In this document: positions 1 through 37,878 of the stretch, in pieces
How positions within the stretch are numbered: the stretch's first letter is position 1
Layout: the number at the start of each line of letters is the position of its first letter
NCBI GenBank assembly: GCA_024644085.1
Contig: JAHELS010000036.1
Location: forward strand, 1-37,878
Source: Rhodopirellula sp.
GTDB lineage: Bacteria; Planctomycetota; Planctomycetia; Pirellulales; Pirellulaceae
DNA length: 37,878 nucleotides
Direction: 5' to 3'
Notes under the pieces: generated by a model
Database searches by the model: none
What the model was told of the DNA's origin: nothing
What the model saw: the letters and a program-made list of their open reading frames with translations, nothing else
Made by a program: the position numbers and the translations under genes

Positions 1-234
1 CAGGTGATCCCGGGCGACAAGATGCGTGAAGATGTGACGCGATGCCTCCGAGCCGCGATTGTCGGTACGTTCGTTCTGCCACCGCTGATCAGTTTCTACT
101 GTATCTATCTGCTGCTGACTTTGAGTCCCGATGCGTACCGCGTCCGATCTTTGCGGCGACGAATCATTTTTTCGTGGGTCGTCACTATGGTGGCAATCCC
201 GTTGTGGCTGGTGCTCTATCACGAGATGATCTGA
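1..234 (+). CDS. small membrane protein, 5' end possibly outside window
   Basis: The reading frame is open from the first base. The first possible start inside the window is GTG at 4, giving 76 residues, but no ribosome binding site can be judged, so the gene may begin upstream. The protein has two hydrophobic stretches, about residues 17-41 (from IVGTFVLPP to LLLTL) and 54-75 (SWVVTMVAIPLWLVLYH), separated by an arginine-rich loop (RSLRRR), so it looks like a two-helix inner-membrane protein. I do not recognise the family. It converges on the patatin gene, with 24 bases between the two stops. The clear hydrophobic pattern supports real coding, but the short length keeps confidence moderate. 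Confidence 0.5.
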   Translation, partial: QVIPGDKMREDVTRCLRAAIVGTFVLPPLISFYCIYLLLTLSPDAYRVRSLRRRIIFSWVVTMVAIPLWLVLYHEMI

Positions 235-258
235 GCGCCATCGTGGCTGTCGTGCGGA

Positions 259-1203
259 TCAGGCCGCACAGACATCCTCCAAATTGCCGAGAGCGCGATG
301 GCCAGCGAATCGTCCTTCCGCGATCAGCCGCTCCGGTTCGCTGAAGTCGAACCACGCGACGTTCCCGACATCGGGCCGGACGATGACGTCAGCGGCATCG
401 AGCAGGTGCCGACGCATCAGCCGTTCGCAAATGTCATCGACTCGCATCATCACCTCGATCGCGGTATTGCACTCGGCAATCTTTGTGTTGTCCTGGCCGA
501 CGTCGACGGCCAACGTCAAGTCGCTTGCGTAAGACTTCGCGACGAACGTGGGAATCGATTCAATCACTCCGATGTCCGAGAGCAGCATTCCATCCCAGGG
601 GACGGGCGGGAAAATTCCGGGAATCGCAGCCGACGCCCGCACGGCGTCACGGAGGGGACCTTTCTCCAAGACGACGCGTTGCCCCGTCAAAAGATCGACC
701 GCAACAATGCTGAGCGGTATCGGTAAATCGCGAAGATCGACGTCGGGTAATAAGTAGTCGATCGATTCCTGGAGCGGGTGATCCGAAATCAACGAACTAC
801 TCGTCACCGCGCGGGTAAGTTTGCGGTGCGCCTTGAGGTATTTTCGAATTCGCCCGTACCAGGGGAACAATCCGCCGGAGCTCTCCTCGTCGCCCGGTGG
901 TGCGGCGCCGAAGAGAATCTCCTGTTTGAGTTGAAAGATCGGCGAGCGCAGAAGTTCGATCGCTTTCGCCTGCACGCGAAGAATATCTGGATCAGCGGCG
1001 CACATGGCGCCTACCAGACTTCCCATGCTGACTCCAACGATTCGCTCGGTTTGAACTCCTGACTCGCCGATCGATTGCATCACGCCCAAGTGGGCGAGCC
1101 CGCGCGCGCCGCCACCGCCGAGTGCCAAGACGGCACGACGCTGCTTGGCCGAAAGGTCCTCACTTTCCGGCTTGCTAGGAAGAAACAAATTCAAAAGGTT
1201 CAT
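259..1203 (-). CDS. patatin-like phospholipase / lipase
   Basis: Predicted Ser-Asp dyad acyl hydrolase of the patatin (RssA/YchK-like) family, expected to release fatty acids from phospholipids or acylglycerols. The glycine-rich oxyanion loop GGGGARGLAHLG is at about residues 29-40, the nucleophile elbow G-V-S-M-G puts Ser at 59, and the second dyad residue is probably Asp210 in SDIGVIES. Most relatives have D-G-G/A there, so the isoleucine is a small deviation. No signal peptide is seen, which suggests a cytoplasmic protein. ATG at 1203 is chosen because GGAGAG lies five bases upstream; the GTG at 1209 abuts that site. It is the last gene of the leftward beta-oxidation cluster, 84 bases after the acyl-CoA dehydrogenase stop, so it may supply free fatty acids to that pathway. 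Confidence 0.9.
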   Translation of the reverse strand: MNLLNLFLPSKPESEDLSAKQRRAVLALGGGGARGLAHLGVMQSIGESGVQTERIVGVSMGSLVGAMCAADPDILRVQAKAIELLRSPIFQLKQEILFGAAPPGDEESSGGLFPWYGRIRKYLKAHRKLTRAVTSSSLISDHPLQESIDYLLPDVDLRDLPIPLSIVAVDLLTGQRVVLEKGPLRDAVRASAAIPGIFPPVPWDGMLLSDIGVIESIPTFVAKSYASDLTLAVDVGQDNTKIAECNTAIEVMMRVDDICERLMRRHLLDAADVIVRPDVGNVAWFDFSEPERLIAEGRFAGHRALGNLEDVCAA

Positions 1204-1287
1204 CCACACTCTCCAAACATCATCTTGTTGCGTGGCGGCAATGATTGAAAACGGCGTCTCCTTTGCTGTTGACGCGATTCACAGGGG

Positions 1288-3321
1288 CTACTGGTTCTTG
1301 TAAGGCATCAGGATTCCACCGGAGGTGACGTCCTTGAGCTCGTCCCACCCATCGTCTGCGATGCGGCCGCCAAGCTCGGTGACTTGTCGGAAATCACGGT
1401 CGCTGGCCTGGCCACCGGTGATTCTCCATCGCAATTCGCGGCAAATCGTGTCCGCAGCCGAACGAGTCACCTCGTCCGACGAGTCCGCGGCGTACAGACT
1501 GGTCACCAACATCACGATGGCGTTCTGCAGGGTGGATGAGATCACCGACATGCGGCATTGGCGATCGGCCAGCTTCAACTGGTGCTTCCGCATCGTCGCG
1601 CTGATCATGAAGGCGGAGCTTGACAACAGCTTCTGCGCGAATCGGGCGTGAGAGTGCAGCTCGCGCGACATCGACGGCAGCGGTGTCCAGCTCGAACCGG
1701 TCACTCGGCGATGGGCGTACCATTTGGTGTAGTTCATCATCGGGCCGCGTAGCGCCCAAAGATGCGCCGGATTGGCCAGGTTCGGCTGAGCAATTCCCCG
1801 TTCATGCAGCGTGCGCCCGATCGGTTCAAAGAACGCTTTGCCGTGATTCTTGACCAGCGACTTGAAGAAAGCCATGCCGAGCATCTCGCCCTCGCCCTCG
1901 TAGATGCAGGGCGCCAAAAACTCGTGGACGTTGTCGCCGAAAAGATGGCCTTCAAGGAAAGACCGCCCGCCGTGGGTCTTCATGAACAACTCGATTGCAG
2001 CCTCTTTCTGAGCTTCGCTGCCGAAAATCTTCGCGACGATGCATTCCATTTCGCCCCGGTAACCCTGGTCGATCAACCCGGCGCACCATTGCGTCAACGC
2101 ATCGCAGGCCACGATCATGCCGGCCAGGCGGCCGATACGGCGTCGCACCAGTTCGCGGCGCTCGATCGGCTGGCCATAGGTGCAACGGTAACTTGCCCAC
2201 GGCAGCATTTCCGCCATCATCCACCGCATCGTTCCCGCGGCGTTAGCACAAAGCGAGACACGGCCGAGATTCAACCCGTGATAGGCAATCGTCAAGCCAT
2301 CACCGCGAACGGGCGTCAGCAGATTCTCAGCGGGCACGCGGAAATTCTTGAACACAAGCCCGTTGTTGTGTGCTCGACGCAACGCATAGATTCCGTACCG
2401 GTTCAAGTGGAAGCTCTCGTCCTCCTGTTCCGGAAGATCAACAATCAGAACGCTCGGCACGTCGTCGATCATGCAGACCAGACCAATCGTACGTCCGGGA
2501 ACGGCGTTGGTGATGAACAGCTTTTCGCCGTTGACGACGTAATGATCGCCATCGAGGACCGCGGTTGTTTTCAGTGCCGTCAGGTCGCTGCCCGCTCCCG
2601 GCTCGGTGAGCGCGAAGGCCGAGAGCCGGGTCCCGTCACCCAACTTCGGCAGGAAACGTTGTTTCTGCTCCGGCGAGCCAAATGACCGCACAGGATCGAC
2701 CGCGCCAATGCAACCATGTACCGATGCAAGTCCGGCGACCGTCGGGTCGATCGTTGCCATTTGCGTGATCATGTGCGCGAATTGGCGCATCGACGCGCCA
2801 GCGCCGCCGTAATTCGCATCGACCAGCAATCCCCAGTATCCAGCGTCGCCGAGTTCACCGAGCACCTGGTCGGTGATCTTGCCGGCGTCATTGATCAGTG
2901 TGCCGCCGTCGCGGTGCGAGCGAACGACATTCAGCGACTTACGTACGACGCGGGAAACATCCTCGGACTCAACGTGCGAAGAACACTGGAACAATTCCGT
3001 CGAGACTTTGCTGTCCCATACTGCCCGGTGCGCTGGACTGTTGACCGTTTGGTACTGCGGTGCGAAGAGGTCCTCGACCTGATCGTCCGCCGTATCAACG
3101 ACTCCGGTCCGCCGGGCTTCGTCGGCCGATGCACCGCCGAGCCGCAGCGCGACTTCAGCAAACGATTCACCGTTCGACTCGACGGTCTTTTCGGATGTCT
3201 CGGTAGGATGATTTTTGGTCTTTTCCTGTTCCATGCTTTCTGAACCGGTTTGAGAAACGGGTGCCGACGATGATTCGCCCGATACCGAATTTGAATGATT
3301 CGTGTTGTATTCAAGACTCAT
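1288..3321 (-). CDS. acyl-CoA dehydrogenase with long N-terminal extension
   Basis: FAD-dependent acyl-CoA dehydrogenase, first oxidation step of fatty-acid beta-oxidation (acyl-CoA to trans-2-enoyl-CoA). The 677-residue chain starts with about 100 residues rich in Ser, Thr, Glu and Asn and without an obvious fold. The ACAD core follows, with the signature [20 protein letters not shown] near 240, the [10 protein letters not shown] strand near 266, and IYEGEGEM near 475 carrying the expected catalytic Glu. A helical C-terminal region of about 150 residues extends beyond the core, as in very-long-chain ACADs and the planctomycete/Myxococcus FadE group. Usual short-chain enzymes have about 380 residues. 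The gene lies 65 bases after the bifunctional enzyme gene and shares its direction. The chain-length preference cannot be read from sequence. Confidence 0.93.
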
Positions 3322-3386
3322 GTGATGATCTCCTTTGATGTCCCTGCTGTTCTTCCATTGTTAATGCTCTGGCGGCCCGAACGCAT

Positions 3387-5588
3387 TCACGACGACGAAG
3401 CATATTGCTGCGTCGTGTCACCTTCGCCGAAGAAACTTTCGCCCCGGTTTGACATTTCGACCAATTGTTTGGGGGGTGCAAAACGATCGCCAAGTTTCTC
3501 ACTCAGGCGGTTCAGGTTGCCGGTTACTTGCGCGAGACCAATTGAGTCAATCACGTGCAATGGTCCGCCGCGATGCGGGGCAAAGCCGGTGCCGAGCACC
3601 ATGGCCAGATCGATCGCCCAGGGTTCCTTCACGATTCCCTCTTCGTGGCACCGCACCGCCTCGGCCAGCATTGGATAGACCAGACGCCGCTGAATCGCCG
3701 TGAGAGAGTCCTCGAGAAAATCGTTTCCGAGATCCGCCGGTTTCGCCGCGGCGTCCGCGAAAGGAATGTCGGCCGCGTCGCCCCGCTTGCCTTTTCGGTA
3801 GCGGTAAAAACCGGTACCCGCTTTGCGTCCGAGATGTCCTTTTTCGACCATCGACTGCAACTTTTCGACCACCGGGGCTACACCGGGCAGAATCCCGTCA
3901 AGCGAACCAGCAACGTGCGCGGCGACGTCGATTCCTACCTGGTCGAGCAGCTGCAGCGGTCCCATCGGCATCCCGAATCGTTTGACCTGCTTGTCCATTT
4001 TTGCCACATCGTGACCCTCGGCGACCATCAGCACGGCTTCGCCGAGATAGGGAAACAGCACACGGTTGACCAGGAATCCGGGCGAATCCGAAGTCACAAT
4101 CGGCGTCTTTCCGAGAGCTTTGACAAAGGCAACCAATCGAGTAATCGTTGCATCATCGGTATCGGCTGCCTTGACGACCTCGACCAATTCCATGCGGTGA
4201 ACCGGGTTGAAAAAATGCAAACCCGCAACTTGCTTTGGTCGCTTGGTCGCCGCCGCCATCCGCGTGACCGACAACGAGGATGTGTTGCTTGCGAGGATGG
4301 CCGAGTTCTGAACGACCTTGTCCAGCGTCGCGAACACCTGGTCCTTGATGTCCTCTCGCTCGACCACCGCCTCGACGACCAGGTCGCAACTCGCCAGGGA
4401 GGCGTCGTCGCAGCTGTACGAGACTTTCGCGAGCAGGTCGCTTCGTTGTTGGGAATCCCAGTCTTTGCGGCGGGCAAAGTCATCGACCAACTTTTCGATC
4501 CGTTTACGTCCCGCCTGGGCAGCCTCGTCGTTGATCTCTTTCATCACAACGTCGTAGCCACGCACCGCGGCCAATTGACCGATTCCCGCACCCATCGCGC
4601 CGGCGCCTACGACGCCGACCGTTCGAATGGGTGTTTCGTGAACCGCAGATCCGATTTCCGCGGACCAGGTCGACAAACTGCGGGCGCGTTCCCTCGAGAA
4701 AAAGAGTCCCAACAGATTGCGGCACGTCGGTGTTGCCAACAGATCGACGAATTCGTTTCGCTCGCACAGGAACCCGTCGGGGCCTTTTTCGTATCCGAGT
4801 CGGACCGCCCTGAGTGCCGCTGAGAGAGCCGGATAATGCTTCACTTTCGATGCGATCGATCGCCCGGTCATTCGGAAAATTATCGAACGCCCGAGGCTGG
4901 TCGATTCGAGTGCCCGTTGCCACAGCGGGCGACGCGAGCTGGGACCGGCGACGTTCTCGTGCAGTGCGTCATCAATGAAAGAGGGTAGCTTTTGTTCCCA
5001 GTGGTCCGGCTTGATGGCCACGTCGACCAGTCCGATCTTGAGTGCATCGCCGGCGTTGAGATGCTTGCCGGTCAAGATCAACGGCAAGGCGTTACCTAGA
5101 CCGACGATCCGCGGCAAACGCTGCGTACCTCCCCAGCCGGGAATCAATCCGAGTTTGATCTCAGGTAATCCGATCTTGGTCGAGCTGTTGTCGCGGGCGA
5201 CCCGATATTTACAGGCGAGCGCCAATTCCAGTCCGCCACCGAGACAGGGGCCATGAATGACCGCCATCGTTGGCATCGAGAGCCATTCAATTCTCTGAAA
5301 GAGGGTTTGGCCGCTTTCGATCACCCGCATCGCGTGACTGGCCGATTCAATCTCGGCGATGGCATTCACGTCGGCACCGGCCAGGAATCCGCTTTCTTTC
5401 CCGCTCTGGAAGATCACAAGCTTGACTTCAGCGGTGCTGTTTTCCAGTTCGTGAACGATCTGGTCAAGCTCCGACATCACCTCGCGATTGAGAATGTTCA
5501 GCGGACGGCCGGGCACGTCCAACGTGACCGTCGTAACACCGCGGTCATCTGTGACCACATCAAAGTTGTTGTAGGGTTTCTTATTCAT
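3387..5588 (-). CDS. fadJ: fatty-acid oxidation complex alpha subunit (enoyl-CoA hydratase / 3-hydroxyacyl-CoA dehydrogenase)
   Basis: Bifunctional enzyme for beta-oxidation steps two and three. The N-terminal crotonase half has the oxyanion-hole strand SGFLAGADVNAI (about 66-77), CLGGGLELALAC with Glu121, and GLPEIKLGLIPGWGGTQRLP (about 140-159). The dehydrogenase half begins near 345 with the NAD-binding loop GVVGAGAMGAGIG, followed by NTSSLSVT and HFFNPVHRMELVEVV. The protein is 733 residues, the normal FadB/FadJ size. The frame is open further upstream to 5663, but ATG at 5588 matches the family N-terminus and has an AAGGA site about eight bases before it. That site lies in the end of the thiolase gene, whose stop is only four bases from this start, so translational coupling is likely. 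Whether it is FadB-like or FadJ-like is not certain. Confidence 0.95.
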   Translation of the reverse strand: MNKKPYNNFDVVTDDRGVTTVTLDVPGRPLNILNREVMSELDQIVHELENSTAEVKLVIFQSGKESGFLAGADVNAIAEIESASHAMRVIESGQTLFQRIEWLSMPTMAVIHGPCLGGGLELALACKYRVARDNSSTKIGLPEIKLGLIPGWGGTQRLPRIVGLGNALPLILTGKHLNAGDALKIGLVDVAIKPDHWEQKLPSFIDDALHENVAGPSSRRPLWQRALESTSLGRSIIFRMTGRSIASKVKHYPALSAALRAVRLGYEKGPDGFLCERNEFVDLLATPTCRNLLGLFFSRERARSLSTWSAEIGSAVHETPIRTVGVVGAGAMGAGIGQLAAVRGYDVVMKEINDEAAQAGRKRIEKLVDDFARRKDWDSQQRSDLLAKVSYSCDDASLASCDLVVEAVVEREDIKDQVFATLDKVVQNSAILASNTSSLSVTRMAAATKRPKQVAGLHFFNPVHRMELVEVVKAADTDDATITRLVAFVKALGKTPIVTSDSPGFLVNRVLFPYLGEAVLMVAEGHDVAKMDKQVKRFGMPMGPLQLLDQVGIDVAAHVAGSLDGILPGVAPVVEKLQSMVEKGHLGRKAGTGFYRYRKGKRGDAADIPFADAAAKPADLGNDFLEDSLTAIQRRLVYPMLAEAVRCHEEGIVKEPWAIDLAMVLGTGFAPHRGGPLHVIDSIGLAQVTGNLNRLSEKLGDRFAPPKQLVEMSNRGESFFGEGDTTQQYASSS

Positions 5589-5592
5589 CGCG

Positions 5593-6882
5593 TTATTCCT
5601 TTTCAGTTTCGACAACCATCGCAAAGCCCTGTCCGCCGCCGACGCACAAAGTCGCAAGGCCACGGCGTTTCCCCGCCGCTTTGAGCGCCCGCAGCAGCGT
5701 CAGGACCAAACGGGTGCCGGTTGTGCCCACGGGATGCCCCAGAGCAATGGCACCGCCGTGAACGTTCAATCGATCTGGAGGGATCTCGCCGACCGCGGAG
5801 GACATCCCCAGTTCCTTTTCCGCAAACTCGTTCGAGGCGAAGGCCTTTTCGCAGGCGATCACCTGGGCCGCGAAGGCTTCGTTGATCTCGATCAAATCGA
5901 AATCGCTGATCGAAAGCCCGGTTTGTTTCAGCAGCTTGGCGGTTGCGTAAACCGGTCCGAGGCCCATCCGCGAGGGCGCACAACCGGCGATCGCACTGGC
6001 GGTGATGTACCCCAGAGGCGGCGAATTGAAACGACCAACGTCATCGGGCGAGGCCAACACGAGCGCCGCGGCTCCATCGGTCAGCGGGCAACTGTTTCCG
6101 GCGGTAACGGTCCCGTCGGAATCGAAGATCGGCCGAAGCTTTGCCAAGGCCTCCATCGATTGGCCGTAACGGATGCCATTGTCCTTTTCGACCTTGCCTC
6201 CGCGGGCGTCGACATTGACGATTTCGCCCGAGAGGAAGCACTCGGTTTGGGCAGCTTCGGCTTTGTGGTGGCTTTCCATCGCAAAACGGTCCTGCTGTTC
6301 GCGCGTGATCGCAAATTCGTCGGCGAGCACCTCCGCAGTCTGGCCCATGTTCAAACCGGAAACCGGATCGGTCAGACCCAATTCGATCCCGATCACCGGC
6401 TTGAAATGACGAGGGCGGAACGAAGCAAGCGTTTTCAGTTTTTGCATCATCGTTTTCGAACGAGCCAGGGCCAGCCAGCGGCGGGTGGCTTCGGGACCGA
6501 CGAGCATTGGAATGTTCGACATCGATTCAGTGCCGCCGACGATGGCGACTTTGGCACGTCCCTGATTGATCGCCTGCCAACCGCCGAGGATCGACTCCAT
6601 ACCGGAAGCACAATTGCGATTGACCGTGTGGGCGATCCGGTCGATCGGCAAATCCGCTTTGAGCGCGATCACCCTGGCAACGTTGGCGGCATCGGGTGGA
6701 CCGGCAACGTTGCCCATCACCACCTCGTCGATATCGTTTGCATTGAGACCGCTGCGGCGCAACGCGTCCAGCAGTGCGATCCGTCCAAGTTCCACGGCTG
6801 AAACGTCACGGAGATCCGTGAACGCTTTTGCAAACGGCGTCCTCGCACCGGATACCACCGCGATGGGTTGTGAATTGTTCAT
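5593..6882 (-). CDS. fadI: acetyl-CoA C-acyltransferase (3-ketoacyl-CoA thiolase)
   Basis: Thiolytic cleavage of 3-ketoacyl-CoA, last step of the beta-oxidation cycle, and expected partner of the downstream hydratase/dehydrogenase in a trifunctional complex. The active-site cysteine is Cys91 in NRNCASGMES. The C-terminal half carries NEAFAAQ, NVHGGAIALGHPVGTTG with the catalytic His, and LCVGGGQG with the second Cys. The 429-residue length fits FadI/FadA-type thiolases. The start ATG shares one base with the TGA stop of the acyl-CoA synthetase gene (TGATG at 6880-6884), indicating coupled translation. An acetoacetyl-CoA thiolase role cannot be excluded by motifs alone, but the operon context argues for beta-oxidation. 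Confidence 0.95.
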   Translation of the reverse strand: MNNSQPIAVVSGARTPFAKAFTDLRDVSAVELGRIALLDALRRSGLNANDIDEVVMGNVAGPPDAANVARVIALKADLPIDRIAHTVNRNCASGMESILGGWQAINQGRAKVAIVGGTESMSNIPMLVGPEATRRWLALARSKTMMQKLKTLASFRPRHFKPVIGIELGLTDPVSGLNMGQTAEVLADEFAITREQQDRFAMESHHKAEAAQTECFLSGEIVNVDARGGKVEKDNGIRYGQSMEALAKLRPIFDSDGTVTAGNSCPLTDGAAALVLASPDDVGRFNSPPLGYITASAIAGCAPSRMGLGPVYATAKLLKQTGLSISDFDLIEINEAFAAQVIACEKAFASNEFAEKELGMSSAVGEIPPDRLNVHGGAIALGHPVGTTGTRLVLTLLRALKAAGKRRGLATLCVGGGQGFAMVVETEKE

Positions 6883-8660
6883 CAGTTCGCCTCCATTGTT
6901 GCATCATCGGTAGAGATCTCCGCGGCGTTGGCCTCGCGTAATTCGCGGCGAATCACTTTGCCGAGGAAGTTTCGCGGCAGATCGCCAATGCACCGCTCGA
7001 AAATCCGCGGTTGTTTGTGTTTGGAAAGGTGTTCGTTGCAATATTCGTGCAGACGTTTTTCGTCCCAGGGAACGCCGGGTTTCATGACCACGTGAGCCTT
7101 GACGATCTCGCCTCTCTTTTCATCGGGATGCCCGACGACGGCTGCGTCCGCAACACCTTCAGCTTCGCGCAGAACCGCTTCGACTTCGCTTGGATAAACG
7201 TTGTAACCCGATGTGATGATCAAGTCCTTTTTGCGACCGACGATGCGGTAGTAACCGTCGGGTTCCTCCACCGCCAGGTCACCGGTGTGAAGCCAGCCCA
7301 TCCGAATCGCCTGGCTGGTCGCCTGGGGATCATTCCAATATCCGAGCATGACTTGCGGACCCCGAATCGTCAGTTCGCCGACCTCGCCATCGCGAACCGC
7401 CGTTACACCATCGGCGTTGTCGACGATCTTGCACTGAGTTTCGGGAAGCGGCAGACCGATCGTGCCGTAGCGAGGCTCCTGGTAGAGGTGACCGACGTGA
7501 GTCACCGGCGAGGTTTCGCTCAGGCCATAGCCCTCGACAACCAATGCCCCGGTGTGCCGGGCAAACTCGCTGCCGACCGCTTCCTCAAGCGGCGCTCCAC
7601 CCGAGATGACCCAACGAAGTCCGGTGATCTTGGGGCGGTGGGAACGGAAACGCTCGTTCATCGCCACCAGCATTGCCGGCACAGCGTGAAATACCGAAGG
7701 TTGGTGTTGCTCGAGCAAACGAATGACTTGTCGCGTGTTGAACCGATGATGAAGAATCAGCGTCGCACCCATCGCGGCACCGCCCATGACCGTTGCCGAC
7801 ATTCCATAGCTGTGGAAAAACGGAAGTACGGCCAACATTGATTGCTCGCCGAACGTGCGTTCGGTCCATTCGTATTGCTGCCAGGCGTTGGCCACCATGT
7901 TGGTGTGGCTGAGAGTGACCGCCTTGGGTGAACCCGTGGTTCCACCCGTGGGCAGAATGTAGGCAGGATCACGCGCCGGCTTGATCGAAATTGGTTGCCA
8001 GCAGCGATCCGTTTTGTTGAATTCGTCCCAGAACCATCGGCAACGTTCGGTCGTCGGCAACGTCCAGTGTCCGGTACGGCTGCGCCGAGCCCACAAGTAA
8101 CCGATCTGGTACAGCGATGGCAAATGCTCGCGAATCGACACCATCAACGATTGCACGTCGGTGTTGTCGTCGGTGTTGACCATGTGCGACAACATGTCGA
8201 GACAAACGACGAAGTGACAGTTGGTCTTCTTCAGCAGTGACTGGACTTCTGCGGCAACCATCAGGGGGCTGATGGCAATCGCCACGCCGCCTGCTCGCCA
8301 GATCGCATTGGCCGCGATGATGTATTCAGGCACGTTGGGCAGCAGGATGCCGACGCGGTCGCCCGGACGCACGCCGAGCCTTTGAAGCATCGCCGCGGCC
8401 CGAACCGAATCTCGGTTCAGCTCCGCGTAACTCCAACGGCGATCACCGTAAATTAACGCCGTGCGGTCGGGGAGCTGCTCCCCAGCATGCTGGAGCAGGG
8501 CAAACGCCGGGACGTCATGGTAAGAGGTGATTCCCTGCGGCGCCGTGGCGTCCTTTGCCGCTTCGTTGACCTCTCCTTTGGAGCCAGACTTCGAATCGGA
8601 ACCGGCATCGACCGACTTGTCCGGGGGTCGATTGTTTTGTCCATCGAGCAGAAAACCCAT
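6882..8660 (-). CDS. fadD: long-chain acyl-CoA synthetase (AMP-forming)
   Basis: Activates free fatty acids to acyl-CoA through an acyl-adenylate. It has the ANL-superfamily motifs: the P-loop-like PTGGTTGSPKAV, GYGLSETSPVTHVG, the hinge-region GWLHTGDLAVEEPDGYYRIV with GRKKDLII, and the C-terminal lysine motif PRNFLGKVIRREL. It has 592 residues from ATG at 8660, chosen because a strong GGGAGG site (8667-8672) lies six bases upstream; the frame is open to 8690. The first 45 residues are a polar, low-complexity leader before the usual N-terminal domain. This is the first gene of the five-gene leftward operon. Other acyl- or aryl-CoA ligases share these motifs, so the substrate is assigned from the neighbours. 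Confidence 0.92.
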   Translation of the reverse strand: MGFLLDGQNNRPPDKSVDAGSDSKSGSKGEVNEAAKDATAPQGITSYHDVPAFALLQHAGEQLPDRTALIYGDRRWSYAELNRDSVRAAAMLQRLGVRPGDRVGILLPNVPEYIIAANAIWRAGGVAIAISPLMVAAEVQSLLKKTNCHFVVCLDMLSHMVNTDDNTDVQSLMVSIREHLPSLYQIGYLWARRSRTGHWTLPTTERCRWFWDEFNKTDRCWQPISIKPARDPAYILPTGGTTGSPKAVTLSHTNMVANAWQQYEWTERTFGEQSMLAVLPFFHSYGMSATVMGGAAMGATLILHHRFNTRQVIRLLEQHQPSVFHAVPAMLVAMNERFRSHRPKITGLRWVISGGAPLEEAVGSEFARHTGALVVEGYGLSETSPVTHVGHLYQEPRYGTIGLPLPETQCKIVDNADGVTAVRDGEVGELTIRGPQVMLGYWNDPQATSQAIRMGWLHTGDLAVEEPDGYYRIVGRKKDLIITSGYNVYPSEVEAVLREAEGVADAAVVGHPDEKRGEIVKAHVVMKPGVPWDEKRLHEYCNEHLSKHKQPRIFERCIGDLPRNFLGKVIRRELREANAAEISTDDATMEAN

Positions 8661-8666
8661 CGTGGT

Positions 8667-8672
8667 CCTCCC
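8667..8672 (-). promoter_or_regulatory. strong Shine-Dalgarno site for the acyl-CoA synthetase gene
   Basis: GGGAGG on the minus strand, six bases before the ATG at 8660. It decides between this start and the upstream in-frame codon at 8690. Confidence 0.75.
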
Positions 8673-8925
8673 AACACCGAAGTAATCCATCCTTAGGTGA
8701 TCGCGGTCTCACTGCTTCATCAGTGAAAAATCCCGCGTCCCTGATTCAATCGGCGAACCAGGCGGCTTTGGGATGCCAGATTGCCGACGTGGGCTGTCGG
8801 CTCGAGCCAGCCAATGACTGTCTATGGAAAAGGAAACATGGTCCCCGGGCCTGGAACCCAAGCCGGGTACACAGGAAGAGAGCGGAGAACCGAGCCGAAA
8901 TTCGCTCCCTCACCGCGTGCAGACA

Positions 8926-8955
8926 ATTCTACGTCGAGAACTCCCAAAGGGTCAA
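8926..8955 (-). promoter_or_regulatory. sigma70-like promoter for the beta-oxidation operon
   Basis: On the minus strand, TTGACC (8950-8955) and TAGAAT (8926-8931) each match five of six consensus positions and are 18 bases apart. Transcription would begin near 8919, giving a leader of about 260 bases before the acyl-CoA synthetase start. The surrounding 8940-9000 stretch is clearly more AT-rich than the coding DNA. The rest of 8661-9088 holds no gene that I can support. Confidence 0.5.
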
Positions 8956-9021
8956 CGAATTTCCCTTAAAATTCCCTAAAGTGGTTTTATCTCTCGTTAA
9001 GCCGGTTTGGTCATTTGGGCA

Positions 9022-9039
9022 TTGTGAGGAAAATCACAA
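9022..9039. promoter_or_regulatory. CRP/FNR-family-like operator palindrome
   Basis: TTGTGA-N6-TCACAA, a perfect 18-base inverted repeat containing the textbook CRP half-sites TGTGA and TCACA with the normal six-base spacer. It lies between the dprA stop and the putative fad-operon promoter, centred about 111 bases upstream of the predicted start of transcription. It is not followed by a T-run on either strand, so an intrinsic terminator is unlikely. The regulator is unknown. Confidence 0.5.
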
Positions 9040-9088
9040 GACGCTTTGAGTCGCGTGATTTCCTTTCCAGCGTATCGGCGGGGCGTGG

Positions 9089-10264
9089 TCAAATTCGCGA
9101 GACGTACTGGCCACTGAGTCGCCGCACCAGGCGGCGCATCTCGAGAACGCTGATCACCGCGATGACTCGCTGCGCGGGTAATTCGCTCTTTCGAATCACT
9201 TCGTCGACCAGCGTGCTGGTCGAGTCGATTGCGTCGAGCACTTTGCGTTCAACTTCGTTCAGCGTCAACTCGGTTCCATTGCGCACTTCGCGACCCTCTT
9301 GCGTCTGGACGGGCTCGCGAACAGGTCCCAATTCTTCGAGAATGTCGTCGACGGTTTGCACAAGTTTAGCGCCGTCGCGGATCAATTGATTGCAGCCGCG
9401 TGAGGCGCGGCTCGTGATCGGTCCGGGCACCGCCAGGACTTCGCGGTTCTGCTCCGATGCGAGTCGTGCCGTGATCAACGCCCCACTGCGGTCGGGCGCT
9501 TCGACGACGAGAGTTGCGAGGGACAACCCTGAAATCAGTCGATTCCTTTGCGGGAACATCCCGCCGCGCGGCTTGGCCAGTGGGGCATATTCGCTGATGA
9601 CGGCGCCGTCGGCCGCGATTGCTTTGGCTAACCCCTCGTGCTCGATCGGATACATCTGCCCGAGCCCTCCACCGAGGACTGCGATCGTCCGGCCGCCCCC
9701 ATCGAGTGCCCCTTCGTGTGCAGCGGCATCGATTCCGCGTGCCAATCCGCTGACGACCGTCACGCCGGCCTTCGCCAGCGCGTAGGCAAACCGTTCGGCT
9801 TGCTTGAGTCCGTACACCGTTGCGTGCCGCGTGCCGACGATCGCCACGGCGATCTCGTCGTCGGCCACAACCTCGCCGCGAGCAAATAAGACCGGCGGTG
9901 CATCCGGCAAATCATTCAGCATCCGCGGATAGGCATCGCTCTCTCGGCAAACGATTGACGTTTCGTGCTCCCGGCACCATCGCACGATCGATTCAGCGTC
10001 GACGTGGTGCGACGCAGTGCGAATGGTATGGACCAATTTCGGGCCGATTCCGCGAACGGACGCCAATTCCGGGCCGGACGCCGAAAGCACCGCGCGACAG
10101 TCTCCGAATCGCTCGAGCAGGGAGGCGAGGGAGCGTGGGCCGATCCCCGGTAACATCGCCAATTTCAATGCATCAAGCGTCGTCCCGGGGATTTCACCCG
10201 TCGTCGCGGGAATTTCCGATTCGGCTGTGTGATCCGAAGAATGGCCGCTCACGTTGTATGCCAT
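9089..10264 (-). CDS. dprA: DNA-processing protein A (DprA/Smf)
   Basis: Single-stranded-DNA-binding protein that in transformable bacteria protects incoming DNA and loads RecA. The 391 residues show three parts. An N-terminal helix-hairpin-helix region runs over about 30-85 (LPGIGPRSLASLLERFG and VRGIGPKLV). A Rossmann-like domain follows with VGTRHATVYG, VSGLARGIDAAAH, the glycine-rich IAVLGGGL, and MFPQRNRLISGLS. A C-terminal winged-helix-like segment covers about 325-385, ending LEMRRLVRRLSG. The start is ATG at 10264, with no clear ribosome binding site. It is transcribed away from lepB and stands alone, with no topA or smg next to it. Competence itself cannot be inferred because dprA is widely conserved in non-competent bacteria. 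Confidence 0.95.
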   Translation of the reverse strand: MAYNVSGHSSDHTAESEIPATTGEIPGTTLDALKLAMLPGIGPRSLASLLERFGDCRAVLSASGPELASVRGIGPKLVHTIRTASHHVDAESIVRWCREHETSIVCRESDAYPRMLNDLPDAPPVLFARGEVVADDEIAVAIVGTRHATVYGLKQAERFAYALAKAGVTVVSGLARGIDAAAHEGALDGGGRTIAVLGGGLGQMYPIEHEGLAKAIAADGAVISEYAPLAKPRGGMFPQRNRLISGLSLATLVVEAPDRSGALITARLASEQNREVLAVPGPITSRASRGCNQLIRDGAKLVQTVDDILEELGPVREPVQTQEGREVRNGTELTLNEVERKVLDAIDSTSTLVDEVIRKSELPAQRVIAVISVLEMRRLVRRLSGQYVSRI

Positions 10265-10360
10265 GGATGTGGAAACGAAGGAAAACCTGTCAGTGGAGCG
10301 GCGGCATTATGGAGTGGCCCGATCCGCGACGTCAAACAGCCGGAGCCGTCGACGTGTTGG

Positions 10361-10526
10361 CGAATTGACACCCTCCCGTCAAACTGGGAGAAACAGGCGA
10401 GACAGCTAGCCATAGCATGCCTCTCTCTTGCCCTCGGATGTCGTGAAACTCGCGTTGTCGATCCGCATTGAATCGAAGTTTCGCGGCCGGCGGACAATAG
10501 CGTAGGATGCGACCGAATTGACACCC
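10361..10526 (+). repeat. pair of 13-base direct repeats before lepB
   Basis: CGAATTGACACCC occurs at 10361-10373 and again at 10514-10526, in the 287-base space between the divergent dprA and lepB genes. Each copy contains TTGACA, the -35 consensus. No good -10 element follows either copy at the right distance. The second copy lies only 26 bases before the lepB ATG. The copies could be regulator binding sites or alternative promoter elements. Nothing else is seen in 10265-10551. Confidence 0.4.
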
Positions 10527-10551
10527 ACCTCGAATCCGGATTGTCTCGCAA

Positions 10552-12558
10552 ATGGGAAAAGCCAAGTCTTCCGCAAAAAAACCGAAGCGGGAGAAGGAAA
10601 AGGTCGACGACCGCGAGCCAGCGGAGATTCGCGCCGAAGAATTTCGCGTTGGGGCCCAGCGGGAAACAGTCGAAGCGTTTGTCGTCGCATTCATTCTTGC
10701 TTTGTTGTTCCGCGCCTTTCTCGCCGAGGCGTTCGTGATCCCAACCGGCTCGATGGCGCCGACGTTGATGGGTGCTCACAAGGATCTGATTTGTGATCGA
10801 TGTGAACAACCGTTTCAATGCGGTGCAAGTCGCGAGCGTTCCGGGCCTGAAACGCAATTGGTTGTGGTTGCGGGCATTTGTCCGAATTGCCGGCATGTCA
10901 ACCCGATCGATCTTGCGGGCGATGCAAACCACGCGACCTTCAATGGCGATCGCATTCTCGTCAGCAAGTTCACCTACGCGCTATCGGATCCGCAGCGGTG
11001 GGACGTGATCGTTTTCAAGTATCCAGGGAATCCGAAACAGAATTACATCAAACGTCTGGTTGGATTGCCCAACGAAACATTGACGCTTCGGCATGGTGAC
11101 GTTTATGCGCGCCCGACCGGCAGCATCGAGCGGGATGAGATCTTGCGGAAGCCACCCGAGAAGTTGTTGGCGATGCGTCACCTGGTTTACAACACCGACT
11201 ATCAGTCCCCGCTTCTGATCAACGCAGACTATCCGAGCCGTTGGCAGCCTTGGCGCAAGGGCTCGCCCGGCCCCCCGAGCGATTCGTGGAAGATCGAGCG
11301 GTCCGAAGACGGAATGACCGCGACGCTTGATGGATCGGGCAGTGATCAATTGCAATGGCTGCGGTATTACCACCGTTGGCCCGACGATGACCAATGGGAA
11401 ACGGCCGAACAGGGAGGCTCGCTCTCCGACGTCGATCCTCACAGCAGCCGCGCGATTACCGACTTTTACGCGTACGATTCTTACGTCCAGGTCAACGCAA
11501 GTTACGTGTACGATGAGCGGCCGTCGACTCGAAGCGGCTCACGGCTTGAACGCATGCTTAACGGCGGCTATTCCAAAGGCGTGCTCAATTCCAAGTACCA
11601 AAGCGGCGCGGGACCGGCACAGTTCGGTCGGGCCGCGGAATGGGGTGGCCAGGACATCGGTAACCAGGATCTCGGCCGCGATGGGATGCATTGGGTCGGC
11701 GATCTGATTCTTGAAGCAGATGTCGAAACATCTGCTGGCGCCGAAGAATTGGTACTCGAACTTGTCGAGGCGGGTGTCCAATACCAGTGCGTGGTCGACT
11801 TGAATTCGGGGTCCGCGACGCTGCGCATCGATGACGTCGAGCCCCGATCATTTGATGGCGGCGATGGAGTTCCCAACGCTCAAACCGACCTCCGCGCAGG
11901 CGGCCGCCACCACATTCGGTTCAGTAACACGGATGACGAATTGCTGGTATGGGTGGACGATGAACTGGTCGAATTCGATCGACCCGCGACCTTCGATTCG
12001 CGATTGTTTCGGCCTGATCCCGATAACCATCCGCATTATCTCGAGTCCCACCCGCTCGACGCGGCACCCGCGGCGGTCGCCGTCCGTGGCGGCAATGCAA
12101 CCATCCACTCGCTGCGAATCGATCGCGATCAGTACTACATCGCAACGAAGGACAGCAGCGACGGGATATTCGATTACGACCGAACTGAATTGTGGCAATT
12201 GGCCGGCCGCGGCGTCAGCTTCGGCGAGATCCAGGCAATCTTCACGATGCCCGAGAAGTGGTCTGAGTTCGTGGGCTGGAATACTCGACGAAAAGTCAGT
12301 TTCGAGCTCGAGGACAAACAGTACTTTCCGATGGGCGACAACAGCCCCGAGAGTCTGGACGCGCGGTGTTGGGCCGGTACCAAACTGCGAATTCCACTAC
12401 CCCGTGGAGTCAATCGCGATGCATGGACGTGGTCGGACAAATCGTACGTTCCGCGTGAGTTGATGGTTGGCAAGGCGCTGGTTGTTTTCTGGCCGCACTC
12501 GTGGAACAAACCCGTGCCTTTCACGCCGAATATCAAGCGTATGAAACTGATCCGTTAA
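10552..12558 (+). CDS. lepB: signal peptidase I with zinc-ribbon and large beta-rich insertions
   Basis: Membrane-bound type I signal peptidase (family S26), which removes signal peptides outside the cytoplasmic membrane. A basic N-terminal tail (1-38) precedes one membrane helix (about 40-60). The catalytic serine is Ser67 in PTGSMAPTL, the general-base lysine is Lys167 in NYIKRLVGLP, and the conserved GDNS box is at 595-598 in PMGDNSPES. The chain has 668 residues against 200-320 in most bacteria. A four-cysteine motif at 81-113 (CDRC, Cys90, CPNC) looks like a small zinc ribbon placed between Ser and Lys. About 410 residues (180-590) lie between the Lys and GDNS boxes. Within that stretch, 380-525 is beta-strand-rich (WVGDLILEADVET, HHIRFSNTDDELLVWVDDEL) and resembles LamG / family-16-like jelly rolls. 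The core motifs are intact, so the enzyme should be active. lptB follows 23 bases later. Confidence 0.93.
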   Translation: MGKAKSSAKKPKREKEKVDDREPAEIRAEEFRVGAQRETVEAFVVAFILALLFRAFLAEAFVIPTGSMAPTLMGAHKDLICDRCEQPFQCGASRERSGPETQLVVVAGICPNCRHVNPIDLAGDANHATFNGDRILVSKFTYALSDPQRWDVIVFKYPGNPKQNYIKRLVGLPNETLTLRHGDVYARPTGSIERDEILRKPPEKLLAMRHLVYNTDYQSPLLINADYPSRWQPWRKGSPGPPSDSWKIERSEDGMTATLDGSGSDQLQWLRYYHRWPDDDQWETAEQGGSLSDVDPHSSRAITDFYAYDSYVQVNASYVYDERPSTRSGSRLERMLNGGYSKGVLNSKYQSGAGPAQFGRAAEWGGQDIGNQDLGRDGMHWVGDLILEADVETSAGAEELVLELVEAGVQYQCVVDLNSGSATLRIDDVEPRSFDGGDGVPNAQTDLRAGGRHHIRFSNTDDELLVWVDDELVEFDRPATFDSRLFRPDPDNHPHYLESHPLDAAPAAVAVRGGNATIHSLRIDRDQYYIATKDSSDGIFDYDRTELWQLAGRGVSFGEIQAIFTMPEKWSEFVGWNTRRKVSFELEDKQYFPMGDNSPESLDARCWAGTKLRIPLPRGVNRDAWTWSDKSYVPRELMVGKALVVFWPHSWNKPVPFTPNIKRMKLIR

Positions 12559-12581
12559 GGACGACAAAAGGAATGGCTGGA

Positions 12582-13442
12582 ATGGAATCCTTGATATCCG
12601 ATTCAGATTCGGACACCGACGCGTCGACCGGGCCGGTCCTCGAGGCAGTTGGCTTGCAGAAGACCTACGGTCGTCGTCGAGTGGTCGATGGCGTGAATCT
12701 GCAGGTGGGGTCGACCGAAATTGTTGGGCTTTTGGGGCCCAATGGTGCCGGAAAATCGACCAGCTTCCGAATGATTTGCGGCATGATCGAACCCGATCGC
12801 GGACGTGTTTATCTTGATGGCCGCGACGTTACGAATTGGCCGATGTTTCGTCGTGCGCGCGACGGTCATATGGGTTACCTGCCCCAGGAACCGAGCGTCT
12901 TTAAGAAACTGACAGTCGAGCAAAACATCTCGGCACTTCTGGAACTGCTTGGCATGGACCGAGCCGCACGCCGTGAACGAACCGATGAGTTGCTGGAAGA
13001 ATTCAATATCGCGCACATCCGAAAGAATCGCGCCGGGGGACTCAGCGGTGGCGAGCGACGGCGTCTCGAGATTGCCCGGTGCCTGGTCTCCGACCCGAAA
13101 ATCGTGATGCTCGACGAACCCTTCGCGGGAATCGATCCAGTGACCGTTCAGTCGATCCAGGGCGTCATCACACAGTTGCGCAACAGCGGCATCAGCGTGT
13201 TGATCACCGACCACGCCGCCCGTGAGATTCTCGGCACAGTCGATCGTTGCTACGTGATTTACCAGGGACAGGTCCTGGTCGATGGCACCCCCGAAGAAGT
13301 CAAACAACATCCCAAAGTCCGCGAAGAGTATCTCGGGGATCTGGATTCTGCTGATGCGAAGCCGTCGGTCGTTCCGCGACCCCATTTTCGCACCGACCGC
13401 CCACAGCGCTCAACACGAAAAAGACGCGTGACCGACGTCTGA
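12582..13442 (+). CDS. lptB: LPS export ABC transporter ATP-binding protein LptB
   Basis: Cytoplasmic ATPase that powers lipopolysaccharide extraction with LptF/LptG. Visible motifs are Walker A GPNGAGKST, the Q-loop GYLPQEPSVFKKLTVEQN typical of LptB, the signature LSGGERRRLEIARCL, Walker B IVMLDEPFAGIDP and the H-loop histidine in ITDHAAREIL. There are 286 residues from ATG 12582. An ATG at 12573 and a frame open to 12501 also exist, but the AAAAGGA site at 12566-12572 sits nine bases before 12582. A short acidic, serine-rich N-terminal tail and a basic C-terminal tail of about 35 residues (RPQRSTRKRRVTD) exceed the usual 240-residue family length. It follows lepB directly, so an envelope-biogenesis operon is likely. 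lptA/lptC are not adjacent. Confidence 0.93.
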   Translation: MESLISDSDSDTDASTGPVLEAVGLQKTYGRRRVVDGVNLQVGSTEIVGLLGPNGAGKSTSFRMICGMIEPDRGRVYLDGRDVTNWPMFRRARDGHMGYLPQEPSVFKKLTVEQNISALLELLGMDRAARRERTDELLEEFNIAHIRKNRAGGLSGGERRRLEIARCLVSDPKIVMLDEPFAGIDPVTVQSIQGVITQLRNSGISVLITDHAAREILGTVDRCYVIYQGQVLVDGTPEEVKQHPKVREEYLGDLDSADAKPSVVPRPHFRTDRPQRSTRKRRVTDV

Positions 13443-13592
13443 GGCGACGCCGCGGCCGAGTCAGGATCCTCCGCGCGTTCACGGAAACAGTGAACCTTCG
13501 CGTGGTCCGCGTGAGTCGGTTTCTTTGCCGGCCGGGCTCTGGTAAATTCCCTGCGTCGCGGACGACCGCCGCGGAATCGTTTGCGAACTAAC

Positions 13593-13679
13593 GGATGGGT
13601 GGCCGAGTGGTCGAAGGCACCAGTCTTGAAAACTGGCGTACGTTTGCGCGTACCGTGGGTTCGAATCCCACCCCATCCG
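13593..13679 (+). tRNA. tRNA-Ser (anticodon UGA)
   Basis: Complete class II cloverleaf. The acceptor stem GGATGGG/CCCATCC is at 13593-13599 and 13672-13678 with discriminator G13679. The anticodon stem CCAGT/ACTGG encloses the loop CTTGAAA with anticodon TGA. A long variable arm (GTACG paired with CGTAC) marks serine, and the T arm is GTGGG-TTCGAAT-CCCAC. CCA is not encoded. It would read UCA-type serine codons. It lies 150 bases after lptB. That gap holds a short inverted repeat GTTCAC-N7-GTGAAC at 13477-13495 and nothing else recognised. Confidence 0.96.
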
Positions 13680-13725
13680 CTCGCTAGTCGTGCAACACGT
13701 TTGCTTTTCAAAGAGGACCGCGCGA

Positions 13726-14361
13726 GTGGGCCAAGTCACCAAAATCGAACACCCGCTGGTCGAGCATCATCTTTGCCGCGTCCGCGATTGCGAGTCGCGG
13801 CCCGGCGAATTTCGCGATGCGGTCCAGCGGTTGGCGGTGCTGATCGGGGTCTATGCGACGCGTGATTTGCCTGTTCAAAGCGTCGTGGTCCGTACGCCGC
13901 TGGCCGATGCCGATTGCCAACAACTCTCGGTGCGAATTGGTTTGGTTCCAATTCTTCGCGCCGGTTTGGGAATGGTCGATCCCCTTCAGGATCTGTTGCC
14001 CGACTCGGCGGTTTGGCATTTGGGACTCTATCGCAATGAAGAAACCGCCGAACCGGTTGGCTACTATGACAAGTTGCCCAACACGGGCGCGCCGAACGTG
14101 GCGCTCGTGTTGGATCCGATGCTGGCCACTGGTGGTTCGGTCGACCTTGTGGTTCGGCGGCTGATGAAATGGGGCGTGGATGAGATTCGCGTTCTCAGCA
14201 TCATCGCGTCACAAGCAGGCTTGGAGCGTGTCAATCGAGACTTTCCCGATGTGAAGGTCTACGTGGCCGCGATCGATCCGGTGCTGAACGATCAATCGTT
14301 TATAGTTCCCGGTCTTGGCGATGCCGGCGACCGCATCTTTGACACGCCGCAGCAGGGCTAG
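13726..14361 (+). CDS. upp: uracil phosphoribosyltransferase
   Basis: Converts uracil and PRPP to UMP in pyrimidine salvage. The family N-terminus KIEHPLVEHHLCRVRD is present, along with RAGLGMVD, the PRPP-binding loop LVLDPMLATGGS, and the C-terminal uracil-binding FIVPGLGDAGDRIFDT. GTG at 13726 gives 211 residues, the normal family length, and has AAGAGGA eight bases upstream. A GTG at 13690 would add twelve residues and start immediately after the tRNA, which is less likely. The nucleoside transporter gene follows after 30 bases, so the two probably form a salvage operon. Confidence 0.95.
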   Translation: MGQVTKIEHPLVEHHLCRVRDCESRPGEFRDAVQRLAVLIGVYATRDLPVQSVVVRTPLADADCQQLSVRIGLVPILRAGLGMVDPLQDLLPDSAVWHLGLYRNEETAEPVGYYDKLPNTGAPNVALVLDPMLATGGSVDLVVRRLMKWGVDEIRVLSIIASQAGLERVNRDFPDVKVYVAAIDPVLNDQSFIVPGLGDAGDRIFDTPQQG

Positions 14362-14391
14362 ATCGCTGCGACTTCTCACGAGGCGAGAATC

Positions 14392-15648
14392 ATGCAGGCG
14401 AGATTGATTTGTGCGTTTGGGTTGATCGTCTTCGTCGCACTTGCGTGGTTGATCAGCAGTGATCGTCGCCGGTTCCCTGTTCGTGTTGTCGTGGGCGGAT
14501 TGCTGCTGCAACTGCTGTTGGCGTTCACAGTCCTGCGGACTGCGCCCGGGCGTTGGTTATTCGAGCGAATCGGCGATGCCTTCACAGCCGTGATGGAGAC
14601 GGTGAACGATGGCAGCGGGTTTCTGTTTACCGCTGGCGGCGAGAATCCGCTTGGAGATTCATTGTTGGGAACGTTCGCTTTCGGCGTACTTCCCACCGTC
14701 ATCTTTTTCTCCTCGTTGATGAGCATTTTGTATTACGTCGGCGTGATGCAGCGCGTGGTCTGGGCAATGGCATGGGTCATGCGATTCACGCTCGGGACAA
14801 GCGGCGCGGAAACGTTGGCTGCTGCCGCGAACGTCTTCGTCGGACATACCGAGGCACCGCTCGTCGTCCGACCGTACCTGCCGACGATGACGCGGAGTGA
14901 GCTGTGCGCGATGATGACAGGCGGTTTCGCGACGGTCACCGGTGGCTTGCTTGGCGTTTATGCCGGGATGGGAATCGACATCTCGCATTTGTTGACCGCC
15001 TCGATCATCAGTGCCCCCGCGGCCTTGCTGATCGCAAAGGTGATGGTACCGGAGACCGAGCCGGACCAAGTCATCGCTGAGATGACAATGTCGCCGCCAA
15101 GCGAACACGTCAACTTGATTGCCGCGGCGGTGGACGGTGCCAGCGAAGGATTGAAACTTGCCCTGAACGTCGGTGCCATGTTGATCGCGTTCCTGGCGCT
15201 GCTCGCTCTGGTCGACGTGATTCTCGGATACGGGTGTGCCCAGGCCGGTTGGTTGAATGCTGCGGGCGAGCCGCAGATCACGCTGGGCGTGATTCTCGGT
15301 TACCTCTGTTGGCCGCTGGCGTGGTTACTCGGTATCCCGGCCGAGGAATGCCTCGCAGGGGGTCGACTGATCGGGTTGAAGACCGTGGCCAACGAATTCA
15401 TCGCATACGATGCTTTGGGGAAGCTCGACGTCGGCGCCGGCGGCGCGATCAGCGAGCGGACCGCCACCGTGTTGACCTATGCATTGGCCGGATTCAGCAA
15501 TTTCGGCGCGATCGGTATCCAGGTTGGCGGAATCGGAGGTTTGGAGCCATCGCGAAAAAACGATCTGGCCCGGCTGGGATTGCGAGCGATGTTCGGCGGG
15601 CTGCTTGCCTGTTGCATGACCGGAGCGGTCGCCGGTCTGTTGCTGTAG
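14392..15648 (+). CDS. concentrative nucleoside transporter (CNT/NupC family)
   Basis: Integral membrane symporter that imports nucleosides with Na+ or H+. The 418 residues contain about ten hydrophobic segments. Family motifs are visible: GDSLLGTFAFGVLPTVIFFS, LGTSGAETLAAAANVFVGHTE across about 140-160, MMTGGFATVTGGLLGVYAGMG, and a C-terminal half with LKTVANEFIAYDALGKL and YALAGFSNFGAIGIQVGGIG. The G-E-T/A nucleoside-binding region (SGAETLAAAANVFVGHTE) is intact. It has a GAGG ribosome binding site about nine bases upstream of the ATG and follows upp in the same direction. Substrate range is unknown; pairing with upp suggests pyrimidine nucleosides. It converges on citrate synthase. Confidence 0.93.
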   Translation: MQARLICAFGLIVFVALAWLISSDRRRFPVRVVVGGLLLQLLLAFTVLRTAPGRWLFERIGDAFTAVMETVNDGSGFLFTAGGENPLGDSLLGTFAFGVLPTVIFFSSLMSILYYVGVMQRVVWAMAWVMRFTLGTSGAETLAAAANVFVGHTEAPLVVRPYLPTMTRSELCAMMTGGFATVTGGLLGVYAGMGIDISHLLTASIISAPAALLIAKVMVPETEPDQVIAEMTMSPPSEHVNLIAAAVDGASEGLKLALNVGAMLIAFLALLALVDVILGYGCAQAGWLNAAGEPQITLGVILGYLCWPLAWLLGIPAEECLAGGRLIGLKTVANEFIAYDALGKLDVGAGGAISERTATVLTYALAGFSNFGAIGIQVGGIGGLEPSRKNDLARLGLRAMFGGLLACCMTGAVAGLLL

Positions 15649-15699
15649 CGCGCGTGGGCCTGGGGTCACGTTCTGCTTTTGCTCGTCACGAATGATCGA

Positions 15700-17016
15700 T
15701 CAGCTACGCTGTTCGATTGGGACGAAGTCACGTTCGTTGCACCCGGTGTACACCTGTCGCGGTCGATTGATGCGTGTCGCCGGGTTCGCGTGCATTTCCC
15801 GCCAATGTGCAATCCATCCCGGCAACCTGCCAATCGCGAACAGCACGGTAAACATTTGGATCGGGATTCCCAGTGCGCGGTAGATCACACCTGAGTAGAA
15901 GTCGACGTTGGGATAGAGTTTTCGCTCGATGAAGTATTCGTCTTTCAGCGCGACCTCTTCGAGTTTTTGTGCAACTTCGAATAGCGGATCGTCGAGATCC
16001 AGCTTGGCCAGCAGCTTGTCGCAACTGGCACGAATGATGGTGGCACGAGGGTCGAAGTTCTTGTAGACGCGATGTCCGAAGCCCATCAGGCGGAAATTGT
16101 TCTCCTTGTCCTTGGCCATGTCAACGTACTTTTGAACATTGCCACCGTCGGATGCGATCTTCTCGAGCATGTTCACGCAGGCTTCGTTGGCACCTCCGTG
16201 CAGCGGTCCCCAGAGGGCACCGATACCGGCCGAGATCGAAGCAAACAGGTTCGCATTGCTGCTGCCGACCATCCGAACGGTCGACGTGCTGCAGTTCTGT
16301 TCATGATCCGCATGCACGATCAACAACAAATTGAGTGCTTCTGCGAAGTCGGGATCGACCAGGTAATCGTGCGCCGGAGTGGCGAACATCATGTGCAGAA
16401 AATTCTCACAATAGCTCAGTTCATTGTTCGGATAGATGAAGGGTTGTCCCATCGATTTCTTGTAACTGTACGCCGCGATGGTCGGCAATTTCGCAAGCAA
16501 TCGATCGATTGAGATCTCGACCTGACCGGTATCGTTAACGTCCATCGAGTCCTGGTAAAAAGTCGACAGCGCGCCGACAACGCTGCTGAGAATGGCCATC
16601 GGGTGCGCGTCGCGGGGGAATCCGTTGTAGAACGACCGCATGTCTTCGTGGATCATCGTGTGTTCACGAATTCCCTGGCGGAATGCCGCTGCGCGTTCCG
16701 CATTGGGCAACTCGCCGTAAATCAACAGGTAGGCAGTTTCGATAAAGTCGCTCTTTGCCGCCAACTGTTCGATGGGGTAGCCGCGGTAACGCAAGATCCC
16801 TTTCTCACCGTCAAGAAACGTGATCGCGCTGCGCGTGCTGCCGGTATTTACGAACCCTTCGTCGAGGGTGATCAGGCCGGTCTTGCTTCGCAGTTGGCTG
16901 ATGTCGATCGCGCGTTCTCCCTCACTCCCTTCGACCACGGACAGCTCGAGTTCCTGGTCACCGTAGATCAGTTTCGCGGTATCGGTTTCTTGCAATTCCA
17001 GGTTGGCAGTGCTCAT
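15700..17016 (-). CDS. gltA: citrate synthase
   Basis: Condenses acetyl-CoA and oxaloacetate in the TCA cycle, and is the natural sink for acetyl-CoA from the beta-oxidation operon. The 438 residues include the N-terminal beta domain of type II (hexameric) enzymes (AKLIYGDQELELSVVEGS). The catalytic residues sit in HEQNCSTSTVR, WGPLHGGANEAC (His) and GFGHRVYKNFDPRA (His), and NVDFYSGV near the C-terminus supplies the aspartate. ATG at 17016 gives the standard type II N-terminus; the frame is open to 17103. The 231 bases upstream hold a 7-base inverted repeat (CAGCTGC/GCAGCTG) that overlaps the leader, but no convincing promoter. Confidence 0.96.
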   Translation of the reverse strand: MSTANLELQETDTAKLIYGDQELELSVVEGSEGERAIDISQLRSKTGLITLDEGFVNTGSTRSAITFLDGEKGILRYRGYPIEQLAAKSDFIETAYLLIYGELPNAERAAAFRQGIREHTMIHEDMRSFYNGFPRDAHPMAILSSVVGALSTFYQDSMDVNDTGQVEISIDRLLAKLPTIAAYSYKKSMGQPFIYPNNELSYCENFLHMMFATPAHDYLVDPDFAEALNLLLIVHADHEQNCSTSTVRMVGSSNANLFASISAGIGALWGPLHGGANEACVNMLEKIASDGGNVQKYVDMAKDKENNFRLMGFGHRVYKNFDPRATIIRASCDKLLAKLDLDDPLFEVAQKLEEVALKDEYFIERKLYPNVDFYSGVIYRALGIPIQMFTVLFAIGRLPGWIAHWREMHANPATRINRPRQVYTGCNERDFVPIEQRS

Positions 17017-17247
17017 CAGCGATTCCACAGAGAAAACGTACAGAGATTCAGGACAGCTGCGACCGCGGGCGGGTTGCAGCTGGGACATACAAAAGAGAAG
17101 CAACAGCGCAGTTTAGCGGTGCCGATGGCGCGGGACAATCAGACGTCCATGGCGGGCGGTAGAACGCCGCAAAGTCCCGCTCCAGCAAGAAGCGGAGCCG
17201 ACTGAAACTGCCTCACCCGCCCGCCATTGTTCTCCCAGCCGGCGAAC

Positions 17248-18537
17248 CTACCCAACTTTCTGGTCCTGTTGACGGGAACGCCGAATGCGCATCGATTCAA
17301 TCTTTCGATTGCTTGCCTTGAGAATCTCAAATTTGGCATCGCCGATCGTCATTTGCTGTCCCGCCTCCGGGATAGCGCCTATGTGGTAGAGCACGTATCC
17401 GGCGACTGTCTCGTAGTCATCGCTCTCGGGAAGATCCCAAGCGGTAGTCTCGTTCAAATCATCCATCATTACTCGGCCGTCGACTTCGACCGTTTCATCA
17501 TCGATGATCTCAATCCCGAATTCCTCATCTTCATCCGATTCATCAACGATTTCGCCAACGATCTCTTCCAAAGCATCTTCGATGGTGACAACGCCGGCGG
17601 TCTGTTGAAACTCGTCAATCACGATCGCCATATGGCTGCGGCTGTGCAGGAATTCTCGAAGGATCAACTCGACACTTCGGTCGACCGGAACGGTCCAGGG
17701 GCGGCGAATGATTTCGGTAAGCGGCTTGTCCGGGGCACTGTCGCTCGAGAGAAACGGCAACAGGTCTTTGACATAGAGAATGCCAATGACGTGATCCAAC
17801 GTTCCTTCGAAAACCGGAAAACGTGTTCGTCCAGCGTCGACAACCGTTTCGAGGATCTGGTCCCAGCTCCAGGAAATATCAATCGCGTTGACGTCACTCC
17901 TCGGCGTCATGATGTGCCCGACGGTATCCTCGTGCAGCGTCATCACGCCCTGGATCATCTCACGTACACCAGGACCGAAGTATCCTTCCCGTGTTCCCGC
18001 GGTCACGATCGTGCGAATCTCGTCTTCCAACTGTTCTTCGTCTTCGTCTTCGCTTTCTTTCGCTCCGGTTAATCGGCGGGTGACAATCTCGACGAACTCG
18101 CCGGGCGCGGACAGCGGGCTCATCAAGATCGACAACGAACGCCAAAACGGCCACGTGTGATAAAGGACCTGGGTGGACGCGAAACGCGTGACAGCGGCGG
18201 GAAGCCAGACGTGGATCATCATCATCAGCCCGCCGGCACAGACACCCCACGTGGTCAATCGCCAGGGCGACAATTCAGAGTCGCCGATGAAAATTGCGGC
18301 GGTCCCGGCAATCAAAAACAATACCGTGCCAATCATCCGCAGGTACTCGCTGCCGCGGATTGCGGCGTCCTGGTGATCGAGCACGGCGCCGAACCGATCT
18401 CGGTTCCTCTTCAACCGGCAATAGGCTTCCAACGATCGGCCCGCAAAACGGTCGAGTAGTTCACCGCCGAGCCCGCCCACGCTGCTGAGCAAAAATCCGA
18501 GAAACGAGAGTCCGAACCAGATTGACGTGTCGTTCAA
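17248..18537 (-). CDS. CNNM/CBS-domain protein (CorC/HlyC family, YbeX/PaeA-like)
   Basis: Membrane protein of the hemolysin C / CNNM family, implicated in Mg2+/Co2+ or polyamine efflux. The N-terminal 150 residues form the DUF21 region with about four hydrophobic segments (near 5-25, 66-85, 95-118 and 125-142). An acidic linker follows (ESEDEDEEQLEDE), then a CBS pair at about 205-325 (GHIMTPRSDVNAIDISWSWD, ILYVKDLLPF, AIVIDEFQQTAGVVTIEDALEEIVGEI) and a CorC-type C-terminal domain from 345. It starts with TTG at 18537, supported by GGGAGG at 18544-18549. That start shares bases with the TGA stop of ybeY. The position after ybeY matches the ybeZ-ybeY-ybeX order of many bacteria. Confidence 0.9.
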   Translation of the reverse strand: MNDTSIWFGLSFLGFLLSSVGGLGGELLDRFAGRSLEAYCRLKRNRDRFGAVLDHQDAAIRGSEYLRMIGTVLFLIAGTAAIFIGDSELSPWRLTTWGVCAGGLMMMIHVWLPAAVTRFASTQVLYHTWPFWRSLSILMSPLSAPGEFVEIVTRRLTGAKESEDEDEEQLEDEIRTIVTAGTREGYFGPGVREMIQGVMTLHEDTVGHIMTPRSDVNAIDISWSWDQILETVVDAGRTRFPVFEGTLDHVIGILYVKDLLPFLSSDSAPDKPLTEIIRRPWTVPVDRSVELILREFLHSRSHMAIVIDEFQQTAGVVTIEDALEEIVGEIVDESDEDEEFGIEIIDDETVEVDGRVMMDDLNETTAWDLPESDDYETVAGYVLYHIGAIPEAGQQMTIGDAKFEILKASNRKIESMRIRRSRQQDQKVG

Positions 18538-19142
18538 GAGCTTCCTCCCTTGAACGATACTTCCGCACGATCGGCTGCGAACCGAGCGACTCGGTCGACT
18601 CCCAAACCGGTCAACACGATTCGCTCGGCATCACGCATTGCGTCGCGCTCCTCGTCGCTTTGGTCGTCCATGCCGGCGATATGCAGGGTCCCGTGGACGA
18701 TGTATAGCAGCAACTCGTTGGCGGCCGACCAGCCCAATTCTTTGGCACAGCGAACGGCTGTTTCGCAGCTGGCTACCAACTCGCCTTCGATCCAGGGACT
18801 CTCGCAGCGATAGGAAAAGCTGATCACATCGGTGGGATAGTCATGTCCGAGATGAGCGAGATTGATTCGATGGATCTCAGCGTCACTGGTAATGCGAATC
18901 CCGATCACGCCGCGGTCGAATCCGCAGAATTCCGCTGCCGCCAAGACGGCATCTCTCGCCGAGTTCTCGGAAAGTGGCGACACGGCGCCGTCGTCGACCA
19001 CCCAGTCAAGCTGCAACTGTGTCGGTTGTGCGTCGAACTCGCCGGTGGCCGAAGTACGCCTGGAGCGACCGACGGCCTCAGGCTGATTGTTGTCCCGGGT
19101 ATTTGACACGTGCGTGGTAGATCGCGGTGAGAGATTTGACAA
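18534..19142 (-). CDS. ybeY: endoribonuclease YbeY (16S rRNA maturation)
   Basis: Metal-dependent RNase in 16S rRNA 3'-end processing and ribosome quality control. Family landmarks are the strand GIRITSDAEIHRINLAHLG, the motif YPTDVISFSY (usually TDVLSFP), and the metal site HGTLHIAGMDDQSDEE. The third metal ligand, normally His in HGxxHLxGYxH, is Asp here; an aspartate could still bind Zn2+. The start is unclear. TTG at 19142 gives 202 residues and overlaps the 7TM-HD gene by 65 bases, and GTG at 19109 is an alternative; neither has a good ribosome binding site. The first 40 residues are polar and poorly conserved-looking. It stands between pgpH-like and CorC-like genes. Confidence 0.9.
   Translation of the reverse strand: MSNLSPRSTTHVSNTRDNNQPEAVGRSRRTSATGEFDAQPTQLQLDWVVDDGAVSPLSENSARDAVLAAAEFCGFDRGVIGIRITSDAEIHRINLAHLGHDYPTDVISFSYRCESPWIEGELVASCETAVRCAKELGWSAANELLLYIVHGTLHIAGMDDQSDEERDAMRDAERIVLTGLGVDRVARFAADRAEVSFKGGSS
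18544..18549 (-). promoter_or_regulatory. Shine-Dalgarno site fixing the TTG start of the CNNM/CBS gene
   Basis: GGGAGG lies inside the last codons of ybeY and six bases before TTG 18537. It makes this unusual start codon credible and suggests translation coupled to the end of ybeY. Confidence 0.7.
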
Positions 19143-21450
19143 GGGAGCGACGGATGCGGTCGAGTTGCCGAAACGTCAATCCGCACTCGTCGAATTGACC
19201 GTCGCCCATTTTCTTTTGGGCGATCGAATCGACCAGCCCCTGGATGCGGGCTGGTGTTGGATCGACAAGCGTCCGGCTGGCACTTTCGACCGTATCGGCA
19301 AGCATCATCACAGCAGCTTCGAGCGTTTGAGGCTTTGGACCGGGGTACCGGAAATCCTTATCGCTGACCGTGTCTGCATTCGGGTCGGCTTCGCTGCGAC
19401 GCGCGGCTTCGCGGTAAAAGTATTCAACCAGGGTCGTGCCGTGGTGTTGCAGGATGAAATCGATGATCGGCTCGGGTAAATGATGGCTGCGCGCCAAGTC
19501 GGCGCCGTCTTTGACGTGGGCAATGATCACCAGTGTACTCATCGCCGGCTGCAACGAATCGTGCTGGTTCACCCCTGTGCTTTGGTTTTCGATGAAGTAT
19601 TCCGGCTTGAACATCTTGCCGATGTCGTGGAAATAGGCTCCGACACGAACCAGCAAACCGTTGGCACCGATCTCGTCCGCAGCCGCCTCCGCGATCGAAG
19701 CGACGTTGATTGAGTGATTGTAAGTGCCCGGTGCACGTTGGGCCAATCGTCGCAGCAACGGATGGCTGGCGTCGCCGAGTTCGAGCAAACTCAGGTCCGT
19801 CTGGACACCAAACGCTTTTTCGACCAGCGGCAGCAAGCCGGTCATCGCGGTCGCCGAGACGAGAATACAGAACCCCGCCCAAAACGAATTTTTGAACAGC
19901 CCAAGCAAGACCATTTCAAACATTGGGCCGCGGTAAAGCGTTTCCAGGTCGTTGCTGAAATCGCCACTGAAAAGCGTCTGGCTGGTCACGATCCCCACGC
20001 CGACCACGGTCATGATTGTGATCACCGCCGAAACACCGCCGACATACAACAAGTGGGTGCGGCTACGTATGCGTCCCAAAAGCAGGATGCAACTGGTGCA
20101 CGCCGCCGCCATCATCACCAACGACGCCAGACCCGCACCGAGAAACAGCGTCAGGCTAAGACTTGCCGCCGCCATCAACAACAATCCCAGCTCGCGCCCG
20201 TAGACCACCGCGCAGATGATGGAAGCCAACACCAACGGTATCAGCTCTCCACGCCATTGGTCGCGCGAGGCGAAGTATCCCAGCGCTATTGTCACCACCA
20301 TCACGGTCAACAATTTCGCTAGTTTCCATCGGTCACGCACGAGAGAGCGATCGTCGACGAAGAAGATGTACGATCCACACAGTAAATAGAGCGCGCAAAT
20401 CATTCCCGCGTAGGCGCCGATGCGGGCGGCCTTATCGACGAAATGCATCTTGGCCGAGAGTTCTTCCCACTCGCGTCTCAGCAAGGCGAGTTCCTCGTCG
20501 GACAATGGCGTACCCGCCTCGGCCAGCTTCGAGTTTCCAGTCCGGTACGTCGTCATCACCGGCGGTACCGAAGCGGCCGCCTGGCTCCGCGCCTGTTCGC
20601 TCAGCTCGTCGTCGTATTGCAGTGTTTCGTATTCCGGCAGCCGCTCGACGATCCAGTCACTGATCATTCCCGCGACCAGCTGGCTTTCATCGCCTTTGAA
20701 CTTCGTGCGGAACTGTTCTTTCAATCTTCTTGAAAACTCGACGCTCGCTTCGGCAATCCGCGCGTCGCTGATTTCGACGAACTCAACGTCATCCGGTCGC
20801 CCGACCGGGTAAACGCGAATCCGTTCCTGGCTGCCCTGATCGGGCGAGTGCTGCAGCGCATGGATAAAGCCGGAGCGGTAATTCTCCCGCATCGCAATGT
20901 CGATCGCTTCGTCTAGTTTCTTGAGTTTCGGTTCCGCCGCGACATCTTCGGCGAGCACGGTCTTGAGCATCGCGAACCGCTTGGCCGGGGTATCCTCCGG
21001 TTCGGTCTCGCTGCCCTCGTAGAATTGTGAAAAGGCCGCTTTTTCCTTCTCGCTCAGCTGGCCAAACGAAGGGGCGCCGAGAATCAGAAACAACTGGTCG
21101 CGCAGCGCCGCCCGCAATTGATCCAGCGGCTGTGTCCGGTTGCTGTAGAACGCGAGTTGCTCACGGCGTTTTCGATCGCGCAGCGATTTTGTTTCCGTTT
21201 CATTGGGGACCTCGAAGGTCACTCGCGTGATCAGATCGCGGGCCGGGATTTGACCGCGGCGGTGAGCAAACGAGGGCTTCCAGGTCTCGCACAGCGCGAG
21301 CAGCGCGATCGCGGCAATCACCGCCATCGCGATGCGGATCATGAAATCCGCCTTGTCGCTGTCCTGCCACCACTGGACCAGCCGTGGTTTCTGCAGACCG
21401 AGGGAATCGATTCGCTCGGGACGCGTCCGTTGTTTGCTTGCACCGCTCAT
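19078..21450 (-). CDS. 7TM receptor with cytoplasmic HD phosphohydrolase (PgpH family)
   Basis: Polytopic membrane protein with a C-terminal HDIG phosphodiesterase domain. In Firmicutes PgpH degrades cyclic di-AMP. After one N-terminal helix (about residues 40-58) comes a large, charged extracytoplasmic region (about 65-340, 7TMR-HDED-like). A block of about seven hydrophobic helices follows at about 345-560, then the HD domain from about 595 with YFHDIGKMFKPEYF, SLQPAMSTLVIIAHVKDG and IIDFILQHHGTTLVEYFY. Length is about 790 residues, normal for the family. ATG at 21450 is preferred over TTG at 21459; neither has a clear ribosome binding site. The phoH-pgpH-ybeY neighbourhood is conserved in many bacteria. 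The nucleotide substrate is inferred from the family only. Confidence 0.92.
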   Translation of the reverse strand: MSGASKQRTRPERIDSLGLQKPRLVQWWQDSDKADFMIRIAMAVIAAIALLALCETWKPSFAHRRGQIPARDLITRVTFEVPNETETKSLRDRKRREQLAFYSNRTQPLDQLRAALRDQLFLILGAPSFGQLSEKEKAAFSQFYEGSETEPEDTPAKRFAMLKTVLAEDVAAEPKLKKLDEAIDIAMRENYRSGFIHALQHSPDQGSQERIRVYPVGRPDDVEFVEISDARIAEASVEFSRRLKEQFRTKFKGDESQLVAGMISDWIVERLPEYETLQYDDELSEQARSQAAASVPPVMTTYRTGNSKLAEAGTPLSDEELALLRREWEELSAKMHFVDKAARIGAYAGMICALYLLCGSYIFFVDDRSLVRDRWKLAKLLTVMVVTIALGYFASRDQWRGELIPLVLASIICAVVYGRELGLLLMAAASLSLTLFLGAGLASLVMMAAACTSCILLLGRIRSRTHLLYVGGVSAVITIMTVVGVGIVTSQTLFSGDFSNDLETLYRGPMFEMVLLGLFKNSFWAGFCILVSATAMTGLLPLVEKAFGVQTDLSLLELGDASHPLLRRLAQRAPGTYNHSINVASIAEAAADEIGANGLLVRVGAYFHDIGKMFKPEYFIENQSTGVNQHDSLQPAMSTLVIIAHVKDGADLARSHHLPEPIIDFILQHHGTTLVEYFYREAARRSEADPNADTVSDKDFRYPGPKPQTLEAAVMMLADTVESASRTLVDPTPARIQGLVDSIAQKKMGDGQFDECGLTFRQLDRIRRSLVKSLTAIYHARVKYPGQQSA

Positions 21451-21542
21451 GGCAATCAATCGAGCAACGAAAAACTCTGTGAAAGCCGATCACAATAGGA
21501 TCGACCCATCGGCACGCAAGAGTCGGCGTGCCCGCACAGAGA

Positions 21543-22541
21543 TCAATGCTGATCTTTGGCGTCCCCGTGCACTACGTTTAACTCTTTCGGATCCACGTCG
21601 TCGTACGCTTCGACAATCCGCTGCACCAGCCGGTGCCGAACAATGTCGCAGGCTTTCAAGTGAACGATACCGATCGCGTCAATCTTTCCGAGGCGGCGAA
21701 TCGCGTCTCGAAGTCCACTGGTTACCCCGCGCGGCAAATCCTGCTGGGTCGCATCACCGCTGACGACCATCTTGCTCCGCTCGCCCATCCGGGTCAGGAA
21801 CATCTTCATTTGAGCCACAGTCGTGTTTTGTGCTTCGTCGAGAATGATGAATGCATCATTGAGTGTGCGACCACGCATGTACGCCAACGGAATCACTTCG
21901 ATCACATCCTGCTCCATCAGGTTTCGGGCCTGATCGTAGTCGATCATTTCTCCCAGGGCATCCATCAGAGGCCGCAGGTAGGGATTCAGTTTGGCTCGCA
22001 AGTCTCCGGGCAGGAACCCCAAACTCTCGCCGGCTTCCACAGCCGGCCGAACGAGCACAATTTTACGAATCTGGCCGGCCCTCAGGGCTTCCACCGCCGT
22101 GGCGACGGCTAAATAGGTCTTTCCGCACCCAGCAGGACCGGTCGCGAAGGTCAAATCATGTTGGCGAATCGAATCGACGTAGTCTGATTGTCCCGGCGTT
22201 CGCGGCTTGATCCGCCGGCCAGCATGTTGGATGTCGATTTCTTCCCGGCCACCTGGAACCGCCGGCGCACCACCCTCGACGGCCGCTCCCTCCTCGGAGG
22301 CTGCGATGTCGATGTCGCCCGCGCTCAATTCCCCTTTTTTACGGGATAAATGCCGCAGTTTCTCAAGCGTTCGAGTCGCCCGCTGTACATCGTCGCCCTC
22401 GCCCGAGATCCGGATTCGACCGTCACGCTGGGTAATGCTGACAGCGAACAGACGTCGCAGCTTGCGGAGATGTTGGTCGCGCGGCCCAAAAAGGGTCAGA
22501 ATCTCGTCAGGATTGGTGATCGAAAGCGTCGCTTCGGTCAT
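21543..22541 (-). CDS. ybeZ: PhoH-like ATPase (YbeZ)
   Basis: P-loop NTPase of the PhoH family, often encoded with YbeY and linked to rRNA processing. The 332 residues have a KH-like N-terminal portion (about 1-80; ITQRDGRIRISGEGDDVQRA). The ATPase domain has Walker A in GPAGCGKTYLA (about 137-147), RPAVEAGESLGFLPGDL, Walker B FIILDEAQNTTVAQMKMFLT, and sensor-like VVSGDATQQDLPRG. The start ATG at 22541 has an AGG-type site about eight bases upstream. It is the first gene of the phoH, pgpH-like, ybeY and corC-like cluster. Confidence 0.94.
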   Translation of the reverse strand: MTEATLSITNPDEILTLFGPRDQHLRKLRRLFAVSITQRDGRIRISGEGDDVQRATRTLEKLRHLSRKKGELSAGDIDIAASEEGAAVEGGAPAVPGGREEIDIQHAGRRIKPRTPGQSDYVDSIRQHDLTFATGPAGCGKTYLAVATAVEALRAGQIRKIVLVRPAVEAGESLGFLPGDLRAKLNPYLRPLMDALGEMIDYDQARNLMEQDVIEVIPLAYMRGRTLNDAFIILDEAQNTTVAQMKMFLTRMGERSKMVVSGDATQQDLPRGVTSGLRDAIRRLGKIDAIGIVHLKACDIVRHRLVQRIVEAYDDVDPKELNVVHGDAKDQH

Positions 22542-22579
22542 TCAGTTGCCTGCAAGGGTCATTTGGTCAGACGGACTAT

Positions 22580-22585
22580 TCTATA
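22580..22585 (-). promoter_or_regulatory. possible -10 element of the phoH cluster promoter
   Basis: TATAGA (part of TATAGAAT) on the minus strand in the 103-base cdsA-phoH gap. The expected transcription start near 22573 would give a leader of about 32 bases. The -35 region at 17 bases spacing (GAGACG) matches only three of six consensus bases, so support is limited. Confidence 0.3.
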
Positions 22586-22644
22586 CATTTGGTGGGGGCA
22601 TACGTCTCGGGCAACCGAAACGCCCCCAATCCTAGCTCCTGGAA

Positions 22645-23613
22645 TCAGCCGCCCACCCCGGCAACAAAGCACAAGAATGCCGGCATAATCGCTGCGATCA
22701 GCGAATCTGTGACGTCCCAGACACCTCCCAGACCCGGTAGCCAATTCCCGCTGTCCTTGGCACCTGAGTCACGTTTGACCAGAGATTCCGCCAAATCGCC
22801 GATCATTCCGGTCACAGCGAGCAGCGGTCCCAGCAATAGTGCCCCCCAAAGCGGCCGGGAAAGCAGTGGGATCGACGGTGGCACAACCGGCGGGGTCGCC
22901 CCGTCAGCGACCGCAGGAAAAAGCCATTGGAGACAAACGAATGCAACGATCGTGGCGGTTACGATTCCTCCAAACGCTCCCTCACGCGTCTTGCCGGGGC
23001 TCAACCGGGGTATCAGTTTGTTTTTTCCAAGTGCTTTTCCACTGAAGTACGCTCCCGCGTCGGTTGATTTGGTCACGGCAATCGTCGTTAACAGGGCTGC
23101 CAGTCCCCAATTGCCGCTGCCGAGTGAACGCAGCGCGACGAACAGGGCCAGCGGCAATCCGACATACACTGACACGAAAACGGCGGCGGAGGTGCGCTCG
23201 ATCGTTCCCGCAGGCCCTTTTCCGTACGTGATCATTTCGCCCATGAGAATCACAAAGATCGCCGCAATGCTGCCGATTACGATCCAGCCGAGCTGGCCGA
23301 CCGGGCAATTCACGGGATAGGCGGAACCGGCCAACGGCCATAGCAGCGGCAGACATGCCGAGAGCGTAATGATTGCCGTTCCAGTAATGGCCGCCTTCTT
23401 GGAAATCAATCGATTGCTGCCTTGCAGCAGCGTCGCCATGTCGCGTGCCGTTCCTAATGCAAAAAACAACAGCAACGGCAACAGCCAGAGACCTTCGGCG
23501 CCGACGATCGAATGATTGCCGTCCAGGTACAGCAATCCGAGAATGATCGCGATCAAGACGGCCGACGTACGAAGTCGATCTTTTAACAAACGAAACTCCC
23601 GGTGAAGCAGCAA
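22645..23613 (-). CDS. cdsA: phosphatidate cytidylyltransferase (CDP-diglyceride synthase)
   Basis: Makes CDP-diacylglycerol from phosphatidate and CTP, the precursor of bacterial phospholipids. The polytopic protein has about eight hydrophobic helices. The C-terminal family signature is clear: TKSTDAGAYFSGKALGKNK, LSPGKTREGAFGG, and GMIGDLAESLVKRDSGAKDSG followed by LGGVWDVTDSL. TTG at 23613 gives 322 residues and begins three bases after the uppS stop. A second TTG at 23589, closer to the typical CdsA N-terminus (LLKDRLRTSAV), has GGGAG five bases before it and may be the real start. It is the third gene of the purA-uppS-cdsA unit; uppS-cdsA is a common bacterial pair. Confidence 0.94.
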   Translation of the reverse strand: MLLHREFRLLKDRLRTSAVLIAIILGLLYLDGNHSIVGAEGLWLLPLLLFFALGTARDMATLLQGSNRLISKKAAITGTAIITLSACLPLLWPLAGSAYPVNCPVGQLGWIVIGSIAAIFVILMGEMITYGKGPAGTIERTSAAVFVSVYVGLPLALFVALRSLGSGNWGLAALLTTIAVTKSTDAGAYFSGKALGKNKLIPRLSPGKTREGAFGGIVTATIVAFVCLQWLFPAVADGATPPVVPPSIPLLSRPLWGALLLGPLLAVTGMIGDLAESLVKRDSGAKDSGNWLPGLGGVWDVTDSLIAAIMPAFLCFVAGVGG

Positions 23614-23616
23614 TTC

Positions 23617-24414
23617 CTATTCATTGACGTTCAATCCGCCGAAGCGACGCTGTCGCGAACCAAATTCACGTATCGCATCGAGAAAATCATCACGCGTGAA
23701 TTCTGGCCAGCATCGTTCGGTGACGAAAAGCTCCGCGTAGCTCAATTGCCACAACAGAAAATTGCTCACACGCATGTCGCCGCCTGTGCGAATCATCATG
23801 TCAACCTCGGGAAGCCCCGATGTATAGAGCCTTTGGCCCAGCGATTCTTCGTCGATTTTCTCGGGCGAGATCTTCCCCTCGGCCGCCTCGCGGGCGAGCG
23901 TGCGAGCCGCGCGGGTAATTTCATCGCGTCCGCCGTAGTCGATCGCAAGCACCAGTTGCGTTCCCGGATTGTCGGCCGACATCTCGAGCGTTCTGTCCAT
24001 TTGTTCGAGGACGCTAGCGGGCAATCGATCACGTCGCCCGATCACTTTCAATCGCAAACCCTGTTGGGTAATCGTCCGTCGCTCTTCGACCAGGTACTGT
24101 TCCAGCAGATGCATCAGGAAGTCGAGCTCCTGCTGGGGCCGTTTCCAGTTTTCGCTCGACAAGCAATACAGTGTCACCGCGTCGATGGATAGCTCGGTTG
24201 CCGTCTCGCTGATCATTCGCACCGTGTTGACGCCGCGACGGTGCCCTTCGATCCGGGGCAATCCGCGCGATTGGGCCCAGCGCCCGTTGCCATCCATGAT
24301 GATGGCGATATGACGTGGCCGGTCGTCCGCGGGAACATCGGCAAGCAAATCGCCGTCGATCACCTGCCGCGTCGAAGCATCGCCGGCCGGATGTTTTTGC
24401 GCCGGGTCCGACAT
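23617..24414 (-). CDS. uppS: isoprenyl transferase (undecaprenyl pyrophosphate synthase)
   Basis: Cis-prenyltransferase that builds the C55 lipid carrier for peptidoglycan and O-antigen synthesis. The catalytic aspartate is Asp41 in HIAIIMDGNGRWA, followed by GHRRGVNTVR. Later motifs are LYCLSSENWKRP, LVLAIDYGGRDEITRA and the C-terminal PEVDMMIRTGGDMRVSNFLLWQLSYAE split over two conserved blocks. The 265-residue length is normal, with a polar N-terminal extension of about 30 residues. Its ATG lies one base after the purA stop, and no separate ribosome binding site is seen, so translation is probably coupled. Confidence 0.96.
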   Translation of the reverse strand: MSDPAQKHPAGDASTRQVIDGDLLADVPADDRPRHIAIIMDGNGRWAQSRGLPRIEGHRRGVNTVRMISETATELSIDAVTLYCLSSENWKRPQQELDFLMHLLEQYLVEERRTITQQGLRLKVIGRRDRLPASVLEQMDRTLEMSADNPGTQLVLAIDYGGRDEITRAARTLAREAAEGKISPEKIDEESLGQRLYTSGLPEVDMMIRTGGDMRVSNFLLWQLSYAELFVTERCWPEFTRDDFLDAIREFGSRQRRFGGLNVNE

Positions 24415-24415
24415 G

Positions 24416-25741
24416 TCACGCTATTGGCTGGAGAGCCAATTCCGAGGCCGCATCGGTGAAAATCGTTTGCGCGCGGTCGGGTCCAACCGACAAGACGCCG
24501 ACCGGGATCCCAACCAATTCCTCGATCCTGCGCACGTACGCGATCGCGCCGGGCGGGAATTCATCAGCGCGGCGAAGGTGATCGACCGGCTCATTCCATC
24601 CCTCGATCGTCTCGAGGATCGGCTTGCATCGACGCAGCTGATCCGCATGGCACGGCAACCGCTCGATACGTTGCCCGTCCAGATCGTAAGCGACACAAAC
24701 CTTTAACTCGTCGAAATGGCTCAACACATCCATCATCATCAACGCCAATCGCGTTACGCCGCTGAGCCGGGCCGTGTACCGCACGGCGACCGCGTCGAAC
24801 CAACCGCAGCGACGTGGGCGGCCGGTCGTTGTCCCAAATTCGTTTCCGAGCTTTCGTATCTTTTCACCGACTTGATCATCGAGTTCCGTCGGAAAGGGGC
24901 CTCCGCCGACTCGGGTGCTGTAAGCCTTGCAAACTCCGAGAACCTGGTTGATCCACCGTGGTGGGACGCCGGCACCGGCGCAAACGCCGACACCGCTGCT
25001 GTTGCTGCTGGTCACAAACGGAAATGTTCCATGGTCGATGTCCAAAAGCGCGCCCTGGGCACCCTCGAACAGGATCCTCTTGTCTTGCTCGCACGCATCG
25101 AGCAGCAACTCGGTGGTATCGCCAATCATGCCATCGAGCCTCTCGGCCCATGATCTGGCAAGCTCGACCACCGCATCGGGCTCGATCGAATCGAGATCCT
25201 CTTTTGGCGCACCCATGCTTTCCAACAGTGTCACTTTTTGCTCAGCGACCGTGCGAATCCGTTCGTCGCGAGTCGATTGCGCCAGATCGGCCATCCGGAT
25301 CGCGTGTGTCCGACCGACTTTGTCGCGATAGCAGGGACCGATGCCCCGGTTGGTCGTGCCAATCGATTCTCCGCGGACCGCGGCCGCGTTGATGAACTTG
25401 TCCTCGGCCATGTGCCATGGCATCACCAAATGAGCCCGTTCGCTGATTCGCAGATTCTTGCTGCAAATGATCCCTCGCTTGGCAAGTCCGTCGATCTCCT
25501 CGAGCATCGTCGACGGATTGATCACCACCCCGGGCGTAATCAGGTTTTGAACTTCGGCATGCAGAATGCCACTGGGGATGTGGTGAAGTTTGTACGTTTC
25601 GTCACCAGCGACGACCGTGTGCCCGGCGTTGGCGCCGCCCTGATAACGCACGACCAAATCGAACTGCGGCGCGAGCAGATCGACGAGCTTCCCCTTGGCC
25701 TCATCGCCCCACTGCAACCCAATGACACACGTACCCGACAC
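24416..25741 (-). CDS. purA: adenylosuccinate synthetase
   Basis: GTP-dependent synthesis of adenylosuccinate from IMP and aspartate, first committed step to AMP. The N-terminal GTP-binding loop is [11 protein letters not shown] (most enzymes have GDEGKGK), with [12 protein letters not shown] and HHIPSGIL following. Later landmarks are [37 protein letters not shown] in two blocks, and [11 protein letters not shown]. The frame is open to 25891, but GTG at 25741 matches the family start and has CGGAG seven bases upstream, giving 441 residues, near the usual 430. An adjacent GTG at 25744 is equally readable. It is the first gene of the purA-uppS-cdsA unit. Confidence 0.95.
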
Positions 25742-25828
25742 CACGAAACTCCGAAACAAGCGGAACCAAACACCGAGGAATCCCGCGGCGCAACCGGAAA
25801 AGCCTAAGCCCGAGCCGATCGACTGACA

Positions 25829-25837
25829 ATGATACCA
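25829..25837 (-). promoter_or_regulatory. extended -10 promoter candidate for purA
   Basis: TGGTATCAT on the minus strand fits the extended -10 pattern TGnTATAAT with one mismatch. The -35 region is poor (GACAGG). Transcription would begin near 25822 and leave a leader of about 80 bases before the GTG start. Confidence 0.35.
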
Positions 25838-25880
25838 AGTCCGCATCGTCGCCTGTCGCCAGCCGCGGACCTGCTGGCCC

Positions 25881-25892
25881 TGTGACGTCACA
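25881..25892. promoter_or_regulatory. perfect 12-base palindrome upstream of purA
   Basis: TGTGACGTCACA is fully self-complementary and is centred about 65 bases upstream of the predicted purA transcription start, a typical activator position. It contains the same TGTGA/TCACA half-sites as the palindrome at 9022-9039, but with a two-base rather than six-base spacer. The regulator is unknown. Confidence 0.35.
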
Positions 25893-25921
25893 CCATCGCC
25901 ACCGGGGATCCGCGGACGACC

Positions 25922-26788
25922 TCAGCGACGCTCGTGCCGTGAAAAGGCGTCCCAAATCGCCTCGTCTGCTTTGTCAATCAGCGGATCAAACTTCGGTATC
26001 TCCGATGCGTTGTTTCCCTGCTCGTGCTTGCGAAACAAGAACAGATAGGTTTCGTTCTGGGGTCGGTAGCGGTGAAAGAAGAGTTGATTCTTTTCGGCAA
26101 TCAGATCGGCGAACTCCTGGTGATCACCACTGCATCTTTCACCACCGACAAGCAGATCGGCGACGTGGCGTGCAAACGCCGCGTAGCCTTTGACATTAGG
26201 CAGCAGCCGGTCCTCGGTTAATTCTTCTCCCGCCGGCATCCAGTCGACGTTGACCACGGGGATCTCCAGATCCTCGCCAAGGCGGTTCACGCTGGCGCGA
26301 CAACGATCCATCCACTGAGAATAGCCGGCGATGCGGAAACCGGGCATCGCAATGGGAGTGATCAAGATCACACGACGCTCGTCGGTGTGCAGCGCTTCGA
26401 CGAGTTGTCGAAGCCCCGGCTCGAACCGCTGGACTGCTTCGGCGCCATCGCTTGCCTCGGCAAAACCGTAGGCGACCAGCACGACCGTTGGGCGCGCTGT
26501 TTCAACATCTGCCAGCAGTCGCTTGAATCCGTCCTCGGGGGTGTCGAATCGTTTTCTTGCGATTCCATGAACATCATCCCCCGACCACCCGAGATTGCGA
26601 AAACGAAGTTGCCATCCCGGCTTGCGACACTGGACCTCGGCTTCGAGCGCGCCGGAATTTTGCATGCGTTCGACGAACGTTCCGCCGAGAATTGCGACCC
26701 GATCGCCTTTCCGCAACAGCGGCGGCTCGGCGGAATCGCATGTGGTCACGAAGGTGACCAAGACGGCAATTAGAAGAACGCTGCGCAT
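25922..26788 (-). CDS. secreted SGNH/GDSL-like hydrolase, probably atypical
   Basis: The protein begins with a signal peptide (MRSVLLIAVLVTFVTT, cut near CDSA) from ATG 26788; the frame is open to 26833. Its fold suggests the SGNH hydrolase superfamily: block I GDRVAILGGTFVERM (31-41), an NLGWSGDD segment near 65-72 in the place of the usual glycine block, VVLVAYGFAEAS as the N-block region, and a C-terminal NVKGYAAFARHVADLL. The block I serine is absent; a threonine is near that position. The final D-x-x-H pair is also not evident, so activity is doubtful. Similar proteins with this altered block I occur in Planctomycetes, often fused to heme domains, from memory. It is 289 residues, followed by a tail rich in Asn, Glu and Phe. 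Substrate unknown. Confidence 0.75.
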   Translation of the reverse strand: MRSVLLIAVLVTFVTTCDSAEPPLLRKGDRVAILGGTFVERMQNSGALEAEVQCRKPGWQLRFRNLGWSGDDVHGIARKRFDTPEDGFKRLLADVETARPTVVLVAYGFAEASDGAEAVQRFEPGLRQLVEALHTDERRVILITPIAMPGFRIAGYSQWMDRCRASVNRLGEDLEIPVVNVDWMPAGEELTEDRLLPNVKGYAAFARHVADLLVGGERCSGDHQEFADLIAEKNQLFFHRYRPQNETYLFLFRKHEQGNNASEIPKFDPLIDKADEAIWDAFSRHERR

Positions 26789-26821
26789 GAAGGAGGAAAC
26801 GGTTGACGGCCTCAGATGGAT

Positions 26822-26847
26822 GGCGGCGGGCACAAGGCTCCGCCGCC
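26822..26847. terminator. GC-rich hairpin after the glutathione peroxidase gene, no T-run
   Basis: GGCGGCGG (26822-26829) and CCGCCGCC (26840-26847) form an 8-base perfect stem with a 10-base loop between the peroxidase stop and the SGNH gene start. There is no T-run on the downstream minus-strand side, so it may act as a pause, processing or protective structure rather than a true intrinsic terminator. Confidence 0.3.
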
Positions 26848-26875
26848 GCTGCGAAAACTCAATCGCAATCTCGCA

Positions 26876-27442
26876 TCACTCGTCTTTGGCCAATTCGCTC
26901 TCGATCGCTTTGACCAATTCGTCATCACCCGGCTTGGTGCGCGGCGCGAAACGGTTGACGAGGTTGCCTTCACGATCGATCAGGAACTTTTCAAAATTCC
27001 AGCTGATCGGGCCCTTCCCAGCCGGCTCGGCTTCCTTGCTGGTCAAGTATTTATAGATCGGCGCGGCTTCTTCACCGTTGACGTCGATCTTGCTGAACAT
27101 CGGAAAGTTGACGTTGTACTTGGTGCTACAGAATTGTTTGATCTCGGCTTCACTGCCGGGTTCCTGGCTTCCGAACTGGTTACAGGGGAATCCGAGCACA
27201 ACAAATCCCTTTTCTTTGTACTTTTCAAACAGGTCTTGAAGGCCTGCATACTGAGGGGTCAATCCGCACTGGCTGGCCGTGTTGACCACGAGCACGACAT
27301 TGCCCTCGTAATCTTCCAGATCGACCGTTTCTCCATCGATCGTTTTCGCCTTGAAGTTCAGGGCGCATTCGTGGTCGTCATCAGCAGTGGCCATGGTCGA
27401 GAGTGCTCCGGCGAGCAGGGCGAGGGACAGGAATAGGCGCAT
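26876..27442 (-). CDS. exported glutathione peroxidase (cysteine type)
   Basis: Thiol peroxidase of the glutathione peroxidase family that reduces hydroperoxides. An N-terminal signal peptide (MRLFLSLALLAGALSTMATA) predicts export from the cytoplasm. The catalytic residue is Cys59 in NTASQCGLTPQY, encoded by a normal cysteine codon rather than TGA. The glutamine in GFPCNQFGSQEPG and the Trp-Asn pair in ISWNFEKFLIDREG complete the catalytic set. The length, 188 residues, is typical. ATG at 27442 is chosen because GGAG lies eight bases upstream; a GTG at 27451 is less well placed. It is divergent from the MFS gene. In such bacterial enzymes the reductant is often thioredoxin, not glutathione. 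Confidence 0.94.
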   Translation of the reverse strand: MRLFLSLALLAGALSTMATADDDHECALNFKAKTIDGETVDLEDYEGNVVLVVNTASQCGLTPQYAGLQDLFEKYKEKGFVVLGFPCNQFGSQEPGSEAEIKQFCSTKYNVNFPMFSKIDVNGEEAAPIYKYLTSKEAEPAGKGPISWNFEKFLIDREGNLVNRFAPRTKPGDDELVKAIESELAKDE

Positions 27443-27512
27443 CAAGTTCACTCCGGGAAAGATGGGGGGGAGGTTTGGCCGTGAAAGGCGGCAAATTTTG
27501 AGTTCTGGTGCC

Positions 27513-27518
27513 AGTATA
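27513..27518 (-). promoter_or_regulatory. possible -10 element for the glutathione peroxidase gene
   Basis: TATACT on the minus strand matches five of six consensus bases and sits about 70 bases before the peroxidase ATG. The -35 position at 17 bases spacing (GCTGTT) is weak. The remaining divergent gap 27443-27666 shows no other clear element for the plus-strand MFS gene. Confidence 0.3.
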
Positions 27519-27666
27519 GCGGCCGTAACAGTGGCAACAGCGGCCGGGACGAATTACGTTCTCTGTCAGCCCGTTATTGCTGGCAATTGCTTGACGTGAA
27601 CTTCGTGCCCTGCCAGCATTTCCGCTCGTCCCGTTATTTCGCCTCCCACCCTGACGCGCTTGGACC

Positions 27667-29181
27667 ATGGAAAACCGTAAGAAGCTTCTCACTGCAGGGT
27701 TCCTCACCCTGATCGCCGCCGGCATTGGTTTCGCTGTCCGTGCGGGTTTGTTGGATATCTGGTCCAAGCAGTACGGTTTTACGATGACCGAGCTTGGCCA
27801 GATCACAGGTGGCGGTCTGCTCGGCTTCGGTCTGGTGATTCTGATTGCCGGATTCTTGATCGACTTTGTCGGCTACAAGCGTCTGATGGTGATCGCACTT
27901 GTGTGCCACGTCGTCTCGGCACTGATGCTTTTTGCCGCCACCCCCGTTTTCAATGCTTCGGGAAAGGACGCGGTGTACATGCTGCTCTATATCTCGATGT
28001 TCATTTTCGCGATTGGCAACGGTATTTGCGAGGGCGTGATCAATCCGTTGACCGCGGCAATTTATCCAGAGCAGAAGACGCACTACCTGAACATTCTGCA
28101 TGCCGGATGGCCGGCGGGATTGGTCATCGGAGGTCTAATCGTTTTCGCAAAAGGCATCATTGGATGGGAAATCCTGATGGCCACCTTCCTGGTTCCGGTT
28201 TTGATGTATGGATTCATCGCGGTGAAGGAGCCTTTTCCGAAGACCGCTCGGGAATCGGGCGCGATCTCTTACGGCGGTATGTTCGCAAAACTGATCGGCC
28301 CCTTCTTTGTGATTCTGTTGATCGCCCACGCGTGCGTCGGCTACGTCGAGTTGGGAACGGACAGCTGGATCAATAAGATTACCGGCAAGATTCTGAGCAG
28401 CGTGACGCTCGGTACCACACTGTTCATTTACACCTCGGTACTGATGACGGCACTTCGATTCTTTGCCGGTCCGATCGTTCACAGGATTTCATCACTCGGT
28501 TTGCTACTGCTGAGTGCCGTAGTCGGCGCGTGCGGACTGTACCTGATCAGCATCGGAGACAGCGTTCCCTTCATGTTCTTTGCCGCCACGGTGTACGCAC
28601 TCGGGAAAACCTTCCTGTGGCCGACGATGCTCGGTGTCGTCGGGGAACGCTTCCCTCAGAGTGCTACCGTTGCGATGGCATTGATGGGATTTGCCGGAAT
28701 GACTTCGGCCGGCCTGCTTGGCGGCCCGGGAATCGGTTACAAGCAGGATTACTATGCATCGCAACACATCCAGCAGAGCAATCCGGAGACCTACGCCCGC
28801 GTGAAGGCTCCGAATGAAAACCAGTTCCTGTTCTTCCCGGCGATCACCGGAATCGACGGTGCCAAGGCGGGCATGGTCGAGGACAACGGGGCAGCGATCA
28901 CATCGGAAGTCGAAATCGCCGGCGATCGGATCAACAGCGAGGACTTCTCCGCACTCAAGGCCCAGTACGAGTGGTGGGAAGCGAACAAGGAATACGCCTC
29001 CACTGATGCGAAACCGGTCAGCGATGCAACGCTGCATGGCAGCCGCATGGCACTGCGGGTGACGGCCTTGGTGCCGGCGACTATGGCCGTGCTGTACCTG
29101 ATCCTGATCGTTGCCTTCAAAGCTCCCAAAGAAGAAGGTGACGTGCATCTCGCCGACGAAGCTCCAGGGACCGAACTGTAG
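27667..29181 (+). CDS. major facilitator superfamily transporter with long loop before the last helix
   Basis: Twelve-helix secondary transporter by hydrophobicity pattern. The first helix is at about 8-27, the MFS A-like loop at 65-73 (DFVGYKR), and a second half from about 205. It resembles the FucP/sugar-type group in the acidic GICEGVINPLTAAIYPEQKTH region (about 119-139), so sugar uptake is possible but unproven. Between the eleventh helix (ending about 357) and the twelfth (about 462-484) lies a polar, acidic loop of about 100 residues (YKQDYYASQHIQQSN onward), which is unusual for this superfamily. The 504-residue total reflects that insertion. It is divergent from the peroxidase gene across 224 bases and is followed by a strong terminator. 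Confidence 0.88.
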   Translation: MENRKKLLTAGFLTLIAAGIGFAVRAGLLDIWSKQYGFTMTELGQITGGGLLGFGLVILIAGFLIDFVGYKRLMVIALVCHVVSALMLFAATPVFNASGKDAVYMLLYISMFIFAIGNGICEGVINPLTAAIYPEQKTHYLNILHAGWPAGLVIGGLIVFAKGIIGWEILMATFLVPVLMYGFIAVKEPFPKTARESGAISYGGMFAKLIGPFFVILLIAHACVGYVELGTDSWINKITGKILSSVTLGTTLFIYTSVLMTALRFFAGPIVHRISSLGLLLLSAVVGACGLYLISIGDSVPFMFFAATVYALGKTFLWPTMLGVVGERFPQSATVAMALMGFAGMTSAGLLGGPGIGYKQDYYASQHIQQSNPETYARVKAPNENQFLFFPAITGIDGAKAGMVEDNGAAITSEVEIAGDRINSEDFSALKAQYEWWEANKEYASTDAKPVSDATLHGSRMALRVTALVPATMAVLYLILIVAFKAPKEEGDVHLADEAPGTEL

Positions 29182-29205
29182 CGGATTCGTCGCTGACAAT
29201 GCTTG

Positions 29206-29241
29206 AAATGCCGGTGCCTTTTTGGGCACCGGCATTTTTTT
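29206..29241 (+). terminator. intrinsic terminator after the MFS gene
   Basis: The perfect 13-base arms AAATGCCGGTGCC (29206-29218) and GGCACCGGCATTT (29225-29237) enclose a six-base loop TTTTTG. The run of seven T ends at 29241. It sits 24 bases after the MFS stop and separates that unit from aspS. It is the clearest terminator in the window. Confidence 0.95.
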
Positions 29242-29331
29242 GTGCTCGGGCCCGTGGACACTGGCAGGCCGAGCGACCGCATCGTTTTCGCTACGCCAGC
29301 GTGTCCCCTGCATCAATGGGAACCTTGCGTC

Positions 29332-29337
29332 TAGAAT
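29332..29337 (+). promoter_or_regulatory. possible -10 element for aspS
   Basis: TAGAAT, the same hexamer as in the fad-operon promoter candidate, lies 49 bases before the aspS GTG. No good -35 hexamer is found at 17 or 18 bases spacing, so the call is tentative. Confidence 0.25.
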
Positions 29338-29385
29338 TCGCAGACGTTTCCATCCTTGCTCTTTCCCTCAGCCCCCGATCGATTC

Positions 29386-31161
29386 GTGCTACGCACTCAC
29401 ACCTGCGGTCAACTCCGCAAAGCAGACGTTGGAAGTGAAGTCACCCTTTGCGGTTGGGTGGAAAGCAAACGTGACCACGGGGGTGCTGTCTTCATCGATC
29501 TGCGCGACCGTTACGGGCTGACCCAGGTCGTGGTGGGACCGCCCGAAGCAAATTCAGCCTTGATCGACGAAGCGGGCCGCGTAGCGGCCGAAAGCGTGAT
29601 TCTGATTCGCGGCAAGGTGACCGATCGTCTCGAGGGAAAAATCAACAAGAAACTCGCAACCGGTGAAATCGAAGTCCGCAGCGATCATTTTGAGATTCTG
29701 AACTCGTGCGAGACGCCGCCGTTCACACCGAGCCAGAGCGATATGCCCGGCGAGGACCTGCGTTTGAAGTACCGGTTTCTTGACCTTCGCCGCAGCGACA
29801 TGCAGCGCGCGATGGTGCTGCGCAGCGAGATCGTCAAGACGATGCGAGACTACTTTGCCGAACACGATTTTATCGATGTGGAAACACCGATTCTCGGCCG
29901 CAGCACGCCCGAGGGGGCGCGAGATTATCTCGTCCCCAGCCGTGTTCATCCCGCGAACTTTTATGCTCTGCCCCAATCCCCCCAGCTATACAAACAAATC
30001 TTGATGGTTGCGGGGTTTGATCGATACGTCCAGGTTGCCAAGTGTTTTCGTGACGAGGATCTGCGCGCCGACCGGCAACCCGAATTCACCCAGCTCGATC
30101 TCGAAATGTCATTTGTCGATTCCGACGACATCATGGGATTGATTGACGGCTTGGTGGCGCGGACCGCAAAGGAGGTGCTCGGCAAGGACATCACCACGCC
30201 GCTGCCGCGGATGACCTACGGCGAGGCAATGCGGCGGTTCGGCAGCGACGCGCCTGATTTGCGATTTGCGATGGAGATCGTCGATATCACGTCCGTCGCC
30301 AAGAAGACAGAATTTCGAGTCTTTCGCGGAACCGCGGACTCGGGCGGATTCGTTCGCGGTATTCCCGTCAAAGGAGCGGCAACCAAATACTCGCGCCGGC
30401 AAATCGACGAGCTCACCGAGTACGTCAAGGGAGATTTCGGCGCCAAAGGACTCGCCTGGTTTCGCGTCGAAGATGACGGAAGTTTGTGGAGTCCGATCAG
30501 CAAGAACTTTGACGATGCTCACCTCGCGGAAATCAAAGAGCTGATGTCAGGCGAACCGGGCGACTTGCTGATGTTCCTCGCTGATACTTGGGATGTAACT
30601 TGCAAGGGGCTCGCGGGGTTGCGAAAACGCCTCGCCGGAGAACTTGGTTTGATTGATCCCAAAGAACTCAATTGCAGCTGGGTCACCGAGTTCCCGATGT
30701 TCGAGCGGGATGAAGAGTCGGGTCGCTGGAATGCGATGCACCATCCCTTTACCGCGCCGCTTACCGATGACTTGCCACTGCTCGGCGAAGATCCCCAGGA
30801 TTGCCGTGCCCAGGCCTACGACTTGGTTATCAATGGCAGCGAAGCTGGCGGCGGGACGATTCGTATTCATGATTCAAAGACCCAGTCACAAGTCTTCGAG
30901 CTGCTTGGCATTGACGAAGCAACGGCCGAGGATCGATTCGGGTTCTTGCTCAACGCGTTGAAATTCGGTGCGCCGCCCCACGGCGGAATCGCATTGGGTG
31001 TTGATCGCTGGGTGATGTTGTTCGCTGGGCTGGATAACATTCGCGAAGTGATCGCGTTTCCAAAAACGCAAAAGGCGGCGGACCTGATGACCGAAGCTCC
31101 GGGACCGGTCGACAAAGCACAGCTGGCCGAGTTGCATCTGCGGACAGCGAAAGTGAAATAA
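29386..31161 (+). CDS. aspS: aspartyl-tRNA synthetase
   Basis: Class II synthetase that charges tRNA-Asp; it may also charge tRNA-Asn in bacteria lacking AsnRS, which cannot be judged here. The GTG at 29386 gives the typical start LRTHTCGQLRKADVG and 591 residues, the normal bacterial size. The ORF is open to a TTG at 29356. The N-terminal OB-fold includes LCGWVESKRDHGGAVFIDLRD in two blocks. The class II motif 2 is KCFRDEDLRADRQPEFTQLD, the bacterial GAD domain lies in the middle, and motif 3 is GGIALGVDRWVML. No clear ribosome binding site precedes the start. Confidence 0.96.
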   Translation: MLRTHTCGQLRKADVGSEVTLCGWVESKRDHGGAVFIDLRDRYGLTQVVVGPPEANSALIDEAGRVAAESVILIRGKVTDRLEGKINKKLATGEIEVRSDHFEILNSCETPPFTPSQSDMPGEDLRLKYRFLDLRRSDMQRAMVLRSEIVKTMRDYFAEHDFIDVETPILGRSTPEGARDYLVPSRVHPANFYALPQSPQLYKQILMVAGFDRYVQVAKCFRDEDLRADRQPEFTQLDLEMSFVDSDDIMGLIDGLVARTAKEVLGKDITTPLPRMTYGEAMRRFGSDAPDLRFAMEIVDITSVAKKTEFRVFRGTADSGGFVRGIPVKGAATKYSRRQIDELTEYVKGDFGAKGLAWFRVEDDGSLWSPISKNFDDAHLAEIKELMSGEPGDLLMFLADTWDVTCKGLAGLRKRLAGELGLIDPKELNCSWVTEFPMFERDEESGRWNAMHHPFTAPLTDDLPLLGEDPQDCRAQAYDLVINGSEAGGGTIRIHDSKTQSQVFELLGIDEATAEDRFGFLLNALKFGAPPHGGIALGVDRWVMLFAGLDNIREVIAFPKTQKAADLMTEAPGPVDKAQLAELHLRTAKVK

Positions 31162-31252
31162 CCGTCATCGTACTGCCGCGTCTGCTGTCGCAACAAATAA
31201 ATTCACGACCGGGACAAACGCATCGTGGCCAGAGCTGCCCTGTGCTTGGCTA

Positions 31253-31592
31253 GAGCATTTCACAATTGGGTCTTTTCGAAAAGCGTGATGACTTGCGCCT
31301 TGTCTTCGATTGGTACACCGTTCCGATTGAACACATCCATTTGATTAACTGCGCAGCAGTGGCAGCTGATAGCCTGGGGTCAGACTTGCTCGTCTCAGCG
31401 AGCAATTCGCAGCCCCAGGACAGGTCTGTCGCTCGTTGGTTTACCCCGGGCTATGGGCTGCCACCGCTCTGCGGTTCTCGTTCTTTGCGTTGCGGTAGAA
31501 CTTGGAAGCTAGACGATTTGTTGAGGCAGCGGCTCGCAGGCGAAAGCCAATTCACCAGCAGGGACTCCTGAGCGCCGAAAGGTGAAATGCTC
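31253..31592. mobile_element. MITE-like element with 11-base terminal inverted repeats
   Basis: GAGCATTTCAC at 31253-31263 and GTGAAATGCTC at 31582-31592 are perfect inverted repeats bounding 340 bases between aspS and the SelA-like gene. The left end is preceded by TA and the right end followed by TT. This fits an IS630/Tc1-mariner-type insertion at a TA dinucleotide whose right copy has mutated. No transposase gene is present. A 101-codon frame (31266-31571) crosses it but lacks protein-like character. The interior contains a nested hairpin (31373-31419). The flanking 31162-31252 and 31593-31717 hold nothing else that I can support. Confidence 0.5.
31373..31419. repeat. nested inverted repeat inside the MITE-like element
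   Basis: The outer arms CCTGGGG (31373-31379) and CCCCAGG (31413-31419) enclose the inner arms TTGCTCG (31386-31392) and CGAGCAA (31399-31405), with a six-base central loop. The symmetric spacers of six to seven bases allow a cruciform or an RNA hairpin with an internal loop. Confidence 0.6.
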
Positions 31593-31717
31593 TTGCTGAG
31601 GTTTCGGTTCGTGTGTCTGGACCACTTTCCCGAGAAATTACCTTGCCGAATCGGCGGCTCGAGGCGATCATTCAATGGATTCGTTTTACCCATCTCTCAT
31701 TGCTAAGGTCACCATCG

Positions 31718-33142
31718 ATGGCAATTCCTCCCTGGTCGATCGAGCTTTTGCGGCGCGGATTGAACGACGTTGCCCGCAAGGCACGAGAACCTGAGACGAT
31801 TGAAAAGCTCCGTACCCAGGCGAGTGAGATACTGCATGACTTGCCGCAGACCGCGGCGCGCGGCATTGACGCCGTGATCCGCAGTGCGGAAGCCGGCAAG
31901 AAAAGTGTCGAAAGGTGGAGCCGGAAACACACAACCATCGCCATCGAGATGCTCAACGCCTCCGGCGTCTTGCTGACCGAATCGGGATCGGGTGTGCCGA
32001 TGCCGGACAAGGCGATCGAAGTCGGCGGCGAAATGTTCGCCGGCGATGCTGTGCGGGGGCCGGCAATGGCCCAGCGATTGTCGAAACGACTGCAGCGTTT
32101 GTTGCCCGCAGGGGGAGGCTACGACATTGCAGTCACGTCGAGTTTCTCATCCGCGCTTTCCGCGTTTTCGCTGTTAGTCGAGGAGCGTCAACTCGTTGTG
32201 CATCGGCATCACGCAGTGCGCATGCCGGGCGGATTGCCGCTTCCCGAGGCGGTGGGTGCATTGTTGCCCGTGATCCAGGAAGTCGGTGGGTCCGACGGAA
32301 TCGACCCCCGGGACTTTGACGGCCTTGAAAGCTTTTGCGCGATCCTTGCCGATGACGGACGGCGGCCGGTCGAATTGATGGATCTGTCAACGCACAATGC
32401 GCTCCAGGCGGTCGTCTTGCCGGTGGCCACGCTCGAAACCACCGCACACGCTCAAATTCCTTCAGCCGAAGCGATGCTGACCGCCGGTGCGGACTTCGTG
32501 ATCATGGCGGGGGACGGCATTTGCGGAGGACCACCGTGTGGGATCATGATCGGCCGCGCAGAAGAGATCCAGCGGATTCGGCGATCGGTCGCCTGGCCCG
32601 TGTGGGCGGCCAGCGAAGCGGTCGAAGCGATGTTGATGGTCACGCTTGAAACCGCAGCCTCGCACCCGGACCACGTGCCCGTTCGACAATTATTGGCGAC
32701 GAGCGAAGAAAACTTGCGCGGTCGCGCCGAGCGGTTGGCGACGCGTATCAGCGGATGCGATCGAATCGCGAGCTGCCAAATCACGGCTGAGGATGCTCGA
32801 TTGACCCAGGGCGGACGGTGGAGATTTCCCTCGCGTCAGATTCGTGTCCGCCACAAGTCGCAGTCGGCCGACGATTGGGCAAGTGATCTTCACGAGGACT
32901 ATCCAGCCGTTCTTGCGAAAGCCGATGGCGAAGAATTGCGAATCGATCTTCGTTGGATAGCCGCCGCCGCCGACGGGAAACTTGCTGAAGCGCTCGGCAC
33001 GCCCGAAGAAAGCGGCACGCCCGAAGAAAGCGGCACGCCCGAAGAAAGCGGTTCACCGTACGAACGCGGTACCCCCGAGGGACGCACAGAACCATCTGGT
33101 AGCCACAGCGAAGCGAGCGACACGGAGCCCAATCCGTCGTAG
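31718..33142 (+). CDS. SelA-like protein lacking the PLP lysine
   Basis: This resembles L-seryl-tRNA(Sec) selenium transferase (SelA), a PLP fold-type I enzyme. NASGVLLTESGSGVPMPDKA stands where SelA has its NATGVVLHTNLGRAPL block. FVIMAGDGICGGPPCGIMIG stands where SelA has SGDKLLGGPQAGIIVG. The lysine that binds PLP is Gly267 here, so normal PLP chemistry is not expected. ATG at 31718 has AAGG about ten bases upstream; the frame is open to 31613. The C-terminal tail of about 45 residues is low complexity, with three GTPEES repeats. From memory, planctomycetes are annotated with 'selenium transferase-related' proteins; function unknown. A primase-HAD gene follows after 43 bases. No other Sec gene is in the window. 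Confidence 0.8.
   Translation: MAIPPWSIELLRRGLNDVARKAREPETIEKLRTQASEILHDLPQTAARGIDAVIRSAEAGKKSVERWSRKHTTIAIEMLNASGVLLTESGSGVPMPDKAIEVGGEMFAGDAVRGPAMAQRLSKRLQRLLPAGGGYDIAVTSSFSSALSAFSLLVEERQLVVHRHHAVRMPGGLPLPEAVGALLPVIQEVGGSDGIDPRDFDGLESFCAILADDGRRPVELMDLSTHNALQAVVLPVATLETTAHAQIPSAEAMLTAGADFVIMAGDGICGGPPCGIMIGRAEEIQRIRRSVAWPVWAASEAVEAMLMVTLETAASHPDHVPVRQLLATSEENLRGRAERLATRISGCDRIASCQITAEDARLTQGGRWRFPSRQIRVRHKSQSADDWASDLHEDYPAVLAKADGEELRIDLRWIAAAADGKLAEALGTPEESGTPEESGTPEESGSPYERGTPEGRTEPSGSHSEASDTEPNPS
32996..33049 (+). repeat. 18-base tandem repeat, three copies, inside the SelA-like gene
   Basis: GGCACGCCCGAAGAAAGC is repeated exactly three times (32996-33013, 33014-33031, 33032-33049). In the SelA-like frame it encodes Gly-Thr-Pro-Glu-Glu-Ser. 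In the next frame, which runs without a stop into the primase gene, it encodes the basic unit Ala-Arg-Pro-Lys-Lys-Ala. Slippage could change copy number without breaking either frame. Confidence 0.95.
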
Positions 33143-33185
33143 GTTCCTCGCGGCGAGACGTTCCGCATCTCCGACAGGGTTTCGT

Positions 33186-34289
33186 GTGAGCCAGGCCTAT
33201 CTCGATCAAATGCACTCCGAGTGGCGCGATCGCGCCCCCGAGTTGGCCCATTGGGTACTCCAACATCTGGTCAACCGCACCGATGTCTGGGGGAGGTATC
33301 TGCCGAAGCGGAACCGCGATGCCCAGGCGGACAAGAAGAGCGGATTCAAAGGAAACGCCATCACGGCGCCGTTCCGCGACGAGCGAGGCAAGGTTTTCTT
33401 GAATGCCGCGTCATTGGAAAAGCACTTCAAAGCAACCGACGGCGGCATGCTCGGTATTCACAGCGCCACCAGCGATGGTTCGTCGCGATGGTTCGCCATC
33501 GATATCGACCTGCACGATGAGCAAGACCTATCGGTCACGCCGGAGGGCAATTTTGTCGCCGCGCGGGAATGGTACAGCGGACTTCAGAAACTCGGGTTCG
33601 ATCCGCTGCTCTTCGATTCCAATGGCAGAGGCGGATTTCATCTGTGGGTCGTGCTTGCCGAGCCGATGGACTCGCGCAGCGTTCGTGCCTTCGCCGATCG
33701 GTTGGTCAGTGATTACCGCCGCCGCGGTCTGGACCAGGCACCCGATCTGTTCCCAGGATCGCTGGGATCCAATCATCTCGGTAGCTGGCTTCGCTTGCCC
33801 GGTCGCCACCACACGCATCCTCATTACACGCGCGTGTATAACGACCAGGCGTGGGATGACCGAACGTGGTTGGAAGGACACGACGCCATCGATCGAATTT
33901 TGGCAACGCGACCAGCACCCCCGGCGTTACTCGAAACGCTCGGCATCGATCGCAAGATCAAAACCGTCTGTCTCGACTTTGACGGAGTGATTCATTCCTA
34001 TCGGTCGGGCTGGCAGGGTGCAGGCACGATCCCTGATCCGCCGATCCACGGTGTCAAAGACGCGATCCGACATCTGCGGAAGCGATACCGGATCGTGATC
34101 CACTCATCGCGGAGTGCCACCGAGGAAGGTTGTGACGCGATTCGCCAATGGCTGACCCGCCACGACATCGAGGTCGATGATGTCTGCGCCCACAAGCCTC
34201 CCGCCTTCGTCTATGTCGATGACCGCGCCGTGCGATTCACCGGCGACTGGGAGGAAACGATCGCACACATCAATGATTTCCGCCGTTAG
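33186..34289 (+). CDS. archaeo-eukaryotic-type primase fused to a HAD phosphatase
   Basis: Predicted two-domain DNA-end or primer enzyme of 367 residues from GTG 33186 (AGGG six bases upstream; ATG at 33210 is an alternative). The N-terminal domain (about 25-230) resembles the AEP primase of TOTE-type systems. It has the metal motif FAIDIDLHD with Asp106 and Asp108, GRGGFHLWV with His152 (like the sGxHhW motif of LigD-type polymerases), APDLFP with Asp187, and GSWLRLPGRHH. The C-terminal domain (about 258-365) is a HAD phosphatase: LDFDGV with Asp264/Asp266, IVIHSSR, Lys337 in AHKPP, and YVDDRAV. The frame continues upstream to 32982 through a basic stretch that overlaps the previous gene. 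The roles are inferred: nucleotide addition by the AEP part and end or nucleotide dephosphorylation by the HAD part. No helicase or ligase is adjacent. Confidence 0.8.
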   Translation: MSQAYLDQMHSEWRDRAPELAHWVLQHLVNRTDVWGRYLPKRNRDAQADKKSGFKGNAITAPFRDERGKVFLNAASLEKHFKATDGGMLGIHSATSDGSSRWFAIDIDLHDEQDLSVTPEGNFVAAREWYSGLQKLGFDPLLFDSNGRGGFHLWVVLAEPMDSRSVRAFADRLVSDYRRRGLDQAPDLFPGSLGSNHLGSWLRLPGRHHTHPHYTRVYNDQAWDDRTWLEGHDAIDRILATRPAPPALLETLGIDRKIKTVCLDFDGVIHSYRSGWQGAGTIPDPPIHGVKDAIRHLRKRYRIVIHSSRSATEEGCDAIRQWLTRHDIEVDDVCAHKPPAFVYVDDRAVRFTGDWEETIAHINDFRR

Positions 34290-34292
34290 CAG

Positions 34293-35834
34293 CTAGAACT
34301 TTTCCATCCACACCAGATCGTCCCACCATGGCGTGTCATTGGGTTGTGGCGGTCCCGGTCTGCTGCGGCCCTGTCGGACAATATCGGAAATCTTCTCGGC
34401 GAGCGAATCGGCTACCGCGGAATGATCCGCGATCACGTCCGAGGTTTCACTTGGATCCGAGACAAGGTCATATAGCTCGCGAGGTTGTTTCTTCGTTTCC
34501 ATCACCAGTTTCCATTTGCCTTCGCGGATAGCGAAGCGTCCATTGGAGCTGTGATGGATGATCGGCGGGCGCGGTGTGATCGATCCCCGGGTCATCGAGG
34601 CGAGGAAACTGACACTGTCCTCGCCTGCGTCGTCGGGCAATTCCGTGCCAACGATCGCAGCCAGAGTGGCAAGCAAGTCCGTTTGGCAAATCGGCGTGGT
34701 GGAAACGGTATCCGCAATGACCGATGCCGGCCAACGCACGAAAAACGGCACACGATGGCCTCCTTCGTAAATCGACCGTTTGCCGTCACGGTAAATTCCG
34801 TTGCTCTGATGTTGGAACTTTTTCGCGCGCTCTTTCCAGGTGGTTTCGGGACCATTGTCACTGGTGAACACGACAATTGTGTTCCTGGAAAGTTGCTCGC
34901 GATCGAGAAGTTCGAGAATGCGACCGACGTGCCAGTCGGTTTCGATCATGAAATCGCCATAGGCGCCCGCCTCGCTTTTGCCACGAAATTTTTCGATCGG
35001 AATTACCGGCTTGTGCGGCGACGTGTACGGCAAGTAGACGAAGAACGGCTTGCCCTCCCGTGCGTCGGCGGCGTGCTGCGTGATCCACTCGATCGTCTTG
35101 TCGGTAAAACGGGTCAAACATTCTGAATCGACAAAATCCGGGGCGACTTCCAACTTGCCGCGAACGACGCCGAGTTCACTCGTTGTGCCGACGTCGCCGA
35201 TCCGCGGTTCGTACGGCGGCATGATCCGGTAATCGCTAATCGCGATCTTGTTCGGTTTCTTCTGCGTGTACTGGGTCGGGGGGACCTTGGCGTGACGCCC
35301 GTCGAACCACGCCAGCACGCCGTAGTTCATCGAGGCCGGGATTCCCCAGAAATAGTCAAACCCTTTGTCCAGGGGCATGTCGCGCACCGGCTGGCTCCAA
35401 TCCCGGTTTCCGCGTTCGCCCGGAAAGTCCATCCCGAGATGCCATTTTCCTATCATCGCGGTGGCATACCCGCTGTCATGCAGCAGCGACGCCAACGTCA
35501 TTCGCCCGTCGGCGATCAGACATCTCTTTTCGGCACCGTAGACTCCGCGTTTGAGTGTGGTTCGCCAACTGTATCGACCCGTCAACAGTCCATAGCGGCT
35601 CGGCGTGCACACGGTATCACTGCAGTGCGCGTCGGTGAATGTCATTCCTTCGCGTGCCAGCCGATCGAGATTCGGCGTTTCAAACTTGGATAGATCATTC
35701 AAGCAGCCGGCGTCACCGTAACCTTGGTCGTCGGTGTAGATCACGATCACGTTGGGCTTGTCGGCCGCTGATGCGGCGGAGACAGCCAGCGGCAGGAGTG
35801 ACACCAGCAGCAGTAAACGGAGAATCGTTTTCAT
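34293..35834 (-). CDS. secreted sulfatase (formylglycine type, CTPSR)
   Basis: Type I sulfatase that hydrolyses sulfate esters, probably of marine polysaccharides in this kind of organism. A signal peptide (MKTILRLLLLVSLLPLAVSA, cut near residue 23) directs export. The formylglycine precursor is Cys76 in DTVCTPSRYGLLTGRY. The metal-binding aspartates lie in YTDDQGYGD, and VFTSDNGPET carries the later Asp-Asn pair. The 513 residues are a normal arylsulfatase size. ATG at 35834 is preferred over ATG at 35846 because GAGAAG precedes it and the signal peptide then starts cleanly. The stop lies three bases from the convergent primase stop. It follows the second sulfatase gene by only 21 bases, so co-transcription is likely. 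Activation needs a formylglycine-generating enzyme, which is not in this window. Confidence 0.94.
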   Translation of the reverse strand: MKTILRLLLLVSLLPLAVSAASAADKPNVIVIYTDDQGYGDAGCLNDLSKFETPNLDRLAREGMTFTDAHCSDTVCTPSRYGLLTGRYSWRTTLKRGVYGAEKRCLIADGRMTLASLLHDSGYATAMIGKWHLGMDFPGERGNRDWSQPVRDMPLDKGFDYFWGIPASMNYGVLAWFDGRHAKVPPTQYTQKKPNKIAISDYRIMPPYEPRIGDVGTTSELGVVRGKLEVAPDFVDSECLTRFTDKTIEWITQHAADAREGKPFFVYLPYTSPHKPVIPIEKFRGKSEAGAYGDFMIETDWHVGRILELLDREQLSRNTIVVFTSDNGPETTWKERAKKFQHQSNGIYRDGKRSIYEGGHRVPFFVRWPASVIADTVSTTPICQTDLLATLAAIVGTELPDDAGEDSVSFLASMTRGSITPRPPIIHHSSNGRFAIREGKWKLVMETKKQPRELYDLVSDPSETSDVIADHSAVADSLAEKISDIVRQGRSRPGPPQPNDTPWWDDLVWMEKF

Positions 35835-35855
35835 GACGCTTCTCATGTGCGTTGT

Positions 35856-37298
35856 TTATTTTCTTGTGAAGAATTCACCGAACGGTTGGTAATTGTGATA
35901 CGCGACCGCGTCCCGCTTCCACGCTTTCGCCGCGTCGTCGTAAAGCTTCTGCATTCGCCGAAGATCGGACTCGCTGGCACCGGCTGCGGCCAGATTCGTT
36001 AGCTCGAGCGGATCATGCTTCGTGTCGTACAGCTCCTCGGTCGGTTCAAACTCGCCATCGTCGTAAGGCCAGTAGATGTACTTCCAATCGCGCGTGACCA
36101 CAGCCAGGCTGTGAACGGCGGCGGGGCCCCAGACATTGATCAGCGGCAACGATTCGTGAATCGTACCGCCCGGATCGTCGTACAGCTGCGACAGATCCTT
36201 GCCGTCCACGTTGTCTGGAACGTCGAGTCCGGCAAGCCGAAGGATGGTTGGCGCGAAGTCGACGTTGCCGGTCAAGCTTTCGCACCGCAATCCCTTGCCG
36301 CTGTTGTCGTGCCTGGGGTCAAACATGATCAAGGGGACGCGGGAGGATTCCTCGTAGGGAAGAACTTTCGATCCATAGCCATGAGAACCGCACATGAACC
36401 CGTTGTCGGAGGTATAGATGACAACCGTGTTTTTTTCGACACCGCACCGCGCGAGCTCGTCGCGAATCATTCCGACGGCAACATCGATGGCATAAATCTG
36501 TTGGTAATACGTGGCCATCACTTCGTCATACTTGTCGCTGTAATTCCAGCTGTGGAAACGTTCGTATTGACGTCCCTGGCGGCTTTGCTTCGAGAAGTGT
36601 TCGCCGTATTGCCGTCCGTAGTTGGCCGGCTTGGTAAATGTTTTTCCGGAGTAAACGTGGTCGAAAACCGGATCGGGAGTCGCCGGCATGTGCGGCGCCT
36701 TGAAGCTGATCGACAAACAAAAAGGCTGGTCCGACTTTGACGCATCGCGAATGAAGTCGCGACCGAATGCTCCGTAGGAAAGCGTTGAATGGGGATACTC
36801 TTCGGCATACTTTGCCATCGAAGGATTTTTCGCTGTCGCGTAAAACGTCTGGCCTGGCCCGCCCCCCCAGCGGTCGAAGTCACTTTCCGGCAGCACGCCT
36901 TTCTTCCCGGGCTGGTGAGTCACCTCGAACCCAAACTTGCCTGCGAACGCCGTCATGTAGCCGGCGCGTCGCAACAGGACGGGGTAGGATTTTTGCCAGT
37001 GTTCATCCAGCAGTGCCCCGTGCTCGAAATTGCATCCTGTCTTGTACTCGTACATGCCGGTCATCACGTTAGCGCGGCTGGCCATGCAGATCGCGGTCGT
37101 GTCGTAATGATTGTCGAACACCATCCCGTCGCGCGCAAGTTGGTCCAGGTGAGGTGTCTCAACGCCGGGCGTGGCGTAGCAACCCATCGAGTAAACACAC
37201 TGGTCATCCGAAAGCAGGAAAACGACGTTGGGCCGTTCGTCAGCCCGGCACGGCAGGGCGAGCAAAGCCAGAAGCAAAAGTCCGGGAAGATTGCGCAC
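35856..37298 (-). CDS. secreted sulfatase (CxASR variant)
   Basis: Second type I sulfatase, from a different subfamily than its neighbour. A signal peptide ([19 protein letters not shown]) is followed by the metal-binding [10 protein letters not shown] and the formylglycine precursor Cys71 in [13 protein letters not shown]. Alanine replaces the usual proline in C-x-P-S-R, as in other known C-x-A-S-R sulfatases. Later landmarks are [13 protein letters not shown] and [16 protein letters not shown]. The 480 residues begin at GTG 37298 with a weak GGA site; no ATG is near. It is probably the first gene of a two-sulfatase unit. The 149-base gap to the FHA gene shows no clear promoter. The natural substrate is unknown. 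Confidence 0.94.
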
Positions 37299-37447
37299 GA
37301 TCAGGTTCCACTGCGGAATGAATTGGAGCCGAATTCACGACCATCATACTCGGCACCACTTCCGTAGCGGTACCTGAGGAGATCGAGTCGGCGCATTCTA
37401 TCGGAGCGGGATCTTCGGCGCAGGCCAGGACTCCGTCGTCAGACGAT

Positions 37448-37878
37448 TCAATCCTCGTTCGGCTTCTTATTCCCGGAAGGCCGGCCGTCGTCGCGCTTAC
37501 TCAACCCGGCTCGGTCCATCAGCGAGCTACGCATCATTTCGTCCATGAAGTCATCATCCGCAGGTGGTGGACCATAAGCGCCCAGGGCTTGCGGCTCATA
37601 CTCGATGATGTAGTCGTGACGCGCGATCGAAAGTTTGGATCCTGGGTCGAGGCGCTTTCGAATGATCGTCCGTCCGTCGACTTTGGTTCCGTTACGGCTG
37701 TTCATGTCGCGGACGAACCAATACCCGTACTCCAATGTCATACGACAGTGTTGAGTTGAAACGTTGTTGAAGCGCAATTGAACATCGGCTTCGCCGCGCC
37801 GTCCAATCAACAATCGATCTTTCATCAGGGGGATTGGATCGCCGCCACCGCACGGCGTCAATTGACCGTAGGGGCCGG
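37448..37878 (-). CDS. FHA-domain protein, 5' end outside window
   Basis: Phosphothreonine-recognition protein. The frame stays open to the right edge (reading ...GPYGQL before the TTG at 37861), so the start lies beyond the window. The FHA core has LLIGRRGEADVQL (Gly-Arg), NNVSTQHCRMTLE (Ser-x-x-His) and VRDMNSRNGTKVDG (Ser-Arg-Asn-Gly), the residues that bind phosphothreonine. The lead-in CGGGDPIPLMKDRLLIGRR is familiar to me from planctomycete FHA proteins. After the domain comes a Pro/Asp/Met-rich tail ending in KKPNED. It probably reads out Ser/Thr kinase signalling, a large class in Planctomycetes, but no kinase is visible here. Confidence 0.9.
   Translation of the reverse strand, partial: GPYGQLTPCGGGDPIPLMKDRLLIGRRGEADVQLRFNNVSTQHCRMTLEYGYWFVRDMNSRNGTKVDGRTIIRKRLDPGSKLSIARHDYIIEYEPQALGAYGPPPADDDFMDEMMRSSLMDRAGLSKRDDGRPSGNKKPNED

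Follow-up and report, generated by a model that had tools for sequence, protein, structure and literature searches.

Part of the text of PMC8656161 describes LigD as the combination of a gap-filling polymerase, a phosphoesterase that removes 3'-phosphates and a ligase, recruited to DNA ends by Ku. The available part of PMC5663958 describes LigC and Prim-PolC as cooperating in base excision repair. The window analyzed here, a stretch of 37,878 nucleotides from a Rhodopirellula genome (Planctomycetota), contains a gene at 33186..34289 on the plus strand (GTG start) whose 367-residue product, as recognized in the initial annotation, joins an AEP (primase-polymerase) half and a HAD phosphatase half in a single chain with all of the motifs named there. 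The whole fusion gene was delimited from Pfam, AlphaFold2 and homologues; the reading frame runs open upstream as far as 32982, and the starts of homologues fall near 33186. On the strength of the observed domains, the conservation of catalytic residues in both halves, the linkage of the genes and their co-occurrence, we consider it moderately likely that the fusion serves as polymerase and end-healing subunit in a four-protein DNA break-repair system of the chromosome, made up of two proteins here called S1 and S2, an ATP-dependent DNA ligase and the AEP-HAD fusion.

The N-terminal half of the fusion (about residues 1-250; 33186..33935, plus strand) matched the Pfam AEP-TOTE model PF22548 over residues 66-221 (E 1.5e-7, 31.7 bits versus a cut-off of 27), and this was the sole AEP model to exceed its cut-off. 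The matches to DNA_primase_S and to LigD_Prim-Pol (PF21686, 16.1 versus 27.4 bits) were below the Pfam cut-offs, and the ligD_pol model scored 12.3 versus a cut-off of 214.7. Judged by LigD-family domains, the protein is not a LigD, and the ligase is encoded in another gene. The C-terminal half (about residues 258-367; 33957..34286, plus strand) matched HAD_SAK_2 (PF18143) over residues 261-339 just above the cut-off (E 3.2e-6, 28 versus 27.5 bits) and the HAD-IIIA model TIGR01662 below the cut-off (E 0.0016). The AlphaFold2 model of the fusion, built on a 44-row alignment, had a pLDDT of 92.3 and a pTM of 0.88. When its N-terminal half was searched against the PDB with Foldseek, the best match was a CRISPR-associated Prim-Pol (CAPP; 7nqf, E 1.9e-9), and the polymerase domain of Mycobacterium tuberculosis LigD (2iru, E 4e-5), the S-2L PrimPol (6zp9, E 2.1e-4) and Prim-PolC (5op0/6sa0, E about 3e-3) were also found. 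CAPP was likewise picked up by sequence with a seven-sequence profile (E 5.5e-6), and the PADLOC model for CRISPR-associated PrimPol matched the fusion weakly (E 7e-4). For the C-terminal half, Foldseek returned the HAD phosphatase GmhB (3l8e/2gmw, E about 5e-4), phage AfhF (9iqw, E 4e-3) and, weakly, T4 Pnkp (2ia5, E 0.036).

The catalytic residues of both halves were examined in an alignment of 20 fusion proteins (A8). In the AEP half, D106-x-D108 of IDIDLH (33501..33509, plus strand, as for all motifs given here), metal ligands by homology, was invariant in 20/20 rows, as were H110 and, in the GGFH part (33630..33641) of GGFHLW (residues 149-154), G149, G150 and H152. Mutants in the equivalent DxD of two CAPPs lost activity, according to the available part of PMC8211822. 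The third acid, D187 of APDLFP (residues 185-190; 33744..33746), was D or E in 19/20 rows, with Q in L031. In the HAD half, motif I (D264-x-D266 in DFDGV, residues 264-268; 33975..33983), which by homology provides the nucleophile and an acid, motif III (K337; 34194..34196) and motif IV (D345-D346; 34218..34223) were invariant in 20/20 rows. At motif II, S307 of HSSR (residues 306-309; 34104..34106) was S in 17 rows and T in L050, L055 and L056, and R309 of the same motif was invariant in 20/20. Four additional Acidobacteriota fusions retained the acids, with GGLH replacing GGFH and DLDAV replacing DLDGV in L194. With a Pfam match above the cut-off, an AEP fold and the catalytic motifs, the N-terminal half is a member of the AEP superfamily, and the C-terminal half is, by its HAD fold and its DxD, S/T, K and DD motifs, a HAD phosphatase of predicted activity. 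The initial annotation had named two findings that would speak against it, an N-terminal half outside the AEP superfamily and a consistent loss of the catalytic aspartates in close homologues; HMMER and fold searches kept the N-terminal half within the superfamily, and the DxD pairs were retained in both halves.

A full-length fusion was found in 7/396 order genomes, the window's genome included (25/396 had a match somewhere), and the full-length homologues of the six other genomes showed 56-62% identity. Because none of the 21 congeneric genomes examined had the fusion, its distribution is patchy. A scan of genome contigs yielded 77 loci, including more Planctomycetota fusions, and single fusion-bearing MAGs were labeled Anaerolineae (Chloroflexota), Cyanobacteria and Acidobacteriota. 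The MAG labeled Anaerolineae (L044) has a four-gene operon with a fusion 60% identical to that of the window, by transfer or mis-binning. The fusion frame was broken in L048 and L061, by assembly error or decay (in L061, the adjoining S1 and ligase are open and S2 is also split), and the L051 fusion ends at a contig end, its remainder probably being L054. The HAD half also stands alone, chiefly in Firmicutes (29-59% identical) and in phages (32-46%), and a tree of 57 HAD rows did not separate one from two fusion origins (p-AU 0.49).

The nearest AEPs lacking a HAD domain (L003, L011 and L026; 43-44% identical) have a zinc-finger-like C-terminal tail and integrase- or transposase-like neighbors, both judged by eye, and the only Pfam match of L003 was to AEP-TOTE. 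These relatives, along with top viral fold matches that were phage helicase or primase proteins, would suit a primase serving the replication of a mobile element, one that gained a HAD domain and whose association with a ligase is incidental. We find this hardly credible: when viral contigs were searched with patterns of the AEP part, 0 of 15 pattern matches were confirmed as relatives; plasmids (2 records) and phages (19 records) matched the HAD part only, with no whole fusion; the best 25 of the 131 Pfam families for 55 fusion neighbors included no replication helicase; and the fusion co-occurs strongly with the S1-S2-ligase block described below.

The neighbors of the fusion in the window are an MFS transporter, a class II tRNA synthetase, a SelA-like gene, two sulfatases and an FHA protein. 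The SelA-like PLP protein (31613-33142; PF03841, E 1.9e-12, C-terminal part only) lies directly upstream of the fusion and has tandem SGTPEE repeats near its end. The two sulfatases (PF00884; 34293-37298, minus strand) are convergent with the fusion. The class II tRNA synthetase (29356-31161) has a GAD domain, as in AspRS, and a copy named from sequence likeness is found in L031 (4939-6723); in the window it is on the same strand as the fusion with the SelA-like gene between them, in L031 the two are convergent, and the recurrence reflects an ancestral site or chance. For other fusions, 55 further neighbors were hand-picked from flank lists (plus 9 proteins in a separate scan), and among the best 25 of their 131 Pfam families none occurred in more than four neighbors (glycosyltransferase 2).

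TOTE conflict systems have a linked superfamily II helicase and nuclease. No such partner was present among the seven window neighbors scanned, which sets the locus outside TOTE by this measure, and the 25 of 131 Pfam families listed for the 55 neighbors of other fusions contained no helicase. Since the matching AEP model is itself named AEP-TOTE, the separation from TOTE suggested in the initial annotation rests on partners and not on domain. Both the mobile-element and the TOTE readings were disfavored on partner genes. Directly upstream of the L037 fusion lie genes for a PD-(D/E)XK nuclease and a UvrD helicase-nuclease (3-5944, plus strand). UvrD belongs to a different helicase superfamily from the superfamily II of TOTE. 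We take this pair to be AddAB-like in make-up; AddAB carries out break resection, and this single case fits work at double-strand breaks.

The survey of conservation and neighbors that the initial annotation had called for found the fusion conserved and uncovered a recurrent block of three genes beside several fusions: S1 (~204 amino acids), S2 (~238 amino acids) and an ATP-dependent DNA ligase (~490 amino acids). The minimal stand-alone enzyme first envisaged must therefore be replaced by one gene of a four-gene set. Linkage was examined in 30 distinct genomes with S2 (7 from the order, 6 from the phylum, 11 from wider genome contigs and 6 more Acidobacteriota). The ligase followed S2 directly in 30/30 (truncated to a remnant in G553), and S1 preceded S2 on the same strand in 28/30, the exceptions being G045, in which no S1 was found, and G966, in which S1 is inverted and 1.8 kb away. 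The fusion adjoined the block in nine genomes, and in six of these all four genes are on one strand, in the order S1 > S2 > ligase > AEP-HAD (L044, L056, L195, L196 and L197) or AEP-HAD > S1 > S2 > ligase (L055). The L045 fusion is convergent with the block, the broken L061 fusion is divergent, and L194 has S2 > ligase > AEP-HAD with S1 inverted. In the order genomes with both (the window's and five others), fusion and block were on different contigs or, in G247, 68 kb apart. In the window's genome, the fusion is on contig C182 and the block on C385, with S1 at 19361-19975 at the contig end, S2 at 18602-19318 and the ligase at 16887-18605, all on the minus strand; because S1 ends C385, the true distance between fusion and block may differ from what this split suggests. 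The ligase of this genome, at 7887-9605 (minus strand) of locus L115, has a lysine/alanine-rich tail common to some relatives, not all. In L168 (2404-5532), the block ligase is a 1043-amino-acid protein with a fused C-terminal AAA ATPase, and in L170 (9026-9739, minus strand) S2 is followed by the C-terminal part of a ligase only, either a remnant or a non-catalytic version.

The ligase is an ATP-dependent DNA ligase by its domains, an OB domain among them, and its motifs: PF01068 (1.2e-12 in L045) and PF04679 (6.6e-12) were both found in the three ligases scanned, and the KxDG, EG and KxK motifs were invariant in 12/12 rows. For the ligase of the window's genome, the nearest NCBIfam model was the LigD ligase domain, far below the cut-off (54.5 versus 227.75 bits). 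S1 and S2 had no significant family match in Pfam and no significant PDB sequence match, and a profile comparison found them unrelated to each other. No PADLOC model matched the two S1, three S2 and three ligase proteins submitted. S2 and the ligase were unmatched in the plasmid collection and S2 in the phage collection, in keeping with the chromosomal system suggested initially. In L167, L169 and L061, the block sits among DUF5682, MoxR-type AAA, WGR-DUF4132, SWIM or DUF5691 genes. The available part of PMC8533742 includes a DUF4132 protein and one that is WGR/MolR-like in its discussion of radiation-response genes in Deinococcus.

This gene company would also accord with RNA repair or nucleic-acid healing in anti-phage conflict, with the HAD half healing cleaved RNA ends and the block serving as effector of a MoxR/DUF5682/WGR-DUF4132 cluster, and so would the match of the HAD half to HAD_SAK_2, a model named from RNA-repair proteins. 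HAD_SAK itself is said to be defined, in all likelihood, in an RNA-repair survey. We nevertheless regard RNA repair as distinctly improbable. The ligase fits the DNA ligase adenylation and C-terminal models, and the RNA_ligase model matched more weakly (0.0044, in one of the three ligases scanned). Further points against it are the PADLOC result for S1, S2 and the ligase, the lack of S2 matches in phages and plasmids, and the ordinary neighbors in the window (MFS transporter, class II tRNA synthetase, sulfatases and FHA protein).

Fusion and block also co-occurred across genomes. In the order sample (396 genomes), six had both the fusion and S2, one had the fusion only, one had S2 only and 388 had neither (Fisher p 9.5e-12, a statistic that ignores species relatedness); the two mismatches, G329 and G342, belong to one genus. 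S2 was present in 13/16 further fusion genomes versus 0/9 genomes with AEP-only or HAD-only relatives, giving S2 in 19 of the 23 fusion genomes tested. The 16 further fusion loci include L048 and L061, with a broken frame, and L051, at a contig end; L111, a short broken AEP piece in a genome lacking S2, was left uncounted, and two duplicates were recognized by contig and position (G520 = G710, L050; G579 = G715, L061). The fusion genomes with no detected S2 (G329, G704, G709 and G712) are all titled as MAGs. In the phylum sample, 7/294 genomes had S2; besides that of the window, G520 had the fusion, G579 a broken fusion and G553 a partial AEP match only, and no fusion was found in G419, G554 and G685 or in 14 genomes of this sample lacking S2. 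Since S2 genomes with no fusion exist (G342, G419, G553 with its partial AEP match only, G554 and G685), the block can do without AEP-HAD; G1057 and G921 likewise had S2 and no fusion within the 18-kb stretch checked. S2 was found in 7/347 Acidobacteriota genomes, and four of the six new ones had a fusion beside S2; having been located through S2, these four loci show linkage, not frequency.

Pairwise distances of fusion and S2 were correlated in a Mantel test (16 genomes; r 0.84, p 0.0001) and in the main clade (13 genomes; r 0.62, p 0.0003), with shared species history remaining in both values. The set comprised 16 of the 19 two-gene genomes, two broken fusions and one split fusion being omitted, and some ligase sequences among these genomes are cut by locus ends. 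In 11 of the 13 main-clade genomes, fusion and S2 were apart in the stretches examined.

The AlphaFold2 model of S2 was poor (pLDDT 54.9, pTM 0.47). All 50 PDB matches to this model in Foldseek at E <= 0.001 were Ku structures or Ku-containing complexes, with bacterial Ku heading the list; Ku was taken as the matched chain in the complexes from titles and lengths, and the superpositions were loose (TM about 0.4, rmsd 8-13). By sequence, S2 profiles compared with 15 Ku proteins of the same order were not significant (P 0.09, 0.37 and 0.21), neither was the comparison of S1 with Ku, and 16 S2 members had no Pfam Ku match and no PDB sequence match. S2 is possibly Ku-like, a strong lead from a model and not a result. 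At its C-terminal end, S1 has an acidic tail tipped by hydrophobic residues (DFDMI-like), similar in kind to the SSB tail. Canonical Ku (PF02735) was present in 36 of the 396 order genomes and in one of the seven fusion genomes (G247), which was again the single genome with a LigD polymerase domain (PF21686) among eight tested. Ku and the LigD polymerase are missing from six of the seven order fusion genomes, the window's among them; fusion and Ku showed no significant exclusion in the order (one genome with both; p 0.49).

The nearest rival to break repair is single-strand gap or excision repair of the mycobacterial LigC/Prim-PolC type, in which the fusion would clean 3' ends at nicks and fill short gaps, the ligase would seal, and S1 and S2 would be adaptors and not an end-bridging Ku. 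The pairing of polymerase and ligase is alike, Foldseek lists Prim-PolC structures (5op0/6sa0) for the fusion, and the S2 sequence profiles do not support Ku. Set against this is the Foldseek search with the S2 model, which at E <= 0.001 returned nothing other than Ku structures or Ku-containing complexes, and we judge gap repair unlikely. A more specific form of the break-repair reading, which we put forward tentatively as somewhat short of probable, is a second, LigD-independent end-joining pathway in which a highly diverged Ku-family S2 has a dedicated partner in S1, whose acidic tail is SSB-like, and works with a ligase belonging to the pathway and with the fusion of polymerase and phosphatase. 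This pathway would be patchy in Planctomycetota and Acidobacteriota and replace canonical Ku-LigD there.

Since in related bacteria the fusion travels with a ligase and two other proteins, one of which may resemble Ku, it probably belongs to a DNA break-repair pathway, so far undescribed. Each LigD/Ku function has a predicted counterpart in the four-gene set, which suggests a scheme of end binding, healing, fill-in and sealing. S2, perhaps with S1, would bind broken DNA ends and recruit the enzymes; the HAD half would take off a phosphate that blocks the end, in all likelihood a 3'-phosphate; gap filling or the supply of missing nucleotides would fall to the AEP half; and the ATP-dependent ligase would seal. 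The set would in this way cover the polymerase, phosphoesterase and ligase work of LigD by means of parts that are encoded separately and a phosphatase whose fold is unrelated. We infer every one of these biochemical steps, the use of DNA and not RNA as substrate, and the roles of S1 and S2. The proposal in the initial annotation of a polymerase paired with an end-cleaning phosphatase, as in LigD and PNKP, gains support from the domains, the conserved residues and the linkage to a ligase and to S2, possibly a Ku-like protein, as would be expected of a LigD-like role, with the activity itself predicted from sequence; the primer-making role also suggested there received no specific support.

The open-access literature, as far as its text was available, described neither an AEP-HAD fusion nor the four-gene set; subscription papers were mostly outside the search, and a prior description is possible. 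The words "phosphatase" and "planctomycet" are absent from the available part of PMC5862659, which treats AEP fusions, and those of PMC10140301, on ligases of Antarctic metagenomes, and PMC7824862, on jumbo phages, contain nothing similar. If the break-repair reading is true, bacteria possess one more set of tools for repairing broken DNA, in which a Ku relative escapes sequence searches and end healing relies on a different phosphatase fold, and there is a hint of how some Planctomycetota that lack Ku and LigD join ends. It would also provide four purifiable proteins for reconstitution of end joining and a function for two unannotated families.

Several described systems resemble parts of the set. 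The Deinococcus radiodurans DRB0098-DRB0100 operon, in the available part of PMC1997131, likewise groups an ATP-dependent ligase with an end-healing enzyme and with a protein of unknown function; however, it has a kinase/HD-phosphatase and a macro-like protein and no AEP. CAPPs (7nqd/7nqf) are the closest solved AEPs by fold and sequence profile, whereas class A CAPPs are CRISPR-associated and have TPR, RT or helicase parts, according to the available part of PMC8211822, and CAPP has no HAD domain. PNKP and HAD-type 3'-phosphatases, with HAD_SAK_2, share the HAD fold and the DxD, S/T, K and DD motifs, T4 Pnkp being a weak fold match, but the fusion has no kinase, and its closest sequence relatives on this side are stand-alone HADs, chiefly of Firmicutes, and of phages. 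The TOTE AEP (PF22548) is alike in that no other AEP model exceeded its cut-off in the fusion; the fusion differs in its HAD domain and, genome-wide, its ligase block, and the window neighbors scanned included neither a helicase nor a nuclease. As far as the source text goes, LigC/Prim-PolC is similar in its separate ATP-dependent ligase and gap-filling AEP polymerase; we know of no HAD fusion and no S1 or S2 in the mycobacterial system. In contrast to LigD, the phosphatase is here a HAD domain in one chain with the polymerase and not a PE domain, and the ligase is a separate gene; in contrast to Ku plus LigD, S1 and S2 match no family, and canonical Ku is missing in 6/7 order fusion genomes. 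With Ku plus LigD end joining, the locus shares an AEP polymerase, a predicted end-healing enzyme and an ATP-dependent DNA ligase as one genetic set, possibly with a Ku-like partner.
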